A stretch of DNA of 64,000 bases from Clostridiaceae bacterium AM27-36LB. GTDB taxonomy: Bacteria > Bacillota > Clostridia > Lachnospirales > Lachnospiraceae. The stretch lies in the NCBI GenBank assembly GCA_003480725.1, contig QUJQ01000001.1, positions 62,001 to 126,000 of the forward strand, given 5' to 3'. Below are positions 1 to 64,000 of this stretch, piece after piece. The translations under genes were made by a program, and so were the position numbers. Each line of letters opens with the position of its first letter. The stretch's first letter is position 1. The notes beneath the pieces are model-generated. The model saw nothing but the letters and a program-made list of their open reading frames with translations, made no database searches and was not told the origin of the DNA.

Positions 1-197
1 TATTTATTACTCATGATGTGGAAGAGGCAGTTTTCCTGTCAAGCAGGATTCTGGTCGTAGAAAATATGCCGATCACACATCTGAAATCCATCGAAGTTCC
101 GGCAGAGTATCCGCGCACCCGTGAGGAATTGATGCGTCCAGAGATCGTGAAGCTGAAAGAAGACCTGATCGACATGCTCAGGAGGGAGACCGTATGA
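1..197 (+). CDS. ABC transporter ATPase, C-terminal end (ThiZ-like), partial
   Basis: The frame opens at base 3 and runs to TGA at 195-197, so only the last 64 residues are present. They begin FITHDVEEAVFLSSRILVV, which is the H-loop (switch histidine in THDVEEA) and the following strand of an ABC nucleotide-binding domain of the nitrate/sulfonate/taurine/HMP importer class. The stop overlaps the start of the permease gene by 4 bases (ATGA), indicating translational coupling. With the NMT1/THI5-type lipoprotein two genes on, it most likely energises import of a thiamine pyrimidine precursor. Walker A, Walker B and the signature motif lie outside the window. Confidence 0.85.
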   Translation, partial: FITHDVEEAVFLSSRILVVENMPITHLKSIEVPAEYPRTREELMRPEIVKLKEDLIDMLRRETV

Positions 198-955
198 GAG
201 ATAAGAAAAAGGCAGGAAATGCCAATCTTCCGGCACTGATCCTTCTGGCAGCACTTATAATGTTCTGGCAGATGGCAGCTATGGGAATCAATGCGGCATA
301 CATCCTGCCGTCACCCACGCAGATTCTGGTGCGATTATGGGAGCTGAGAGGACCGCTTTTCACCGCACATCTTCCGGCAACCATGTCGGTGGTAGCGATT
401 GGACTTTTGATTTCCGTTGTGCTTGGACTTGGACTGGCGATTCTGATGGATGTAAGTGAAGTAGCTGAAAAAGCATTGTATCCACTGATCATCGCATCGC
501 AGACGATTCCGACTACAGCACTGGCGCCATTGTTCGTGCTCTGGTTTGGGTATTCCATCTGGAGCAAAGTACTGGTAACCGTATTGATTACATTTTTTCC
601 GATTACGATCACCGTGTTTGATGGGTTCAAATCAGTGAAAACAGAGATGGAAGAGCTGCTGTTCACGTTTGGAGCAGACAGACGCCAGATCTTTTTTAAA
701 TTAAAGATTCCGGCAGTGCTTCCCTGCTTTTTCTCTGCCATTAAGATGGCAGTGCCGCTGTCCATCATTGGAGCAGCGATTGGAGAATGGCTGGGTGCAC
801 AGAGCGGACTGGGATATTTCAGCCGACGGATGATGACGCAGCTGGATGGAGCAGGTGTATTTGCACCGATTCTTCTTCTCTCTGTGGTGGCCATGGCTTT
901 TGTAGGTGTGGTAAGTGCACTGGAGAAGCGTATGATCCGTTGGAGAAACGATTAA
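194..955 (+). CDS. ABC transporter permease, HMP/thiamine-precursor type (ThiX-like)
   Basis: This 253-residue integral membrane protein has about six hydrophobic segments and a BPD_transp_1 domain. The cytoplasmic coupling loop at roughly residues 150-175 (EELLFTFGADRRQIFFKLKI) matches the EAA motif of the SsuC/TauC/ThiX permease group. It would form the membrane channel between the ATPase encoded just upstream (4-base overlap) and the lipoprotein downstream. A strong Shine-Dalgarno, aggaggg, precedes the ATG. Sequence alone cannot separate HMP from sulfonate or taurine permeases; the assignment to thiamine precursor relies on the binding protein of the operon. Confidence 0.8.
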   Translation: MRDKKKAGNANLPALILLAALIMFWQMAAMGINAAYILPSPTQILVRLWELRGPLFTAHLPATMSVVAIGLLISVVLGLGLAILMDVSEVAEKALYPLIIASQTIPTTALAPLFVLWFGYSIWSKVLVTVLITFFPITITVFDGFKSVKTEMEELLFTFGADRRQIFFKLKIPAVLPCFFSAIKMAVPLSIIGAAIGEWLGAQSGLGYFSRRMMTQLDGAGVFAPILLLSVVAMAFVGVVSALEKRMIRWRND

Positions 956-1025
956 GAATGCGAAGAACGACGTGATTCGTCATGCATTCGACAAAAAATA
1001 TTTGATATCAGAGAGGATAAGTGAA

Positions 1026-2102
1026 ATGAAACATAGAGTATTGGCAATATTATTAGCAGCAACCATGTGTGTGGCATCTGTGACAGGATGTGGCAAGCAG
1101 TCAGCAGACAATAGTTCTGCAGCAGGAACAGAGGCAGAAGATAACAGTGCAGCAGAGACTGCAGACACACAGACAGATAACAAAGACTTAAGAGAAGTCA
1201 ACGTAGTTCTGGACTGGTATCCCAATGCCATCCATACATTCCTGTATACTGCCATTGAGCGTGGATATTTTGCAGAAGAGGGACTGGATGTGAAGATTCA
1301 TTTTCCGGCAAATGATAACGATGCGCTGGCATTGGTAGCAGCAGGAAAAGCAGAGATCGGTATGTACTATCAGCAGGATGTGATCCAGGCCGTTGCTAAT
1401 CAGGGAACAGGAATTAAATCCATTGGCGCGATTGTACAGTCTCCTCTGAACGTGATCCTGTCTTTGAAAGACAAAAATATCACCAAACCGGAAGATCTGG
1501 TTGGTAAGACCATCGGTTATGGCGGAACGGTTTTGAGTGAAGCTCTTGTAAAATGTATGATGGAAAATGTGGGAGCAGACGCTTCTGATGTAAATATGAT
1601 CAATGTAGGATTTGAACTGATGAGTTCCATGACTACCGGAAATGTGGATGCAACTATCGGCTGCCTGGTAAATCATGAAGTTCCGCAGCTGGAAGAAGAA
1701 GGCTTTGACGTGAATTACTTCAGTGTCAGCGGATACGGCATTCCGAATTACTACGAGGAAGTATTCCTGACCAACGATGATCTTCTGGAAAATGAGCCGG
1801 AAGTTGTAGCTGGATTCCTTCGCGCTGCAAAGAAAGGCTTTGATGATTTTAAGGCTGATCCAGACGGCTGCCTGGCAATCCTTATGAACAATCAGAATGA
1901 AGAGAATTTCCCACTGACCCAGTCTGTAGAAGAGCAGTCCTGCGCAACTCTGATCCCGCTTATGGAGACTGAAGATGCTGCATTCCTGACCCAGACCGAT
2001 GAGTGCTGGCAGGAAAATATCGACTGGATGCTGGAAAATCAGCTGATCGATAAAGCTGTGGATGTGTCCGATGTGATGACAATTGTTGATTTTGAAAACT
2101 AA
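1026..2102 (+). CDS. thiY: Substrate-binding lipoprotein, NMT1/THI5-like (ThiY, HMP uptake)
   Basis: The 358-residue lipoprotein would capture a thiamine pyrimidine (formylaminopyrimidine/HMP) for the preceding permease. A signal peptide ends in a lipobox (SVTGC, Cys22), followed by a Ser/Ala/Asp/Glu-rich linker to about residue 55. The NMT1 domain opens with VVLDWYPNAIHTFLY, a hallmark of ThiY-type binding proteins, and continues with the YYQQDV and GKTIGYGG segments of the two-lobed fold. An in-frame ATG lies 54 bases upstream, but I chose 1026 because only this start gives a proper lipoprotein signal. It is the last gene of the transporter operon and ends 31 bases before the structured RNA. 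Confidence 0.8.
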   Translation: MKHRVLAILLAATMCVASVTGCGKQSADNSSAAGTEAEDNSAAETADTQTDNKDLREVNVVLDWYPNAIHTFLYTAIERGYFAEEGLDVKIHFPANDNDALALVAAGKAEIGMYYQQDVIQAVANQGTGIKSIGAIVQSPLNVILSLKDKNITKPEDLVGKTIGYGGTVLSEALVKCMMENVGADASDVNMINVGFELMSSMTTGNVDATIGCLVNHEVPQLEEEGFDVNYFSVSGYGIPNYYEEVFLTNDDLLENEPEVVAGFLRAAKKGFDDFKADPDGCLAILMNNQNEENFPLTQSVEEQSCATLIPLMETEDAAFLTQTDECWQENIDWMLENQLIDKAVDVSDVMTIVDFEN

Positions 2103-2133
2103 TTGCCTGAAAAATAACATATCCAAATGATCC

Positions 2134-2286
2134 CAGCCCCACCCACCATTGTTATTCAGGGAACCGCTTCCGCTAATTCCTCGCCCGGTGGTACGAACCC
2201 TTAATCTACGCTTGCGCTTGATTTCGGGAAGTACCGGGGCTGCGGACGTTCTCCAGCATAATCGATGATGGGTGGGGCTGTTTTTA
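2134..2286 (+). ncRNA. Structured RNA with closing-stem terminator (raiA-like candidate)
   Basis: A long-range stem CAGCCCCACCCA (2134-2145) pairs perfectly with TGGGTGGGGCTG (2269-2280), followed directly by TTTTT, so the outermost helix doubles as an intrinsic terminator on the plus strand. Inside are nested complementary segments: CCGC near 2165 with GCGG near 2242, CCCGGT...TAC near 2184 with GTACCGGG near 2231, and a small hairpin around CGCTTGCG. No ORF fits. Architecture and the 'CTAATTCCTCGCCC...GGTACGAACCC' style remind me of the raiA RNA class of Clostridia, from memory only. A weak promoter (TTGCCT 2103, AATGAT 2126) may drive it; otherwise it is the 3' end of the thi transcript. 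Confidence 0.6.
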
Positions 2287-2324
2287 GCCACAGATTTTAG
2301 CGTAATAACAAATTCAAAAAACAG

Positions 2325-2353
2325 TTGACAAACAACTGAAAGTATCATAAAAT
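2325..2353 (+). promoter_or_regulatory. Sigma-A promoter for the Rpn-like gene
   Basis: A perfect -35 TTGACA (2325-2330) is followed by 17 bases and TAAAAT (2348-2353). The 147-base leader to the ATG at 2501 includes a small hairpin CGGCG-ATT-CGCCG near 2390-2402. Confidence 0.75.
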
Positions 2354-2500
2354 GAAACCAACATCTGAGATTCTTATGCGCAAGCATATCCGGCGATTCG
2401 CCGAGTTTTCAGAAGAAAAAAACTGAATAAAGGCGAGCTGGAGATATTGAAAAATGGGGGCACAATATTATATATTTTCCAGAATCGCCGAAGGGGGATT

Positions 2501-3502
2501 ATGGGAAAAAAAGAAGAACCGATGATTGCATATTATGAAGATGCAAGACATTTTGCGTGGCTGGTCAATGGATGGATCTGTCAAGGAGAAAAAGAAATAG
2601 ATGAGGCACAGATCAAACCGAAAAATATTCGTCTGACAGGAAAGACAGGAAGTGGAAGAACGGCCAGAATGAGAAGCCGCTACAGGGATGTATTTAAAGA
2701 GATCGGGAAAGTTAAAGTAGTTCTTATGATTGGAACAGAACTTCAGTCATTTGTAGACTATTCTATGCCGGTGCGGGTGATGGACTATGATGCGCTGGAA
2801 TATAAAGATCAGATCCAGAAAATAGCATCTGAAAGAAAAACAGAAAATGCCGTAAAATCTGGAAAAAAGAAAGTAGAACTATCACCGATCAAGAAAGAAG
2901 ACAGACTGATACCGGTTATCACATTAGTATTATATATGGGAGAAGAACCATGGGACGCAGCAAAAAATCTGCACGGATTGCTAGATTTTTCTGAAGTCCC
3001 GGAACGATTCAAAAATTATATTCCGGATTATCAGATTCATGTGCTGGATGTGTGTCACACACCAGATGATCGACTATTGGAATTTCCCAAAGATATTGCG
3101 ACCATGTTTCTGACGATCAAATACCGGGATAATTTGCCGACTTTAAAGAAAGTGCTGAAAGCCATACCGGAGATTGAAAATATCGAAGAAGATACCTATG
3201 ACGTAATGTGGAACTTCTTGGACAAACGAATGCTGGAACTGAAAGAAAATGTACAAAATGAAGATGGAGGAATCAATATGTGTGGAGCCGTAGATCAGAT
3301 GATTGCAGAAGGAATGGAGCGCGGACTGGCCCAGGGAATGGAGCGTGGAATTGCACAGGAGAAAGTGTGGGGGATTCGGAATATGATTGAAGTTTGTCAG
3401 GAGTTAGGTGGGACTTATGATAATACGCAGTTCCAGGTGGAAATGAGATATCATCTGAGTCAGGAGGAAGCAGGAAAATATATGAAGCAGTATTGGAAGT
3501 AA
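2501..3502 (+). CDS. Rpn-family recombination-promoting nuclease / PD-(D/E)XK transposase-like protein
   Basis: The 333-residue product belongs to the Rpn/'PD-(D/E)XK nuclease family transposase' group common in Lachnospiraceae. Visible core elements are RYRDVF, MIGTELQ (the E-x-Q catalytic strand) and the signature DYSMPVRVMDYDALEY, followed by an IKKEDRLIPVITLVLYMGEEPWD block. The C-terminal part has the typical MERGLAQGMERGIAQ Gly/Glu repeats before a helical tail. ATG 2501 follows aagggggat; an in-frame start 54 bases upstream has no Shine-Dalgarno. Known members cut DNA and stimulate RecA-independent recombination (E. coli RpnA); here the role is unknown. No flanking terminal repeats are seen, so it is not an evident insertion sequence. 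Confidence 0.75.
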   Translation: MGKKEEPMIAYYEDARHFAWLVNGWICQGEKEIDEAQIKPKNIRLTGKTGSGRTARMRSRYRDVFKEIGKVKVVLMIGTELQSFVDYSMPVRVMDYDALEYKDQIQKIASERKTENAVKSGKKKVELSPIKKEDRLIPVITLVLYMGEEPWDAAKNLHGLLDFSEVPERFKNYIPDYQIHVLDVCHTPDDRLLEFPKDIATMFLTIKYRDNLPTLKKVLKAIPEIENIEEDTYDVMWNFLDKRMLELKENVQNEDGGINMCGAVDQMIAEGMERGLAQGMERGIAQEKVWGIRNMIEVCQELGGTYDNTQFQVEMRYHLSQEEAGKYMKQYWK

Positions 3503-3513
3503 ACACAAACCCC

Positions 3514-3542
3514 TTGTAAAACCAAACTCAATCGTATATAAT
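3514..3542 (+). promoter_or_regulatory. Promoter of the gltX operon
   Basis: TTGTAA (3514-3519), 17-base spacer, perfect TATAAT (3537-3542). A small inverted repeat, CTGnTGTC/GACAnCAG, lies in the leader before the aagaggag Shine-Dalgarno of gltX. Confidence 0.75.
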
Positions 3543-3605
3543 TTATCTTTAGATTGCTGGTGTCTGACATCAGCAGAAGAATGAAATGGTAAGAGGAGAT
3601 AAGCA

Positions 3606-5063
3606 ATGGGAAAGGTACGTACAAGATTTGCGCCGAGTCCTACAGGACGTATGCATGTAGGAAACTTAAGAACGGCGTTATACGCATATTTGATCGCAAA
3701 GCATGAGGGAGGAGATTTCCTTCTTCGTATTGAGGATACTGACCAGGAGCGTCTGGTAGAGGGTGCTGTGGACATCATTTACCGCACACTGAAAGCAACT
3801 GGTCTTAAGCATGATGAGGGACCGGACAAAGATGGCGGCGTTGGTCCGTATGTACAGAGTGACCGTGTAAAATCTGGTATCTACATGGAATATGCTAAGA
3901 AGCTGATTGAAAAAGGTGAAGCATATTACTGCTTCTGTGATAAAGAACGTCTGGAGAGCCTGAAGCAGGAAGTGGCTGGAAAAGAGATCATGATCTACGA
4001 CAAGCACTGCCTGCATCTGAGCAAGGAAGAAGTAGAAGAAAAATTAAAAGCAGGTGTTCCGTATGTTATCCGTCAGAACAACCCGCAGACAGGAACTACT
4101 ACCTTCCACGATGAGATCTACGGAGATATTACCGTCGATAACTCTGAACTGGATGACATGATCCTGATCAAATCTGATGGATATCCGACCTACAATTTTG
4201 CAAATGTAGTAGATGACCATCTGATGGGCATCACTCATGTGGTTCGTGGAAACGAATACCTGTCTTCTTCACCGAAATACAATCGTCTGTATGAAGCATT
4301 TGGCTGGGAAGTTCCGGTCTATGTACACTGTCCGCTAATTACAGATGAGACTCATAAGAAGCTGAGCAAGCGTTGCGGACATTCTTCCTATGAAGATCTG
4401 ATCGAGCAGGGCTTCCTGACTGAGGCAGTTGTGAACTTTGTAGCACTGCTGGGATGGTCACCGGAGGACAATCAGGAAATCATGTCCCTGGAGGAGCTTG
4501 TGGAGAAATTTGACTACCGCCATATGAGTAAATCTCCTGCAGTTTTCGATTACGGAAAACTGAAGTGGATGAATGGCGAGTACATTAAGAAGATGGACTT
4601 TGATGCATTCTATGAGAGAGCACTTCCGATCATCAAAGAAGTGATCACCAAGGATTATGATCTGAAGAAGATCGCTGCCATGGTGAAGACCCGTATTGAG
4701 ATCTTCCCGGATATCAAGGAGCTGATTGATTTCTTTGAGGAAGTACCGGAGTACGATGTATCCATGTACACCCACAAGAAGATGAAGACGACTGCAGAGA
4801 CTTCTCTGGCAGTTTTAAAAGAGGTGCTTCCGCTTCTGAAAGCACAGGAAGATTATAGCAATGACGCATTGTATGCAATGCTGAGTGCATATGTAGCGGA
4901 GAAAGGCTATAAGAACGGTTATGTTATGTGGCCGATCCGTACTGCGACTTCCGGTAAACAGATGACTCCGTGCGGAGCAACTGAGATCATGGAAGTGATC
5001 GGCAAAGAAGAAAGTATTGCACGTATTGAAAAAGCAATTGATAAATTAAGCGAGTCTTTATGA
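3606..5063 (+). CDS. gltX: Glutamate--tRNA ligase
   Basis: GltX (485 residues, normal length) charges tRNA-Glu with glutamate in the cytoplasm. The class I signature is clear: [19 protein letters not shown] with the HIGH-equivalent HVGN at the N-terminus and the KMSKS-equivalent KKLSKRCGH in the middle. The body also carries the conserved [14 protein letters not shown] and [11 protein letters not shown] segments of the GluRS catalytic domain, followed by the all-helical anticodon-binding domain. The zinc-type residues CFCDKE near residue 105 are as in many bacterial GluRS. The gene overlaps the next one by 4 bases (ATGA). Whether it is discriminating or also charges tRNA-Gln cannot be told from the sequence. 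Confidence 0.97.
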
Positions 5064-6931
5064 GTTCTTTTACAAAATCGCAGAGCGAAGCGATCCGTCA
5101 TGTAGACGGACCGCTGCTCGTTCTTGCCGGCCCGGGATCGGGCAAAACCACCGTTGTGACAAAAAGAGTGCAGTATCTGGTACAGGACTGCAGTATTTCC
5201 CCTTCTTCAATTCTGGTCATCACCTTTACGAAGGCAGCTGCTACGGAGATGAAGGAGCGTTTTACACGCCTGATGGAACAGCAGGCACAACCGCCCGGAG
5301 GATATGGAAACGTATCGTTTGGTACTTTTCATGCTGTTTTTTTCAATATTTTGAAATTGTCTTATGGGTTTACGGTGGCAAATATCATTACTGAGGAGAC
5401 CAGACGCCAGTATCTGAAGGAGAGTGTAGACCGGATGAAACTGGAGATCGATGATGAAAATGAATTTCTCACGGGGATTGCCGGAGAGATCAGTCTGATC
5501 AAAAATGAACGGGTAGAACTGGAACATTATTTTTCAAAAAACTGTTCGGAAGAGGTGTTCCGAAAGATCTACGAGGGTTACGAAGAACGAAAGAAGCGTG
5601 CAAGACTCATTGATTTTGACGATATGCTGGTCTATACATGGGAACTGTTGTCCCAGCGGAAAGATATTCTGTCTGCCTGGCAGAAAAAATATCAGTACAT
5701 ACTGGTGGATGAATTTCAGGATATCAATCGCCTGCAGTATGATATTTTGCGTCTGCTGGCAGAGCCGGAGAACAATCTGTTCATTGTGGGAGATGATGAT
5801 CAGTCCATCTACCGATTTCGGGGTGCCAGACCGGAGATCATGCTGAATTTTCGGAAGGATTATCCACAATCAGGACAGGTACTGCTGAATGATAATTTTC
5901 GCTCTACCACACAGATTGTAGAGGCAGCTGGTCGGGTGATCGCCAGGAATAAGACCCGGTTTCCGAAGAACATCATAGCTCGAGGTGGAGATGGGGCTTT
6001 GGTGCGGAGCCTGGAATTTCCAGATCAGCAGCAGGAGTGTACTTATATTTTGAGAGAGATTCAGAACTGGCAGGCAAGGGGAGGTTCGCTTCGCCAGGTA
6101 GCGGTCATTTATCGCACCAACACCCAGCCAAGGGTCGTGATCCAGAAGCTGATGGAGTATAACCTGCCATTTCGGGTGAGGGATCAGGTTCCAAATCTGT
6201 TCCAGCACTGGATCGCCAGAGATCTGTTCTGTTATATGAGACTTGCCATGGGAAGCGGACTTCGTAAGGACCTGCTTCCGGTGCTGAACCGTCCCAAACG
6301 GTATCTGAGCCGGGAGTGTCTGAATGATGAGCGGATCTCCTGGGAATATATGCTTGACTTTTATAAGGATAAGCGTTATGTGTGTGACCGAATCGAGAGG
6401 CTGCAGTATGATCTGAAGATGATGAGCCGCATGGGTCCTTTTGCAGCCATCAATTATATCCGCCATGTGATCGGATACGAAGAGTATCTGAAAGAGTACG
6501 CCGGGTTTCGGCGCATGAATGTGGAGGATCTTCTGGAGGTGCTCTCAGATCTGCAGGAGAGTGCCAGAGAGTATCATACCTATGAAGAATGGTTTATCTA
6601 TATTGAAAAATATACAGAAGAGATGGAGCAGTTGAAAAAGCGGCAGCAGGAAGTAAAGGATGGTGTTCATCTGACCACTATGCACAGCAGCAAAGGACTG
6701 GAATATGAAAAGGTATTTATCCTGGATGCGGCGGAAGGAATAACGCCTTACAAGAAAGCGGTGCTGGAACCGGATCTGGAAGAAGAGCGGCGCATGTTTT
6801 ATGTGGCTATGACCCGTGCCAAGAAGGAACTGACCATCTGCTGGACCAAGAAGGTAGGAAGCCATGAGAAGAAACCATCCCGGTTTCTGGAAGAGATGCA
6901 GGAGGAAGTAAGAAATGACAGAACAATATAA
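5060..6931 (+). CDS. UvrD/PcrA-family ATP-dependent DNA helicase (SF1)
   Basis: The 623-residue protein has the SF1 helicase motifs: Q-motif and Walker A ([15 protein letters not shown] near residues 20-35), motif Ia ([14 protein letters not shown]), Walker B ([13 protein letters not shown]), motif III ([14 protein letters not shown]), motif IV (NFRST), motif V ([17 protein letters not shown]) and motif VI ([16 protein letters not shown]). It is about 100 residues shorter than PcrA/UvrD and ends soon after motif VI, lacking the C-terminal RNA-polymerase-binding Tudor tail, so it is more like the short UvrD-like helicases of Clostridia than PcrA itself. Likely DNA repair or recombination. It overlaps gltX and yigZ, so the three are co-transcribed. 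Confidence 0.9.
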
Positions 6932-7565
6932 GACCGTCTACGAAGGCGGCGAAGGAGAGATCGTAGAGAAAAAATCCAGGTTTATTGCCACTGTCCGCCC
7001 GGTGGAGACAGAAGAAGAGGCTCTTGCATTTATCGAGGAAATGAAGAAAAAATATTGGGATGCCAGACATAACTGTTCTGCTTATGTGCTGGGAGAACGG
7101 CAGGAACTGATGCGATGCAGTGATGATGGAGAGCCATCCCAGACAGCGGGAAAACCTATGATGGATGTGCTGACCGGAGCAGGACTTACGAATGTGGCGG
7201 TGGTGGTGACCCGTTATTTTGGAGGAACACTGCTTGGAACAGGCGGACTGGTGCGTGCCTATTCAGCGGCGACCAAAGAAGGATTGGCCAACAGTACGAT
7301 CATAACAAAATATTGGGGAACGAAGCTTCTGGTAAACACCGATTACAATGATATTGGAAAGCTTCAGTATCTGTTCGGACAGCGGGAGATTCCTATTATG
7401 GATGCACAGTATACGGAAAAGGTAAGCTTTGTGGTATTGATTCCCGTGAGCCGGGTGGAAGAGATCAAGAAAGCCGTGACAGAAGCAGTCAGTGGCCGGG
7501 CAGGCATGGAAGAAGTGGAACAGCTTTTCTATGCGTTGATCGATGGAGAATATATCTGCTTCTGA
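6915..7565 (+). CDS. YigZ/IMPACT family protein
   Basis: This 216-residue protein matches the YigZ (UPF0029/IMPACT) family. Segments typical of the N-terminal domain are KKSRFIATVRPVETEEEA, DARHNCSAYVLG, RCSDDGEPSQTAGKPM and VVVTRYFGGTLLGTGGLVRAY; the C-terminal ferredoxin-like DUF1949 domain follows from about residue 140. Its eukaryotic relative IMPACT modulates Gcn2; the bacterial role is unsettled. It overlaps the helicase by 17 bases and is the last gene before a terminator. Confidence 0.92.
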   Translation: MTEQYKTVYEGGEGEIVEKKSRFIATVRPVETEEEALAFIEEMKKKYWDARHNCSAYVLGERQELMRCSDDGEPSQTAGKPMMDVLTGAGLTNVAVVVTRYFGGTLLGTGGLVRAYSAATKEGLANSTIITKYWGTKLLVNTDYNDIGKLQYLFGQREIPIMDAQYTEKVSFVVLIPVSRVEEIKKAVTEAVSGRAGMEEVEQLFYALIDGEYICF

Positions 7566-7614
7566 CCAAGGCGTATCATGGAATGACAGAACAAAATATG
7601 GATTCAGAATAAAA

Positions 7615-7656
7615 GAACCGGGAGGATACTGCAATATACAGACCTCCCGGTTTTCC
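7615..7656. terminator. Bidirectional intrinsic terminator between yigZ and the DUF1292 gene
   Basis: The stem AACCGGGAGG (7616-7625) / CCTCCCGGTT (7643-7652) is followed by TTTT on the plus strand; the minus strand reads the same helix followed by a U-rich stretch (ttcttttatt). It serves converging genes. Confidence 0.9.
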
Positions 7657-7685
7657 TGACCTGCTATATGAAACAAAGCCAGTTC

Positions 7686-8036
7686 TTAGTTCAGTTCATC
7701 CTCAGATACCAGTTCGTCGTACTCCATGGAATCCAGCAGCTCATCGAATGCATCAGAAGCGATCTCGTACTCTTCATCAGACTCAATGTTCTCAAGCTTC
7801 GGCTGACCGGCTGCATCTTTGGAATAACGATACAGATATACTTCGCCGTCTTCGTTCTGGCCGTTCTCATCCAGCGGAAGCAGAGCGATGTATTCTTTAT
7901 CGCCGCCGTCGAAGATGCCTACGATGGCACATTCTACGGTGCTGTCATCATCAAGGGTCAGAGTCACGGTAACACCGTCTCCGCCGCAGGAAGCGCAATC
8001 ACCATTGCATTTGGTTTCATCACAGTTATTGGACAT
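7686..8036 (-). CDS. DUF1292 domain protein with Cys-rich N-terminus
   Basis: The 116-residue acidic protein contains the DUF1292 core (VTLTLDDDSTVECAIVGIFDGGDKEYIALLP then a second strand set with EVYLYRYSKDA) at about residues 20-90, ending in an Asp/Glu-rich tail. The N-terminus carries four cysteines, CDETKCNGDCASC (Cys5, 10, 14, 17), a possible metal site. DUF1292 proteins are widespread in Firmicutes, often near yrrK/alaS in other genomes; no function is established. Here it is followed by the terminator and sits apart from such genes. Confidence 0.8.
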   Translation of the reverse strand: MSNNCDETKCNGDCASCGGDGVTVTLTLDDDSTVECAIVGIFDGGDKEYIALLPLDENGQNEDGEVYLYRYSKDAAGQPKLENIESDEEYEIASDAFDELLDSMEYDELVSEDELN

Positions 8037-8136
8037 TTGTAAACCCTCATTTCTTTCATAATAAACAGTTCAGGGAAAATCCCTGTACAAAACATATCAT
8101 TTACAATTTATCAGAAGCCGGATGGTTTTGCAAGAG

Positions 8137-8799
8137 CTAATCACTGTAGTCGGACATAAAATCATTGCTGAGCCGTATACACAGAGCCAGCTTGTCTTTG
8201 AGATCCACCTCAGTTCCTTCATCAGCGGATACGGTCACGACATAATCGTCAGAGAAAAAGCTTTCCAGTTCTGCCTTTCCCTCACCGACTTTATTTCCAT
8301 CAAAGTCCATCAGATAATTGCCCTTTTCAGTTGCCAGATAGTCTCTGGCAACATTTCCCTCTGCATCCAGAAAGACAATATAATAAGCCCGCTCCAGTGT
8401 ATCGCTTTCCAGGATCCGCTCCTGTGCATACCCCAGGCAGTTGTCATCCATATCGTAATATCCATATGTATTACCGGAATTGACACCTTCCATGTTATAG
8501 ATCCATTTTTCTTTTGGATAAGCGATATAGAACCATGGCTCACCGCCGGAAGTGATGGTCCACTTGGTGTTGAAGATTCCTCGCTCCACGATCCGTCCGG
8601 CAACTGTACCGTCAGCAGTCAGATCGGAATCGAGGACAATGTCATCCAGATCACCGGTAACAGTGAGGGTGGAGGCATTATTAAGCAGCTCCCGCTGATC
8701 CGATTCAGCAGCTTTTGGAGTATCTTCTCCACATCCGACGGTTGCAAGCGAGAGCGCCAGTGTCAGGAAAAGTGCCGTTTTTCTGGTAACTGATTTCAT
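8137..8799 (-). CDS. Putative lipoprotein of unknown function
   Basis: The 220-residue protein begins with a lipoprotein signal (LALSLATVGC, lipobox Cys near 21) and then a predicted extracytoplasmic beta-rich domain containing TVTGDLDDIVLDSDLTADG and a region with many Tyr/Asp residues. I do not recognise the family. The start at 8799 is fixed by a strong GAGGAGG eight bases upstream; an earlier in-frame ATG at 8826 lies inside the preceding gene. It lies 4 bases after the LURP-one membrane protein gene, so the two probably form an operon and may act together at the membrane. Confidence 0.7.
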   Translation of the reverse strand: MKSVTRKTALFLTLALSLATVGCGEDTPKAAESDQRELLNNASTLTVTGDLDDIVLDSDLTADGTVAGRIVERGIFNTKWTITSGGEPWFYIAYPKEKWIYNMEGVNSGNTYGYYDMDDNCLGYAQERILESDTLERAYYIVFLDAEGNVARDYLATEKGNYLMDFDGNKVGEGKAELESFFSDDYVVTVSADEGTEVDLKDKLALCIRLSNDFMSDYSD

Positions 8800-8803
8800 T
8801 CGT

Positions 8804-9886
8804 TTAATCCTCCTCATCTCTTGCAATCTCTCTTGCCACCATGATCGCCATAGCAGTCATCAGCGGAAGGTAATCGGTGTCGTAGACGATCATCACAGCA
8901 TTATCAAAGATCAGGTTGTGAATGGTCAGCTCCAGATCATCCATGATGGCACCCAGCATGCGACCATTGAGTGTGACGGTAAAATTGTGTCCGATGGATG
9001 CGGCATACTCGGTGAGCTCCAGTCTTCCTTCTGTGATATCCATGGTGAAATGATCCCGGACCAGCTCAAATTTTTTCTCCAGTTTTCCGTAGAGCACATC
9101 ATTTGCATAGAAGCGATAGGTCGGCAGCACATGAAGAATCTCTTTCTCCACACGGAATACTTCCCGGTGAGACGGATCAAAGATACGGAATTTCAAGAGC
9201 GGAGCCGTTCCATCGATGGAGTAGACCAGATTGCCGTCCTTGTCACACAGGTCGAAATGCTGGCCTGCCAGTTTGAAGTCTTCCGTAAAGGTGTATACTT
9301 CTGACGGCTCGGATTCCGGGATCGGAAGGACTTCGCCGGTCCTTGCATAGGAAGAGATACTTTCAAACAAATATTTCTGAAGCAGGATCACATCCGAATG
9401 ATAACAGACGTAATCAGCCGTATTATCTGCAAAGTCTTCTTTTGGCGGGATCAATGGTTCCGTGATCCGGCTTTTGATAAACCCTGGTATATCGGAGTAG
9501 CCAAGGTAACCGTTGATGCCGGAGTTCGTGATCCAGAAATAGAGATAATTTCCATACTCATCCGGTCCGAAGATCAGCCCTGGCTGTTTCATGGTATAAA
9601 AACGTCCCAGATAGCCGCTGCCCAGAGGAGTGGGTACATTTTTGAAGGCTTCATAGAAATCTTCAATTTTTCGGATGGTATCGCCAAAGGTGATCATTTT
9701 CACCACACCGTCAGCCCGGTTGTAATCTTCCGGCATTGCCGCCATCCAGATCGCTACTCCGCAGATCAGGATCACTGTTCCCACAGAGATCATGACGGTA
9801 CTGTAGTAGAATTTGAGGATCAAGCCGAACCCTAAGATGGCAACCACGGAACCAACCAGCCGATAGAGAATACGTCGCATTTTCAT
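8804..9886 (-). CDS. Membrane protein with C-terminal LURP-one/Tubby-like domain
   Basis: The 360-residue protein starts with two hydrophobic segments (about residues 5-50), then a mixed domain with TPLGSGYLGRFYTM and GYLGYSDIPGF segments. The last 160 residues look like a LURP-one-related/Tubby-like beta-barrel: FDLCDKDGNLVYSIDG, FRIFDPSHREVFRVEKEIL, YRFYANDVLYGKLEKKF, FTVTLNGRMLGAI and a final hydrophobic helix (YLPLMTAMAIMVAREIA), which in Tubby-like folds threads the barrel. Function is unknown; related folds bind lipids (scramblases, tubby). ATG 9886 was chosen over 9904 because gggggag lies just upstream. The lipoprotein gene follows 4 bases downstream. Confidence 0.65.
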   Translation of the reverse strand: MKMRRILYRLVGSVVAILGFGLILKFYYSTVMISVGTVILICGVAIWMAAMPEDYNRADGVVKMITFGDTIRKIEDFYEAFKNVPTPLGSGYLGRFYTMKQPGLIFGPDEYGNYLYFWITNSGINGYLGYSDIPGFIKSRITEPLIPPKEDFADNTADYVCYHSDVILLQKYLFESISSYARTGEVLPIPESEPSEVYTFTEDFKLAGQHFDLCDKDGNLVYSIDGTAPLLKFRIFDPSHREVFRVEKEILHVLPTYRFYANDVLYGKLEKKFELVRDHFTMDITEGRLELTEYAASIGHNFTVTLNGRMLGAIMDDLELTIHNLIFDNAVMIVYDTDYLPLMTAMAIMVAREIARDEED

Positions 9887-9975
9887 AAGACTCCCCCTTC
9901 TCATATGTGTTTTATATTATGATTCAAATGATATCATTTTCAAATTTTGTTGTCACTACCCGAAAGAATCCTATC

Positions 9976-10003
9976 TTGACTTTATAACATTTTTTTATAA
10001 AAT
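9976..10003 (+). promoter_or_regulatory. Promoter of the aminotransferase-ydcF pair
   Basis: TTGACT (9976-9981), 16-base spacer, TAAAAT (9998-10003), within the AT-rich 175-base gap between divergent genes. Confidence 0.65.
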
Positions 10004-10061
10004 AAAACTATTCGGAGTTTCCGGATATCGCAGACAAGGATACACAGAGGAGGAAATGAAT

Positions 10062-11234
10062 ATGGATATGATATTTTCAAAAAGAGCCACTCAGATCGAG
10101 GAAGGTATTTTTTCAATTCTAAATACAAAGAAAGAAGAACTGCTGCAGGCGGGCAGAGAAGTCTATAATTTTTCTGTGGGCACGCCGGATTTTAAAACAC
10201 CGGAACATATTATGAAAGCAATGGAAGAGGCCTGCAAGGATCCTGATAATTACAAATATGCCATGGCTGACCGGCCGGAAATGCTGGAAGCTATGAAGAA
10301 TTTTTATAAAAATCGTTTTGGTGTGGAGCTTGAGACAGATCAGATCATGAGCATGTATGGATCTCAGGAAGGCATGGCACATATCGCCCTTGTCATGTGT
10401 GATCCGGGGGATGTGGTACTGGTGCCAAATCCAGGTTACCCAGTGTTCGGCATGGGACCACAGCTTATGGGGGCAAAGGTGGAGACTTATCCACTCTATG
10501 CAGAAAATAATTTCCTGCCGGATTTTGCAGATATTCCGGAGGAGACAGCCAAAGCCGCGAAATTTATGATCATTTCTTATCCGGCCAATCCGGTATGTTC
10601 CGTGGCAGATGACAGCTTTTATGAAAAAGCCATTGCATTTGCAAAAAAATATAATGTGATCCTGCTTCATGACAATGCTTATTCCGATATTATCTTTGGC
10701 GGAAAAGAGGGAAAATCTTTCCTGTCTTATAAAGGAGCCATGGAAGTGGGTATTGAATTTTATTCTCTGTCCAAGTCTTATAACATGACTGGCATGCGGA
10801 TCTCTTTTGCGCTTGGTAACAAAGATGTGATCCAGATGTTCCGGAAGGTCCGTTCTCAGATTGATTACGGCATCTTTCTGCCGATCCAGAAGGCTGCAGT
10901 GGCAGCACTGACTGGTCCGCAGGACAATGTAAAAGAGCAGTGCCGGATCTATGAAGAGAGAAATTATGCGCTTTGCAGAGGCATGAGCAGTATTGGATGG
11001 AAGATCCCGGATGGGCAGGGAACCATGTTCGTATGGGCACCGATCCCGGAGAATTATACCAGTTCAGAGAGATTTACCCTGGATCTGATGGAGAAGACCG
11101 GCATGATCGTAACGCCGGGTACTGCCTTTGGCAATCTGGGAGAAGGGTATGTGCGGATTGCATTGGTTCATCCGGTGGAAACCATTGAAAAAGTAGTTCG
11201 TATCGTGAAGGAAAGTGGTATTCTGGAAGCATGA
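10062..11234 (+). CDS. Class I/II PLP-dependent aminotransferase
   Basis: The 390-residue enzyme is a fold-type I aminotransferase. It has the substrate-binding N-terminal NFSVGTPDFKTPEHI, the cofactor-stacking region SQEGMAHIALVMCDPGDVVLVPNPGYPVF, the ISYPANPVCSVA Asn loop, the HDNAYSDI Asp strand, the Schiff-base lysine in SLSKSYNMTGMR and the final VRIALVHP arginine. It resembles LL-diaminopimelate aminotransferase-like and alanine/aspartate aminotransferases of Clostridia; I cannot fix the substrate. A GGAGG lies 8 bases before 10062 but only 2 before the in-frame ATG at 10056, so 10062 is preferred. The next gene overlaps by 4 bases. Confidence 0.85.
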   Translation: MDMIFSKRATQIEEGIFSILNTKKEELLQAGREVYNFSVGTPDFKTPEHIMKAMEEACKDPDNYKYAMADRPEMLEAMKNFYKNRFGVELETDQIMSMYGSQEGMAHIALVMCDPGDVVLVPNPGYPVFGMGPQLMGAKVETYPLYAENNFLPDFADIPEETAKAAKFMIISYPANPVCSVADDSFYEKAIAFAKKYNVILLHDNAYSDIIFGGKEGKSFLSYKGAMEVGIEFYSLSKSYNMTGMRISFALGNKDVIQMFRKVRSQIDYGIFLPIQKAAVAALTGPQDNVKEQCRIYEERNYALCRGMSSIGWKIPDGQGTMFVWAPIPENYTSSERFTLDLMEKTGMIVTPGTAFGNLGEGYVRIALVHPVETIEKVVRIVKESGILEA

Positions 11235-11797
11235 GTTTTGTAGATGCATATACTGATTTCATTTTCATAGAGGATCAGCCGGAGCAGGCAGACATGATCT
11301 TTCTTCCTGGATCTGCAGAAGGAGCACTGCCAGTGCGGGCGGCACAGCTCTGGAAGGAAGGATATGCGCCATTGGTGCTCCCTTCTGGAAAATATTCCAA
11401 GCTGACAGGATGTTTTACAGGGCATGGGGATCATGAGACCGAGTGGGATTATTTTCATGAGATCCTGCTAAAGGAAGGAGTGGCTGATCACGCGATCCTT
11501 CAGGAAAAGCAGGCAACTTATACTTATGAAAATGCAATTTTCTCCCGCAAATTAACTGATAAACTGGGTCTGGACATTAAAAAGGCGATTCTGGTCTGTC
11601 AGGCATATCATGCAAGACGTGCGAGCCTTTATTATCAGGTCTGTTACCCGGAGACTGAGATTCTGGTGTGCCCGGTGATTACCAGGGGCATCAGCCGGGA
11701 TAACTGGTATCAGCATGAGACAGGTATTGAGACGGTACTGAAAGAAGTAGAGCACTGTGGCAGTCAGTTTGGAGAAATCTTCCGGGCGAGACTATAA
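11231..11797 (+). CDS. YdcF/SanA family (DUF218) protein
   Basis: This 188-residue protein matches the DUF218 family (YdcF/ElyC/SanA): an early strand DMIFLPGSAEGALPVRAAQLWKEG, then PLVLPSG, an ATYTYENA motif with conserved Glu-Asn, and a late strand KKAILVCQAYHARRASLYYQVCYP. Unlike SanA or ElyC it has no membrane anchor, so it is probably cytoplasmic, as E. coli YdcF, which binds SAM. It overlaps the aminotransferase stop by 4 bases, so the two are co-translated; the role is unknown. Confidence 0.8.
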   Translation: MSFVDAYTDFIFIEDQPEQADMIFLPGSAEGALPVRAAQLWKEGYAPLVLPSGKYSKLTGCFTGHGDHETEWDYFHEILLKEGVADHAILQEKQATYTYENAIFSRKLTDKLGLDIKKAILVCQAYHARRASLYYQVCYPETEILVCPVITRGISRDNWYQHETGIETVLKEVEHCGSQFGEIFRARL

Positions 11798-11806
11798 TGC
11801 TAGAAT

Positions 11807-11822
11807 TTGTTACGCATAACAA
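11807..11822. promoter_or_regulatory. Perfect palindrome TTGTTA-CGCA-TAACAA, candidate operator
   Basis: Two 6-base arms separated by CGCA lie 10 bases after the ydcF stop. The arms equal the half-sites of clostridial Rex operators, but the spacing is two bases shorter (4 rather than 6), so another regulator is as likely. It lies upstream of the glyoxylate/glycerate genes. Confidence 0.4.
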
Positions 11823-11852
11823 CTTTCTGAAGAAAAAGATAGATAGAGTAAT

Positions 11853-11882
11853 ATTACACTTTTTGCAAATTCCGACTATAAT
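11853..11882 (+). promoter_or_regulatory. Probable promoter of the hydroxypyruvate reductase operon
   Basis: A perfect TATAAT (11877-11882) with a weaker -35 ATTACA (11853-11858) at 18 bases. The leader carries CCGATATCGCGG, similar to a CCGGATATCGC segment in the leader of the aminotransferase at 10021. Confidence 0.5.
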
Positions 11883-11977
11883 CATTGACATAAAGAGCAA
11901 TCCGAAAACGATGTCCGGTTTACCGATATCGCGGAGGCAACAAAAATAATCAATCATTATAAAAGGAGAAGAGCAAA

Positions 11978-12943
11978 ATGAAAATCGTAGTATTGGATGG
12001 TTACACTGAAAACCCGGGAGACATCAGCTGGGAGCCGCTGGAGGCACTTGGAGAGGTAACAGTATATGATCGTACATCTTATGAGGAGTCTCCGCTGATC
12101 GCTGAGCGTATCGGTGATGCAGAAGTCGTTGTTATTAACAAGACCCCGATCAGTAAAGAGACGATTGACAAATGCCCGAACATCAAGACAATCGCAGTTC
12201 TGGCAACTGGTTACAATGTAGTAGATTATGAGTATGCAAAATCCAAAGGAATCCCGGTTCAGAACGTACCGGTATATGGAACTGACAACGTAAGCCAGTT
12301 TGCAGTATCCCTTCTGATGGAAGTTTGCTCCCATATTGGACATCACAACGAGTCCGTACATAAAGGAGAGTGGGCTAGCAACGCTGACTGGTGCTACTGG
12401 CATTATCCGATGATCGAGGTATCTGGAAAGACTGCAGGTATCATTGGTCTGGGACGTATCGGTGTCAACACCGCTAAGATCCTGAAAGCAATGAATGTAA
12501 ATGTTATCGCATACGATGCATTCCAGAGCGAGGCTGGAAAACAGGTTGCTACTTATGTAGAGCTTGACGAGCTGCTTGCTAAATCTGACTTTATTTTCCT
12601 GCATTGCCCGCTGTTCCCGTCTACTGAGGGAATCATCAACAAAGACAACATCGCTAAGATGAAAGACGGCGTGGTTATCATCAACAACAGCCGTGGACCG
12701 CTGGTTGTAGAGCAGGATCTGTATGATGCACTGGAGAGCGGAAAAGTATCTGCAGCAGCAGTTGACGTTGTATCTACAGAGCCGATCAAAGCTGACAATG
12801 TTCTGCTGAAAGCGAAAAACTGCATCATCACTCCGCATATTTCCTGGGCAACTCAGGATGCAAGAAAACGTATCATGAACACCACTGCTGAGAATATCAA
12901 ATCTGTTCTTGATGGTGCACCTGTAAACGTGGTTAACAAATAG
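11978..12943 (+). CDS. hprA: D-2-hydroxyacid dehydrogenase (hydroxypyruvate/glyoxylate reductase)
   Basis: The 321-residue NAD(P)-dependent enzyme has the D-isomer-specific 2-hydroxyacid dehydrogenase layout: split catalytic domain, NAD-binding Rossmann fold with GKTAGIIGLGRIGVNTAKIL, and catalytic Arg (NNSRGPLV), Glu (STEP) and His (ITPHISWAT). The pair with glycerate kinase one base downstream argues that it converts hydroxypyruvate (or tartronate semialdehyde/glyoxylate) to D-glycerate. D-lactate or other 2-oxoacids cannot be excluded from sequence. The Shine-Dalgarno is aaaggag. Confidence 0.85.
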   Translation: MKIVVLDGYTENPGDISWEPLEALGEVTVYDRTSYEESPLIAERIGDAEVVVINKTPISKETIDKCPNIKTIAVLATGYNVVDYEYAKSKGIPVQNVPVYGTDNVSQFAVSLLMEVCSHIGHHNESVHKGEWASNADWCYWHYPMIEVSGKTAGIIGLGRIGVNTAKILKAMNVNVIAYDAFQSEAGKQVATYVELDELLAKSDFIFLHCPLFPSTEGIINKDNIAKMKDGVVIINNSRGPLVVEQDLYDALESGKVSAAAVDVVSTEPIKADNVLLKAKNCIITPHISWATQDARKRIMNTTAENIKSVLDGAPVNVVNK

Positions 12944-12944
12944 T

Positions 12945-14081
12945 ATGAAGATAGTAATTGCGATTGACTCTCTGAAAGGAAGCTTAAGCTCCATGGAAGC
13001 GGGACACGCGATCGAACAGGGAATCCGCAATGTTCTGCCGGAGACAAAAGTGCTGGTAAAGCCGCTGGCTGACGGCGGAGAAGGAACAACGGAGGCTCTG
13101 GTAGAAGGTCTTGGCGGCGATATGGTACAGGTGCAGGTACATGGGCCGCTGGAGACACCGGTGAATGCTGCTTACGGAGTGATCGGAGAGTCGAATACGG
13201 CAATCATGGAGATGGCTGCAGCTGCAGGTATTATCCTGGTTGGCAAAGACAAGCGTCCGTTAGATGCAACCACGTATGGTGTCGGTGAGATGATCCGCGA
13301 TGCCATTACCAGGGGCTGCAGAGAATTTATTATTGGAATCGGCGGAAGTGCCACCAATGATGGTGGTATCGGAATGCTGACAGCACTGGGATATGAGTTC
13401 CAGGATGCTGAAGGAAAACCGGCAGGAATCGGAGCAGGAGCACTTTACAAAGTTGCAAAAATCTGCGATGATAAAGTGATGCCGGAATTAAAAGACTGTC
13501 ATTTCCGCATTGCATGCGATGTGACCAATCCTCTCTGTGGAGAGAATGGTTCTACTTATATCTATGGTCCGCAGAAGGGTGTGACTGTAGAACTTCGGGA
13601 TGAGCTTGATCATGCTATGGGTGCTTATGCACAGGTGGTAAAAGCTTACAATGGAACAGATTATGCGAAGACACCAGGTGCCGGTGCAGCCGGAGGACTT
13701 GGATTTGCATTCTTAAGTTTCTTAAGCGGAGAGCTTCTTCCAGGTATCGAACTGGTACTGAATGCAGTGGAGATGGATAAAGCAATGGAAGGTGCAGACC
13801 TGGTATTTACCGGAGAGGGTCGTCTGGACTATCAGACAGCCATGGGAAAAGCACCGGTGGGCATTGCAAAAATGGCGAAAAAGCACGGTGCAAAGGTGAT
13901 CGCTCTTGCGGGAGCAGTGATCGAAGGGGCACAGGAGTGCAACGAACAGGGAATTGATGCTTATTTCCCGATTCTCCGCCAGGTAGTGACACTTGACGAG
14001 GCCATGGATCCGGCAACGGCAAGAAAAAATATGGTTGAGACTACGGAGCAGGTAATGCGCCTGGTAGCAGCTGTAAAATAA
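12945..14081 (+). CDS. glxK: Glycerate kinase
   Basis: The 378-residue enzyme belongs to the GlxK/GarK glycerate kinase family, which phosphorylates D-glycerate to 2- or 3-phosphoglycerate. Characteristic segments are MKIVIAIDSLKGSLSSMEAG at the N-terminus, KPLADGGEGTTEALV, IGIGGSATNDGGIGMLTALGY, CDVTNPLCGENGS, PGAGAAGGLGFAFLSF and FTGEGRLDYQTAMGKAP. It starts one base after the reductase stop, giving a two-gene module that feeds hydroxypyruvate/glyoxylate-derived glycerate into glycolysis. Confidence 0.95.
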   Translation: MKIVIAIDSLKGSLSSMEAGHAIEQGIRNVLPETKVLVKPLADGGEGTTEALVEGLGGDMVQVQVHGPLETPVNAAYGVIGESNTAIMEMAAAAGIILVGKDKRPLDATTYGVGEMIRDAITRGCREFIIGIGGSATNDGGIGMLTALGYEFQDAEGKPAGIGAGALYKVAKICDDKVMPELKDCHFRIACDVTNPLCGENGSTYIYGPQKGVTVELRDELDHAMGAYAQVVKAYNGTDYAKTPGAGAAGGLGFAFLSFLSGELLPGIELVLNAVEMDKAMEGADLVFTGEGRLDYQTAMGKAPVGIAKMAKKHGAKVIALAGAVIEGAQECNEQGIDAYFPILRQVVTLDEAMDPATARKNMVETTEQVMRLVAAVK

Positions 14082-14102
14082 GAAAGAGAAAGAGAGATAC
14101 AC

Positions 14103-14912
14103 ATGACGGATGAAACATTGATCCTTTTGGGAACTGGCAACGCAACGGTAACCAAATGCTTCAACACCTGCTTTGCGATTAAAACCGGAGAGGAATATTT
14201 TCTGGTGGATACAGGAGGCGGTAATGGTATCATGACTCAGCTTGAAAAAGCGGGGATCCCTATGGAATCAATCCACGAGATTTTTATGAGCCACGAACAT
14301 ACCGATCACTTACTGGGACTGATCTGGCTGATCAGAATGATCGCAACAAAGATGAAGAAGGGACAATATGAAGGCAATCTGAACATTTACTGCCATGCCG
14401 ATCTGAAAGAAATTATCCTGACGATTACCAGACTGACCGTTCAGGCGAAATTTTTTAACATGATCGGAGAACGGATCTTCATTCATCCGGTGGAAGACAA
14501 CGAAGAGAGAGACGTCCTGGGGTATCATGTGACCTTTTTCGATATTCATTCTACAAAGGCAAAGCAGTTCGGCTTCACTATGAACCTGAAAAATGGAAAG
14601 AAATTCACCTTCCTTGGAGATGAGCCCTATCAGGAACACGAAGAAGTCTATGCGAAGGATGCGGACTGGTTATTGCATGAGGCATTTTGCCTGTATGCGG
14701 ATCGGGACAAATATAAGCCTTATGAAAAGCATCATACGACGGTAAAGGAGGCCTGTGAGAATGGGGAGAAGCTGGGAGCTAAGAATCTGATCCTCTATCA
14801 TACAGAGGACAAGAATCTGGCAAACAGACGAGAGCTGTATACAGCAGAAGGAAGCCTTTATTATCACGGCAATCTGATCGTACCGGACGATCTGGAACGG
14901 ATCGTATTATAA
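14103..14912 (+). CDS. MBL-fold metallohydrolase, RNase Z-like
   Basis: The 269-residue protein has the metallo-beta-lactamase ligands in order: LLGTGNA start, SHEHTDHLLG (HxHxDH), a mid-protein histidine in DIHST, FLGDEPY (bridging Asp) and a late histidine in ILYHTED. The layout and the T-rich HHTTVKEACENGEKLGAKNLIL helix resemble RNase Z/ElaC and related phosphodiesterases. It lies 21 bases behind glycerate kinase with its own Shine-Dalgarno. Substrate is not certain: tRNA 3' end, or a small cyclic phosphodiester. Confidence 0.8.
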   Translation: MTDETLILLGTGNATVTKCFNTCFAIKTGEEYFLVDTGGGNGIMTQLEKAGIPMESIHEIFMSHEHTDHLLGLIWLIRMIATKMKKGQYEGNLNIYCHADLKEIILTITRLTVQAKFFNMIGERIFIHPVEDNEERDVLGYHVTFFDIHSTKAKQFGFTMNLKNGKKFTFLGDEPYQEHEEVYAKDADWLLHEAFCLYADRDKYKPYEKHHTTVKEACENGEKLGAKNLILYHTEDKNLANRRELYTAEGSLYYHGNLIVPDDLERIVL

Positions 14913-14994
14913 GCCATGTGTATGAGAGGGGAGGTTCTTAGGAACTGTCTCCCTCTTGTGCAGTCTGCCCTTAAAAGACAGAGAAAACATTCGC

Positions 14995-15022
14995 TTGAAA
15001 AAAGCTGAAAATATGGTACTAT
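14995..15022 (+). promoter_or_regulatory. Promoter of the transketolase operon
   Basis: TTGAAA (14995-15000), 16-base spacer, TACTAT (15017-15022), 38 bases before the ATG. A GA/CT-rich imperfect hairpin at 14925-14958 without a clear U-tract may end the upstream transcript. Confidence 0.55.
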
Positions 15023-15059
15023 ATAAACGTATTATTTTAGGATAGAAAGGAAATGAATT

Positions 15060-15899
15060 ATGCAGACTTTAGAGTTACAGAAAATCGCAAATGAAGTCCG
15101 CAAAGGAATCGTTACCGGTGTACATAGTGCAAAAGCCGGACATCCAGGCGGATCTTTATCTGCAGCAGACATTTTTACCTATCTCTATTTTGAAGAGATG
15201 AACATTGACCCGAAGAATCCGACTGATCCGGACAGAGACCGTTTTGTTCTTTCCAAAGGACATACCGCTCCTGGTTATTACAGTGCAATGGCTCAGAGAG
15301 GTTATTTTCCGGTTGAGGAGCTTCTGACTCTTCGTCATGTAGGCAGCCGTCTGCAGGGACATCCGTGTATGCAGGATCTTCCGGGTATTGATATGTCTTC
15401 AGGATCTCTGGGACAGGGAATCTCCGCAGCAGTTGGTATGGCAATTGCCGGAAAACTGGACAACAAATCTTATCGTGTATATACCCTGCTGGGTGATGGC
15501 GAGATTCAGGAAGGTCAGGTATGGGAGGCTTCCATGCTGGCTGCACATCGTCATCTGGACAACCTGGTAGTGATCGTTGACAACAACGGTCTTCAGATCG
15601 ATGGAAGAATCGAAGATGTGAACTCTCCGTATCCGATTGATAAGAAATTCGAGGCATTTAACTTCCATGTAATCAACGTTGCTGACGGTAATGACATGGA
15701 TCAGTTAAGAGCTGCTTTTGAGGAAGCTAAGACTGTAAAAGGACAGCCGACTGCTATTATCGCCAAGACTGTAAAAGGCAAAGGCGTATCCTTCATGGAG
15801 AACCAGGCATCCTGGCATGGAACTGCTCCGAACGATGAGCAGTATGCAGTAGCAATGGCAGATTTGGAGAAAGTAGGTGAAGCATTATGTCAGAAGTAA
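15060..15899 (+). CDS. tktA: Transketolase, N-terminal (ThDP-binding) subunit
   Basis: The 279-residue subunit holds the thiamine-pyrophosphate half of a split transketolase for the non-oxidative pentose phosphate pathway. It shows SAKAGHPGGSLSAADI, SKGHTAPGYYSAMA, MSSGSLGQGISAAVGMA and the ThDP motif LGDGEIQEGQVWEA...NN. It overlaps the C-terminal subunit by 13 bases. Split transketolases like this are usual in Clostridia and archaea. Confidence 0.95.
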   Translation: MQTLELQKIANEVRKGIVTGVHSAKAGHPGGSLSAADIFTYLYFEEMNIDPKNPTDPDRDRFVLSKGHTAPGYYSAMAQRGYFPVEELLTLRHVGSRLQGHPCMQDLPGIDMSSGSLGQGISAAVGMAIAGKLDNKSYRVYTLLGDGEIQEGQVWEASMLAAHRHLDNLVVIVDNNGLQIDGRIEDVNSPYPIDKKFEAFNFHVINVADGNDMDQLRAAFEEAKTVKGQPTAIIAKTVKGKGVSFMENQASWHGTAPNDEQYAVAMADLEKVGEALCQK

Positions 15900-16825
15900 A
15901 GAAGATCGCAACGAGAGAAAGCTACGGTAACGCTCTGGCAGAGCTTGGCGCACAGAATCCGAATATTGTCGTACTTGATGCAGACCTTGCAGGAGCTACT
16001 AAGACTGGTGTTTTCAAAAAAGCATTCCCGGAGCGTCACATTGACTGTGGTATCGCTGAAGGAAATATGATGGGAGTAGCAGCAGGACTTGCTACCTGCG
16101 GAAAGATCCCGTTCGCTTCTTCTTTTGCTATGTTCGCAGCAGGAAGAGCATTTGAGCAGGTTCGTAACTCTATCGGATATCCGCACCTGAACGTTAAGAT
16201 CGGTGCTACTCATGCCGGTATCTCTGTAGGTGAGGATGGAGCTACTCATCAGTGTAACGAGGATATCGCTATTATGCGTACAATTCCGGGAATGACCATT
16301 ATCTGCCCGGCAGATGATGTGGAAGCAAGAGCTGCTGTAAAAGCTGCTGCTGAGTATGTTGGACCGGTTTATATGAGATTTGGCCGTCTGGCAGTTCCGG
16401 TAATCAATGATGAAGCTAATTATAAATTTGAAATTGGTAAAGGAATTACCCTGAAAGAAGGTAAAGATGTAACCATCATCGCTACCGGACTTGAGGTAAA
16501 TGAAAGCCTTGAGGCTGCTAAGCTTCTTGAGGCTGACGGTATCTCTGCTGAGGTGATCAATATCCATACCATCAAACCGCTTGACAAAGAGCTGGTAGTT
16601 GCATCTGCAAAGAAGACTGGCAAAGTTGTAACTGTAGAAGAGCATTCTGTTATCGGTGGACTTGGTGGAGCTGTTGCTGAGGCTCTTTCTGAGGAAGCTC
16701 CGACCAAGATGCTTCGTATCGGTATGATGGACAAGTTCGGACAGTCTGGTCCGGCAAAAGCTCTGATCGAGTACTATGGTCTGGATGGAAAGAGCATTTA
16801 TGAGAAAGTAAAAGCATTTCTGTAA
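15887..16825 (+). CDS. tktB: Transketolase, C-terminal (pyrimidine-binding) subunit
   Basis: This 312-residue partner contains the PYR domain and C-terminal domain: LDADLAGATKTGVF, the conserved glutamate in CGIAEGNMMGVAAGLA, FASSFAMFAAGRAFEQVRNSI and the HAGISVGEDGATHQ segment, then a transketolase_C Rossmann-like domain (TIIATGLEVNESLEAA, EEHSVIGGLGGAVAE). It forms a heterotetramer with the preceding product. A perfect terminator follows. Confidence 0.95.
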   Translation: MSEVKKIATRESYGNALAELGAQNPNIVVLDADLAGATKTGVFKKAFPERHIDCGIAEGNMMGVAAGLATCGKIPFASSFAMFAAGRAFEQVRNSIGYPHLNVKIGATHAGISVGEDGATHQCNEDIAIMRTIPGMTIICPADDVEARAAVKAAAEYVGPVYMRFGRLAVPVINDEANYKFEIGKGITLKEGKDVTIIATGLEVNESLEAAKLLEADGISAEVINIHTIKPLDKELVVASAKKTGKVVTVEEHSVIGGLGGAVAEALSEEAPTKMLRIGMMDKFGQSGPAKALIEYYGLDGKSIYEKVKAFL

Positions 16826-16847
16826 GCTGAAGTTCTGAATCGAAGAT

Positions 16848-16901
16848 AAAAAAGATCCCGCAGGATTCACTGGAAAGTGAAGATCCTGCGGGATCTTTTT
16901 T
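16848..16901. terminator. Bidirectional terminator between transketolase and aroC
   Basis: A near-perfect stem around GATCCCGCAGGAT / ATCCTGCGGGATC with A6 before it and T6 after it ends transcripts on both strands of these converging genes. Confidence 0.95.
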
Positions 16902-16925
16902 GCTGTCAGGAAAATTACCGGAACA

Positions 16926-18029
16926 TTATCTGCCCCAGAATTCTTTGATAAGATCCACACGGGAAGTCATGGCAGTCAGCAGTCCATCCAGAACCGTAAT
17001 AGCAGCCATGCATTCGACAACCACCACTGCGCGGGGCACGATGATAGGATCGTGGCGGCCATGGATAGAGACTTCAATGTCTTCTCCGGATTTGTTGACC
17101 GTGTGCTGCAGAGCGCTGATGGATGGCGTCGGTTTGAAGGCTGCCCGGAAGATAATGTCGCTTCCGTCACTGATGCCGCCCAGGATACCACCGGCATGGT
17201 TGGTTTTCTTGCCGACAGATCCATCTTCCTTCATATAGAAGGCATCGTTGTTCTCACTGCCGCAGCTTCTGGCAGCTAGAAATCCATCACCGATCTCAAA
17301 GCCCTTGACTGCGCCGATGGAACAGATGGATTTTGCCAGATTTGCGCTTAATTTATCAAAGCAGGGATCGCCCACACCTGCAGGGACGCCCTTGACCACA
17401 CATTCCACCACACCGCCGCAGGAATCTTCTTTTGTACGGCAGGCATCCAGATAAGCCATCGCCTGTTCAGCTGCTTCTGCGTCGGGCATATTGACGGCAT
17501 TGCGTTCCATCTCTGAGAGATCAAAGCGGCTCTCGTTGATCTGTACCGGTCCGATGGAGCGGGTATAAGCAGTGACAGTGATTCCAAGCTCCTGTAAAAG
17601 CTTTGCAGCGACTGCACCTGCGGCTACACGGCCAATGGTCTCACGCCCGGAAGAACGTCCACCGCCGGTGTAATCACGAAATCCGTATTTGCAGTCGTAG
17701 GTATAGTCTGCGTGTCCAGGACGATAGTAGGATGCAATCTCACTGTAATCCTTGGAACGCTGGGATGTATTTCGAACCATCAAAGAGATAGGCGTACCAG
17801 TAGTGCGTCCGTTAAAGACACCGGACAGAATCTCAACGGTATCATCCTCCTTACGGGGAGTGGTGAAACGGGACTGTCCCGGTTTTCTGCGGTTTAAGTA
17901 GGCCTGAATATCTTCTTCGGTGAGAGAAAGTCCGGCCGGACAGCCATCGATTACTACGCCGATGCCTTTGCCGTGGGATTCACCCCAGGTCGTGATAGAA
18001 AAAATATTGCCAAAAGTGGAACCTGCCAT
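16926..18029 (-). CDS. aroC: Chorismate synthase
   Basis: AroC (367 residues) converts EPSP to chorismate with reduced FMN. It carries the family signatures GESHGKGIGVVIDGCPAGL near the N-terminus, RPGHADYTYDCKYGFRDYTGGGRSSGRET, and the late SGEDIEVSIHGRHDPIIVPRAVVVVECM. The start at MAGSTFGNIF has an AGGAG upstream and matches the family; the open frame extends 66 bases further without support. It is alone in its transcript and divergent from tgt. Confidence 0.97.
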   Translation of the reverse strand: MAGSTFGNIFSITTWGESHGKGIGVVIDGCPAGLSLTEEDIQAYLNRRKPGQSRFTTPRKEDDTVEILSGVFNGRTTGTPISLMVRNTSQRSKDYSEIASYYRPGHADYTYDCKYGFRDYTGGGRSSGRETIGRVAAGAVAAKLLQELGITVTAYTRSIGPVQINESRFDLSEMERNAVNMPDAEAAEQAMAYLDACRTKEDSCGGVVECVVKGVPAGVGDPCFDKLSANLAKSICSIGAVKGFEIGDGFLAARSCGSENNDAFYMKEDGSVGKKTNHAGGILGGISDGSDIIFRAAFKPTPSISALQHTVNKSGEDIEVSIHGRHDPIIVPRAVVVVECMAAITVLDGLLTAMTSRVDLIKEFWGR

Positions 18030-18055
18030 AGGTAAAATACTCCTGTTCTGTATAT

Positions 18056-18102
18056 TTGGATTGACTAAATCCAAGTATATAGAATATACTTTCATCTGTA
18101 AA
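18056..18102. promoter_or_regulatory. Overlapping face-to-face promoters of aroC and tgt with two palindromes
   Basis: Plus strand: TTGACT (18061-18066), 18 bases, TATACT (18085-18090) for tgt. Minus strand: TTTACA (18102-18097), 17 bases, TATACT (18079-18074) for aroC. Each -10 lies in the other's spacer, inside the palindrome AGTATAT-AGA-ATATACT. A second inverted repeat TTGGATT-N5-AATCCAA (18056-18074) covers the tgt -35. The two promoters cannot be occupied together. Confidence 0.6.
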
Positions 18103-18125
18103 GACTAAATGGAGGATGAGGAACT

Positions 18126-19256
18126 TTGTATAAATTACTGAAAAAAGATGGAGATGCCAAACGAGGGGAATTTCATACCGTACATGGAGTGATCCAGACA
18201 CCGGTATTCATGAATGTGGGAACGGCAGCAGCAATTAAGGGTGCAGTGTCTACGGAGGATCTGGAAGAGATCGGAACCCAGGTGGAACTGTCCAATACCT
18301 ATCATCTGCATGTAAGACCTGGTGATGAAGTCGTTAAAAAGATGGGAGGACTTCACAAATTCATGTCATGGAACAAACCAATTCTGACCGATTCCGGTGG
18401 ATTTCAGGTATTTTCCCTGGCAGGGCTTCGTAAGATCAAGGAAGAAGGAGTATGTTTCAACTCACATATCGATGGAAGAAAGATTTTCATGGGTCCGGAA
18501 GAGAGTATGCAGATCCAGTCTAATCTGGCTTCTACCATTGCCATGGCATTTGATGAGTGTCCGCCAAGCCTTGCAGACAGAAAATATGTGCAGGATTCGG
18601 TGGACCGTACCGTTCGCTGGCTGAAGCGTTGTAAGACAGAGATGGATCGGCTGAACAGTCTGGAAGACACCATCAATAAGAACCAGCTGCTGTTTGGAAT
18701 CAATCAGGGTGCAATCTTCGAGGATATCCGCATCGAGCATGCAAAGCAGATTACAGAGCTGGATCTGCCTGGATATGCCATCGGCGGACTGGCAGTGGGT
18801 GAGAGCCATGAAGAGATGTACCGGATCATTGAAGCGGTGATACCGTATCTGCCGGTAGAAAAACCGACATACCTTATGGGTGTGGGAACACCTGCAAACA
18901 TTCTGGAAGCAGTGGAACGAGGTGTGGATTTCTTTGACTGTGTATATCCAAGCCGTAACGGACGTCATGGACATGTCTATACCAATCATGGGAAGCTGAA
19001 TCTGTTTAATGCCAAATACGAGCTGGACGAGGATCCTATCGAGGAAGGCTGTCAGTGCCCGGCCTGCCGTCGTTACAGCAGAGCATATATCCGCCATCTT
19101 CTGAAGGCAAAAGAGATGCTTGGCATGCGCCTGTGTGTGCTTCATAATCTGTATTTTTACAATCATATGATGGAGGAGATCCGTGAGGCCATCGAGCAGG
19201 GAAGATATCAGGAATATAAGAAGCAGAAACTTGACGGAATGCAAAATATTGTGTAG
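18126..19256 (+). CDS. tgt: tRNA-guanine(34) transglycosylase
   Basis: Tgt (376 residues) exchanges G34 of tRNA-Asp/Asn/His/Tyr for the queuosine precursor. Visible are the catalytic region TDSGGFQVFSL (first Asp) and MAFDECPP, GGLAVGESHEEMYRI, the second aspartate in FFDCVYPSRNGRHG and the zinc site CQCPACRRYSRAY...H. The start codon is TTG after GGAGGATGAGGAA; no better ATG exists. It is followed by yajC, the usual tgt-yajC order. Confidence 0.96.
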   Translation: MYKLLKKDGDAKRGEFHTVHGVIQTPVFMNVGTAAAIKGAVSTEDLEEIGTQVELSNTYHLHVRPGDEVVKKMGGLHKFMSWNKPILTDSGGFQVFSLAGLRKIKEEGVCFNSHIDGRKIFMGPEESMQIQSNLASTIAMAFDECPPSLADRKYVQDSVDRTVRWLKRCKTEMDRLNSLEDTINKNQLLFGINQGAIFEDIRIEHAKQITELDLPGYAIGGLAVGESHEEMYRIIEAVIPYLPVEKPTYLMGVGTPANILEAVERGVDFFDCVYPSRNGRHGHVYTNHGKLNLFNAKYELDEDPIEEGCQCPACRRYSRAYIRHLLKAKEMLGMRLCVLHNLYFYNHMMEEIREAIEQGRYQEYKKQKLDGMQNIV

Positions 19257-19293
19257 AATAGACGATAGGTTATTTTTCTAGGAGGAAACAGAT

Positions 19294-19587
19294 ATGTTAT
19301 TAACCGCAACAGGTTCTGCGCAGACAACGGTAATGCTCATTTGGATCGTAGCATTGTTCGCAATCATGTATTTTATGATGTGGAGACCGCAGAAAAAAGA
19401 GCAGAAGAGAGTAGCTGCCATGCTTTCAGCAATGGAGGTTGGCGATGTGGTTGTTACCACGAGTGGATTTTATGGTGTGCTCATTGACATTACTGATGAT
19501 GATGTGATCGTAGAGTTCGGAAGCAACCGCAACTGCCGTATTCCAATGAAGAAGTCGGCTATCCAGGAAGTGGAAAAACAAGACTAA
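19294..19587 (+). CDS. yajC: Preprotein translocase subunit YajC
   Basis: The 97-residue protein has a single N-terminal membrane helix (MLIWIVALFAIMYFMMWRPQ) followed by KKEQKRVAAMLSAMEVGDVVVTTSGFYGVL, the conserved YajC cytoplasmic domain. It associates with SecDF and the Sec translocon. It lies 37 bases after tgt with an AGGAGG start and a terminator behind it. Confidence 0.95.
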   Translation: MLLTATGSAQTTVMLIWIVALFAIMYFMMWRPQKKEQKRVAAMLSAMEVGDVVVTTSGFYGVLIDITDDDVIVEFGSNRNCRIPMKKSAIQEVEKQD

Positions 19588-19599
19588 GGCAAAGATGCC

Positions 19600-19632
19600 A
19601 AAAGGGGCGGGAGACTACTTCCGCCCCTTTTC
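19600..19632 (+). terminator. Terminator after yajC
   Basis: Stem AAAAGGGGCGG / CCGCCCCTTTT with a 10-base loop, ending in TTTT. Confidence 0.92.
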
Positions 19633-19671
19633 TGCAAACTGTCAAGGCCCGTGCAAAAGAGGAGACATGAG

Positions 19672-20754
19672 ATGAATTATAAGATTGGAGTGATTTCTGG
19701 TGATGGAATTGGCCCGGAGATCGTAAGAGAAGCCCGCAAGGTATTGGACGCGGTGTGTAAAAAATACGGACATGAGTTCGACTATACTGATCTTCTCCTG
19801 GGAGGAGCATCCATTGATGTACATGGTGTGCCGCTGACCGAAGAGACTATAGAACAGGCAAAGAAATGTGATGCAGTTCTGATGGGTTCCATTGGTGGTG
19901 ATGCAAAGACTTCTCCATGGTATCAGCTGGAGCCGTCCAGACGTCCGGAGGCAGGACTGCTGGGAATCAGAAAAGCTTTGAACCTGTTTGCAAATCTGAG
20001 ACCGGCTTATCTCTATGATGAGCTTCGCAGTGCATGCCCGCTTCGTGAGGATATCAGTGCAGCCGGATTTGATATGCTGATCATGAGAGAGCTGACCGGA
20101 GGACTGTACTTCGGTGCAAGAAAGACAGAAGAAGTAGACGGAGTAAGAACTGCTACCGATACGCTTACATATAATGAAAATGAGATTCGCCGGATCGCAA
20201 AGAGAGCTTTTGATATCGCAATGAAGAGAAATAAAAAGGTCTGCAGCGTAGATAAGGCGAATGTACTGGATTCTTCCAGACTGTGGAGACAGGTCGTGGA
20301 AGAAGTGGCGAAGGATTACCCGGAGGTAACACTTTCCCATATGTATGTTGACAACTGTGCAATGCAGCTGGTGATGAATCCGGCACAGTTTGATGTGATC
20401 CTGACTGAGAACATGTTTGGTGATATTTTATCAGATGAAGCTTCTATGGTGACCGGATCCATCGGAATGTTGTCAAGTGCAAGTCTTAATGAGACAAAAT
20501 TCGGTCTCTATGAGCCGAGCCACGGATCAGCACCGGATATTGCCGGACAGAATAAGGCTAATCCGATCGCAACCATCCTTTCCGCAGCGATGATGCTTCG
20601 TTACTCGCTGGATCTGGATGCGGAGGCAGATGTTGTGGAGGCGGCTGTCCGTCAGGTTCTGAAAGAGGGATATCGCACCGGCGATATTATGGCAGAAGGC
20701 TGTAGCCAGGTAGGAACCGTAGAGATGGGTACTCTGATCGCAGAGAGAGTATAA
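19672..20754 (+). CDS. leuB: 3-isopropylmalate dehydrogenase
   Basis: LeuB (360 residues) oxidises and decarboxylates 3-isopropylmalate in leucine synthesis with NAD+. It has [45 protein letters not shown], the [25 protein letters not shown] metal/NAD region and [21 protein letters not shown]. The start at 19672 follows agaggag; an upstream in-frame ATG is unsupported. leuA and leuCD are not in the window. The short leader leaves no room for a T-box. Confidence 0.95.
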
Positions 20755-20842
20755 GAAGACAAATATCTGTTCAGAACCATATTCGCAAACATGAGGCTTT
20801 GAACAGCAAACACACATTTTATATACAACAGGAGGAATTATC

Positions 20843-22510
20843 ATGAGAAGTGATGCAGTAAAGAAAGGCATGCAGCAGGCACCGCACCGGTCTCTGTTCA
20901 ATGCACTGGGACTGACAGAAGAAGAGATGAACAGACCGCTGGTCGGAATTGTCAGCTCTTACAATGAGATCGTACCGGGACATATGAACCTGGACAAGAT
21001 CGTGCAGGCAGTAAAGATGGGAGTTGCAATGGCAGGAGGAACACCGATCATGTTCCCGGCTATCGCCGTATGTGATGGTATCGCTATGGGACATACCGGT
21101 ATGAAATATTCTCTGGTGACCCGTGATCTGATCGCAGATTCTACAGAGGCTATGGCAATGGCTCACCAGTTCGATGCACTGGTTATGGTGCCGAACTGTG
21201 ATAAGAATGTACCAGGACTTCTGATGGCAGCAGCCAGAGTCAATGTACCGACCGTATTTGTAAGCGGCGGCCCGATGCTTGCAGGACATGTAAAAGGACA
21301 GAAGAGAAGCCTTTCCAGTATGTTCGAGGCAGTTGGTTCCTACGCAGCAGGAACTATGACAGAAGAGGATGTCAAAGAGTTTGAAGCAAAAGTCTGCCCG
21401 ACCTGCGGATCCTGTTCAGGTATGTACACGGCCAACAGTATGAACTGTCTGACAGAGGTTCTTGGTATGGGACTTCAGGGTAATGGAACCATTCCGGCAG
21501 TATATTCCGAGCGTATCAAGCTGGCGAAGAAAGCTGGTATGCAGGTAATGGAGATGCTTCGGAGAGATATCCGCCCAAGAGATATTATGACAAAAGAGGC
21601 ATTCCTGAACGCCTTGACTGTAGATATGGCACTGGGATGTTCCACCAACAGTATGCTGCATCTTCCGGCAATCGCTCATGAGGCAGGCGTAGAGCTTGAT
21701 ATGGAACTGGCCAATGAGATCAGTGCCAAAACTCCGAATCTGTGTCATCTGGCACCGGCAGGTCCGACTTACATAGAAGATCTGAATGAGGCAGGCGGTG
21801 TCTATGCCGTTATGAATGAACTGAACAAGAAGCATCTGCTGAACCTGGATTGTATGACTGTGACAGGTAAGACAGTTGGTGAAAATATTGAGAAATGCTA
21901 TAACAAGAATCCGGAGGTTATCCGTCCGATAGAGAATCCGTACAGCCAGACTGGAGGACTTGCAATCCTGAAAGGAAATCTGGCACCGGATACCGGCGTT
22001 GTAAAACGTTCTGCAGTTGCTCCTGAGATGCTGGTACATGAAGGTCCTGCAAGAGTCTTTGATTGTGAGGAAGATGCGATCGCAGCCATCAAAGGCGGCA
22101 AGATCGTTGCAGGAGATGTTGTTGTGATCCGTTATGAGGGACCAAAAGGCGGTCCGGGCATGAGAGAGATGCTGAACCCGACTTCCGCAATCGCAGGAAT
22201 GGGACTGGGTTCTTCCGTTGCACTGATCACAGACGGACGTTTCAGTGGAGCAAGCCGTGGAGCTTCCATCGGTCATGTATCACCGGAGGCAGCAGTCGGC
22301 GGTCCGATCGCACTGGTAGAAGAGGGCGATATCATCAAGATCAATATTCCGGAAAATTCGCTGAACGTAGATATTTCTGATGAAGAGATGGCAGCAAGAC
22401 GTGCAAAATGGCAGCCAAGACAGCCAAAAGTGACCACAGGCTATCTGGCTCGTTACGCACATCTGGTAACATCCGGAAATCGTGGAGCAATTCTTGAGAT
22501 TCAGGACTAG
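20843..22510 (+). CDS. ilvD: Dihydroxy-acid dehydratase
   Basis: IlvD (555 residues) dehydrates dihydroxy-isovalerate/-methylvalerate for branched-chain amino acids. Fe-S cluster cysteines occur in [29 protein letters not shown], and an early cysteine in [13 protein letters not shown]; the C-terminal [31 protein letters not shown] is the family signature. The 88-base leader contains the arms CTGTTCA (20768) and TGAACAG (20801), possibly a hairpin. ilvB begins 12 bases downstream. Confidence 0.97.
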
Positions 22511-22522
22511 GGGGAGAAAGTT

Positions 22523-24208
22523 ATGGTATTGACTGGAGCGGAAATTGTAGTTGCCTGCTTGAAAGAGCAGGGTGTGGACACGGTGTTCGGATATCCGGGC
22601 GGCGCGATCCTGAACATATATGATGCATTATATAAACATGCGGATGAGATCAGACATATTCTGACTTCTCATGAGCAGGGGGCTTCTCATGCGGCAGACG
22701 GTTATGCAAGAGCAACCGGTAAAGTGGGCGTATGTATCGCAACCTCCGGTCCTGGTGCCACCAATCTGGTGACCGGTATTGCAACTGCTTATATGGATTC
22801 CATTCCACTGGTTGCAATCACCTGTAACGTAGGTACCAGCCTGCTTGGAAAAGACAGTTTCCAGGAGATCGACATTGCCGGTGTGGTTATGCCGATCACC
22901 AAGTACAGTTTTATTGTTAAAGACGTCAGAGATCTGGCAAAAGTGATCCGCCGTGCATTCAGCATTGCAAAGAGCGGACGCCCGGGCCCGGTTCTGGTGG
23001 ATATTACCAAGGATGCGACTGCGAATACTACCGAATATATTCAGCAGGTGCCGGATGTGATCCTTCCGGATACTGCAGCGATCACAGACGAAGATCTGAA
23101 TACAGCTGCAGAGCTGATCAAAGAAGCAAAGAGACCGATGATCTTTGTGGGCGGTGGTGCGATCGCAGCAGATGCCAGTGAAGAATTACTGGAGTTTGCA
23201 GAGAAGATCAATGCGCCGGTATGTGACACTTTGATGGGTAAAGGAGCATTTTCCGGAGAACATCCGCTGTATGCAGGTATGCTGGGTATGCATGGAACCA
23301 AATATGCAAACTTTGGTGTAACTCACTGCGATCTTCTGATTGCGATAGGTACCCGTTTCAGTGATCGTGTATTTGGTAATGCGGCAAAATTTGCACAGAA
23401 TGCCAAGGTGCTGCAGATCGATGTAGATCCGGCAGAGATTGACAAGAATATCAGAACCACAGCCAGTGTGATCGGCGATGTGAAGGAAGTACTGAAGCGC
23501 CTCAATCCGATGATCGGTCAGTATGACCACAAAGAGTGGGTAGAGCATATTGAAGAACTGAAGCTGAAATTCCCGCTGAAATACAATCTGGATGGCCTGA
23601 CAGGACCGTATGTGGTAGAAGAGATCTACCGTGTGACCAAAGGTGATGCGATCATCACCACTGAGGTTGGCCAGCATCAGATGTGGGCAGCACAGTATTA
23701 TAAATACAGCAAGCCGCGTCAGCTTCTGACTTCTGGTGGACTGGGAACGATGGGATACGGCCTTGGCGCAGCTTTGGGAGCAAAGACTGCAAGACCGGAT
23801 AAAACGGTCATCAATATTGCAGGTGATGGCTGTTTCCGTATGAATATGAATGAACTTGCAACGGCATCCCGTTACAATATCCCAGTCATTGAGGTTGTCA
23901 TCAACAATCATGTACTGGGAATGGTACGTCAGTGGCAGACCCTGTTCTACGGCGGAAGATATTCTGCAACCGTATTGAATGATAAAGTGGATTTTGTAAA
24001 AGTAGCTGAAGCACTCGGCTGCAAAGGAATCCGCGTAACGAAAAAAGAAGAAGTCGGACCGGCACTGGAAGAAGCAATCGCATATGGTGGACCGGTACTT
24101 CTGGATTGCCAGATCGACTGTGATGACAAAGTATTCCCTATGGTACCTGCGGGGGCAGCTATCGAGGATGCGTTTGATGAGGATGATCTGAAGAAAAAAG
24201 AGATGTAA
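22523..24208 (+). CDS. ilvB: Acetolactate synthase large subunit
   Basis: The 561-residue ThDP enzyme condenses pyruvate to acetolactate. It has the conserved N-terminal FGYPGGAILNIYDAL, the ThDP-activating glutamate in SHEQGASHAADGYARATG, central FAD-type domain (PMIFVGGGAIAA) and the ThDP motif IAGDGCFRMNMNELATASRYNIPVI. Length and motifs fit biosynthetic AHAS (IlvB) rather than FAD-independent AlsS. The regulatory small subunit gene ilvN is not next to it. Confidence 0.93.
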   Translation: MVLTGAEIVVACLKEQGVDTVFGYPGGAILNIYDALYKHADEIRHILTSHEQGASHAADGYARATGKVGVCIATSGPGATNLVTGIATAYMDSIPLVAITCNVGTSLLGKDSFQEIDIAGVVMPITKYSFIVKDVRDLAKVIRRAFSIAKSGRPGPVLVDITKDATANTTEYIQQVPDVILPDTAAITDEDLNTAAELIKEAKRPMIFVGGGAIAADASEELLEFAEKINAPVCDTLMGKGAFSGEHPLYAGMLGMHGTKYANFGVTHCDLLIAIGTRFSDRVFGNAAKFAQNAKVLQIDVDPAEIDKNIRTTASVIGDVKEVLKRLNPMIGQYDHKEWVEHIEELKLKFPLKYNLDGLTGPYVVEEIYRVTKGDAIITTEVGQHQMWAAQYYKYSKPRQLLTSGGLGTMGYGLGAALGAKTARPDKTVINIAGDGCFRMNMNELATASRYNIPVIEVVINNHVLGMVRQWQTLFYGGRYSATVLNDKVDFVKVAEALGCKGIRVTKKEEVGPALEEAIAYGGPVLLDCQIDCDDKVFPMVPAGAAIEDAFDEDDLKKKEM

Positions 24209-24287
24209 CAGAGGGGGGAGGGTGCTTGTATAAAGTGCCTTTCCCTTGTTGTCTACATAGACAAGATGAGTAGAGGAGTGTATGAAA

Positions 24288-25370
24288 ATGAGCAGAGTTT
24301 ACAATTTTTCTGCAGGACCGGCTGTGCTGCCGGAAGAAGTCCTGCAAGAAGTGGCAGCAGAGATGATGGACTATAACGGTACCGGAATGTCCGTTATGGA
24401 GATGAGTCATCGATCCAAAGCCTTTGAAGAGATTCTTGAGACAGCGGAGAAAGATTTCCGTGAGCTTCTGAAGATTCCGGATAATTACAAGGTACTGTTT
24501 CTGTCAGGTGGAGCTCATCATCAGTTCGCAGCAGTTCCTATGAACCTGATGAAAAACGGAGTGGCAGATTATATCGTGACCGGTCAGTGGGCAAAAAAAG
24601 CTTATGCTGAGGCACAGAAATATGGAACTGCCAACAAGATTGCATCCAGTGAGGATCAGACATTCTCCTACATTCCTGATTGTTCAGATCTGCCTATCAG
24701 TGAAAATGCAGACTATGTATATATTTGTGAAAATAATACCATCTATGGAACCAAATTTAAGACCCTTCCGAACACCAAAGGAAAAGAGCTGGTAGCAGAT
24801 GTGTCTTCCTGCTTCCTGTCTGAGCCCATGGATGTGACCAAATATGGTATGTTCTATGGCGGTGTTCAGAAGAACATCGGACCTGCAGGTATGGTGATCG
24901 CCGTGATCCGTGAGGATCTGATCCGTGATGATGTACTTCCGGGAACCCCTACTATTATGAAATACAAGACCCAGGCAGATGCCGGCTCTTTATACAATAC
25001 ACCCAACTGTTTCTGCATCTATGTATGTGGTAAAGTGTTCAAATGGCTGAAGAAGATGGGCGGTCTTGAGGTCATGAAGCAGCGCAACGAAGAAAAAGCA
25101 GCTCTTCTCTATGATTATCTGGATTCCAGCAGCATGTTCCGAGGAACTGTCCGCAAGGAAGACCGTTCTTTGATGAACGTGCCATTTGTGACCGGAGATA
25201 AGGATCTGGATGCAAAATTTGTAAAAGAAGCAACAGCAGCAGGTCTTGTGAATCTGAAAGGACACAGAACCGTAGGCGGTATGCGTGCCAGCATTTACAA
25301 TGCAATGCCGAAGGAAGGTGTGGAAGCCCTGGTGGCATTTATGAAGAAATTTGAAGAGGAGAACAAATAA
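24288..25370 (+). CDS. serC: Phosphoserine aminotransferase
   Basis: SerC (360 residues) makes 3-phosphoserine from 3-phosphohydroxypyruvate and glutamate. It begins MSRVYNFSAGPAVLPEEVL, has HRSKAFEEI, LFLSGGAHHQFAAVPMNL, ENNTIYGT, DVSSCFLSEP and the PLP lysine in YGGVQKNIGPAGM, and ends with RTVGGMRASIYNAMP. GAGGAG is 9 bases before 24288 but 3 before the ATG at 24282, so 24288 is preferred. serA follows at once, forming a serine operon. Confidence 0.96.
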   Translation: MSRVYNFSAGPAVLPEEVLQEVAAEMMDYNGTGMSVMEMSHRSKAFEEILETAEKDFRELLKIPDNYKVLFLSGGAHHQFAAVPMNLMKNGVADYIVTGQWAKKAYAEAQKYGTANKIASSEDQTFSYIPDCSDLPISENADYVYICENNTIYGTKFKTLPNTKGKELVADVSSCFLSEPMDVTKYGMFYGGVQKNIGPAGMVIAVIREDLIRDDVLPGTPTIMKYKTQADAGSLYNTPNCFCIYVCGKVFKWLKKMGGLEVMKQRNEEKAALLYDYLDSSSMFRGTVRKEDRSLMNVPFVTGDKDLDAKFVKEATAAGLVNLKGHRTVGGMRASIYNAMPKEGVEALVAFMKKFEEENK

Positions 25371-25371
25371 A

Positions 25372-26535
25372 ATGTATCAGTATCATTGCCTGAATAATAT
25401 TGCAGAGGTAGGACTTAAAAAATTTGACGGGAATTATGCACAGACAGACAAGATGGAGGATGCAGACGCAATCCTTGTAAGAAGTGCGGTGATGCATGAT
25501 ATGGAATTCTCCGATAAGCTCTGCGTGATCGGAAGAGCAGGAGCAGGCGTCAATAACATTCCTCTTGGAAAATGCTCTGAGCAGGGAATCGCTGTATTTA
25601 ATACACCGGGAGCCAATGCGAATGGTGTAAAAGAGCTGGTGATCGCAGGTATGCTGCTGGCAGCCAGAGATATCGTAGGAGGTATGTACTGGGTACGGTC
25701 CGAGAGACAGAACGAAGATCTGGAGAAAATGGCTGAGAAAGAGAAGAAGCGGTTTGCAGGAACGGAGCTTCTTGGCAAAAAGCTGGGTGTGATCGGTCTG
25801 GGAGCAATCGGTATTCTGGTGGCAAACGCAGCAGCAGCTCTTGGTATGGAAGTGTATGGATATGATCCGTATATTTCTGTAGAGGCCGCATGGAAGCTTT
25901 CCAGAGATGTGAAGCACATTACCGATGTAAATGATATTTACAAAGAGTGTGATTATATTACCATCCATGTGCCGCTGATGGACAGCACCAAGGGTATGAT
26001 CGGAGCAGATGCAATCGCACAGATGAAGCCATCCGTAGTTGTCCTGAACCTGGCAAGAGGTCCGCTGGTAGACCAGAAAGCCATTGTTGAAGCACTGAAG
26101 ACCAATCGGATTCGTAAATATGTAACAGATTTCCCGAACTCCGATGTGGCATCTCAGAAAAATGCCATCGTGATCCCGCATCTGGGTGCATCTACCGAGG
26201 AATCTGAGGATAACTGTGCAGTGATGGCAGTGAAAGAGGTAAGAGATTATCTGGAAAATGGTAATATCCATAACTCTGTAAACTATCCGAACTGCGATAT
26301 GGGTGTATGCACTTCTGCTATGCGTGTGGCGATCATCCATCGAAATATTCCGAATATGCTGGCAAAATTTACTTCTGCATTTGGTGAGCTTGGTATCAAC
26401 ATTGAGCGTCTGACCAACGTGACCAGAGGTGAATACGGCTATGTAATGGTTGACTTAAGCCATATGGCTGATGATGCAGAGATTGAGAAGCTTCGTGCGA
26501 TTGAAGGAGTTCTGAAAGTACGGGTGATGAAATAA
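25372..26535 (+). CDS. serA: D-3-phosphoglycerate dehydrogenase with ACT domain
   Basis: SerA (387 residues) starts serine synthesis from 3-phosphoglycerate. It has a D-2-hydroxyacid dehydrogenase core (GKKLGVIGLGAIGILVANAAAALG; LNLARGPLVDQ; DFPNSD; VIPHLGASTEESEDNCA) and a C-terminal ACT domain from about residue 315 (RNIPNMLAKFTSAFGELGINIERL) that usually binds serine for feedback control. It is short-form, without the intervening ASB domain. Its TAA overlaps the next ATG (TAATG). Confidence 0.95.
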   Translation: MYQYHCLNNIAEVGLKKFDGNYAQTDKMEDADAILVRSAVMHDMEFSDKLCVIGRAGAGVNNIPLGKCSEQGIAVFNTPGANANGVKELVIAGMLLAARDIVGGMYWVRSERQNEDLEKMAEKEKKRFAGTELLGKKLGVIGLGAIGILVANAAAALGMEVYGYDPYISVEAAWKLSRDVKHITDVNDIYKECDYITIHVPLMDSTKGMIGADAIAQMKPSVVVLNLARGPLVDQKAIVEALKTNRIRKYVTDFPNSDVASQKNAIVIPHLGASTEESEDNCAVMAVKEVRDYLENGNIHNSVNYPNCDMGVCTSAMRVAIIHRNIPNMLAKFTSAFGELGINIERLTNVTRGEYGYVMVDLSHMADDAEIEKLRAIEGVLKVRVMK

Positions 26536-27773
26536 TGGCAGAGATCAGACCATTTTGCTGCGTACATCCGGCGGCAGAAGTGGTATCCCAGGTGGCATCA
26601 CTTCCTTATGATGTGTATAACAGGGAAGAAGCACGGCAGGCAGTGGAGGGAAAACCACTGTCTTTCTTAAATATTGACCGGCCGGAGACCATGTTTGCTC
26701 CGGATCAGGATATGTATGCTCCTGAAGTCTATGAAGCAGCCAGACAGAGACTGGAAGAGCAAGAGCAGGCAGGGGTCTATGTAAAAGAAGAGCAGCCGGT
26801 CTACTATCTCTATGAATTGACCATGGATGGACGTTCGCAGACCGGACTGGTGGCATGTGCATCGATTGATGAGTATGAGAATCATGTGATCAAGAAGCAT
26901 GAGAATACCAGAGCGGAAAAAGAGGCTGACCGGATCCGACATGTAGATGTGTGCAGTGCACAGACCGGTCCGATCTTTCTGGCATATCGCGCAAAGGATG
27001 AGATCCGTGCGCTGGTACAGAACGTAAAGAGTGCTCAACCGGAATTTTCCTTTACTTCTGAGGATGGCATCCATCATGCAGGATGGAAGATCGAAGAGCC
27101 GGAACTGGTGAAAAAGATCCACACGGCATTCCAGCAGGTGGACAGCATCTATATTGCAGACGGACATCACCGGGCAGCATCTGCGGTAAAGGTAGGACTA
27201 AAGCGCAGAGTGGAACATCCTGATTATGATGGAACGGAAGAGTTTAATTATTTTCTGTCGGTTCTGTTCCCGGAAGAGGAATTGATGATCATGGATTACA
27301 ATCGGGTCGTGAAAGATCTGAACGGTCTGTCGGAGACAGAGTTCATCACTAAGGTTTCGGAAAAATTTGAGATCCAGAAGCTGGGAGAGATGACGAAGCC
27401 TGTGAAAAAGGGTCAGGTGACCATGTACCTTCATGGCAGCTGGTATGGGCTGACAGCAAAGTCCGCCTACATCCATCCAGATCCGGTGGAAGGGCTGGAT
27501 GTATCATTCCTTCAGCGAGAACTGCTGACTCCTGTTCTGGGGATCGGTGACCCGAGAACCGATAAGCGAATTGATTTTATCGGTGGGATCCGGGGGCTGG
27601 AAGAACTGAAGCGAAGAGCAGACAGCGACATGGAAGTAGCATTTGCCATGTATCCAACCTCCATTCAGGAACTGTTTGCAGTAGCAGACGCTGACCTTCT
27701 CATGCCGCCGAAATCCACCTGGTTCGAACCGAAGCTTCGGAGCGGACTGTTTATTCATCAGATCGAGCGATAA
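26535..27773 (+). CDS. DUF1015 family protein
   Basis: The 412-residue protein matches DUF1015: N-terminal IRPFCCVHPAAEVVSQVASLPYDVYN, SFLNIDRPE, HENTRAEKEADRIRHVD, PIFLAYR, and YIADGHHRAASAVKVG, a conserved motif of the family. These genes follow serCA in many Clostridia. The function is not established; the serCA coupling suggests a link to serine metabolism, possibly as a kinase-like enzyme, but this is inference. One-base overlap with serA and a terminator downstream close the operon. Confidence 0.9.
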   Translation: MAEIRPFCCVHPAAEVVSQVASLPYDVYNREEARQAVEGKPLSFLNIDRPETMFAPDQDMYAPEVYEAARQRLEEQEQAGVYVKEEQPVYYLYELTMDGRSQTGLVACASIDEYENHVIKKHENTRAEKEADRIRHVDVCSAQTGPIFLAYRAKDEIRALVQNVKSAQPEFSFTSEDGIHHAGWKIEEPELVKKIHTAFQQVDSIYIADGHHRAASAVKVGLKRRVEHPDYDGTEEFNYFLSVLFPEEELMIMDYNRVVKDLNGLSETEFITKVSEKFEIQKLGEMTKPVKKGQVTMYLHGSWYGLTAKSAYIHPDPVEGLDVSFLQRELLTPVLGIGDPRTDKRIDFIGGIRGLEELKRRADSDMEVAFAMYPTSIQELFAVADADLLMPPKSTWFEPKLRSGLFIHQIER

Positions 27774-27832
27774 TATAATGAGCGCAAGAGAGCTGGAGCA
27801 AGCATGACCTGTTCAGTGCGAGTTGCGAAAAG

Positions 27833-27879
27833 AAGCTGCCATATGATCGTCAAAAGAATGATCGTATGGCAGCTTTTTT
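27833..27879 (+). terminator. Terminator of the serC-serA-DUF1015 operon
   Basis: A 16-base stem AAGCTGCCATATGATC / GATCGTATGGCAGCTT followed by TTTTTT. Confidence 0.95.
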
Positions 27880-27896
27880 GAATCAAAGAATGGTCA

Positions 27897-28700
27897 TTAA
27901 CATGGCTTAAATGCAAATACATAATCCCGTGCCTGTCCGGCGGAGAGATACTGCACGTATTTTTTCTGAAGCATATCAGTACAAGACACCTGATCCATGG
28001 TTCCACCACACCAGGGCTCAATGCAGAGGAATGGGGCATCCTTTTTGATCGGGGTCCAGAAAGCAACGCTTTCATATCCAGGAAAATCAAACTGGATGCC
28101 TTTTTCTGTTCTGGAACTGATCAGTTTTACCGTACGGGATTTCAGATTCTCATAGAGAATGGCATCGTTGTCAAACATGGGATACTGAAGGTGCAGGTCC
28201 GGAACATTTTCATCCTCGAAGCGGAGCATATAGTCTGTGAACAGTTCACCTTCCTCCATAGGACAGAAGAATGCGGGATGTCCGCCAATCAGGAACGGCA
28301 TCTCTTTGTCGCTTTTATTTTCTACACCGTAAGTAACGACAAGCTTTGCCTGATCCAGACGGAAGGTAACGGTGAAACGGAAGTCATATGGATAGACAGA
28401 TGTGGTATAGTCATTGGTTCCGGTGGAGAGAATGACATAGTCATCACCTTTTTCGGCAACTTCAAATTCAGCGTCTTTTACAAAGCCGTGGCGCGGAATC
28501 TTGTAGTCAACACCATGGATCGTAACGGTTTCCGGAACAGCTCCGATATATGGAAACAGTACCGGAGAAGTCTTTGCCCAGTAGGCCGGATCTTTCTGCC
28601 ACATATATTCCTTGCCTGCAGCAGTCTTGTAGGAAAGAAGCTCTGCGCCAAGGGTTCGGCAGGTGACAGATGCAAATTCATTTTGAATCGTAATGTTCAT
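27897..28700 (-). CDS. Aldose 1-epimerase family protein (LacX-like)
   Basis: The 267-residue protein has the galactose-mutarotase fold. Segments are AELLSYKTAAGKEYMWQKDPAYWAKTSPVLFPYIG, the conserved HGFVKDAEFEV, RFTVTFRLDQAKLVVTYGVENKSDKEMPFLIGGHPAFFCP (catalytic His) and CIEPWCGGTMDQ (catalytic Glu). This is the LacX branch, shorter than GalM. It probably interconverts anomers of a hexose or hexose phosphate; substrate unknown. It is monocistronic. Confidence 0.88.
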   Translation of the reverse strand: MNITIQNEFASVTCRTLGAELLSYKTAAGKEYMWQKDPAYWAKTSPVLFPYIGAVPETVTIHGVDYKIPRHGFVKDAEFEVAEKGDDYVILSTGTNDYTTSVYPYDFRFTVTFRLDQAKLVVTYGVENKSDKEMPFLIGGHPAFFCPMEEGELFTDYMLRFEDENVPDLHLQYPMFDNDAILYENLKSRTVKLISSRTEKGIQFDFPGYESVAFWTPIKKDAPFLCIEPWCGGTMDQVSCTDMLQKKYVQYLSAGQARDYVFAFKPC

Positions 28701-28731
28701 GAGAATATCCCCCTGTGATTATATTAAGTTC

Positions 28732-28782
28732 AGTATAACATGGAGGATGAAAAGAGACAACTGAGAAGAAATGTGATATACT
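28732..28782. promoter_or_regulatory. Divergent promoters for the epimerase (minus) and the Cys-rich small gene (plus)
   Basis: Minus strand: TTGTCT (28760-28755), 17 bases, TATACT (28737-28732). Plus strand: -10 TATACT (28777-28782) with a weak -35 GAGACA at 28754-28759. The plus leader carries a hairpin of CTCGGAAATGC and GCATTTTCGAG at 28791-28815. Confidence 0.55.
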
Positions 28783-28853
28783 AATATAGCTCGGAAATGC
28801 AAAGCATTTTCGAGTTGCTACTGCATTATGATTTACAATCCAAGGAGATAACT

Positions 28854-29033
28854 ATGGAAGCAAGCTGCTGCGAGACCTGCAGAAATTATGTATATGATGA
28901 AGATTACGAATACTATGTATGTGATATGGATCTGGATGAAGATGAGATGTATCGCTTTTTAAGCGGTTCCACCGATTCATGCCCTTATTATCAATTGGAT
29001 AATGAATATTTGATCGTAAGAAAACAGATGTAG
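28854..29033 (+). CDS. Small acidic Cys-containing protein (DUF6472-like)
   Basis: The 59-residue protein MEASCCETCRNYVYDEDYE... has five cysteines (4, 5, 8, 22, 40) and many Asp/Glu/Tyr, consistent with a metal-binding mini-protein. It resembles DUF6472-type proteins of Lachnospiraceae from memory. ATG 28854 has a perfect AAGGAGATAACT in front; upstream in-frame codons are inside the leader hairpin. It lies 21 bases before the glycosyltransferase fusion gene and is likely co-transcribed. Confidence 0.65.
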   Translation: MEASCCETCRNYVYDEDYEYYVCDMDLDEDEMYRFLSGSTDSCPYYQLDNEYLIVRKQM

Positions 29034-29054
29034 ATAAGGAGAAGTGGGAAAACT

Positions 29055-30425
29055 ATGCCGTTAGTGACATTGATCATTCCTGTATATAATGCAGAACGGT
29101 ATCTGCGTCGTTGTCTGGACAGTGTGGCTGCGCAGACATTTACAGATATGGAAGTTTTGCTGATGAATGACGGAAGTACAGATGGAAGTCTGGCTATCTG
29201 CAAGGAATATGAGGAGAGGGATCTCAGATTCCATACCATAGATAAGGAAAATTCCGGCGTGTCCAATACCCGGAATATTGCCATGAAGCTGGCGAGAGGC
29301 ATGTATTTACAGTTTCTGGACAGTGACGACTGGATCACACCGGACGCAACAGAAAGTCTGGTACGTGCGGCAGTGGAGGATGACTGTGATCTGGTGATCG
29401 CGGATTTTTACCGGGTAAACGGCAAGCACTACGTGGAGAAAAAGCACATTAAAAAGAAAGATGTGATGAGCAGAGAAGAATTTGCCATGGAGATGGCAGA
29501 TGATCCTGCGGATTACTATTATGGTGTGATGTGGAACAAGCTGTATCGGCGTTCCATTATAGAGGAACATGAACTCAGGTGCGACGCATCCATGAACTGG
29601 TGTGAAGATTTTCTGTTTAATCTGCAATTTATCCGTCATGGACAGAGATTCCGGGCCTTACAGAAGCCAATCTATTATTACATGAAACGAAAAGGCAGCC
29701 TGGTGGCAACAGAATCTGTATCTGTGGATGCGGTGAAGCTCAAGTTTGAATTGCTGGAAAAATATAAGGATCTCTATCAGAGTATGGGACTTTATGAAGA
29801 ACATAAGCTGAAGATCAATTCTTATATTCTGGCTGTGGCAAAAGATGGAGCTGCAGGCCGTATGTATCCACGGAGCAAAAAGCTGTCACCAGACGATGTG
29901 ATCAAGGAAGCCGATGCACTGGGATATCAACATGTGGAGCATACCTTTGAACCTGTCTTTGATGAGCATTCGAAGGTGTTGATCCTGGGCTCATTTCCAT
30001 CTGTGAAGTCCCGGGAAGAGGGATTTTATTATGGACACCCGCAGAACCGGTTCTGGCGTCTGTTGGCGAGACTGACAGAGGAAGAGATTCCGGAAACAAT
30101 AGAAGAGAAGAAGACGTTGTTGCTGAAACATCAGATCGCTATCTGGGATGTGGTACACAGCTGTGATATTGTAGGATCCAGCGACAGCAGTATTAAAAAT
30201 GTAGTGCCCTGTGAACTGGAAAAGGTACTGTCGTCCAGTCCGATCCGGCAGATCTATGCAAACGGAGGAAAGGCTTGGCAGCTGTATCACAGATATTGTG
30301 AAAAAGAAACAGGCAGAGAAGCTGTGAAACTGCCTTCTACAAGTCCTGCCAATGCGATCTTTACGCTGGATCGTCTGACAGCGGTCTGGGGCGAAGAATT
30401 ATTTGGCAAACAAAACACGAAGTAA
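29055..30425 (+). CDS. Fusion: family 2 glycosyltransferase + DNA-deoxyinosine glycosylase (UDG family 6)
   Basis: One uninterrupted 456-residue frame encodes two unrelated enzymes. Residues 1 to about 280 are a GT-A glycosyltransferase: VTLIIPVYNAERYLRRCLDS, MNDGSTDGS, and the metal motif FLDSDDW. Residues about 295-456 match hypoxanthine-DNA glycosylases: VLILGSFPSVKSREEGFYYGHPQNRFW (probable catalytic Asn331), AIWDVVHSCDIVGSSDSSIKN and LPSTSPANA. A GTG at 29934 (Val294) could restart translation, but its Shine-Dalgarno is poor. The junction has no stop or frameshift, so the polypeptide is likely a natural fusion or a one-base merging of adjacent genes. The cellular logic is unclear. Confidence 0.8.
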   Translation: MPLVTLIIPVYNAERYLRRCLDSVAAQTFTDMEVLLMNDGSTDGSLAICKEYEERDLRFHTIDKENSGVSNTRNIAMKLARGMYLQFLDSDDWITPDATESLVRAAVEDDCDLVIADFYRVNGKHYVEKKHIKKKDVMSREEFAMEMADDPADYYYGVMWNKLYRRSIIEEHELRCDASMNWCEDFLFNLQFIRHGQRFRALQKPIYYYMKRKGSLVATESVSVDAVKLKFELLEKYKDLYQSMGLYEEHKLKINSYILAVAKDGAAGRMYPRSKKLSPDDVIKEADALGYQHVEHTFEPVFDEHSKVLILGSFPSVKSREEGFYYGHPQNRFWRLLARLTEEEIPETIEEKKTLLLKHQIAIWDVVHSCDIVGSSDSSIKNVVPCELEKVLSSSPIRQIYANGGKAWQLYHRYCEKETGREAVKLPSTSPANAIFTLDRLTAVWGEELFGKQNTK

Positions 30426-30465
30426 AATAGTCAGCAGCGCTGGCATATTATAGGAGGAAAAGCAG

Positions 30466-31485
30466 ATGACTTATGATGAAGTGTTGAAATCCGCAAGAGG
30501 AAATATGGGGCCTTACTGTAAAGTCTGTCCGGTCTGTAATGGAGCAGCATGTAAAAATCAGATGCCGGGACCAGGGGCCAAAGGTGTAGGAGATAATGCA
30601 GTTCGTAATTATCAGAAATGGCAGGAGATCCGTGTGAACATGGATACCATTCATGAGAATAAGCCGATCGATACTTCTGTTGAGCTCTTTGGACGGACAT
30701 TCAAGTATCCGTTTTTTGCAGGTCCGGTAGGAGCAATGACACTGCATTACGGAGAGAAATATGACGATCTGGCTTACAACAATCTTCTGGTGGATGCCTG
30801 TGCAAAAGGCGGGATTGCTGCATTTACCGGTGATGGAACCAATGCGAAAGTAATGGAAGGAGCTACCGCAGCGATCAAAGCAGCTGGTGGTTTGGGCATC
30901 CCAACAGTTAAGCCATGGAATCTGGAGACGATCCGGGAGAAAATGGAGCTGGTAAAAGCATCCGGTTCTTTTGCAGTTGCTATGGATATTGATGGAGCAG
31001 GACTTCCGTTTTTGAAGAATCTGACACCTCCGGCGGGCAGCAAGACGGAAGATGAGCTTCGGGAAGTGGCAGAGATGGCAGGTGTGCCGTTCATCATCAA
31101 GGGTATCATGACCCGCAGAGGAGCACTGAAGGCAAAAGATGCAGGGGCAGCGGCAATCGTCGTATCCAATCATGGAGGACGTGTACTGGATCAGTGCCCG
31201 GCAACAGCAGAGGTGCTGGAAGATATCGTGGAAGCAGTCGGCGGACGGATGAAGATCCTGGTAGACGGCGGACTCAGAAGTGGTGTGGACGTATTTAAAG
31301 CACTGGCCATGGGAGCTGATGGTGTACTGCTTGGCCGTCCGTTCGTGACAGCTGTCTATGGAGGTGCGGCAGAAGGCGTACAGTGTTATATTGACAAGAT
31401 CGGTGGAGAACTGGAAGATACTATGAGAATGTGTGGAGCCAATACGATCAGTGACATTTCCAGAGATATGATCTTCCGGGCGTAA
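30466..31485 (+). CDS. FMN-dependent alpha-hydroxy-acid oxidising protein with N-terminal CxxC cluster
   Basis: The 339-residue protein is a TIM-barrel flavoenzyme of the lactate dehydrogenase/oxidase and glycolate oxidase group: FFAGPVGAMTLH, the catalytic His/Arg in VVSNHGGRVLDQ, and the FMN phosphate site VDGGLRSGVDVFKALAMGADGVLLGRPF. The N-terminus has four cysteines (18, 21, 24, 29; CKVCPVCNGAAC), not found in classical oxidases and possibly a metal or Fe-S site. In an anaerobe it likely works as a dehydrogenase, perhaps on lactate; acceptor unknown. Confidence 0.8.
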   Translation: MTYDEVLKSARGNMGPYCKVCPVCNGAACKNQMPGPGAKGVGDNAVRNYQKWQEIRVNMDTIHENKPIDTSVELFGRTFKYPFFAGPVGAMTLHYGEKYDDLAYNNLLVDACAKGGIAAFTGDGTNAKVMEGATAAIKAAGGLGIPTVKPWNLETIREKMELVKASGSFAVAMDIDGAGLPFLKNLTPPAGSKTEDELREVAEMAGVPFIIKGIMTRRGALKAKDAGAAAIVVSNHGGRVLDQCPATAEVLEDIVEAVGGRMKILVDGGLRSGVDVFKALAMGADGVLLGRPFVTAVYGGAAEGVQCYIDKIGGELEDTMRMCGANTISDISRDMIFRA

Positions 31486-31529
31486 CCATATGGCAAATGT
31501 TATGTTAAAATCAGTCTGGAGGTATGTGT

Positions 31530-32414
31530 TTGAAAAAACTGAAACTGCTTGAGAGATTTTCAGCTTTTAATTTTCTGATGTTGTTGGTGGCTGGCGTGAT
31601 CAATGCGATCGGCGTGACCTTATTTATTGCACCTGTCCAGTTATATGACAGTGGTATCTCCGGAACTTCGATCCTTCTGGGGCAGCTGACACCGGAATGG
31701 CTGTCGCTATCTTTTTTTCTGATCGTATTAAATATTCCGCTTCTGCTGTTTGGCTTAAAGAGGCAGGGAGTCGTGTTCTCGGTGTATGCTATTTTCACAG
31801 TCTGCATTTATTCCTTATCAGCATGGATGATCACGGATGTTCTGCCCATTGATGTGAGTATTGCTTCTCCACTGGCAGGAACGGATCTGTTTTTGTGTGC
31901 GTTGTTTGGCGGACTTATTTCTGGTATCGGTAGCGGCCTGGCAATCCGATATGGCGGAGCTATGGATGGAATTGAAGTGGTTGCAGTGGTGTTTGCCAAA
32001 AAACTGGGAATCTCGGTCGGAACATTTGTATTGATCTACAATGTATTGTTGTACATAATCTGTGGAATAGTCAGGGGAAGCTGGATCCTGCCGCTGTACT
32101 CGATTGTGACCTATGCGGCAGGCTCGAAAACCGTTGATTTCATTGTGGATGGATTGGACAGTGCCAAAGCAGCCATGATCATCACGACCAGACCCGATCA
32201 GATCTGTCAGGCAGTTTCAGAGGAATTTGGAACAGGATTGACGATTCTGGATGCTCATGGATATTATTCCAATACATCCAAAACGGTTCTCTATGTAGTT
32301 GTCAACCGATTTCAGATCGTTCGGCTGAAAACCATTGTCAAGGGAATGGATCCTTGTGCTTATATGGCCATCAGCCCTGTGGCAGATCTTCTTCATGGAA
32401 GCAAAGAAGAGTAA
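31530..32414 (+). CDS. YitT family membrane protein
   Basis: The 294-residue protein has five or six N-terminal transmembrane helices (DUF161 repeats, with GSGLAIRYGGAMDGIEVVAVV) and a C-terminal DUF2179 domain from about residue 210 (AAMIITTRPDQICQAV, LTILDAHGYYSNTSKTVLYVVVNRFQI). YitT proteins are of uncertain function, possibly transporters. GGAGG fits a TTG start at 31530 (7 bases) better than the ATG at 31524 (1 base). Confidence 0.85.
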   Translation: MKKLKLLERFSAFNFLMLLVAGVINAIGVTLFIAPVQLYDSGISGTSILLGQLTPEWLSLSFFLIVLNIPLLLFGLKRQGVVFSVYAIFTVCIYSLSAWMITDVLPIDVSIASPLAGTDLFLCALFGGLISGIGSGLAIRYGGAMDGIEVVAVVFAKKLGISVGTFVLIYNVLLYIICGIVRGSWILPLYSIVTYAAGSKTVDFIVDGLDSAKAAMIITTRPDQICQAVSEEFGTGLTILDAHGYYSNTSKTVLYVVVNRFQIVRLKTIVKGMDPCAYMAISPVADLLHGSKEE

Positions 32415-32443
32415 GATCTACAAAGAAAGGGTGACGTACAAAC

Positions 32444-32971
32444 ATGGTATCCATCTGTAAATACAGATCGCCGCTTGGTGATCTTCTGCTGGCTGCGGAT
32501 GAGGAAGGGCTTACCGGTCTGTGGTTTGTGGGACAGAAGTATTATGCACATGGACTTCCAGATGAGAGCATATGGCAGGAGACGAAGATTCTCACAGAGA
32601 CAAGGAGATGGCTGGATATATATTTCTCCGGAGAAGAGCCGAAATTCACACCACCTCTTCATCCGGTGGGAACAGCTTTCAGACAGGCTGTATGGAAGAT
32701 ATTACTGCAGATTCCATACGGACAGACGGTAACATATGGTGAAATCGCACAGCAGCTTGCCGCAGAACAGGGGATTTCCACGATGTCTGCACAGGCTGTC
32801 GGAGGGGCGGTTGGACACAATAAAATATCGATTATCATTCCCTGTCATCGAGTTATTGGTGCAGATGGAAGTCTGACTGGATACGCTGGAGGGATCGACA
32901 AGAAGATCGCACTGCTTAAGCTGGAAGGTACAGATAAATATGAATCCCTCTGTTCAACGAATATAGGATAA
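32444..32971 (+). CDS. ogt: Methylated-DNA--protein-cysteine methyltransferase
   Basis: The 175-residue suicide repair protein removes alkyl groups from O6-methylguanine. The active-site motif IIPCHRVIGADGSLTGYAGG is intact (acceptor Cys in PCHRV), preceded by the recognition helix VTYGEIAQQLA and AVGGAVGHNKISI. It is a single-domain Ogt without an Ada regulatory part. It lies between yitT and a terminator. Confidence 0.95.
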   Translation: MVSICKYRSPLGDLLLAADEEGLTGLWFVGQKYYAHGLPDESIWQETKILTETRRWLDIYFSGEEPKFTPPLHPVGTAFRQAVWKILLQIPYGQTVTYGEIAQQLAAEQGISTMSAQAVGGAVGHNKISIIIPCHRVIGADGSLTGYAGGIDKKIALLKLEGTDKYESLCSTNIG

Positions 32972-33019
32972 AAAAATGCTGTGCAACAGCCATGATCGGC
33001 CATTGCGCAGCATTATTTG
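32972..33019. terminator. Terminator between ogt and purH
   Basis: Hairpin AATGCTGtGCAA...TTGCgCAGCATT. On the minus strand the stem is followed by TTTTTTT, so it mainly ends the purO-purH transcript; on the plus strand the tail is weaker. Confidence 0.85.
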
Positions 33020-33027
33020 TTGAGAAT

Positions 33028-34206
33028 TTAGTGATGGAACAGGCGGATTCCGGTGAATGCCATAGCCATATGATATTTATCGCAGCATTCGATGACCAGA
33101 TCATCTCTGACGCTTCCACCAGGCTGTGCGATATATTTGACACCGCTCTTATGCGCACGTTCAATGTTATCAGCAAACGGGAAGAATGCATCAGAACCGA
33201 GCGTTACATCGGTCAGCTGATCCAGCCATGCCCGTTTTTCTTCGCGGGTGAATACGTCTGGTTTTACTTTGAAGATCTTTTCCCATGCACCGTCAGCCAG
33301 TACATCCATATACTCTTCACCGATATAGACATCAATGGCATTGTCGCGCTCAGCTCTGCCGATGGTATCAAGGAACTGCAGCCCAAGAACCTTTGGAGAC
33401 TGGCGAAGGAACCAGTTGTCTGCCTTTTGTCCTGCCAGACGGGTACAGTGTACGCGGGACTGCTGTCCGGCACCGATTCCGATGGCCTGTCCGTTTTTGA
33501 CATAGCAGACGGAATTGGACTGTGTATATTTCAGAACGATCAAAGCCACTTTCATATCGATCAAAGCCTGTTCTGGTACTTCCTTATTCTGAGTTACAAT
33601 ATTGGAAAGAAGTTCATCGTCAATATTCAGTTCATTACGGCCCTGTTCAAAGGTGACTCCATAGACCTGCTTTTTCTCGATCGGAGCCGGCACGTAATCC
33701 GGATCAATCTGAATGACATTATAATTTCCTTTTTTCTTCTGCTTCAGAAGTTCCAATGCCTCTTCGGTATATCCGGGTGCGATCACACCATCGGATACCT
33801 CTCTTTTAATCAGGCGTGCAGTATCCAGATCACACACATCAGATAAAGCAATAAAATCTCCAAAGGAAGACATACGGTCAGCACCTCTGGCTCTTGCATA
33901 AGCACATGCCAGCGGAGAAAGATCTCCCATGTCCTCTACCCAATAGATTTTTGCCAGAGTATCTGTCAGCGGAAGTCCGACAGCTGCACCGGCAGGAGAG
34001 ACATGCTTGAAGGAAGTAGCTGCTGGAAGTCCGGTGGCTTTTTTTAATTCTTTAACCAGCTGCCAGCCGTTGAAAGCATCCAGAAAGTTGATGTAGCCAG
34101 GTCTGCCAGACAGAACAGTGACAGGCAGATCACTTCCGTCTTCCATATAGATACGGGATGGTTTCTGATTGGGATTGCAGCCATATTTTAACTGAAGTTC
34201 ATTCAT
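33028..34206 (-). CDS. purH: AICAR formyltransferase, stand-alone (PurH C-domain type)
   Basis: The 392-residue enzyme transfers a formyl group to AICAR. It corresponds to the C-terminal half of bifunctional PurH without the IMP cyclohydrolase domain: LKYGCNPNQKPSRIY, INFLDAFNGWQLVKEL, TSFKHVSPAGAAVGLPL (catalytic Lys-His), SFGDFIALSD, QSNSVCYVKNGQAIGIGAGQQSRVHCTRLA and DAFFPFADN. The missing activity comes from PurO, encoded 16 bases upstream in the same transcript. Monofunctional AICARFT of this kind is typical of Lachnospiraceae. Confidence 0.93.
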   Translation of the reverse strand: MNELQLKYGCNPNQKPSRIYMEDGSDLPVTVLSGRPGYINFLDAFNGWQLVKELKKATGLPAATSFKHVSPAGAAVGLPLTDTLAKIYWVEDMGDLSPLACAYARARGADRMSSFGDFIALSDVCDLDTARLIKREVSDGVIAPGYTEEALELLKQKKKGNYNVIQIDPDYVPAPIEKKQVYGVTFEQGRNELNIDDELLSNIVTQNKEVPEQALIDMKVALIVLKYTQSNSVCYVKNGQAIGIGAGQQSRVHCTRLAGQKADNWFLRQSPKVLGLQFLDTIGRAERDNAIDVYIGEEYMDVLADGAWEKIFKVKPDVFTREEKRAWLDQLTDVTLGSDAFFPFADNIERAHKSGVKYIAQPGGSVRDDLVIECCDKYHMAMAFTGIRLFHH

Positions 34207-34222
34207 GCTAAGAGTCCTCCTG

Positions 34223-34936
34223 TTATTTATTTTTATTTACAATTTTTGTTTTATAAGTTCCATTTTCCAGATTGATGTAGCGGACAAAGAGAGAGACTTT
34301 ATTATCCTCATTCAGGTTGTTCCACAGAAGATCGGTAAATGCATCCATATCATCACAGACAGATACCAGCTTAGGTTCACCTTCAAAGCTTGGAAGCGGA
34401 TCTCCATCATGCATATAGGTATGGATAAAATGTCCCTGACCAGCTTTTGGGTTCTCGTAAGCGAAGGTGTAACGATGGCAGGAATCCGGGTCACCGTCAT
34501 TGCTCTTTAAGATAGACATGGCATAATTAAAATGGGTTCCTTCAACATGGAGGATACCGGAGATTCTTGGTGTGTAGTTCGGTCCATCCGGCTCGAATTT
34601 ACGGGAGCGCAGAGACTGCTCAAAGGTCATCTGCTGATCCATGCCTTCATAGATGGTGTCGGTCTGGTCGCCATTGGTAACGATGGTTTTGTTGCCAAGT
34701 ACGCGGACAGGTGCGTAGATGATAAGGCTTGGATCGGACAGCTTGGAAGGATCAAATGCCTGGGTGCGGATGCCTTCACCGTCTTCTACAAAGACACGGT
34801 TACGGCTGTTGACACTGCGGCCCATAATGAAATAAGCAGCGACTGCATGTGTTCCATCCGGAGTGAGTCCGAGAACGATTCCGCGGCCCGGATATGCATT
34901 GGATGAAAGTTCCTGTTCCAGAGATAAAAGTTTCAT
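34223..34936 (-). CDS. purO: IMP cyclohydrolase, PurO type
   Basis: The 237-residue enzyme closes the purine ring of FAICAR to IMP. It resembles archaeal PurO rather than the PurH N-domain: YPGRGIVLGLTPDGTHAVAAYFIMGRSVNSRNRVF, VTNGDQTDTIYEG, EPDGPNYTPRISG and YMHDGDPLPSFEGEP. ATG 34936 has aggaggt in front; 57 bases of upstream open frame lie in the riboswitch leader. Together with purH it forms the last two purine steps, controlled by the ZTP riboswitch. Confidence 0.9.
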   Translation of the reverse strand: MKLLSLEQELSSNAYPGRGIVLGLTPDGTHAVAAYFIMGRSVNSRNRVFVEDGEGIRTQAFDPSKLSDPSLIIYAPVRVLGNKTIVTNGDQTDTIYEGMDQQMTFEQSLRSRKFEPDGPNYTPRISGILHVEGTHFNYAMSILKSNDGDPDSCHRYTFAYENPKAGQGHFIHTYMHDGDPLPSFEGEPKLVSVCDDMDAFTDLLWNNLNEDNKVSLFVRYINLENGTYKTKIVNKNK

Positions 34937-34965
34937 AGGTACCTCCTGTAAATAAAAATGGTAAA

Positions 34966-35103
34966 TAAATATAAGAAGACCGCCTGAGTGCATGACGATC
35001 CTGCATGCGCCCAGGCGGTCGGCTGTTTAATGTAATGCTGCACTTCCTGTAGGTCGCCCTACCACAGACATAAGTCTGCTTTCCGCCAGTCGTGCAGTTC
35101 CTG
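34966..35103 (-). promoter_or_regulatory. ZTP (pfl) riboswitch with intrinsic terminator
   Basis: On the minus strand the leader reads GACTGGCGG near 35085, GGGCGACC near 35050 and the hallmark CCGCCTGGGC at 35018-35009. That last segment also forms the 5' arm of a terminator whose 3' arm ends at 34978 (GACCGCC...GGCGGTC), followed by tcttcttat. This is the arrangement of ZTP/pfl aptamers, which sense ZMP/ZTP, the AICAR-derived alarmone; binding keeps CCGCCTGGG from pairing in the terminator and turns purO-purH on. The match is to the remembered consensus. Confidence 0.92.
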
Positions 35104-35156
35104 AAATCTATATTAGCGGAAAACTTTCCGCTTGGCAAGTGGAAAAATTGCCAAAA

Positions 35157-36647
35157 TTACAAAGCCTGTACAAAACGTAAGAAAGCAGCATGACCTTCTT
35201 CCGTCCATTTGTAGACGCCTGCATCCTCCAGTACCTGAACAAAGACCTTGCCGATCTCCTGTTCCAGGATCTGATCGATGTTTTCTTCCGTGATGGAAGT
35301 ATAGTGCGGCAGGAATTCAGCCACCCATTCTGCATGTTTTGCCAGATCTTCATTCTGGGCAACATCTTTGCCTGTGAGGATATATTCCTTGAGAAGAGCC
35401 ATTTCCTGTTTCAGGCGGGCAGGCAGAACGGCAAGCCCCATAACCTCGATCAGTCCAATGTTTTCTTTCTTGATATGATGAAGCTTCGCATGAGGATGGT
35501 AAACACCCAGTGGATGTTCCTCGGTTGTGATATTGTTGCGAAGTGTCAGATCCAGCTCATAGGTGTCATCGACTTTTCGTGCAATAGGAGTGATCGTGTT
35601 GTGCGGTTCTCCGTCTGTGTATGCATAGATAAAGGCGTCTTCATCGGTATAGTTACGCCATACTTCCAAGATGTGCTCCGCCAGATCGATCAGTCGTTTT
35701 TCATCCTTGTGACGGATACGTAAGACGGACAGCGGCCATTTTACAATACCGGATTCTACATCCTCATAGCCAGGAATCGTCACTGGAATGGCGATCGGTG
35801 CTTTTGCCATAGCGAAGGTGTAGTGTCCTCCCTGAAAATGATCATGACTTAAGATTGATCCGCCTACGATCGGAAGGTCTGCATTGGAACCCAGAAAATA
35901 ATGGGGAAACTGTTTCACAAAATCGAACAGCTTGATAAATGCGGCGCGGTCGATCTTCATAGGGACATGCTGACCGTTGAATACGATACAGTGTTCATTA
36001 TAGTATACGTATGGAGAGTACTGGAAGCCCCATTTGCTGTCGTTGATGGTGATGGGGATAATCCGGTGGTTTTCTCTGGCCGGATGATTGAGCCGTCCGG
36101 CATAGCCTTCATTTTCCATGCAAAGCTGACATTTGGGATAAGCACTTGCTTTTGCATTTCTGGCAGCGGCAATGGCTTTGGGATCCTTCTCCGGCTTGGA
36201 CAGATTGATGGTAATGTCGATCTCTCCATAATCACTGGAGATCTTCCATTTCTGATCTTTACATACCCGGTAACGGCGGATGTAGTCGCTGTCCTGAGAG
36301 AATTTGTAAAAGAAAGCAGTGGCTGCTTCCGGAGATATCTCGTACTGTTTCCAGAAGTCTGCCTGGACCTGAGCAGGGCGTGGGAGCAGACAGTTCATCA
36401 ATCGGGTGTCAAAAAGATCCCGGTAAGCGATGCTGTCAGGGATCAATTCCCGTCTGACTGCTTCATCCAGCAGTTCTTTCAGAATCTCTTCCAGAGAAAG
36501 GGATGGAATCTGTGATGGTTCTTCATAATCATCTTCATGAAAAATGTCCAGAAGAAGGTTGGTTGTGTAGATTTTTTCACAGGCAGGGGTAAGACCGGTT
36601 TCCATACCGTAGTTTACCAGTGCTGCGATTGATTCGGATAATGTCAT
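35157..36647 (-). CDS. galT: UDP-glucose--hexose-1-phosphate uridylyltransferase (type 2 GalT)
   Basis: The 496-residue enzyme belongs to the Firmicutes GalT type 2 family of the Leloir pathway, about 150 residues longer than E. coli GalT. Seen are KCQLCMENEGYAGR, HEHCIVFNGQHVPMKI-like EHCIVFNG, FVKQFPHYFLGSNADLPIVGGSILSHDHFQGGHYTF (active-site region around HDHFQGG) and EDAFIYAYTDGEPHNTITPI. It follows galK on the same strand, separated by a terminator-like hairpin, and starts with aaaggagtaat. Confidence 0.94.
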   Translation of the reverse strand: MTLSESIAALVNYGMETGLTPACEKIYTTNLLLDIFHEDDYEEPSQIPSLSLEEILKELLDEAVRRELIPDSIAYRDLFDTRLMNCLLPRPAQVQADFWKQYEISPEAATAFFYKFSQDSDYIRRYRVCKDQKWKISSDYGEIDITINLSKPEKDPKAIAAARNAKASAYPKCQLCMENEGYAGRLNHPARENHRIIPITINDSKWGFQYSPYVYYNEHCIVFNGQHVPMKIDRAAFIKLFDFVKQFPHYFLGSNADLPIVGGSILSHDHFQGGHYTFAMAKAPIAIPVTIPGYEDVESGIVKWPLSVLRIRHKDEKRLIDLAEHILEVWRNYTDEDAFIYAYTDGEPHNTITPIARKVDDTYELDLTLRNNITTEEHPLGVYHPHAKLHHIKKENIGLIEVMGLAVLPARLKQEMALLKEYILTGKDVAQNEDLAKHAEWVAEFLPHYTSITEENIDQILEQEIGKVFVQVLEDAGVYKWTEEGHAAFLRFVQAL

Positions 36648-36673
36648 AGTAGATTACTCCTTTATACAGTCAT

Positions 36674-36702
36674 GGAAAAGGGCTGTCAGCACGACAGCCC
36701 TC
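36674..36702 (-). terminator. Hairpin between galK and galT, attenuator or terminator
   Basis: Minus strand GGGCTGTC-gtgct-GACAGCCC followed by TTTT, directly after the galK stop. It may lower galT expression relative to galK. Confidence 0.75.
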
Positions 36703-36710
36703 AATAATTA

Positions 36711-37886
36711 TCAGTCAAGAGAGCGTGCACCGTCTCCAATATCCACTACATAAAACTCTGCAGTGTGACCGGTCTTTTCTTTGTAAGCATCGCCAACAGA
36801 TTTGATAAACTGGTCGATGGAATCATTTTTTACAATGCTGACAGTACAGCCGCCAAATCCGCCACCGGTGATACGGGAACCATAGACACCTGGAACTGCC
36901 CATGCAAGCTCAGCCAGAATATCGGTCTCCTTGCAGGAAGTCTCATAATCGTCACGCAGAGATACGTGTGATTCGTTGATCAGTTTTCCGAAAGTTACGA
37001 TGTCATTATTTTTCAGAGCCTCAACTGCGTGGATGGTACGCTGGTTCTCATATACGGCATGCTTTGCACGTTTCCGGCAGACAGGATCTTTGATGGCATC
37101 TTTGTGAGCCTCGAATTCAGCTTCTGTCAGATCGCCAAGTGTCTTGATATCTACAACGGTCTGCAGATCCTTCAGAGCAGTTTCACTTTCTCTCCGGCGG
37201 TCATTGTAAGCGGAAGATACCAGACTGTGTTTTACCTTGCTGTTGGTGATCACGATTCTTGCATCTGGCAGTTTTACCGGTGCATATTCATAGTTCAAGG
37301 TGTTGGTATCCAGGAAGATCGCACAATCCTTTTTACCCATGGCAGAAGCAAACTGATCCATGATTCCGCAGTTCATACCATTGAAGTTGTTTTCAGAATA
37401 CTGACCGATCAGTGCGAGATCGATCATAGAAATGTCAAATCCAAAGGTGTCACGCAGCATCAGTCCGGTCAGCACTTCCAGGGAAGCAGAAGAGGACAGT
37501 CCGCTGCCGGCCGGGATATCACCGTAGATCAGAATGTCAGCACCTGCAGTCAAATGATAGCCCCGCTTTTCAAAGGTCCACATTACTCCCTTTGGATAAT
37601 TGGTCCAGCCGGCTGCTTCGCTTGGAACCAGATCATCGAGAGAGGTGGTGATGATGCCGTTATTTGTAAAGTTCAAAGAATAAAAACGAATCGTGCGGTC
37701 CTCTCGTTTGCGGATCACACCATAGGTTCCGATGGTCAGTGCACAGGGAAATACGTGTCCTCCATTATAATCGGTATGTTCGCCGATCAGGTTGACACGA
37801 CCTGGCGCAAAATAAAGCTTTGGCTCACCGTTATTTCCGAAGAGCTCTGTAAATTTTTCTTTTAATTGTGCAAGTGTAAATTCCAT
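36711..37886 (-). CDS. galK: Galactokinase
   Basis: GalK (391 residues) phosphorylates galactose. GHMP kinase motifs are present: APGRVNLIGEHTDYNGGHVFPCAL (sugar site), IPAGSGLSSSASLEVL (ATP phosphate loop), CGIMDQFASAMGK with the catalytic Asp, and the C-terminal GGGFGGCTVSIV. ATG 37886 has ggggaagg upstream and begins MEFTLAQLKEKF, the usual GalK start; 81 further bases in frame are promoter sequence. Confidence 0.96.
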   Translation of the reverse strand: MEFTLAQLKEKFTELFGNNGEPKLYFAPGRVNLIGEHTDYNGGHVFPCALTIGTYGVIRKREDRTIRFYSLNFTNNGIITTSLDDLVPSEAAGWTNYPKGVMWTFEKRGYHLTAGADILIYGDIPAGSGLSSSASLEVLTGLMLRDTFGFDISMIDLALIGQYSENNFNGMNCGIMDQFASAMGKKDCAIFLDTNTLNYEYAPVKLPDARIVITNSKVKHSLVSSAYNDRRRESETALKDLQTVVDIKTLGDLTEAEFEAHKDAIKDPVCRKRAKHAVYENQRTIHAVEALKNNDIVTFGKLINESHVSLRDDYETSCKETDILAELAWAVPGVYGSRITGGGFGGCTVSIVKNDSIDQFIKSVGDAYKEKTGHTAEFYVVDIGDGARSLD

Positions 37887-37906
37887 AAAACCTTCCCCTT
37901 TCTGAC

Positions 37907-37964
37907 GGATGTCCGTTGACATCCTGTATAATATCAATATAATGAGAATCAGGAGATATTTCAA
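37907..37964. promoter_or_regulatory. Overlapping divergent promoters of galK and the AraC regulator with a perfect operator
   Basis: Plus strand: TTGACA (37916-37921), 16 bases, TATAAT (37938-37943) for the AraC gene. Minus strand: TTGAAA (37964-37959), 17 bases, TATATT (37941-37936) for galK. The -10 boxes overlap. The inverted repeat GGATGTC-CGTT-GACATCC (37907-37924) covers the AraC -35 and the galK leader, an ideal place for one protein to control both. Confidence 0.65.
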
Positions 37965-38004
37965 CAAGTATATTTGTTAAAAAATAAGAGGATATTGAGA
38001 TTTT

Positions 38005-38901
38005 ATGCGGTTACAGATCGATCAGAAGCAAAAAGAAGTAAAAGCACATGGAACATATGGATTTCCGGTGCTGGTCAGTCCGGAGCGTCTGTCCTGGTTT
38101 GATACGGGAGAGTTCCCATGGCACTGGCATCCGGAGATCGAGCTGACATTGATTCTGGAGGGTGAGATCCTTTATCAGGTCAATGACAACAGCTGTCTGT
38201 TAAAGGCAGGAGAGGGCTTGTTCTGTAATACCAATGTTCTGCATGCAGGACGTCATGGAAACGCAGCAGACTGTAGTTATCTGTCAGTCACTTTCCATCC
38301 ACGACTTCTGTATGGGTACAACAATAGTCTGATGCAGAACAGATATATGGAAGGAATACTGAGAGATCCCGAACTGGCATCCATTCATTTTAAACCTGAA
38401 GTTGACTGGCAGAAGAAGGTACTGGAACAGATCCGTAAGATTCAGAGATTATCTGCAGACAAAGCAGAAGCTTCGGAACTGAAGATACAGATTGCATTGA
38501 TGGAGATCTGGCTTCTGATCTATGAACATGTGGAGCCAGGAGCAGAGGAACAGTCAGGATATGACAGGGATACGGAGCGGATCCGGTGTATTATGGTGTA
38601 TATTCAGGAACATTATGCAGAAAAGATCACGCTGGAAGAATTGGCGGAGCAGATCCATCTGTGCCGCAGCGAAAGCTGTCGTCTGTTCAAGCGATATATG
38701 AATGCATCGATTTTTGACTATTTGCTGGATTATCGTGTAGAGAGAAGTCTTCCGCTTCTGCGGGATGACAGGCTGGATGTGACGCAGATCGCAGGAATGA
38801 CTGGATTTTCCAATCCGGCGTATTTTGCAAAAATATTCAGGAGAAAGATGGGATGCACTCCGTTTCAGTATCGGAAAAAGCAAAGAGAAGAGATTTTTTG
38901 A
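38005..38901 (+). CDS. AraC-family transcriptional regulator, probably of the gal genes
   Basis: The 298-residue protein has an N-terminal cupin domain (FPWHWHPEIELTLILEGEILYQVND, LKAGEGLFCNTNVLHAGRH) and two C-terminal HTH motifs (ITLEELAEQIHLCRSESCRLFKRYM; DVTQIAGMTGFSNPAYFAKIFRRKMGCTPFQYRK). It is divergently transcribed from galK with overlapping promoters, so it probably senses galactose or a galactoside and controls galKT. Effector and sign of control are inferred from position only. Confidence 0.88.
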   Translation: MRLQIDQKQKEVKAHGTYGFPVLVSPERLSWFDTGEFPWHWHPEIELTLILEGEILYQVNDNSCLLKAGEGLFCNTNVLHAGRHGNAADCSYLSVTFHPRLLYGYNNSLMQNRYMEGILRDPELASIHFKPEVDWQKKVLEQIRKIQRLSADKAEASELKIQIALMEIWLLIYEHVEPGAEEQSGYDRDTERIRCIMVYIQEHYAEKITLEELAEQIHLCRSESCRLFKRYMNASIFDYLLDYRVERSLPLLRDDRLDVTQIAGMTGFSNPAYFAKIFRRKMGCTPFQYRKKQREEIF

Positions 38902-38905
38902 CAAA

Positions 38906-38946
38906 GAAAAGCTTCCGGGACAGGAAAACTGTATCGGAAGCTTCTT
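38906..38946. terminator. Bidirectional terminator between the AraC gene and the DUF6465 gene
   Basis: Stem AAGCTTCCG / CGGAAGCTT with T-rich tails on both strands. Confidence 0.8.
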
Positions 38947-38967
38947 TCATGCCATATTACAGATAGA

Positions 38968-39351
38968 TTACAGTGTCTTCAGATCTACTTTATTGGTAGC
39001 ATCTCCGGCACCATCTACAGTGTAGTATGCAGCCTGCTCGGTAGCGTTGATATAGATCTTTACATCAGTAGCTTCAGCACCGCTTACTTTCACTGCTTTT
39101 TTAACAGCAGCTTCCACCTCGGCAACAGAAACACTTAAACCATTCAGCTCTACACAGGTAGATACTTTACAAGCCGGTTTTCTGGTAGTTTTTTTAGCAG
39201 TTGTCTTAGCAGCAGCTTTTTCTTCAACTACTTTCTTCTCTTCAGCTTTTACTTCTTTTACTTCTGTAGCTTTCACTTCTGTAGTTTTCGGTTCCGCAGT
39301 TTTTGCAACAGCAGCTTTAGCGGTAGTGACAGCTCTTTTTGGTCTTGCCAT
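38968..39351 (-). CDS. DUF6465-like protein with Lys/Ala/Glu-rich N-terminus
   Basis: The 127-residue protein has a low-complexity basic N-terminal half (repeats such as AKTTAKKTTRKPA) and a C-terminal compact domain CVELNGLSVSVAEVEAAVKKAVKVSGAEATDVKIYINATEQAAYYTVDG. The shape matches DUF6465 proteins of Lachnospiraceae, which I recall by layout. The tail resembles histone-like or ribosome-associated lysine-rich extensions and may bind nucleic acid; unproven. ATG 39351 follows GAGGAGG; the frame extends 30 bases further without support. Confidence 0.7.
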   Translation of the reverse strand: MARPKRAVTTAKAAVAKTAEPKTTEVKATEVKEVKAEEKKVVEEKAAAKTTAKKTTRKPACKVSTCVELNGLSVSVAEVEAAVKKAVKVSGAEATDVKIYINATEQAAYYTVDGAGDATNKVDLKTL

Positions 39352-39464
39352 TTTTTCAATTCCTCCTCGATAAATAAACACGATGCTATGTATCAGTTCA
39401 AGTCTCGATTATTCATGCCGTTTTTTATTATAGGCAGAAAATTCCTATTTGTCAAACAAAATGC

Positions 39465-39493
39465 TTGACACCCATTTTGGGCTATGCTACATT
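39465..39493 (+). promoter_or_regulatory. Strong promoter of rpsB-tsf
   Basis: Perfect TTGACA (39465-39470), 17-base spacer, TACATT (39488-39493). The 130-base untranslated leader before rpsB has complementary segments (for example GTCTGAC/CGCAGAC surroundings) and could hold an S2 autoregulatory structure, which I cannot confirm. Confidence 0.8.
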
Positions 39494-39628
39494 ATATAAG
39501 GCTCTTTTCGCATCAAATAAATATGAGCGAAAAATAATCACGCAGACGGATCCGGAAAGTGGTGCCAGAGATGGTTCTTTCTGGAGTGAAAGTCTGACGG
39601 AAGAAAACAACCAATGGAGGAAGAAAAA

Positions 39629-40360
39629 ATGAGCGTAATTTCAATGAAACAGTTACTGGAAGCCGGCGTACACTTCGGTCATCAGACCAGAAGATGGAAC
39701 CCTAAGATGGCAGAGTACATCTACACCGAGAGAAACGGTATCTACATCATCGACCTGCAGAAATCTGTAGGAAAAGTTGATGAGGCTTACAAAGCAGTTG
39801 CAGATATCGCTGCTGAAGGTGGAAAGATCCTGTTCGTAGGAACCAAGAAGCAGGCACAGGACGCAATCGCTACCGAGGCTGAGCGTTGCGGTATGTTCTA
39901 TGTAAATGAGAGATGGCTGGGTGGTATGCTCACCAACTTCAAGACCATCCAGGGAAGAATTGCAAGACTGAAAGCAATCGAGACCATGCAGGAGGATGGA
40001 ACTTTCGACGTGCTGCCGAAGAAAGAGGTTATCGCACTGAAGAAAGAGATGGAGAAACTGCAGAAGAACCTTGGCGGTATCAAAGAGATGCATGATATCC
40101 CGGATGCAATCTTCGTAGTTGACCCGAAGAAAGAGAAAATCTGTGTACAGGAAGCACATACTCTGGGTATTCCGCTGATCGGTATCTGCGATACCAACTG
40201 TGATCCGGAAGAGCTTGACTATGTGATCCCGGGTAACGACGATGCAATCCGTGCTGTAAAACTGATCGTTTCCAAGATGGCAGACGCTGTGATCGAGGCG
40301 AACCAGGGCGAGGCTGAGGAGTATGCTGAGGACGCTGAGGAGCAGCCGGTAGAGGAGTAA
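39629..40360 (+). CDS. rpsB: 30S ribosomal protein S2
   Basis: S2 (243 residues) of the small subunit: [97 protein letters not shown]. The C-terminus has an acidic tail. ATG 39629 follows ATGGAGGAAG; the earlier ATG at 39614 is the Shine-Dalgarno region itself. Gene order rpsB-tsf is universal. Confidence 0.98.
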
Positions 40361-40388
40361 TCACAACACCAAACAGGAGGAATCAATC

Positions 40389-41333
40389 ATGGCTATTACA
40401 GCAGCAATGGTAAAAGAGTTAAGAGAGATGACTGGTGCAGGTATGATGGACTGCAAGAAAGCACTGGCAGCTACCGAAGGTAATATGGAAGCAGCAGTAG
40501 ATTTCCTGCGTGAAAAAGGTCTGGCAACCGCACAGAAAAAAGCAAGCCGTATTGCAGCAGAGGGTATCGTAGCTACCGCTCTGTCTGAGGACGGAAAGAA
40601 AGCAGTTGCAGTAGAAGTAAATGCTGAGACTGACTTCGTAGCAAAGAATGAGAAATTCCGTACTTATGTAGCAGATGTTGCTGCACAGGCACTGAACACT
40701 ACCGCAGCTGATATCGATGCATTCATGGCTGAGCCGTGGGCACTGGATACCACCAAGACTGTAAAAGAGGCTCTTGCAGCACAGATCGCAGTAATCGGTG
40801 AGAACATGAACATTCGTCGTTTCAAACAGGTTGAGGAGCAGAACGGATTCGTATCTTCTTACATCCATGCAGAAGGTAAGATCGGTGTTCTCGTTGACGT
40901 TGAGACCGATGTAGTAAATGATGAGATCAAAGAGATGGCTAAGAACATCGCTATGCAGATCACCGCTATGAAACCGGTATACACCAACGACAGCGAAGTT
41001 GATGAAGAGTACAAAGCTCATGAGCTTGAGATCATCAAATCTCAGATCGAAAATGATCCGAAGATGGCTGGAAAGCCGGAGAAAGTTATCAATGGCGCTA
41101 TCATGGGTCGTCTGAACAAACAGCTCAAAGAGATCTGCCTGCTGGATCAGGTTTATGTAAAAGCAGAAGATGGAAAACAGAGCGTAGCTGCATACGTTGC
41201 ACAGGTTGCAAAAGCTAACAATGCCAAAGTTTCTGTTAAAGGCTTTGTTCGTTTCGAGACCGGTGAAGGTATGGAAAAGAAAAATGAAGATTTCGCTGCT
41301 GAGGTTGCTGCACAGATGGCAGCTGCTAAATAA
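40389..41333 (+). CDS. tsf: Elongation factor Ts
   Basis: EF-Ts (314 residues) regenerates EF-Tu-GTP. The N-terminal UBA-like motif VKELREMTGAGMMDCKKALAAT and the core NAETDFVAKNEKF are intact; two subdomains follow (IRRFKQVEEQNGFVSSYIH; LNKQLKEICLLDQVYVKAEDGKQSV). Aggaggaatc precedes the start; a terminator lies 20 bases downstream. Confidence 0.98.
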   Translation: MAITAAMVKELREMTGAGMMDCKKALAATEGNMEAAVDFLREKGLATAQKKASRIAAEGIVATALSEDGKKAVAVEVNAETDFVAKNEKFRTYVADVAAQALNTTAADIDAFMAEPWALDTTKTVKEALAAQIAVIGENMNIRRFKQVEEQNGFVSSYIHAEGKIGVLVDVETDVVNDEIKEMAKNIAMQITAMKPVYTNDSEVDEEYKAHELEIIKSQIENDPKMAGKPEKVINGAIMGRLNKQLKEICLLDQVYVKAEDGKQSVAAYVAQVAKANNAKVSVKGFVRFETGEGMEKKNEDFAAEVAAQMAAAK

Positions 41334-41353
41334 GCAGAATATAGAAATTATGA

Positions 41354-41393
41354 AGTCCCTTGTCGGCAGCGATGCTGGCAGGGGATTTTTTTA
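41354..41393 (+). terminator. Terminator after tsf
   Basis: Stem AGTCCCTTGTCGGCAGC / GCTGGCAGGGGAT with minor mismatches, followed by TTTTTTT. Confidence 0.88.
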
Positions 41394-41470
41394 TAATCTG
41401 TAATGAGATGGCTGACCAGTTCTTGCATCTCACATGAATTATTCAACGATAAAAAAACCGAGTTAATGGA

Positions 41471-41526
41471 GAGTCAGTCGTGAAGGACTGGCTCTTTTTG
41501 TGTTAGAGTGCCATGGACGCTCTAAC
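41471..41526. terminator. Second terminator-like hairpin plus adjacent inverted repeat
   Basis: GAGTCAGTC-gtgaag-GACTGGCTC then TTTTT at 41471-41499, and a separate inverted repeat GTTAGAG...CTCTAAC centred on CCATGG at 41502-41526. The first could end a transcript on the plus strand; the second has no U-run and its role is unknown. There is no gene between 41334 and 41579. Confidence 0.6.
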
Positions 41527-41578
41527 AGGTGGATATAAGGCTAGTCCTTCATTCGATAGAATTTTCACGCCTATTCGA

Positions 41579-42248
41579 TTACTTATTTAAGAAATACTCA
41601 GCAAGTTTTTCATCAGGTTCCTGTGGATGTGTTGTCAGCAGGTCACAGATCTGCTGAACAAATTCCAAAGAAAGTCCCAGATCATCGGCAATCAGTTCAG
41701 GCGTCTTGTGTTTGGTAAGAAACTGAAAGCGTATGATGGAGATTTGGATTTATAGTCTGTCCTTTATTGAGCCCCTCAGCAAGGCCAGCCTCCCTGCCTT
41801 CATGTTTCCACATAGCTTCCTCTTCTCATCATTGCATAAACTTCACTCCAATCTCTTCACTGGCTTTTACTTGCCTGACATGGTTATGGATTTTGATGAG
41901 ATTTCTATTGGTATCGGGGATAGCCACATTCAAAGTAGATTGCTCCATATATTCCAGAAATTGAATTAATTCTTCGGATACTTCATTACGGTTGGTTCCG
42001 CGGGTATTGAGGAAAATTCTGGTTGCGCCATCTTCCAAAACAAGAGACGGATTCTCGTCGCAGCGTGCATGAAATGTATAGCAGTATCTGCCTTCGCCAA
42101 AGAGATCAAAAGGCGTGATTATGATATTAAACGTATCAATTAGCAACCCGCGGACAAGATTTTGGGCAGCCACGCTCACTTCGCCGTGTATGCTGCCCAA
42201 TGCTTCATTTAGTGTCTTCAATAGATTACTCATTTGTTGTATCTGCAT
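41579..42248 (-). pseudogene. Decayed Rpn/PD-(D/E)XK transposase-like gene
   Basis: The minus frame 42248-41829 encodes a typical mid-part of the family (IFLNTRGTNRNEVSEELIQFLEYME, RQVKASEEIGVKFMQ) but ends in two consecutive TGA codons. The same frame resumes with EEEAMWKHEGREAGLAEGLNKGQ, then a frameshift leads into LTKHKTPELIADDLGLSLEFVQQICDL, the C-terminal region, stopping at 41579. The N-terminal nuclease core is missing upstream of 42248. It is a relic from a different subfamily than the intact gene at 2501-3502. Confidence 0.85.
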
Positions 42249-42572
42249 TAGCTTTGCGTTGCAAGAAATTTATAAAATTTTACAACTGGAACATGCAAAG
42301 AATCCTGCAAAGATTAAAAATAAAATGGATAGTTGCTTTCGACGGACTGAATATCTGGATATAGAACAATGATACATACAGATTAGGCTCAGAATAGTAT
42401 GTCTTGGAATAAAAATCAAGAAATATTTAGAGGTGCGTTACCTGGGACTCCCGGAAATATTCCGGGGAGGGGTACACAATCTGACAAACTCTGCGTTTTT
42501 CATGTGCTATGCTTAAGAAACTTACAGAAGAGAAGGAGAATAGAACATGGAGAATAGATAGGAGAATGCGGA
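42249..42572. other. Non-coding gap before the pilus operon
   Basis: AT-rich remnant sequence after the pseudogene, then a GC-rich hairpin CTCCCGGAA-ATA-TTCCGGGGAG near 42449-42471 and an extended -10 candidate TGcTATGCT at 42505-42513 without a good -35. I see no gene. The start of the first pilus gene follows AGGAG. Confidence 0.55.
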
Positions 42573-45380
42573 ATGAGGAGGAACTTGAAGAGATTGCTGG
42601 CACTGGCAATGGTGCTGGCGCTGATACTCTCGGGATTGTGTGACAGCAGGTTCCAGGTGCTGGCGCAGGAAAGTACAGAAGCTGAGACAGAAGTTTTGGA
42701 GGAACAGGATTCAGCCGAAGAAGAGCAGAAAGAGGACGAGGCATCGGAGATAGTGGAAGAGCCAGAGACTGCAGATGTGATGGAAGAGCCAGCTTCTGAA
42801 GGAACTGAAGAGACAGATGCGGCTACTCCGACAGAAAATGCACAGGCTTCTCTGTCCGAAGAGGAGAAGGCTGATGCGAAAAGTGATGAACAGGCAGATA
42901 TTCAGACCAGTTCTCCGATGCGGATCGTGCGGCCAGGCGATGCAGTTGTCCACACCTACACTTTTTATGATGAGGACGGGACGACAGAACTTAATCAGCA
43001 GATCCTGTCTGCTGGTGAGACGCTGAATGAGCCGGAAACACCGGAAAAAGAACATGCCAGATTTGTCGGATGGTATACGGACGTGACGGAGGGAGAATTG
43101 TTCGATGCATTTGGTGAAGAGGGAGAACTGACAGAGAGTATAGATACTGTTCTTTATGCAAGATACGAGACCGTATTCTATGTATATTACATGGATGAGA
43201 AACATGAGAAAGTGATCTTTACCCAGACTTACCATGCAGATGGCGAGAAGGTTGTGGTAACAGATGTTCCGTTTGTCACCAGTGACACAGAAGCTGCACT
43301 GATTGGCTGGTCCACAGACCCGAAGGAAGATCCGGATACTTTTACCGGAACAAAGGATCTGACCATCGAAGGCGATGACCTGTCGCTTTATCCGGTGGTG
43401 GCAAAGGCGCACTGGATCACATTTGAGGTAAATGGCGGAAGTGTGGTAGATCCCATGTTTGTGAGAACAGGAGAGACCACAGCAAAGCCGGAAGATCCAG
43501 TTCGTGCAGGGTATGCATTTGTCGGCTGGTATAAGGATGAAGCGTGCACGAAAGCATTTTCTTTTGGAGGAGAGTTGTCTGCCAATGTAACTCTCTATGC
43601 AAAATGGGATGCAGTTCGGGTCAACTACACGGTGTTGTACTGGCAGGAAAATGCAGACGATGAGGGATACTCTCTGAAAGAGTCAGAAGTCAGACGGGGA
43701 TTGACGGGAGCATTGACAGAAGCATCCGCATCAAAAAGCTATAAGGGTTTCAGTGCAAGTACGAGAAAACTGGTCGTTCAGCAGACGATTGCCGGGGATG
43801 GTTCTACGGTAGTGCATGTGTATTATGACCGAAATATCTACACAGTGAAATTCATGCGGAATGGAAGGGCAATTGAAGAACTGACCATCACAGCGAAATA
43901 TGGAACAAATATCAGCAACCAGTGGCCAAGCCGCAGAAAAGATCTTGACAATACGTATCCAAGTAACTGGAGGATATCAAGGAATGGAGACAAGTATCAG
44001 AGCGGTATTGCGACCATGCCGATACCCGGTGATGCAGCTAATCCCAATGTATTCTATTATGTGGATCAGAACGGAAAATATACCATAGAGACACGTTTTT
44101 ATCTGGAGGGGCTGGATGGTAACTATGTACTGGATCACACAGATTCCTTCCGGTCACGTAGAAGAGACTGGACAACTACCGATAATGACTATTATCCCAT
44201 CAAAGGATTTACAGTAAGAATGAGTGGTGATCCATCCAGTCCCCGGATCGGGTCTGGAGTGACAACATTTGACTGGAGAGAAAATATCTACGGCTGGAAT
44301 TTTTATTATTCCAGAAATTCCTATGCGATTCATTTCTATGATGGAGAAAATGAGCTGACCAGCAAAATCTTCAAGTACCAGGCAGACATCAGTGGAGCTG
44401 ATTTTATGCCGCAGCCGCCAACAGGCAGGGAAGATTATGTGTTCCAGGGATGGTATGACAATGAATCACTGGAAGGAACCGCCTATTCCTTTGAGGGAAA
44501 GACTATGCCGGCTGGAGATTTTCCATTGTATGCCAAATGGACAGAACCGGTCTATAAGGTCAATTTTGACCTGAATGGAGCGGATCTTGCAGCACAGGCT
44601 GACCCAGATGCTTATGATGATCAGCAGGTGAAAAAAGGAGAGACTGTTACAAGACCGGCAGATCCGGTGCGGGAAGGCTATACCTTTGCTGGATGGACCA
44701 GAGCAGATTCTCCCTTCCATTTTGAAACCGGGATCACAGCAGATACCACATTGAAAGCAAGATGGATCAGCAACAGCCGGTTTACACTGACCTATGATCC
44801 GGGAGAAGGTACCGGCACGCAAGTGACAGATTCCAAATTATATGCAGACGGAGCATCTGCATCGCTCCTGGATTGTCCGACTGGCTGGAAGGCACCGCAG
44901 GAACATTACGGTTTCCTTTGCTGGAACACCGAAGCTGATGGAAGCGGAACCTTCTATTATCCATCTGATCAGTTTGTAATGCCTGCTGATGATGTGACAC
45001 TGTACGCACAGTGGGCATTGATCCGGGAGACTTCATTAACTTATGTTTACAATTATGAAGGCGCGCCAGATCCGACCACGGTTCCGCTCAAGACACCAAA
45101 CGCCCTGTATGCGATTGAGGAAAATAACCCGGAGAGGACAGGATACCGGTTCCTCGGCTGGACGATCGATCAGGCAGGAAATGGAACGCTCTATCAGAAA
45201 GGTGACAAGATCCGGGTCGATACGTTGGATGAGGAGACGAACAAGCTCTATGCTCAGTGGGAAATCGAGATCAAGCCGCCTACCGGCCTTGCGACGGAGA
45301 CGATACCATTTGTATGGATGCTGGTGCTGGCAGGAATGACAGTTGTTCTGGAATTGACAGAGAGGAAAAAAGACAGATAA
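42573..45380 (+). CDS. Large surface protein with InlB B-repeats and sortase signal (pilus tip or adhesin)
   Basis: The 935-residue secreted protein has a signal peptide (residues 1-32), an acidic Glu/Thr/Ala linker to about 115, and then five or more Listeria-Bacteroides (InlB B-type, Flg_new) repeats, each ending in a 'LYAKW'-like strand (for example GYAFVGWYKDE...NVTLYAKW; GYTFAGWTRAD...TTLKARW; GFLCWNTEADGSGTFYYPSDQF...LYAQW). A MucBP-like insert lies near residues 350-430. The C-terminus is PPTGLATETIPFVWMLVLA plus a basic tail, a sortase-anchoring signal with PPTG in place of LPXTG. Likely the adhesive subunit of the fibre. Confidence 0.85.
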   Translation: MRRNLKRLLALAMVLALILSGLCDSRFQVLAQESTEAETEVLEEQDSAEEEQKEDEASEIVEEPETADVMEEPASEGTEETDAATPTENAQASLSEEEKADAKSDEQADIQTSSPMRIVRPGDAVVHTYTFYDEDGTTELNQQILSAGETLNEPETPEKEHARFVGWYTDVTEGELFDAFGEEGELTESIDTVLYARYETVFYVYYMDEKHEKVIFTQTYHADGEKVVVTDVPFVTSDTEAALIGWSTDPKEDPDTFTGTKDLTIEGDDLSLYPVVAKAHWITFEVNGGSVVDPMFVRTGETTAKPEDPVRAGYAFVGWYKDEACTKAFSFGGELSANVTLYAKWDAVRVNYTVLYWQENADDEGYSLKESEVRRGLTGALTEASASKSYKGFSASTRKLVVQQTIAGDGSTVVHVYYDRNIYTVKFMRNGRAIEELTITAKYGTNISNQWPSRRKDLDNTYPSNWRISRNGDKYQSGIATMPIPGDAANPNVFYYVDQNGKYTIETRFYLEGLDGNYVLDHTDSFRSRRRDWTTTDNDYYPIKGFTVRMSGDPSSPRIGSGVTTFDWRENIYGWNFYYSRNSYAIHFYDGENELTSKIFKYQADISGADFMPQPPTGREDYVFQGWYDNESLEGTAYSFEGKTMPAGDFPLYAKWTEPVYKVNFDLNGADLAAQADPDAYDDQQVKKGETVTRPADPVREGYTFAGWTRADSPFHFETGITADTTLKARWISNSRFTLTYDPGEGTGTQVTDSKLYADGASASLLDCPTGWKAPQEHYGFLCWNTEADGSGTFYYPSDQFVMPADDVTLYAQWALIRETSLTYVYNYEGAPDPTTVPLKTPNALYAIEENNPERTGYRFLGWTIDQAGNGTLYQKGDKIRVDTLDEETNKLYAQWEIEIKPPTGLATETIPFVWMLVLAGMTVVLELTERKKDR

Positions 45381-45403
45381 AGGGAGAGATAGAGGCATAG
45401 CAA

Positions 45404-45910
45404 GTGGAGGAAAGAAAAAGGCTGATTGCAGAAATACGTGCATTTCTTGTAAAAGCGGCGATCATGGCTGTGACCCTGTGGGTGATCTTTGGTGTTGTAT
45501 TCGGAGTTGTGCCCATGAAGGATCAGTCCATGATGCCGAAGCTGGCAGCCGGAGATCTCTTGTTGTATTACCGTCTGGATCATACGCCTGGAGACAGAGA
45601 AGTAGTGGTGTTTGAAAAAGAAGGCAAGACCTGTGTAGGAAGAGTGGTTGCCAGAGGTGGGGATACGGTAGAGATCCGGGAAGATGCATTGCTTCAGATC
45701 AATGGAAACGCCATTGTGGAAAATGAGATCTATTATTCGACAGAACCATATGAGGAGGGGATCAAGTATCCTGTCACACTTACTGATGAGGAAGTGTTTA
45801 TCCTGTGTGATTATCGGCAAGGCGCAAAAGACAGCCGGTATTTCGGACCGGTAACGAAGAAGGAATTAAAGGGAACGGTGATCACGGCAATTCGAAGATC
45901 AGGGATCTAG
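45404..45910 (+). CDS. Signal peptidase I homologue with substituted catalytic lysine (SipA-like)
   Basis: The 168-residue membrane-anchored protein starts at GTG (AGAGG 8 bases before). It has the SPase I motifs: serine loop DQSMMPKL (Ser42) and box D-like CVGRVVARGGDTVEI. The general-base Lys normally in YVKR is Gly79 here. In streptococcal pilus loci a SipA-like pseudo-peptidase with Gly at this site assists pilin polymerisation as a chaperone rather than an enzyme; here Ser is kept, so it may be inactive or use Arg80. It sits 23 bases behind the adhesin gene and before the pilin gene. Confidence 0.75.
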   Translation: MEERKRLIAEIRAFLVKAAIMAVTLWVIFGVVFGVVPMKDQSMMPKLAAGDLLLYYRLDHTPGDREVVVFEKEGKTCVGRVVARGGDTVEIREDALLQINGNAIVENEIYYSTEPYEEGIKYPVTLTDEEVFILCDYRQGAKDSRYFGPVTKKELKGTVITAIRRSGI

Positions 45911-45961
45911 GGAGAATTGAGTGCACCGGCATCAGTAACAGGAAAGAGAGGATCATTGAGA

Positions 45962-46999
45962 ATGAAAAGAGGAAATGTTTCCAGAAAAGTGGCAGCTTCT
46001 GTGATGACGGGAGCAATAATGGTATCCATGGCAGGTATGAGTGTATGTGCAGCGCCGATCGTTGGTGATGGCGATCATGCTATAGAAGCAGTGCCTGTTC
46101 AGAAGACAGTGACTACGGATGGACATACTTACGCACCGGATACATCCTTTAGCTTCCGAGTGGCAAATGGCGGAGAAGGAACCTTTGAGGGCAATGTGGT
46201 CAGCGCCGGTGTGACAGGCGGACTGGCAGCAGATGAGAATGCCGTATTTACACCGTCGGGAACAACTCCTTTGGCTTCTTATACAGCGCATGGAAGTCTG
46301 GCAGTTGATGGCAGTGTATTTACCTCTCCGGGAGTATACCATTATCTGGTAACAGAGGCATCTGGTGATTATGAAGGGATGGACTATGATAACAGCACCT
46401 ATGATGTATATCTATATGTGTACAATTCCAATAACGGACTCTATGTGGGAAATGCAGTCTCAGTGAAAAATGGAGACAAAGCTGATCTTGCATTTACCAA
46501 CGATTATGGAGCCAGAGAGGATAATGACAGTACCCATGATATCACTGTGATCAAAGAGGTTACCGGAACTATGGGAAATAAAGCAAGCCAGGAATTTCAG
46601 TTTGCAGTGTCTGTGGATGGCGGAGAAGGTGAATGGTATCAGGTGCTGGTAAAAGAGACAGCTGATGCAGCCGCAGTTGAATATCATGTAGTGAGCGGTG
46701 CACAGGCAACCAGCTATTCCATCAAACATGGCGGTTCCATTCAGGTTCTGGGGCTCAGTGAGTCTGACCAGTACAGTATCATTGAGGACGATTACAGCAG
46801 TCTTGGATATACAACAACCAATAAGAGCAATATTGGAACACTGACTGCAGACGGAACAACGATTACAGTAACCAACCATAAAGATGCAGCTTCTCCGACG
46901 GGTTTGGTAACTACTGTTGTACCATATGCGCTGATGCTTGGCATGGCTGGTTCTCTTGGCGCATTATTCCTCCGCAAAAAACAGCGTCCGGAAGAATAA
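45962..46999 (+). CDS. Pilin with two FctA/Spy0128-like domains and sortase signal
   Basis: The 345-residue protein has a signal peptide (to about residue 30, SVCAAP), then two Spy0128/FctA-type immunoglobulin-like domains. Possible isopeptide partners are VPVQKTVTTDG with FTNDYG, and ITVIKEVTGTMG with VTNHKD. YHYLVTEASGDYEGMDYDNSTYDVYLYV is a strong family segment. It ends SPTGLVTTVVPYALMLGMAGSLGALFLRKKQRPEE, a sorting signal with SPTG. An in-frame TTG at 45917 is possible, but ATG 45962 gives the proper signal peptide. It is the probable shaft subunit. Confidence 0.85.
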   Translation: MKRGNVSRKVAASVMTGAIMVSMAGMSVCAAPIVGDGDHAIEAVPVQKTVTTDGHTYAPDTSFSFRVANGGEGTFEGNVVSAGVTGGLAADENAVFTPSGTTPLASYTAHGSLAVDGSVFTSPGVYHYLVTEASGDYEGMDYDNSTYDVYLYVYNSNNGLYVGNAVSVKNGDKADLAFTNDYGAREDNDSTHDITVIKEVTGTMGNKASQEFQFAVSVDGGEGEWYQVLVKETADAAAVEYHVVSGAQATSYSIKHGGSIQVLGLSESDQYSIIEDDYSSLGYTTTNKSNIGTLTADGTTITVTNHKDAASPTGLVTTVVPYALMLGMAGSLGALFLRKKQRPEE

Positions 47000-47002
47000 C
47001 TA

Positions 47003-47743
47003 TTGCAGATCACACTCAGACTGGTAAGGCTGGGAGACAGATTGTTAAGTATTCTGGCAGGTTTTCTGATTCTGGTCATGTTTCTCTATGGCGGTTATTC
47101 CCTGTGGGATACCGCCAGAATCTATGGAAATGCGGCTGTGGGAGAAGAGCTTCTGAAATATAAACCCACTTCGGAGACGGAGGGGGAACATCTTTCGCTG
47201 CAGGAACTGGCTTTAATCAATCCAGATACCAGGGGATGGCTGACGATCCCGGATACGCATGTTGATTATCCGGTGCTCCAGGGGAATGATGATATGGAAT
47301 ACATCAATAAAGATGTGTTTGGTGAGTTCTCTCTGTCGGGATCCTTATTCCTGTCCTGTCGTAACAGTTCTGATTTTTCCGATGGATACAGCCTGATTTA
47401 TGGACACCATATGGATCATGGAGGAATGTTCGGAGATGTGGTGGAATATACGGATATATCGTATTTTGAAAAACATATGGAAGGCTGGCTGTATCTTGCG
47501 GATGCAACCTATCAGATCCAGATGTTTGCCTGTGTGGAGACCGATGCATATGACAACATGATCTATGGATGCGGAGCGGATACAGATCTGAATAAACTGC
47601 TTTCTTATATTAAAGAACATGCAGTTGTTTATAAGAATATGACAACAGATAGACCGGCGCAGGTGATCGGCCTGTCCACCTGTGCAGATGCAAGGACCAA
47701 TGGCCGTGTGATCGTGTTCGGACGGTTGGAGAAAATAAGTTGA
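47003..47743 (+). CDS. Class B sortase
   Basis: The 246-residue membrane protein has one N-terminal helix (about residues 15-35) and a sortase B-type domain: DTRGWLTIPDTHVDYPVLQGNDDMEYINKD, the catalytic His in YGHHM (His135), Cys227 in STCADARTNGRVIVFG and Arg235. It starts with TTG, four bases after the pilin stop. Given its position it should join subunits with the PPTG/SPTG/PRTG signals and perhaps attach the fibre to peptidoglycan. Confidence 0.92.
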   Translation: MQITLRLVRLGDRLLSILAGFLILVMFLYGGYSLWDTARIYGNAAVGEELLKYKPTSETEGEHLSLQELALINPDTRGWLTIPDTHVDYPVLQGNDDMEYINKDVFGEFSLSGSLFLSCRNSSDFSDGYSLIYGHHMDHGGMFGDVVEYTDISYFEKHMEGWLYLADATYQIQMFACVETDAYDNMIYGCGADTDLNKLLSYIKEHAVVYKNMTTDRPAQVIGLSTCADARTNGRVIVFGRLEKIS

Positions 47744-47762
47744 ACACAAGAAGGAGGTAGAT

Positions 47763-48446
47763 ATGATGAGGATGCAAATGATGCGGAAGCTTCGGTGCCT
47801 GGCATGGTTTCCTTGCCTGCTTGCATTCCTTTTGCTGCCGGGATCTGTACATGCGAAGGAATATGCATGTGATGTGACCATACCGGCAACGGTGCAGGTG
47901 AGCGGAGACAGGATTCCGTCAGGGGAAGTCTATGAAGTGGTTATGGAAGCCATCACCAAAGATGCACCTGTAGCGGAGAACATGACACAGAAGGTGCTGA
48001 ATAGTGGAACGGTTTCCTTTGGACAGATCCATTATACAGTACCAGGAGACCATCAGTATAAGATCTATCAGAAAAGCGGAAGCACTGACCGGTTCACCTA
48101 TGATAAGACGGTCTATACAGTAACTGTCCGGGTGCAGAATGATGCGGAAGGCGGACTTTTTGCAGAATTGTGGGCTGCAAAAGAAGGAACGGCCACCAAG
48201 ACCGATACGGTTCAGTTCCAGAATCATTATGATGCACCGAATGGTGGAGGCGGTGGCGGAAGCCATCATCATCATAGAACAGAAGAAACGGTGACATATA
48301 CAACGGTAATCCAGCAGCCACCGGTTGCAATTGGGGCACCGCGTACCGGAGATGCGCAGCAGCCTCTTCTGTGGGGTGCACTGATCCTGCTCTCTTTGAG
48401 TGGAAGCATGATAATTGTTGGAAAAATGAAAAAATGTAATTATTAA
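47763..48446 (+). CDS. Minor pilin/anchor subunit with FctA-like domain and His-rich linker
   Basis: The 227-residue secreted protein has a signal peptide (to about residue 30), one Spy0128/FctA-like domain (YTVPGDHQYKIYQKSG, FTYDKTVYTVTVRVQND, VQFQNHYD), a linker of six Gly, Ser and four His, and a C-terminal signal APRTGDAQQPLLWGALILLSL. It is small, and at the end of the operon, so it may be the base or anchor. The His cluster could bind Zn or Ni. Aaggaggta starts it; a terminator follows. Confidence 0.75.
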   Translation: MMRMQMMRKLRCLAWFPCLLAFLLLPGSVHAKEYACDVTIPATVQVSGDRIPSGEVYEVVMEAITKDAPVAENMTQKVLNSGTVSFGQIHYTVPGDHQYKIYQKSGSTDRFTYDKTVYTVTVRVQNDAEGGLFAELWAAKEGTATKTDTVQFQNHYDAPNGGGGGGSHHHHRTEETVTYTTVIQQPPVAIGAPRTGDAQQPLLWGALILLSLSGSMIIVGKMKKCNY

Positions 48447-48452
48447 ATAAGG

Positions 48453-48492
48453 ACAGCTTTTCATGTTATTAAAAAGCATGAGAAGCTGTTTT
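48453..48492 (+). terminator. Terminator of the pilus operon
   Basis: Stem ACAGCTTtTCATG / CATGAgAAGCTGT followed by TTTT. Confidence 0.88.
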
Positions 48493-48605
48493 ACAAAAAA
48501 GTATTGCTTGAATCTAAACATTCTGTTATGATAATAAAAACTCTTATTCAGACATTTTCTATGCGGACTCCCGCGAAAATACCCGAAAGATAAGCACTTT
48601 GATAA

Positions 48606-48635
48606 TTGAATAAAGGCTTTACGCTATGGTATAAT
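48606..48635 (+). promoter_or_regulatory. Promoter of the small gene at 48660
   Basis: TTGAAT (48606-48611), 18-base spacer, perfect TATAAT (48630-48635). Confidence 0.7.
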
Positions 48636-48659
48636 ACCATTCGAAAGGATGGTGATTGC

Positions 48660-48851
48660 ATGAGAGGTGAAGAATATATGCCGACTGATAAACAGTATAA
48701 TGGACAGTTGATCGAAGAATATCAAAGACTTGAGCGGGTATTGGAAAGTGCCAAAAAAGAAAATGCATCTGAGACAATCGCGTTGATTAAGAATGAAATG
48801 CGATACATTAAGTTAAAATTGCAACCCATTGAATTACCGGATGAATCATAA
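48660..48851 (+). CDS. Small charged helical protein, unknown
   Basis: The 63-residue product MRGEEYMPTDKQ... is rich in Glu, Lys and Leu with a heptad-like stretch (QLIEEYQRLERVLESAKKE...LIKNEMRYIKLKLQP), suggesting a short coiled coil. ATG 48660 is preceded by aaggatggtg; ATG 48678 is an alternative. Own promoter upstream and a strong hairpin downstream support a real gene. No family recognised. Confidence 0.5.
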   Translation: MRGEEYMPTDKQYNGQLIEEYQRLERVLESAKKENASETIALIKNEMRYIKLKLQPIELPDES

Positions 48852-48868
48852 AAATAATTAATAACCCT

Positions 48869-48912
48869 AAAGTGTAAAGTCTTTATTGAGTAATTAAGGA
48901 CTTTACACTTTA
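48869..48912. terminator. Perfect 13-bp hairpin, likely terminator
   Basis: AAAGTGTAAAGTC / GACTTTACACTTT with an AT loop, then TATATGTAAAAG. The U-run is poor, so it may also act as a leader element for the next gene. Confidence 0.65.
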
Positions 48913-48939
48913 TATGTAAAAGAGCAAGGAGACAATACA

Positions 48940-49410
48940 TTGACATTAGAAGAGATCAGACAGGAAGTCCAGAATGCAAGTCTGGTGCTTGTGGGGCTTG
49001 GTGAAGAACTGACAGGAGATATGGCGGCATTTTACCAGGAGCTAAAAGGACTGCTGGAACATAAGGACTATTTTATTGTGACACTGAAGGACAGAGAAGG
49101 ACTGGAAGCAGCAGGGCTTGCACCGGAGCAGATCACTGCGCCGCTTGTGGATCCAGAGGGACATGAAAGCTGGGAGAAATATCTTCACTGGCTGTCATTC
49201 ACCTTGAACCAGAAGCTCTGTGTACTGGAACTGGGCGTTGGATTCGCACATCCACAGCTTGTGCGTTTTCCCTTTGAGAAGACGGCTTATTTTAATAAAA
49301 AATCAAGATATATCAGAGTCAGCGGAAAATTTCCACAGCTTTCAGAGGAGATCGCTGACAGAGGAATATCTGTGAAGGATGATCCGGTAAAATTATTTAC
49401 CGCTAATTAG
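48940..49410 (+). CDS. SIR2-like small protein, unknown function
   Basis: The 156-residue protein starts with TTG after aaggagacaat. Its second half (LHWLSFTLNQKLCVLELGVGFAHPQLVRFPFEKTAYFNKKSRYIRV) resembles the C-terminal portion of SIR2-like/NAD-binding domains of Clostridia ('LELGVG...IRFPFE'), but the NAD-binding GxGxS start is not present, so it is a partial or derived member. It lies 21 bases before hisH and is probably co-transcribed. Confidence 0.55.
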   Translation: MTLEEIRQEVQNASLVLVGLGEELTGDMAAFYQELKGLLEHKDYFIVTLKDREGLEAAGLAPEQITAPLVDPEGHESWEKYLHWLSFTLNQKLCVLELGVGFAHPQLVRFPFEKTAYFNKKSRYIRVSGKFPQLSEEIADRGISVKDDPVKLFTAN

Positions 49411-49431
49411 ACACACAAGAGGAGGCAGCTT

Positions 49432-50037
49432 ATGATTGGAATTATCGACTACGATGCAGGCAATATCCGCAGTGTGGAAAAGGCCATGAAGTATTTAGGA
49501 CAGGATGTCTGCATCACAAGAGACAGAGATACCCTTCTTCGGGCAGACAAAGTGATCCTGCCGGGAGTGGGATCGTTTGGAGACGCTATGAACCATCTTC
49601 AGGAATACGGACTGGTAGATGTGATCCATGAGCTGACAGAACTTGAGAAACCATTTCTTGGAATCTGTCTGGGGCTGCAGCTTTTATTTGAACGAAGCGA
49701 GGAAAGTCCGGGGGTGGAAGGCCTGGGAATCCTCAAAGGCGAGATTCTGAAGATCCCGGAGACAGAAGGGCTGAAAATCCCGCATATGGGATGGAATTCC
49801 CTGACGTTTCAGAATCAGGGCAGATTATTCAAAGGTCTGGAAGAGCATCCGTATGTTTATTTTGTACACTCCTATTATCTGAAAGCTGAAGAGGAGAGCA
49901 TCGTAAAAGCAACGACGCAGTATGGAGTTACGATCCATGCGTCTGTGGAGAAGGGCAATGTATTTGCCTGCCAGTTCCATCCGGAGAAGAGTTCCCGGGC
50001 GGGACTTCAGATGCTGAAAAATTTTGCCGAACTGTAA
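49432..50037 (+). CDS. hisH: Imidazole glycerol phosphate synthase, glutaminase subunit
   Basis: HisH (201 residues) supplies ammonia to HisF. It has [27 protein letters not shown], the nucleophile in [24 protein letters not shown], and the catalytic His-Glu in [11 protein letters not shown]. hisF follows 14 bases later; the other his genes are outside the window. Confidence 0.97.
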
Positions 50038-50051
50038 GGAGGAGTGCCCAG

Positions 50052-50813
50052 ATGTTTACAAAGAGAATCATTCCCTGTCTGGATGTCAATAACGGACGTG
50101 TGGTAAAGGGTGTTAATTTTGTTAATTTAAGAGATGCAGGAGACCCGGTGGCGGTAGCGGCAGCTTATGACAAGGCAGGCGCCGATGAAGTAGTATTTCT
50201 GGATATTACTGCTTCCTCTGATGCAAGAAATACCGTTGTGGATATGGTGCGCCGGGTGGCAGAGACAGTATTTATTCCGTTTACTGTAGGCGGTGGTATC
50301 CGCACAGTCGAGGACTTTAAAGTGCTGTTAAGAGAAGGTGCGGACAAGATCTCGGTCAACTCTGCAGCCATCATGCGGCCGGAACTGATCAGCGAGGCAG
50401 CAGATAAGTTTGGAAGCCAGTGTGTAGTTGTAGCTATTGATGCCAAACGTCGTGCAGACGGCAGTGGCTGGAATATTTACAAAAATGGCGGACGGGTTGA
50501 TATGGGGATAGATGCAGTGGAATGGGCCATGAAGGTCTGTGAGCTTGGAGCAGGAGAGATCCTTCTGACCAGTATGGACTGTGATGGAACCAAAGCAGGC
50601 TATGATATAGAACTGACCAGAACCATTGCAGAGAATGTGCCAGTTCCGGTCATTGCCTCCGGTGGGGCTGGAACACTGGAGCATTTTAGAGAAGCACTGA
50701 CTGATGGAAAAGCAGATGCAGCTCTGGCAGCATCCTTGTTCCATTATAAAGAACTGGAGATCCGTCAGGTGAAAGAATATCTCCGCGATAACGGAATCCC
50801 GGTACGTTTATAG
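50052..50813 (+). CDS. hisF: Imidazole glycerol phosphate synthase, cyclase subunit
   Basis: HisF (253 residues), a TIM barrel that makes IGP and AICAR from PRFAR. It has [19 protein letters not shown] (catalytic Asp), [37 protein letters not shown], and [18 protein letters not shown] (second catalytic Asp), and the IASGGAG phosphate site. It follows hisH in an operon. AICAR produced here feeds the purH/purO pair of this same window. Confidence 0.98.
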
Positions 50814-50843
50814 AAAGAATCACAAGAGAAAAGAGGAACTGAC

Positions 50844-51518
50844 ATGGGAGCAATATCCAATGACTGGCTGGAGCCTTTAAGCCCGGAATTTAAAAAGCCC
50901 TATTATGCGAGATTATATAAGACAGTGAAGGAAGAGTACAGCACTCATGAGGTCTTCCCGCCTGCCAATGATATTTTCAATGCCTTTGATTTTACGCCGC
51001 TGTCCCAGGTGAAGGTGGTGATCTTAGGTCAGGATCCTTATCATAATAATGGTCAGGCTCATGGACTTTGCTTTTCTGTGAAGCCGGATGTGGAGATTCC
51101 GCCATCGCTTGTCAATATTTATAAGGAGCTGCACGATGACTGCGGCTGCTATATTCCCAATAACGGTTATCTGGAAAAATGGGCAAGAGAAGGAGTTATG
51201 CTTCTGAACACGGTATTGACTGTCCGTGCTCATCAGGCCAATTCCCACAGAGGTATCGGCTGGGAAGAATTTACCGATGCGGCTATCCGTGTGCTCAATG
51301 AGCAGGACAGACCTATGGTATTTATGCTCTGGGGAAGACCGGCACAGATGAAGAGATCCATGTTGAACAACCCGAAACATCTGATTCTGGAAGCGCCCCA
51401 TCCCAGTCCACTGTCTGCGTACCGCGGTTTCTTTGGATGCAAGCATTTCAGTAAGGCGAATGAATTCCTGAAAGAACATGGTATGGAGCCTATCGACTGG
51501 CAAATTGAGAATCAATAA
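50844..51518 (+). CDS. ung: Uracil-DNA glycosylase
   Basis: Ung family 1 (224 residues) excises uracil from DNA. Motifs are GQDPYHNNGQAHGLCFS (catalytic Asp in GQDPY), LNTVLTVRAHQANSH, and the DNA-intercalating HPSPLSA. Length is normal. It is 30 bases after hisF with aagagga, so possibly cotranscribed. Confidence 0.97.
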   Translation: MGAISNDWLEPLSPEFKKPYYARLYKTVKEEYSTHEVFPPANDIFNAFDFTPLSQVKVVILGQDPYHNNGQAHGLCFSVKPDVEIPPSLVNIYKELHDDCGCYIPNNGYLEKWAREGVMLLNTVLTVRAHQANSHRGIGWEEFTDAAIRVLNEQDRPMVFMLWGRPAQMKRSMLNNPKHLILEAPHPSPLSAYRGFFGCKHFSKANEFLKEHGMEPIDWQIENQ

Positions 51519-51539
51519 CAAAAAGGAATGGGTTTAGTA

Positions 51540-51633
51540 TTGATATTTTTTTAACGTTATGTTATTTTATTAACAATGAGTTGCCCGGTCACTCGGGCAA
51601 TTTTTTTAAAGCAATTTGTTAAAAAAATAACAA
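51540..51633 (+). promoter_or_regulatory. ldh promoter with two Rex-like operators
   Basis: TTGATA (51540-51545), 17 bases, TATTTT (51563-51568). Site 1 at 51559-51576 (ATGTTATTTTATTAACAA) overlaps the -10 and matches 12 of the 14 fixed bases of the clostridial Rex consensus TTGTTAANNNNTTAACAA. Site 2 at 51616-51633 (TTGTTAAAAAAATAACAA) matches 13 of 14. Rex leaves DNA when NADH/NAD+ is high, turning on NADH-consuming pathways, which fits ldh and the redox operon behind it. Confidence 0.7.
51581..51607 (+). terminator. Intrinsic terminator between ung and ldh, inside the ldh leader
   Basis: TTGCCCG-gtcact-CGGGCAA then T7. It lies between the two Rex-like sites and downstream of the ldh -10, so it either ends the hisH-hisF-ung transcript (with the true ldh promoter further on) or attenuates ldh. 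Confidence 0.85.
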
Positions 51634-51659
51634 AAATGTCTTACTTGAAAGGAGTATCT

Positions 51660-52607
51660 ATGAGCAGAAAGATTACCATCATTGGAGCAGGAAGTGTAGG
51701 ATCTACGATTGCATATTCTCTGTCCCAGGAAGAACTGGCATCCCAGATCGTTATGATCGACATCAACAAGGACAAAGCAGAGGGCGAGGTTATGGATATT
51801 GAACAGGGAACCTGTTTCCGTGAGCCTATCTCAATCATCGCCGGTGATTATCCAGATGCCAAGGATTCTGACATTGTGATCATTACTTCCGGAATCGCAA
51901 GAAAGCCAGGACAGACCCGCATTGATCTGGCACAGACGAATGTTAATATCTTAAAGAGCATTACCCCTCAGATTGTTAAAGAAGCACCCAATGCATTATA
52001 TGTGATCGTAAGTAATCCGGTGGATATCATGACTTATGTATTTACGAAGATCTCCGGTCTGCCTGAGCGTCAGATCATCGGTTCTGGTACGATCCTGGAT
52101 ACAGCAAGACTTCGCTGCGGATTATCTGAAAAGCTTCAGGTGGCACAGAAAAATATTCATGCTTATGTATTTGGTGAGCATGGCGATACTTCTTTCATTC
52201 CATGGACAGGTGTCTATGTTTCCGGTATCCATGTGGATGAGTATGTAAATGTGGCGCAGCATATGGGCAAAGACGTAAAGCCTATCGATAAAGACGAGAT
52301 GATCGAGTATGTACGGAAATCCGGCGGTATCGTGATCGCGAAGAAGGGAGCTACCTTCTATGCCGTATCCAGATCCGTATGTCAGCTCTGCAAGACCCTG
52401 CTGGCATCTTCAGAGACCGTTGTGACGGTATCTTCCATGATGCATGGCGAGTATGGTGTGGAAGACGTATGTTTAAGTACACTGACGCTGGTTGGACCGA
52501 AGGGTATCAGCGGTAAGATTCCTATGAGAATGAACAAAGAAGAGACAAAGCAACTTCAGGCCAGTGCAGAAGCACTGAAATCTGTGATCGCACAGATCAA
52601 CCTGTAA
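51660..52607 (+). CDS. ldh: L-lactate dehydrogenase
   Basis: The 315-residue NAD-dependent enzyme reduces pyruvate to L-lactate (or works in reverse). It has ITIIGAGSVGSTIAYSLSQEE (NAD motif), the Arg loop GIARKPGQTRIDLAQTN, VSNPVDIMTYV, the active-site GEHGDTSFIPW (catalytic His), and the C-terminal helical end. ATG 51660 has aaaggagtatct. The hdr genes begin 37 bases downstream with no terminator, so LDH is probably part of the redox operon. Confidence 0.93.
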   Translation: MSRKITIIGAGSVGSTIAYSLSQEELASQIVMIDINKDKAEGEVMDIEQGTCFREPISIIAGDYPDAKDSDIVIITSGIARKPGQTRIDLAQTNVNILKSITPQIVKEAPNALYVIVSNPVDIMTYVFTKISGLPERQIIGSGTILDTARLRCGLSEKLQVAQKNIHAYVFGEHGDTSFIPWTGVYVSGIHVDEYVNVAQHMGKDVKPIDKDEMIEYVRKSGGIVIAKKGATFYAVSRSVCQLCKTLLASSETVVTVSSMMHGEYGVEDVCLSTLTLVGPKGISGKIPMRMNKEETKQLQASAEALKSVIAQINL

Positions 52608-52644
52608 AATTATTTTTACGAGACAAAGAAAGGATCATCAGGCT

Positions 52645-53442
52645 ATGAAATACAGTTATTATCCGGGCTGTACTCTGAAGAACAAAGCCAGAGATCTTGA
52701 CGCTTATGCAAGAGCTTCTGCGGAGGCTCTTGGATTTGAGATGGAAGAGATCGAAGACTGGCAGTGCTGCGGCGGTGTATATCCGCTGGGCAGCGATGAG
52801 ATCGCAACCAAGCTTGCATCCATCCGTGCACTTCAGGCTGCCAAAGAAAAAGGACAGGAACTGATCACCGTCTGTTCCGCCTGCCATCATGTGTTGAAGA
52901 GAGTCAACGATGATATGAAGCATGTGGAGGATATTCAGACCAGAGCCAACAATTATCTGAAGCTGGAAGAGCCCTACAAGGGAGAGACCAATGTGCTCCA
53001 CTATCTGGAAGTACTCCGTGACCGGGTCGGATTCGATGCGATCAAAGAAAAAGTGACCTATCCGCTGACAGGCAAAAAAATAGGTGCTTATTATGGATGT
53101 CTGCTGCTCCGTCCTGGAAAAGTTCTGGAATTTGACAATCCGGAAAATCCGAAGATCATGGAAGATTTTATCCGGGCACTGGGAGCAGAGCCGGTCATTT
53201 ATCCATATCGGAATGAGTGCTGCGGCGGTTACATTTCATTGAAAGAAAAAGACATGGTAAAGAACATGTGCAACAAGATCGTGGAAAGTGCGGAAGGATT
53301 TGGAGCAGACATGCTGATCACCGCCTGTCCCCTTTGCATGTATAACCTGAATAAAAATACTGCAGGAGATCTTCCGATTTATTATTTCACAGAGCTTCTG
53401 GCAGAAGCCCTTGGTGTGAAAGAGGAGGTAGACAACGCATGA
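52645..53442 (+). CDS. hdrB: HdrB-like subunit (two CCG domains)
   Basis: The 265-residue protein contains both cysteine-rich CCG domains of heterodisulfide reductase subunit B: Cys9, Cys41-42, Cys77/80 and Cys152, Cys192-193, Cys228/231, each of which can hold a noncubane [4Fe-4S] cluster that cleaves disulfides in methanogen HdrB. In fumarate reductase TfrB this domain is fused to the Fe-S subunit; here it is separate. Gut Firmicutes lack coenzyme M/B, so the disulfide or other acceptor is unknown. It overlaps hdrC by 4 bases. Confidence 0.9.
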   Translation: MKYSYYPGCTLKNKARDLDAYARASAEALGFEMEEIEDWQCCGGVYPLGSDEIATKLASIRALQAAKEKGQELITVCSACHHVLKRVNDDMKHVEDIQTRANNYLKLEEPYKGETNVLHYLEVLRDRVGFDAIKEKVTYPLTGKKIGAYYGCLLLRPGKVLEFDNPENPKIMEDFIRALGAEPVIYPYRNECCGGYISLKEKDMVKNMCNKIVESAEGFGADMLITACPLCMYNLNKNTAGDLPIYYFTELLAEALGVKEEVDNA

Positions 53443-53828
53443 ATACAGTAAGCTCACAGGCTGAAAAGATCAAGGAGATCAGCGGCGTGAATCCGCTGAA
53501 ATGTATGAAATGCGGAAAATGCTCGGCGTCCTGTCCGGCATTTGACGAGATGGATATCAAACCGCATCAGTTTGTCTCCTATGTGCAGAATGAAAATATT
53601 GAAGCACTGGTACAATCGAAATCTCTGTGGAAATGTCTCTCCTGCTTCGCGTGTGTAGAGCGTTGTCCGAGAGATGTGAAACCAGGAAAACTGATCGATG
53701 CAGCAAGACAGCTGGTGATTCGTCAGCGTGGACAGAACTATCTGACCGCAGATGAGATCCCGGAACTGCTGGATGAAGAACTGCCGCAGCAGCTTCTTGT
53801 CAGTGCGTTCAGAAGATACAGGAGGTGA
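53439..53828 (+). CDS. hdrC: HdrC-like 4Fe-4S ferredoxin subunit
   Basis: The 129-residue protein has two [4Fe-4S] motifs, CMKCGKCSASCP and CLSCFACVERCP, flanked by helices (MDIKPHQFVSYV), the standard HdrC layout. It passes electrons between HdrA and HdrB. It overlaps hdrB by 4 bases; hdrA starts 4 bases after its stop. Confidence 0.9.
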   Translation: MNTVSSQAEKIKEISGVNPLKCMKCGKCSASCPAFDEMDIKPHQFVSYVQNENIEALVQSKSLWKCLSCFACVERCPRDVKPGKLIDAARQLVIRQRGQNYLTADEIPELLDEELPQQLLVSAFRRYRR

Positions 53829-53832
53829 CCCG

Positions 53833-55821
53833 ATGCAGAGAATCGGAGTATTTGTCTGTCATTGCGGCAGTAATATCGCTGCAACGGTAGATGTGAAAAA
53901 AGTAGTGGAAATGGTTCAGCAGGAGCCAGGTGTGGTTCATGCAGAGGACTATCAGTATATGTGCTCAGAAGCTGGTCAGGCAAAGATCGCTGCAGCTATC
54001 AAAGAAAAGCATCTGACAGGAATGGTTGTCTGTTCCTGCTCACCCCGTATGCATGAGACCACCTTCAGAAATGCAGCAAAGAAGGCGGGCTTAAACCCGT
54101 ATATGGTAGAGATTGCCAATATCCGTGAGCATTGTTCCTGGATCCATAAGGATATGGAAGAGGCAACCAAGAAGGCAGTGATCCTGGCGCGTGCTGCCAT
54201 TGCAAAAGTCAATTTGAATGCACCGCTGACACCGGGAGAGAGTCAGGTCACTAAGAGAGCTCTGGTCATCGGAGGCGGTATCGCCGGTATTCAGACAGCA
54301 CTGGACATTGCAGATGCTGGATATGAAGTGGATATTGTGGAGAAGACGCCAAGTATCGGAGGAAGAATGTCACAGCTTGACAAGACATTCCCGACACTGG
54401 ATTGTTCTGCATGTATTCTCACTCCGAAGATGGTAGATGCAGCATCCAATGAAAAGATCACGATCTATACATATAGTGAAGTAGAAAAAGTCAGTGGATT
54501 TGTTGGTGATTTTACAGTAGATATCCGTAAAAAAGCAAGAAGCGTGGATATGGACAAGTGTACCGGATGTGGTGTCTGTCAGGAAAAGTGTCCGTCCAAG
54601 AAGATTCCGAGTGAATTTAACAGAGGTCTGGGAAACCGTACAGCGATCTACACTCCATTTGCACAGGCAATTCCCAATGTACCGGTTATTGATCGCGAAA
54701 ACTGTATCAAATTTAAAACCGGAAAATGTGGTGTATGTTCAAAAGTATGTCAGGCCGGAGCTATTGACTATGACCAGCAGGATGAGATCATTACACAGAA
54801 ATATGGAGCAATCGTAGTTGCTACTGGTTTTGATGTGATCAAGCTTGACAATTATGATGAATATGCATACAGCCAGAGTAAAGACGTCATTACCTCCCTG
54901 GAGCTGGAGCGTATCATGAATGCGGCAGGACCGACCAAAGGACATCTGGAGCGTCTGTCCGATGGAAAAGCGCCAAAAGAGATGGTATTCATCCAGTGTG
55001 TTGGAAGCCGTTGTGCGGATGACAGAGGAAAGAGCTACTGTTCCAAGATCTGTTGTATGTACACCGCCAAGCATGCTATGTTGATCCGTGATAAATACCC
55101 GGATGTAAATGTAACGGTATTTTATATTGATGTGCGTACACCTGGTAAGAACTTTGATGAGTTCTACAGAAGAGCTGTAGAGCAGTATGGTGTGAATTAC
55201 ATCAAAGGACAGGTAGGAAAAGTGATCCCGCAGCCGGATGGAAAGCTTCTGGTGCAGGGCGTGGACCTGCTGGACAATAAGCAGATCAAAAAAGAAGCCG
55301 ACATGGTCGTCCTGGCAGCTGCCATAGAGCCTAATCCGGATGTAAGAAAGATCGCAACCATGCTGACTGCCAGCATTGATACCAATAATTTCCTGACAGA
55401 AGCCCATGCAAAGCTTCGTCCGGTAGAGTCACCGACTGCAGGAATCTTCCTGTCCGGTGTATGTCAGGGACCAAAGGATATTCCTGAGACCGTTGCACAG
55501 GCAGGTGCCGCGGCAGTCAAAGTTATCGGATTGCTTGCAAAAGATAAGCTGACTACCAATCCGTGTACCGCACAGTCAGATGAGCTGTTGTGTAATGGAT
55601 GTTCGACCTGTGCAAATGTATGTCCTTATGGAGCTATTTCCTATGAGGATCATCAGGTCAACGATCATGGTATCCGTGAGACCAGAAGAGTGGCAGTGGT
55701 AAATGGAGCACTTTGTCAGGGCTGTGGTGCATGTACGGTTGCATGTCCGTCCGGAGCCATGGATTTGAAGGGATTCTCCAACAGACAGATTATCGCGGAG
55801 GTAGATGCAATATGTCGATAG
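53833..55821 (+). CDS. hdrA: HdrA-like flavoprotein, electron-bifurcating subunit
   Basis: The 662-residue protein has the N-terminal HdrA domain (GVFVCHCGSNIAATVDV; Cys9, 11, 44, 67, 69), a thioredoxin-reductase-like FAD domain starting RALVIGGGIAGIQTALDIA (about 143-160), inserted clusters CTGCGVCQEKCP (243-253) and CIKFKTGKCGVCSKVC (291-306), and C-terminal ferredoxin motifs CNGCSTCANVCP and CQGCGACTVACP. The FAD of HdrA bifurcates electrons in methanogens. Start 53833 follows aggaggtgacc; the open frame begins upstream. It overlaps the next gene by 10 bases. Confidence 0.92.
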   Translation: MQRIGVFVCHCGSNIAATVDVKKVVEMVQQEPGVVHAEDYQYMCSEAGQAKIAAAIKEKHLTGMVVCSCSPRMHETTFRNAAKKAGLNPYMVEIANIREHCSWIHKDMEEATKKAVILARAAIAKVNLNAPLTPGESQVTKRALVIGGGIAGIQTALDIADAGYEVDIVEKTPSIGGRMSQLDKTFPTLDCSACILTPKMVDAASNEKITIYTYSEVEKVSGFVGDFTVDIRKKARSVDMDKCTGCGVCQEKCPSKKIPSEFNRGLGNRTAIYTPFAQAIPNVPVIDRENCIKFKTGKCGVCSKVCQAGAIDYDQQDEIITQKYGAIVVATGFDVIKLDNYDEYAYSQSKDVITSLELERIMNAAGPTKGHLERLSDGKAPKEMVFIQCVGSRCADDRGKSYCSKICCMYTAKHAMLIRDKYPDVNVTVFYIDVRTPGKNFDEFYRRAVEQYGVNYIKGQVGKVIPQPDGKLLVQGVDLLDNKQIKKEADMVVLAAAIEPNPDVRKIATMLTASIDTNNFLTEAHAKLRPVESPTAGIFLSGVCQGPKDIPETVAQAGAAAVKVIGLLAKDKLTTNPCTAQSDELLCNGCSTCANVCPYGAISYEDHQVNDHGIRETRRVAVVNGALCQGCGACTVACPSGAMDLKGFSNRQIIAEVDAICR

Positions 55822-56258
55822 AAAACAACGAAACAACATTCAGACCTAAGATCGTTGCTTTCTGCTGTAACTGGTGCAGTTATGCAGGAGCTGATCTGGC
55901 AGGAAGCAGCAGACTTTCCTATCCGGCAGATGTGAAGATCATCCGCGTTCCCTGTTCCTGCCGTGTAAATCCGATGTTTATTCTCCGTGCTTTCGAAAAA
56001 GGAGCAGACGGAGTGATCCTGTGCGGCTGTCATCCAGGAGACTGTCATTATTCAACTGGTAACTTCTATGCAAGACGCCGTATGACATTACTGTTTTCCA
56101 TGCTGGATTTCATCGGAGTGGAAAATGGCCGTACCCGTGTAGAATGGGTATCTGCAGCAGAGGGTGTAAAATTCTCACAGACTATGAATGAATTTGTAGA
56201 GAAGATCACATCTCTTGGCAGAAATGTGAGATTGGAGGATTTACGATGCAGGAACTGA
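55812..56258 (+). CDS. flxD: MvhD/FlxD-like [2Fe-2S] subunit
   Basis: The 148-residue protein has the MvhD pattern: CCNWCSYAGADLAG (Cys18, 19, 22), PCSCRVNP (48, 50) and GCHPGDCHY (71-78). In [NiFe]-hydrogenase complexes MvhD links the hydrogenase to HdrA; in FlxABCD-HdrABC systems FlxD does the same for a flavin NADH module. No hydrogenase is near, so the latter fits. ATG 55812 follows GGAGGTAG; it overlaps hdrA and the next gene by 13 bases. Confidence 0.88.
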   Translation: MSIENNETTFRPKIVAFCCNWCSYAGADLAGSSRLSYPADVKIIRVPCSCRVNPMFILRAFEKGADGVILCGCHPGDCHYSTGNFYARRRMTLLFSMLDFIGVENGRTRVEWVSAAEGVKFSQTMNEFVEKITSLGRNVRLEDLRCRN

Positions 56259-57220
56259 TAAAGAGGGCAAAAGAGCTGCTTGCTGATGGAACCGTGGCAA
56301 GAGTGCTTGGCTGGAAAGCCGGAGATATGCCCTGGAATCCGGAACCGGCATATTTTGAGACCGAAGAAAGTCTGAAAGAGTTTGTATACGACGGATTCTG
56401 CGGAGCGAATTTAAGTAAATATATGATCGAGGCTTCTAAACTGGATGGAAAGACACTGGTCTGCCTGAAGCCGTGCGATACCTATAGTTTTAACCAGTTG
56501 ATAAAAGAACACAGAGTAGATCGTGAAAAAGCATATATTATTGGTGTGGGCTGCAGAGGTAAGCTTGATATCGAAAAGATCCGCGAGACAGGCATCAAGG
56601 GTATCACAGATATCAAAGGCGCCCAGATTGAAAATGAGGCAGATACACTGACGGTGGAAACCCTGTATGGAGAGAAAACAGTAGAATATAAGGATGCCAT
56701 GTTATCTCGCTGTCATGTGTGCAAGGGAAAAGAGCACAAGATCTATGATGAACTGATCGGTGAGTCCAGAGAGACCAAGGATGCAGACCGTTTTGCAGAG
56801 GTAGAGATGATCGAGGCCATGAGCCCGGAAGAGAGATTTGCATTTTTCCAGAAAGAACTGAGCAAATGTATCCGCTGCAATGCATGCCGAAATGTCTGCC
56901 CGGCCTGCAGCTGCAGAAAATGTGTGTTTGACAGCACAAAATTTGACAGTGCTCAGAAAGCAAACAGTGATTCTTTTGAAGAAAAGATGTTTCACATTAT
57001 CCGTGCTTTCCATGTAGCAGGCCGGTGTACAGATTGTGGAGAGTGCAGCCGTGTCTGTCCGCAGGGAATTCCGCTGCACCTGTTCAATCGGAAATTTATC
57101 AAAGATATTGATCAGTTTTACGGCGAATACCAGGCCGGTGAAGATACCGACAGCAAAGGCCCGCTGACGAACTATACATTTGATGATGTGGAACCCAGCA
57201 TTGTGGGAGAAAGGGGATAA
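56246..57220 (+). CDS. flxC: Fe-S subunit with FrhB-like N-domain (FlxC-like)
   Basis: The 324-residue protein begins with a coenzyme-F420 dehydrogenase beta-like domain (VCLKPCDTYSFNQLIKEHRVDREKAYIIGVGCRGK) and ends with two 4Fe-4S motifs, CIRCNACRNVCPACSCRKC and CTDCGECSRVCP, plus CHVCKGKEH between. F420 is unlikely in this organism, so the first domain probably serves another flavin or is structural. Position between FlxD and FlxB suggests it is the FlxC subunit; the B/C assignment is tentative. Confidence 0.7.
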   Translation: MQELIKRAKELLADGTVARVLGWKAGDMPWNPEPAYFETEESLKEFVYDGFCGANLSKYMIEASKLDGKTLVCLKPCDTYSFNQLIKEHRVDREKAYIIGVGCRGKLDIEKIRETGIKGITDIKGAQIENEADTLTVETLYGEKTVEYKDAMLSRCHVCKGKEHKIYDELIGESRETKDADRFAEVEMIEAMSPEERFAFFQKELSKCIRCNACRNVCPACSCRKCVFDSTKFDSAQKANSDSFEEKMFHIIRAFHVAGRCTDCGECSRVCPQGIPLHLFNRKFIKDIDQFYGEYQAGEDTDSKGPLTNYTFDDVEPSIVGERG

Positions 57221-57223
57221 TGG

Positions 57224-58267
57224 ATGTACAAGATTAAAAAAGAAGATCTGACGGCATTATTCCGTGCCATTGCCGCAGAGCAGGAGCTGTATGTGCCGGT
57301 GAAAACCGCTGGAAAAGTAAATTTTGGCCCCTGGTCCGAGGATGCCGAGGTAGATATTGATACATTAAAAAGCGTAAAGTCTCCGAAAGATGTTTTCTTC
57401 CCTCAGAGTGAAAATCTCTATACTTGTGAACGGGAAGGACGCAAGCTCAAAGTCGAGCCGGAAGCGTTAAAAGAGCAGAAATTTACCGTATTTGGCATGA
57501 GAGCCTGTGATGTACAGGGTGTGAAGGTGCTGGATCAGGTGTTTTTAGCAGATCCGGTGGACAGCTTTTATGCAGCAAGAAGAGAGCATGGAACCATGGT
57601 GGCGATTGCCTGTCATGAGCCGGAGGAAAGCTGTTTTTGCAAGGTATTTGGTATTGACTGTGCAGAACCGGCTGCAGATGTGGCAGCCTGGTTTGCAGGA
57701 GAAGAACTGTACTGGAAAGCCCTGACTGAGAAGGGACAGACATTGACGGAAATTCTGTCAGGACTTTTGACGGATGCAGATGCAGAAGACGAGAAGAAGC
57801 TTTCTGAAGAACAGACAGCGATCCGTGCGATCGTAGAGAAGCTTCCATACAGCCATCTCTCTTTGGAAGGCTGGGATGGAAATGCAACAGAGACGAGATT
57901 CGATTCTCCGCTGTGGGAGGAGCTTTACAAACCTTGTCTGGCTTGTGGTACCTGCACTTTTGTATGTCCGACCTGTCAGTGCTATGATATCAAAGATTAT
58001 GATACAGGACATGGCGTGAAACGGTTCCGCTGCTGGGACTCCTGTATGTATTCAGATTTCACCATGATGGCACACGGCAACAACCGTACCAGCCAGATGC
58101 AGAGATTCCGTCAGCGTTTTATGCACAAGCTGGTGTATTTCCCGGCAAACAATAAGGGCATGTATTCCTGCGTTGGCTGTGGCCGCTGCGTGGAAAAATG
58201 TCCGTCTGCCCTGAATATTGTAAAAGTGATCAAAGCATTTGAAAAAAAAGGGGGAGAAAAGGCATGA
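57224..58267 (+). CDS. flxB: 4Fe-4S subunit, AsrA/HydB-like (FlxB-like)
   Basis: The 347-residue protein resembles AsrA and hydrogenase beta subunits: FGMRACDVQGVKVLDQVFLADPVDSFYAARREH, ACHEPEESCFCKVFG, then CLACGTCTFVCPTCQC, DSCMYSDFTMMAHGNNR and CVGCGRCVEKCP. Such proteins relay electrons between a FAD/NAD(P)H module and the rest of a soluble complex. It overlaps the FlxA-like gene by 4 bases. Confidence 0.82.
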   Translation: MYKIKKEDLTALFRAIAAEQELYVPVKTAGKVNFGPWSEDAEVDIDTLKSVKSPKDVFFPQSENLYTCEREGRKLKVEPEALKEQKFTVFGMRACDVQGVKVLDQVFLADPVDSFYAARREHGTMVAIACHEPEESCFCKVFGIDCAEPAADVAAWFAGEELYWKALTEKGQTLTEILSGLLTDADAEDEKKLSEEQTAIRAIVEKLPYSHLSLEGWDGNATETRFDSPLWEELYKPCLACGTCTFVCPTCQCYDIKDYDTGHGVKRFRCWDSCMYSDFTMMAHGNNRTSQMQRFRQRFMHKLVYFPANNKGMYSCVGCGRCVEKCPSALNIVKVIKAFEKKGGEKA

Positions 58268-59118
58268 GCGAATGTACCTGTCATAAAAACTATACAGAAG
58301 ATGTGCTGATCCCTCAGGTTGGAGTGATCACAGATATCCGTCAGGAGACACCGGATGTAAAGACGTTCCGGGTCAATGCTCCGGAGGGTGGAAAATTATT
58401 TGAACATATGCCTGGACAGTGTGCTATGCTGTGTGTACCGGGAGTCAGTGAAGGAATGTTTTCTATTACTTCTTCACCGACTAATAAAGAATATCAGGAG
58501 TTCAGTATCAAGAAGTGCGGAAGTCTGACAGAGACGCTGCACAGTCTGGAAGTAGGTGATGAGATCACCGTCCGCGGACCCTATGGAAACCATTTTCCAG
58601 TGAAGGATAAGCTGAAAGGTAAAAATCTGCTGTTTATCGCCGGAGGTATCGGACTTGCACCACTTCGTTCTGTGATCAATTATGTGCTGGACAACCGGGC
58701 AGATTACGGAACTGTTGATATTTTATACGGATCCCGTTCTGCAGATGATCTGGTACAGTTAAAAGAGATCCAGGAAGTCTGGATGAAGGCAGAAAATGTC
58801 AATGTATATCTGACTATTGACCGGGAACAGGAAGGCTGGGACGGTCATGTGGGATTTGTTCCGACCTACTTAAAAGAGATTGGATTTGACACGGATAAGA
58901 CCGCTCTGGTATGTGGACCGCCTATTATGATCAAGTTTGTACTTGCAGGTCTGGAAGAGCTTGGATTTTCAAGAGATCAGGTCTATACCACATTGGAGCT
59001 TCGTATGAAGTGCGGTGTTGGGAAATGTGGACGCTGCAATATTGGAACCAAATATGTGTGCAAAGACGGCCCGGTATTCCGTTGTGATGAGTTGGATGAG
59101 ATGCCTGCGGAGTACTAG
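58264..59118 (+). CDS. flxA: FAD/NAD(P)-binding oxidoreductase, AsrB/HydG-like (FlxA-like)
   Basis: The 284-residue protein has a FAD domain (HMPGQCAMLCVPGVSEGMFSITSSP), the NAD(P)-binding part LLFIAGGIGLAPLRSVINYVLD...YGSRSADDL, CGPPIMIKFVLAGLEELG and a C-terminal Cys motif CGVGKCGRCNIGTKYVC for a [2Fe-2S] as in PyrK. It should be the NADH entry of the complex. Confidence 0.88.
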   Translation: MSECTCHKNYTEDVLIPQVGVITDIRQETPDVKTFRVNAPEGGKLFEHMPGQCAMLCVPGVSEGMFSITSSPTNKEYQEFSIKKCGSLTETLHSLEVGDEITVRGPYGNHFPVKDKLKGKNLLFIAGGIGLAPLRSVINYVLDNRADYGTVDILYGSRSADDLVQLKEIQEVWMKAENVNVYLTIDREQEGWDGHVGFVPTYLKEIGFDTDKTALVCGPPIMIKFVLAGLEELGFSRDQVYTTLELRMKCGVGKCGRCNIGTKYVCKDGPVFRCDELDEMPAEY

Positions 59119-59134
59119 AGAAAGGATGACGAAA

Positions 59135-59809
59135 ATGGAAAATATGGTAAATGTCTATTTCTTCGGTAAGAAATACAGTGTTCCTGCAGATCTGACCATC
59201 ATGACTGCTATGGAATATGCCGGATATACATTAAAGAGAGGATGTGGCTGCCGCCACGGTTTCTGTGGTGCCTGTGCAACCATTTACAGAATTAAGGGAA
59301 AGAATGAGCTGAAGACCTGTCTGGCCTGTCAGACGCAGGTACAGGAAGGCATGTATGTGGCAAGCATTCCGTTCTTCCCGACAGATAAACGAACCTATGA
59401 TATCAATGATCTGAAGCCGGGTCAGCAGGTGATGATGGAACTTTATCCGGAGATCTACAGCTGTATTGGTTGTAATGCCTGTACCAAAGCCTGTACCCAG
59501 AGTCTTAATGTCATGCAGTATATTGCTTATGCACAGAGAGGAGAACTGGAGAAATGTGCAGAAGAGTCCTTTGACTGTGTAAGCTGCGGCTGCTGTTCTG
59601 TTCGTTGTCCGGCAGAGATCTCTCATTCAATGGTGGGACTGCTGGCAAGACGTCTGACTGGTAAATACATTGCTCCGGAAGCAAAGCATCTGACCAGACG
59701 TGTGGAAGAGATTCATGAAGGTGCTTATGATGATCTGATCGAGCAGATCATGCACAAGCCGATCACGGAGATGCAGGAGCTTTATAACAACAGAGAGATT
59801 GAGAAATAG
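59135..59809 (+). CDS. Succinate dehydrogenase/fumarate reductase-type Fe-S subunit (soluble FrdB-like)
   Basis: The 224-residue protein has an N-terminal ferredoxin domain (Cys39, 44, 47, 62) for [2Fe-2S] and a C-terminal dicluster: CIGCNACTKAC (110-120) and CVSCGCCSVRC (148-158). TfrB and SdhB/FrdB share this layout; the CCG domain of TfrB is absent and instead occurs as HdrB in the same operon. No transmembrane anchor gene follows. ATG 59135 is chosen; GAAAGG gives a sensible distance, while the ATG at 59126 is too close. Confidence 0.8.
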   Translation: MENMVNVYFFGKKYSVPADLTIMTAMEYAGYTLKRGCGCRHGFCGACATIYRIKGKNELKTCLACQTQVQEGMYVASIPFFPTDKRTYDINDLKPGQQVMMELYPEIYSCIGCNACTKACTQSLNVMQYIAYAQRGELEKCAEESFDCVSCGCCSVRCPAEISHSMVGLLARRLTGKYIAPEAKHLTRRVEEIHEGAYDDLIEQIMHKPITEMQELYNNREIEK

Positions 59810-59823
59810 GGAGGGCATGAAAA

Positions 59824-61437
59824 ATGTATGCACCATATCCAGAAAATATGATGGAGTCGGTCAAAAAGGTAGAAGCTACAAGAGCAGAGCGTATGGCAAC
59901 AGAGCCCAGACGTCTGACCGCAGATGAAAAGGATGCTCTTCTGAAAGAGTTCCATCCGGATTATAATCCAGATGCATTTGCCCAGATCAAGGTGGGACCG
60001 AACAAAGGACAGAAGGCACCGCTGGAGCTGGCAGAGATGCTGCATTCCACCAGCCGTCTGCTCCATGAGAAGATCGACCTTACAAAAATTGATTATGATG
60101 TGGATGTGCTTGTGATCGGCGGCGGCGGAGCAGGTTCTTCCTGTGCCATTGAGGCGCACAACGCCGGAGCAGACGTTATGATCGTAACCAAGCTTAGAAT
60201 CGGTGATGCCAATACAATGATGGCAGAGGGAGGAATCCAGGCAGCAGATAAGGAGAATGATTCTCCAGTACAGCACTATCTGGATTGCTTCGGCGGCGGA
60301 CATTTCGCTGCAAAACCAGAGCTGGTAAAGAGACTGGTTATGGAAGCCCCGGACGCGATCAAATGGCTCAATGAACTGGGTGTTGAGTTTGATAAAGAGG
60401 CAGATGGAACTATGATCACCACTCACGGTGGCGGAACTTCCAGAAAGAGAATGCACGCAGCAAAGGATTATTCTGGATCTGAGATCATGCGTACCATCAG
60501 GGATGAGGTTCTGAATCTGGGAATTCCGGTAGTTGAGTTCACCTCTGCTGTAGAGCTTCTGAAAGATGAGAAAGGTCAGGTTGCAGGAGCCGTTCTCCAG
60601 AATATGGAGACCGGTGATTATATGGTGGCAAGAGCCAAAACAGTTGTGATCGCAACCGGCGGTGCAGGAAGAATGCATTACCAGGGATTCCCGACCTCTA
60701 ACCACTATGGAGCAACAGCAGATGGACTTGTGTTAGGATACCGTGCCGGTGCAGCACTGCTGTATCAGGATTCTATCCAGTATCACCCGACAGGAGCTGT
60801 ATATCCTTCTCAGATCCTTGGTGCGCTGGTAACAGAAAAAGTACGTTCTGTCGGTGCTCAGCTGGTCAATGCTGAGGGTGAAGCTTATATTCATCCGCTG
60901 GAGACCCGTGATGTCAACGCTTCCGGCGTCATCCGTGAGTGCAGAGAAGGCCGCGGTGTAGAAGTTCCGGGCGGACTCAAAGGTGTATGGCTGGATACTC
61001 CAATGATCGAGATCCTCGGAGGCGAAGGAACCATTGAAAAACGGATTCCGGCAATGTTCCGTATGTACATGAACTATGGCATTGACATGAGAAAAGTTCC
61101 GATCGTGATCTATCCGACCCTTCACTACCAGAATGGAGGACTTGAGATCAATGGAGATGGATTTACCAAAGAGATCCCGAACCTCTTAGTTGCAGGAGAA
61201 GCAGCAGGCGGAATCCATGGAACCAACCGGCTGATGGGTAATTCCCTGCTGGATGTGATCGTATTTGGACGTAATGCCGGCAAAAAGGCTGCAGCAAAAT
61301 GCAAGGATGTTGAGCTTGGCAAGCTGAATCTGGATCATATTTATCATTATGAAGATGAACTGGAGCAAGCAGACATTCATACAGGAAAAATGTCGCCGAT
61401 GCTTCTGCCGAATTATGCAAGACATGAGCAGCGATAA
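59824..61437 (+). CDS. Fumarate reductase/succinate dehydrogenase-type flavoprotein (FrdA/TfrA-like)
   Basis: The 537-residue protein has about 90 extra N-terminal residues and then the FAD domain VDVLVIGGGGAGSSCAIEA. Catalytic residues of the family are conserved: HPTG (His321), Arg341 in EKVRSVGAQL, His434 in PTLHYQNGGL, Arg469 in GTNRLMGNSLLDVIVFGR. The covalent-FAD His of membrane enzymes is replaced (GDANTMMAEGGI), so FAD is noncovalent, as in soluble thiol:fumarate reductases. L-aspartate oxidase is the main alternative, less likely beside the Fe-S subunit and fumarase. Confidence 0.82.
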   Translation: MYAPYPENMMESVKKVEATRAERMATEPRRLTADEKDALLKEFHPDYNPDAFAQIKVGPNKGQKAPLELAEMLHSTSRLLHEKIDLTKIDYDVDVLVIGGGGAGSSCAIEAHNAGADVMIVTKLRIGDANTMMAEGGIQAADKENDSPVQHYLDCFGGGHFAAKPELVKRLVMEAPDAIKWLNELGVEFDKEADGTMITTHGGGTSRKRMHAAKDYSGSEIMRTIRDEVLNLGIPVVEFTSAVELLKDEKGQVAGAVLQNMETGDYMVARAKTVVIATGGAGRMHYQGFPTSNHYGATADGLVLGYRAGAALLYQDSIQYHPTGAVYPSQILGALVTEKVRSVGAQLVNAEGEAYIHPLETRDVNASGVIRECREGRGVEVPGGLKGVWLDTPMIEILGGEGTIEKRIPAMFRMYMNYGIDMRKVPIVIYPTLHYQNGGLEINGDGFTKEIPNLLVAGEAAGGIHGTNRLMGNSLLDVIVFGRNAGKKAAAKCKDVELGKLNLDHIYHYEDELEQADIHTGKMSPMLLPNYARHEQR

Positions 61438-61450
61438 TTGATAAAACTGG

Positions 61451-61500
61451 ACGGACAGACACAGGAAGATTTTGCACCCTATGTCTGTCCGTGTTACAAT
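61451..61500 (+). promoter_or_regulatory. Hairpin with embedded promoter before fumarase
   Basis: Inverted repeat ACGGACAGACA (61451-61461) / TGTCTGTCCGT (61482-61492) without a U-run; a promoter TTGCAC (61472-61477), 17 bases, TACAAT (61495-61500) lies on it. The fumarase genes may therefore have an internal promoter with the hairpin as operator or weak terminator. Confidence 0.6.
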
Positions 61501-61531
61501 AGACAAAAAGTTCCATAAGAGGAGGTTTATC

Positions 61532-62377
61532 ATGATACGTGAAGTAAATGTCAGTCAGCTCACGGATGTGGTCGAGAGACTGTGCATCGAGGCAAATGAG
61601 CATCTTCCGTCCGATGTGAAATGTGCTATTGAGCATTGCCGTGCCTGCGAGGATGGGGAAATCGCCCAGGGGGTACTCGATAATATCATTGAAAATTATA
61701 AAATTGCGGATGCAGAGAATGTACCGATCTGTCAGGATACAGGTATGGCCTGTGTGTTCCTGGAGATCGGACAGGATGTACATCTGACAGGCGGAGATCT
61801 TGCAGAAGCAATTGATGAAGGTGTACGCAGAGGTTATGATAAAGGATATTTACGAAAATCTGTAGTGAAAGATCCAGTTCGCAGAGGCAATACAGGGGAT
61901 AATACTCCGGCAATGCTCTATACAGAGATCGTGCCTGGTGACAAGATTAAAGTGACTGTAGGACCGAAAGGCTTTGGCAGCGAAAATATGAGCATGATCC
62001 GTATGTTCAAGCCTTCAGCAGGACTTCAGGGAATCAAGGACTTTATCCTGGAAGTCGTAGAGACCGCAGGCCCGAATCCCTGCCCGCCTATGGTGGTTGG
62101 CGTTGGCATTGGAGGAACCTTTGATAAATGTGCGCTGCTGGCTAAGAAAGCTTTGATGCGTCCGCTGGATTCCGAAAATCCGGATCCGTTCTATGCAGAT
62201 CTGGAAAAAGAGATGCTGGAGAAGATCAATAAGCTTGGTATCGGACCGCAGGGATTTGGAGGAAAGACCACAGCAATCGGACTGAATATCGAGACTTTAC
62301 CGACCCATATTGCAGGCATGCCTTGTGCAGTCAATATCAACTGTCATGTGACACGCCATAAGACGGAGGTGATTTAG
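61532..62377 (+). CDS. fumA: Fumarate hydratase class I, alpha subunit
   Basis: The 281-residue subunit of the two-part [4Fe-4S] fumarase (TtdA-like) interconverts malate and fumarate. Segments are AIEHCRACEDGEIAQGVL, NVPICQDTGMACVFLEIG (cluster Cys), PCPPMVVGVGIGGTFDKCALLAKKAL and the CAVNINCHVTRHK end. The start follows aagaggaggttt. The beta gene starts immediately after its TAG. Confidence 0.95.
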   Translation: MIREVNVSQLTDVVERLCIEANEHLPSDVKCAIEHCRACEDGEIAQGVLDNIIENYKIADAENVPICQDTGMACVFLEIGQDVHLTGGDLAEAIDEGVRRGYDKGYLRKSVVKDPVRRGNTGDNTPAMLYTEIVPGDKIKVTVGPKGFGSENMSMIRMFKPSAGLQGIKDFILEVVETAGPNPCPPMVVGVGIGGTFDKCALLAKKALMRPLDSENPDPFYADLEKEMLEKINKLGIGPQGFGGKTTAIGLNIETLPTHIAGMPCAVNINCHVTRHKTEVI

Positions 62378-62941
62378 ATGGCAGCAAGAAAGATTACATT
62401 ACCATTGACCGAAGAACTGGCAAAGACTCTGCATGCAGGGGACAGTGTTCTCCTGACCGGCACCATCTATACGTCCCGTGATGCTGGACATAAGAGAATG
62501 TGTGAAGCATTGGCAAGAGGCGAGAAGCTTCCTTTTGATCCTGCGGATGCAACGATTTATTATGTAGGACCGACACCGGCAAAACCAGGACAGGTCATCG
62601 GAAGTGCAGGACCGACCACCAGCGGACGTATGGATGCGTATGCACCAACCATGATGTCTGTAGGTGCCCGTGGTATGATCGGAAAAGGAGCAAGACTTCC
62701 GGAAGTAGTGGATGCTATGAAAAAATACAGTGGTGTGTACTTCGGAGCGATCGGCGGAGCAGGAGCACTGCTTGCAAAATGTATCAAGAAATGTGAACTG
62801 ATCGCATATGAGGATCTGGGTGCAGAAGCTCTCAGAAAATTGTACGTAGAAGATATGCCGTTAGTAGTTATTATTGACAGTGAGGGTAATAACCTTTATG
62901 ATGATGGAAGAAAAGCGTATCTAAAGGAGCATCAAAATTAA
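62378..62941 (+). CDS. fumB: Fumarate hydratase class I, beta subunit
   Basis: The 187-residue subunit (TtdB-like) has ITLPLTEELAKTLHAGDSVLLTGTIYTSRDAGHKRM, the signature GSAGPTTSGRMDAYAPTMMSVGARGMIGKGA, and EDLGAEALRKLYVEDMPLVVIIDSEGNNLYDDG. The alpha-beta pair yields fumarate next to the FrdA/B-like genes, suggesting a malate to succinate branch. Confidence 0.95.
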   Translation: MAARKITLPLTEELAKTLHAGDSVLLTGTIYTSRDAGHKRMCEALARGEKLPFDPADATIYYVGPTPAKPGQVIGSAGPTTSGRMDAYAPTMMSVGARGMIGKGARLPEVVDAMKKYSGVYFGAIGGAGALLAKCIKKCELIAYEDLGAEALRKLYVEDMPLVVIIDSEGNNLYDDGRKAYLKEHQN

Positions 62942-62946
62942 TCATC

Positions 62947-63627
62947 ATGAAAAGTTTTTACAAGTTATCAAAAAAGCAGCAGATGTCAGAGGCATTTATC
63001 AATAATGCATTTCTGGCATTATCTGGCGGTTTTCAGGATGCATATACCTATAACACCAGAAATGAAGTCTTTTCCAATGCACAGACTGGAAACGTAGTCC
63101 TTATGAGTCAGAACCTGATGACCGGAAACTGGCAGAAGGGACTTCGATATCTGGTGCCACTTCTGGCTTTTGCAGGAGGTGTACTGGTAGCTGAGAGAAT
63201 CGCAGAACGGTTCCGTTATGCAAAAAAACTCCATTGGAGACAGAGCATCTTGCTGATGGAGATCCTGATCCTGTTTGTTGTAGGATTCATGCCGGCAGAG
63301 ATGAACATGGGAGCAACTGCACTGGTATCCTTTGCATGTGCCATGCAGGTACAGGCATTTCGTAAAGTGGATGGATATGCCTATGCAAGCACCATGTGTA
63401 TTGGCAATCTGAGAAGCGGAATGGCAGCATTATCCGCTTTCATGAGGAATCATAAAAAGCAGCAGCTGGAGCAGGTGGGACATTATTTTGGTGTGATCTT
63501 CCTCTTTGCTGTTGGTGCCGGAATTGGTGGAAATCTCTCCATTCATTATGGCGTGCCGGTAATCTGGGGATCTTGTATCCTGCTGCTTATCAGTTTCTGC
63601 CTCATGTTTGCAGAGCAGATTGAATAG
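62947..63627 (+). CDS. YoaK family (DUF1275) membrane protein
   Basis: The 226-residue protein has about six transmembrane helices and DUF1275 segments: AFLALSGGFQDAYTYNTRNEVFSNAQTGNVVLMSQNLM, FACAMQVQAFRKVDGYAYASTMCIGNLRSG. The function is unknown. It lies 5 bases after fumB, with no clear Shine-Dalgarno seen except aaggagc upstream, and probably shares the transcript. Confidence 0.85.
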   Translation: MKSFYKLSKKQQMSEAFINNAFLALSGGFQDAYTYNTRNEVFSNAQTGNVVLMSQNLMTGNWQKGLRYLVPLLAFAGGVLVAERIAERFRYAKKLHWRQSILLMEILILFVVGFMPAEMNMGATALVSFACAMQVQAFRKVDGYAYASTMCIGNLRSGMAALSAFMRNHKKQQLEQVGHYFGVIFLFAVGAGIGGNLSIHYGVPVIWGSCILLLISFCLMFAEQIE

Positions 63628-63670
63628 GTGAGAAGCTCAGAGAGCACATGAGGATATGCAGTCTGTGAAT

Positions 63671-63912
63671 AGCCCAGGAAGGGTATACATATAAGGCTCG
63701 TATGAAGTGTATCGGAGCATAGTCAACAAAAGAGTCCTCACAAGGAGTATATCTTAGCAGATATTCTCCTTGCGAGGACTTTTTGCTGCCTATGTCCGCT
63801 CCAATTCATAGCAGCGCTCTTATATGTAAGCACTCCCTGGGCTCCTTCAAGGTTACATATGTAGGTGTGCTTCACGGGCTTTTCGAGGTTGTATATGTAT
63901 GTGCTCCCTGGG
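63671..63912. repeat. Imperfect 35-36 bp tandem repeats and one inverted copy
   Basis: ATATGTA starts recur at 63822, 63857 and 63893 (periods 35 and 36), each followed by a CCCTGGG- or CACGGG-like block and GAGGTT/AAGGTT. An inverted partial copy (AGCCCAGGAAGGGTATACATAT) sits at 63671-63692 on the other side of the terminator. No CRISPR spacers or coding are seen. Confidence 0.6.
63729..63785. terminator. Bidirectional terminator between yoaK and the MATE gene
   Basis: Stem AGTCCTCaCAAGGAGtATATC / GATATtCTCCTTGcGAGGACT, T-runs on both sides (minus strand ends CTCTTTTG). Confidence 0.9.
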
Positions 63913-63914
63913 TT

Positions 63915-64000
63915 TTATTTTGCGGCATCCATTTTTTTGAAGATTCCGTTCATGACGAAGGCTGCAAGGAAGAAGGTGCAGAGGTCGGCGATGGGCTGGG
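63915..64000 (-). CDS. MATE family efflux transporter, C-terminal end, partial
   Basis: The last 28 codons on the minus strand read QPIADLCTFFLAAFVMNGIFKKMDAAK and stop at 63917-63915. The 'PIADLxxFxxxxxxM' helix at the C-terminus is the final transmembrane segment of MATE multidrug/sodium antiporters. Only this end is in the window, so the call rests on a short match. Confidence 0.65.
   Translation of the reverse strand, partial: QPIADLCTFFLAAFVMNGIFKKMDAAK

Follow-up and report, generated by a model that had tools for sequence, protein, structure and literature searches.

Succinate is a major cross-fed product in the gut; energy conservation from fumarate would, to our knowledge, not be expected of Clostridia that lack quinones. 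A run of nine genes followed by a fumarase, found in a bacterium related to gut Blautia (Clostridiaceae bacterium AM27-36LB, contig QUJQ01000001.1), raises the question of whether such bacteria possess a soluble fumarate reductase that oxidises NADH and bifurcates electrons between fumarate and ferredoxin. We analyzed a stretch of 64,000 nucleotides of this contig (the window) and compared the locus with those of relatives.

All eleven genes named by the original prediction were intact on the + strand. The subunits that it listed (HdrB, HdrC, HdrA, an MvhD-like protein, two Fe-S proteins, and AsrB-like, FrdB-like and FrdA-like proteins) were found in one run in the order hdrB-hdrC-hdrA-flxD(mvhD)-flxC-flxB-flxA-frdB-frdA (52645-61437), and both fumarase subunits followed it (Table 1). 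The run was as tightly packed as claimed; however, its largest internal gap was 16 bases, and the 37 bases given earlier as the maximum separate hdrB from the end (52607) of an upstream malate dehydrogenase (MDH)-like gene. The gap between frdA and the fumarase genes was 94 bases. The MDH-like gene lies outside the region first described and had been overlooked. A promoter scan returned 22 matches in total, the level of shuffled sequence (19.6, sd 4.7), and a terminator scan 14 matches versus 8.6 (sd 3.1) in shuffled sequence, 10 of the 14 on the other strand.

Table 1. Features of the locus, with positions in the window
Feature	Positions	Strand	Remarks
Promoter-like hexamers	51540..51568	+	Upstream of the MDH-like gene; 9/12 matches with TG; weak, no evidence alone
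MDH-like protein, LDH/MDH fold	51576..52607	+	Profile match from residue 29; true start maybe ~51660
HdrB	52645..53442	+	Two CCG domains; predicted ligands for two noncubane 4Fe-4S clusters
HdrC	53439..53828	+	2x[4Fe-4S]; eight Cys invariant in 76/76 homologues
HdrA	53833..55821	+	FAD and Fe-S; candidate bifurcating subunit
FlxD/MvhD electron link (FlpD)	55812..56258	+	PF02662, 182 bits; resembles C-terminal part of HdrA2 profile
FlxC-like Fe-S protein	56246..57220	+	FdhB-like, C-terminal dicluster
FlxB, AsrA/HydB-like Fe-S protein	57224..58267	+	PF17179
FlxA, AsrB/HydG-like FAD/NAD(P) oxidoreductase with 2Fe-2S	58264..59118	+	PF00970, PF00175, PF10418; putative NADH entry
FrdB-like	59135..59809	+	2Fe-2S and two 4Fe-4S motifs; C-terminus ELYNNREIEK
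FrdA-like flavoprotein	59824..61437	+	~90-residue N-terminal extension
Class I fumarase alpha	61532..62377	+	PF05681; PRK06246 414 bits, over cut-off
Class I fumarase beta	62378..62941	+	PF05683; PRK06842 291 bits, over cut-off

The first seven genes correspond by family profile to all seven subunit types of FlxABCD-HdrABC of Desulfovibrio. HdrA aligned end-to-end with 5odc_A (688 bits) and scored 795 bits against the HdrA2 profile (cut-off 1100). FlxB matched the profiles of ShyB (187 bits), HydB (166 bits) and AsrA (159 bits), none of which reached its cut-off, and FlxA matched 9nez_C with 205 bits. Residue counts and distances cover homologues aligned in a stop-free HSP of at least 85% of the query.

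The start of frdB was placed at 59135, with an alternative ATG at 59126; the profile scan began at 59129. In FrdA, His321, Thr323, Glu338, Arg341, Arg362, His434 and Arg469 were invariant in all 102 homologues when aligned to SdhA, and this set corresponds to the catalytic residues of the fumarate reductase flavoprotein superfamily. At what we take to be the position of the covalent-FAD histidine, all 102 carried Asn (Asn130), and not the histidine of quinol:fumarate reductase and succinate dehydrogenase. A domain profile search detected no Succ_DH_flav_C match in FrdA. AlphaFold2 models of FrdA and FrdB, built from 13-row alignments, were unusable (mean pLDDT 46.3 and 46.7, respectively). A FrdB-FrdA fusion (P0089) was set aside: it is a single sequence, its junction loses the FrdA N-terminus and it may be an assembly product.

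The adjoining genes point to a pathway, in that the MDH-like gene together with the fumarase would close the route from oxaloacetate to succinate. The MDH-like protein may be a malate or a lactate dehydrogenase. Its profile matches over cut-off favor lactate dehydrogenase (L-LDH PRK00066, 351 bits; TIGR01771, 330 bits) over the MDH subfamily (PRK06223, 284.5 bits); on the other hand, Arg rather than the Gln of LDH occupies what we presume to be the substrate-specificity position (motif ARKPGQTR), which speaks for malate, and did so in 51/51 operon homologues of at least 50% identity.

To the original prediction belonged a check on co-occurrence of the nine genes, which we ran on 103 relative loci and on 196 genomes of the class; the order was never contradicted. 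The full nine-gene order was present in 75 of the 103 loci (loci, not species, so that some species may enter twice), and 28 displayed the 3' part alone, as their stretches start within the run (first match at most 179 bases from the start of the stretch). The order was unbroken down to 63% FrdA identity. This synteny is far beyond chance and rules out contamination or chance clustering of the nine genes. The FrdA clade occurred in 28 of the 196 sampled genomes (counting G001, Blautia luti, the centre of the sample), and flxA, frdB and frdA were adjacent in all 28. HdrA at 67% identity or more was likewise found in 28 genomes, 27 of which possessed FrdA of the same clade, on a different contig in four (G012, G104, G131 and G182). 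The one genome with HdrA and without FrdA (G037) carries part of hdrB, then hdrC, hdrA, flxD, flxC, flxB and part of flxA, after which the contig ends; in another (G076), FrdA is present and the contig starts inside flxC. Correlations of FrdA distances with those of the other eight genes were the lowest of the set (0.78-0.87, 69 taxa), and FrdA seems to have moved between lineages by itself; this counts against the bifurcating fumarate reductase reading.

Two unrelated fumarases accompany the operon: of the 75 full loci, 55 had a class I fumarase downstream, and 10 had a match to FumC. The MDH-like gene was present in 50. Within the stretches fetched, 10 full loci had no complete fumarase and 25 no MDH-like gene, both of which count against the bifurcating fumarate reductase reading. 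An AspT-family transporter match followed frdA in 41 of the 75, and one full locus contained a DASS transporter and, in addition, a DcuS/DcuR-like pair (both under cut-off).

There is no membrane anchor gene within the nine-gene run. Further, neither Sdh cytochrome b (Sdh_cyt) nor MenB scored over cut-off in any of the 28 operon-bearing relatives; RnfC did so in only 15, which again counts against the preferred reading. Genome-wide checks for Rnf, anchor, MenB and DsrC covered these 28 relatives.

Taken together, the operon probably encodes a soluble fumarate reductase that depends on NADH, needs no quinone and passes part of its electrons to ferredoxin by bifurcation; a full NADH-oxidising Flx-Hdr unit would be joined in it to a fumarate-reducing FrdAB head. 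NADH would be oxidised at the FAD/2Fe-2S protein FlxA, and electrons would travel via FlxB/FlxC and FlxD as far as HdrA, at whose FAD the pairs would be split. One electron would go from HdrA to ferredoxin (endergonic) and the other through HdrC, the HdrB clusters and FrdB to the FrdA flavin and fumarate (exergonic), giving 2 NADH + fumarate + 2 Fd(ox) -> 2 NAD+ + succinate + 2 Fd(red). The putative malate dehydrogenase and the fumarase encoded alongside would complete a conversion of oxaloacetate via malate and fumarate to succinate. Rnf or a hydrogenase would re-oxidise ferredoxin; with Rnf, the net process would be a quinone-free fumarate respiration. The original prediction read the locus in the same way, with NADH as donor, fumarate and ferredoxin as acceptors and no quinone involved; comparison with relatives makes that reading stronger, although bifurcation itself lies beyond what sequence can show. 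We infer that the subunits form a single physical complex, with direct transfer from HdrB to FrdB and in the direction of fumarate reduction.

The same complex might instead send all electrons to fumarate and none to ferredoxin, as a plain NADH:fumarate reductase. Transfer from NADH (reported E0' -320 mV) to fumarate (+33 mV) is strongly exergonic by itself, and B. luti was modelled with an NADH-dependent fumarate reductase in PMC12773636. However, a full HdrA would be superfluous for a plain NADH-linked flavoprotein, and yet the ferredoxin-type Cys of HdrA were kept in 78/78 homologues; further, ~68 kJ/mol (computed from E0') would go to waste. With ferredoxin at -400 to -500 mV (PMC12773636), the bifurcating reaction would still release a net ~-33 to -53 kJ/mol per succinate (computed by hand from E0'). 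We regard the plain enzyme as unlikely.

A thiol-linked route, in which Flx-Hdr would reduce a disulfide and the dithiol would then reduce FrdAB, is quite improbable. The model for it is TfrAB of methanogens, which uses CoM-SH/CoB-SH and has no Flx. As in TfrAB, FrdA-, FrdB- and HdrB-type parts occur together here, among curated profiles FrdA scored highest against TfrA (329 bits, under a cut-off of 718), and both noncubane-cluster motifs of HdrB were kept: ten Cys, presumably cluster ligands, were invariant in 76/76 homologues. In contrast, frdB and hdrB are separate genes here, whereas TfrB is one protein whose profile spans both. The top profile of HdrB was SdhE (150.6 bits, versus 145.6 bits for methanogen HdrB; both under cut-off), a likeness to the 8-methylmenaquinol:fumarate reductase SdhABE, which is quinol-linked and membrane-bound. 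In Desulfovibrio, no FrdAB follows in the same run and DsrC is the reported proposed acceptor of FlxABCD-HdrABC; DsrC, the sole disulfide carrier searched, was over cut-off in 0/28 operon-bearing relatives.

FrdA might also act on another substrate, as an aspartate oxidase or on urocanate or other enoates, given that NadB is of the same FAD_binding_2 superfamily and that NadB profiles scored up to 254.6 bits (TIGR00551, 252.9 bits; cut-off 452.75). We consider this very improbable: in 102/102 homologues, His (His201) occupies the position of NadB Glu121 (aligned by eye), which we take to be characteristic of NadB; B. luti (G001, locus L137) has its own NadB-like ORF between NadA-like and NadC-like ORFs (named by inspection); and the operon is accompanied by the two fumarases and the MDH-like gene. 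Reverse operation as a confurcating succinate dehydrogenase, suited to syntrophs and comparable with D. vulgaris Hdr-Flx, assumed to confurcate during fermentation, is hardly credible, since the neighbor genes fit the direction from oxaloacetate to succinate, the end product in Pseudoclostridium thermosuccinogenes (PMC7282089) and B. luti (PMC12773636).

The idea of a bifurcating fumarate reductase is not new; a 2019 preprint (10.20944/preprints201912.0288.v1) reportedly proposed it for P. thermosuccinogenes. In the same species, a report of 2020 (PMC7282089) proposed fumarate reduction linked to ferredoxin and described a 'succinate operon' with a fumarase, an Flx-Hdr set (of seven genes, provided that the locus tags increase by five), two genes for fumarate reductase and a hypothetical protein for which succinate transport was suggested. 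The original prediction, which knew of no described complex with these exact subunits, does not hold on this point. That operon was up ~4-fold under CO2 limitation, not significantly for all subunits, and added H2 was reported to nearly abolish succinate (PMC7282089). CRISPRi is available for this species (PMC9044749). Going by locus tags rather than sequences, the two operons share a set of seven Flx-Hdr genes with the two fumarate reductase genes immediately after it and a fumarase alongside. Unlike the window, with its two-gene class I fumarase downstream and MDH-like gene upstream, the P. thermosuccinogenes operon has one fumarase tag before Flx-Hdr, where FumC also lies in two relative loci (L113 and L125); and no transporter gene lies between frdA and the fumarase in the window. 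MetFV-HdrABC-MvhD of Moorella is reported to join HdrABC-MvhD likewise to an NADH-linked terminal reductase, there a methylene-THF reductase; bifurcation is proposed, with the second acceptor open. In the open-access literature (most subscription journals being outside the search), we found neither the phrase 'bifurcating fumarate reductase' nor a biochemical test of bifurcation by such a complex, the lack of such a test counting against the bifurcating reading. The operon belongs to a proposed, unproven kind of system.

B. luti forms succinate (0.42 per glucose), fumarate reduction with methyl viologen in its extract reaches 504-989 mU/mg over six conditions, and its frdAB is highly transcribed (PMC12773636, 2026). 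'hdr' has 0 occurrences in the main text of that report, and the frdAB locus behind the transcript is not named in its text. In B. luti (G001), another FrdA/FrdB-like pair lies next to a membrane protein of 179 aa that matches Sdh_cyt below the cut-off; thus, neither activity nor transcript can be assigned to the operon with certainty.

What the present analysis adds is the scale and context of the operon, its occurrence in many other Clostridia and the possibility of a direct test in B. luti. Should the complex bifurcate, reduced ferredoxin would be gained with every succinate formed. With the stoichiometries of PMC12773636 (Rnf 2 H+/2e, 3.6 H+/ATP), this would amount to ~0.56 ATP per succinate and, in B. 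luti, ~0.23 ATP per glucose, added to the 3.05-3.15 modelled there with the plain NADH enzyme. We give an even chance to the full picture, namely that one soluble nine-subunit enzyme with HdrB wired directly to FrdB would let gut Clostridia respire fumarate without quinone or membrane reductase, NADH and fumarate charging ferredoxin and Rnf making the ion gradient, and that this would be a main route to succinate in commensals of the Blautia type. The hypothesis, which has been in print since 2019, can now be tested directly in a human-gut species that is in culture and for which succinate and fumarate reductase activity have been measured.

All nine genes of the original prediction (hdrB, hdrC, hdrA, flxD [mvhD], flxC, flxB, flxA, frdB and frdA) were present, intact and tightly packed, with internal gaps of ≤16 bases, and the class I fumarase genes followed them as claimed (table). 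The prediction omitted an LDH/MDH-fold gene 37 bases 5' of hdrB. Further, a gene for a DUF1275 membrane protein starts 5 bases past that of fumarase beta, with which it may be co-transcribed; a DUF1275 match was found downstream in only some relatives. No transporter gene lies between frdA and fumarase in the window. By ORF reading, the window also contains what may be a sortase-pilus locus, with ORFs for a large repeat surface protein and for signal peptidase-like, pilin-like and sortase-like proteins.

Coordinates of the features in the window and in loci of relatives
Feature	Sequence	Coordinates	Strand
Putative sortase-pilus locus	window	42573-48446	
LDH/MDH-fold gene	window	51576-52607	
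Nine-gene run, hdrB to frdA	window	52645-61437	plus
FrdB (C-terminus ELYNNREIEK)	window	59135-59809	
Class I fumarase genes	window	end at 62941	
DUF1275 membrane protein	window	62947-63627	
NADH-type bifurcating [FeFe]-hydrogenase-like genes	L007 (Saccharofermentans MAG)	11755-15822	
DcuS/DcuR-like two-component pair	L133 (relative's locus)	15308-17654	minus
Second FrdA/FrdB-like pair and membrane protein	L136 (B. luti MSK.16.34)	2072-4862	
Cluster with divergent HdrA	L140 (genome G027)	3860-12520	

The LDH/MDH-fold product scored best against L-lactate dehydrogenase profiles (PRK00066, 351 bits; TIGR01771, 330 bits), and the MDH subfamily PRK06223 was also above its cut-off (284.5 vs. 283). 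At position 102 (LDH numbering), which we take to be the residue separating LDH from MDH, it carries Arg, as did 51 of 51 operon homologues; the residue is Gln in the aligned LDH 4m1q_A and Arg in the top PDB match, 1y6j_A, which was deposited as an LDH. From the sequence, we read the product as a malate dehydrogenase. An MDH-like gene lay upstream of the operon in 50 of 75 full loci; none at ≥50% identity was detected in the other 25 within the fetched stretch, which was short in some.

A scan of genome contigs yielded at least 567 confirmed stretches, of which the best 80, together with 23 larger stretches from sampled genomes, gave 103 loci; a protein search gave at least 7,999 matches, for not all of which orthology is certain. 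All nine genes occurred in the same order and strand in 75 of the 103 loci. The other 28 showed the 3' part only, because the fetched stretch starts within the run, and no departure from the nine-gene order was found in the 103. When 196 genomes were sampled evenly across the class, FrdA (E ≤ 1e-70; 63-93% identity) was present in 28, including the central Blautia luti genome, and flxA-frdB-frdA were contiguous in all 28. HdrA at ≥67% identity was detected in 28 genomes, 27 of which possessed the operon FrdA (four on different contigs). In the sole exception, G037, the contig edge falls inside flxA; in G076, FrdA is encoded on a contig that starts inside flxC. A 29th genome, G027, encodes a divergent HdrA (47-48%). 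There, ORF reading places GlcD-like dehydrogenase, two HdrD-like, HdrA, MvhD and [FeFe]-hydrogenase-like genes in a row; perhaps they encode a further coupled complex built on Hdr that acts on a 2-hydroxy acid. The hdrA match of locus L021 was partial (the same match in genome G178 reads as two pieces) and the frdA match of locus L019 contains in-frame stops; these defects may reflect sequencing error or decay. The operon is genuine and no artefact.

The ten ligand Cys of the two noncubane clusters of HdrB and eight Cys of HdrC were conserved (76/76 each), as were the ferredoxin-type Cys of HdrA (78/78). Cys50 and Cys71 of FlxD were variable (each 79/85), and Cys270 of FlxB was found in 88 of 89. 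FrdB possessed the 2Fe-2S set and two CxxCxxCxxxC motifs (97/97). Classical FrdB carries a quinone-proximal 3Fe-4S cluster, which a 4Fe-4S motif therefore appears to replace here. The extreme C-terminus of FrdB was strongly conserved in an alignment of 13 sequences and is likely a contact surface. In FrdA, His321, Thr323, Glu338, Arg341, Arg362, His434 and Arg469, which are presumably catalytic and align to the SdhA active site, were invariant in 102 of 102 sequences, and Asn130 occupied what we take to be the covalent-FAD His position (102/102). FrdA gave no Succ_DH_flav_C match in a domain search; its N-terminus is extended by about 90 residues, a feature that is conserved.

Both class I fumarase genes were located 3' of the operon in 55 of 75 full loci, and a class II FumC match was within the stretch in ten; FumC sits between mdh and hdrB in loci L113 and L125, above the TIGR00979 cut-off in both. 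That unrelated fumarases take each other's place beside this operon strongly supports fumarate as the substrate. Neither type was found in ten of the 75 within the fetched stretch, which covered 10 kb downstream in four (L007, L012, L015 and L031) and ≤6 kb in six. An AspT/YidE-family transporter match lay 3' of frdA in 41 of 75 full loci; both of those tested matched PF06826. In one locus, frdA is followed by a DASS transporter. This locus also has a DcuS/DcuR-like pair upstream of hdrB, scoring under curated cut-offs, which suggests C4-dicarboxylate regulation in one lineage.

In the accessible text of PMC7282089, P. thermosuccinogenes has fumarase, Flx-Hdr, fumarate reductase and a suggested succinate transporter, and a 2019 preprint proposing bifurcation is cited. 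The original interpretation was correct in outline but not in its novelty: both the gene set and the mechanism had already been put forward in 2019-2020, so the operon is not categorically new. Parts, order, ligands, active site and pathway are established. We are highly confident in assigning the operon to the fumarate reductase operons of the P. thermosuccinogenes type; a bifurcating mechanism is favored less firmly. The Hdr, Flx and Frd subunits would form one complex, in which bifurcation would take place at HdrA and HdrB would hand electrons directly to FrdB, the reaction running towards succinate.

By distance correlation across 69 taxa, FrdA was the least congruent subunit, at 0.78-0.87; the other eight gave 0.79-0.94 with one another. 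In loci L017 and L012, FrdA was 88% identical to that of the window, whereas the other eight averaged 73% and 77%, respectively; in L023 (Blautia glucerasea), FrdA was 80% and the rest of the operon 87% identical. Thus, frdA seems to have been exchanged alone, replaced in place between lineages. Such exchange fits a catalytic head that can be swapped; it is not what tight co-evolution predicts and counts against a bifurcating complex.

Operation without a quinone is likely: among the 28 operon-bearing sampled genomes, none had a match over cut-off for Sdh cytochrome b (below cut-off in one), DsrC (one) or MenB (two; the futalosine route is outside the reach of MenB). RnfC was over cut-off in only 15 of the 28, which counts against a universal Rnf partner, although several assemblies are split into numerous contigs. 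Hydrogenase-like genes directly follow frdA in L007 by ORF reading and are perhaps a ferredoxin outlet.

The operon of B. luti MSK.16.34 (L005) encodes a FrdA 93% identical to that of the window. According to the accessible part of PMC12773636, B. luti converts sugars to succinate, reduces fumarate with methyl viologen (504-989 mU/mg, six conditions), has malate dehydrogenase activity (496-2839 mU/mg) and a high frdAB transcript level, and its energetics were modelled with an NADH-dependent fumarate reductase. Besides the operon, this genome encodes another FrdA/FrdB-like pair together with a membrane protein of 179 aa, whose Sdh_cyt match is weak and under cut-off; this is possibly a second, membrane-linked fumarate reductase in Blautia. 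The published activities are therefore not assignable to the operon with certainty. What the analysis adds is evidence that the system is both widespread among Clostridia and rigidly conserved, together with a cultured gut species in which it can be tested decisively.
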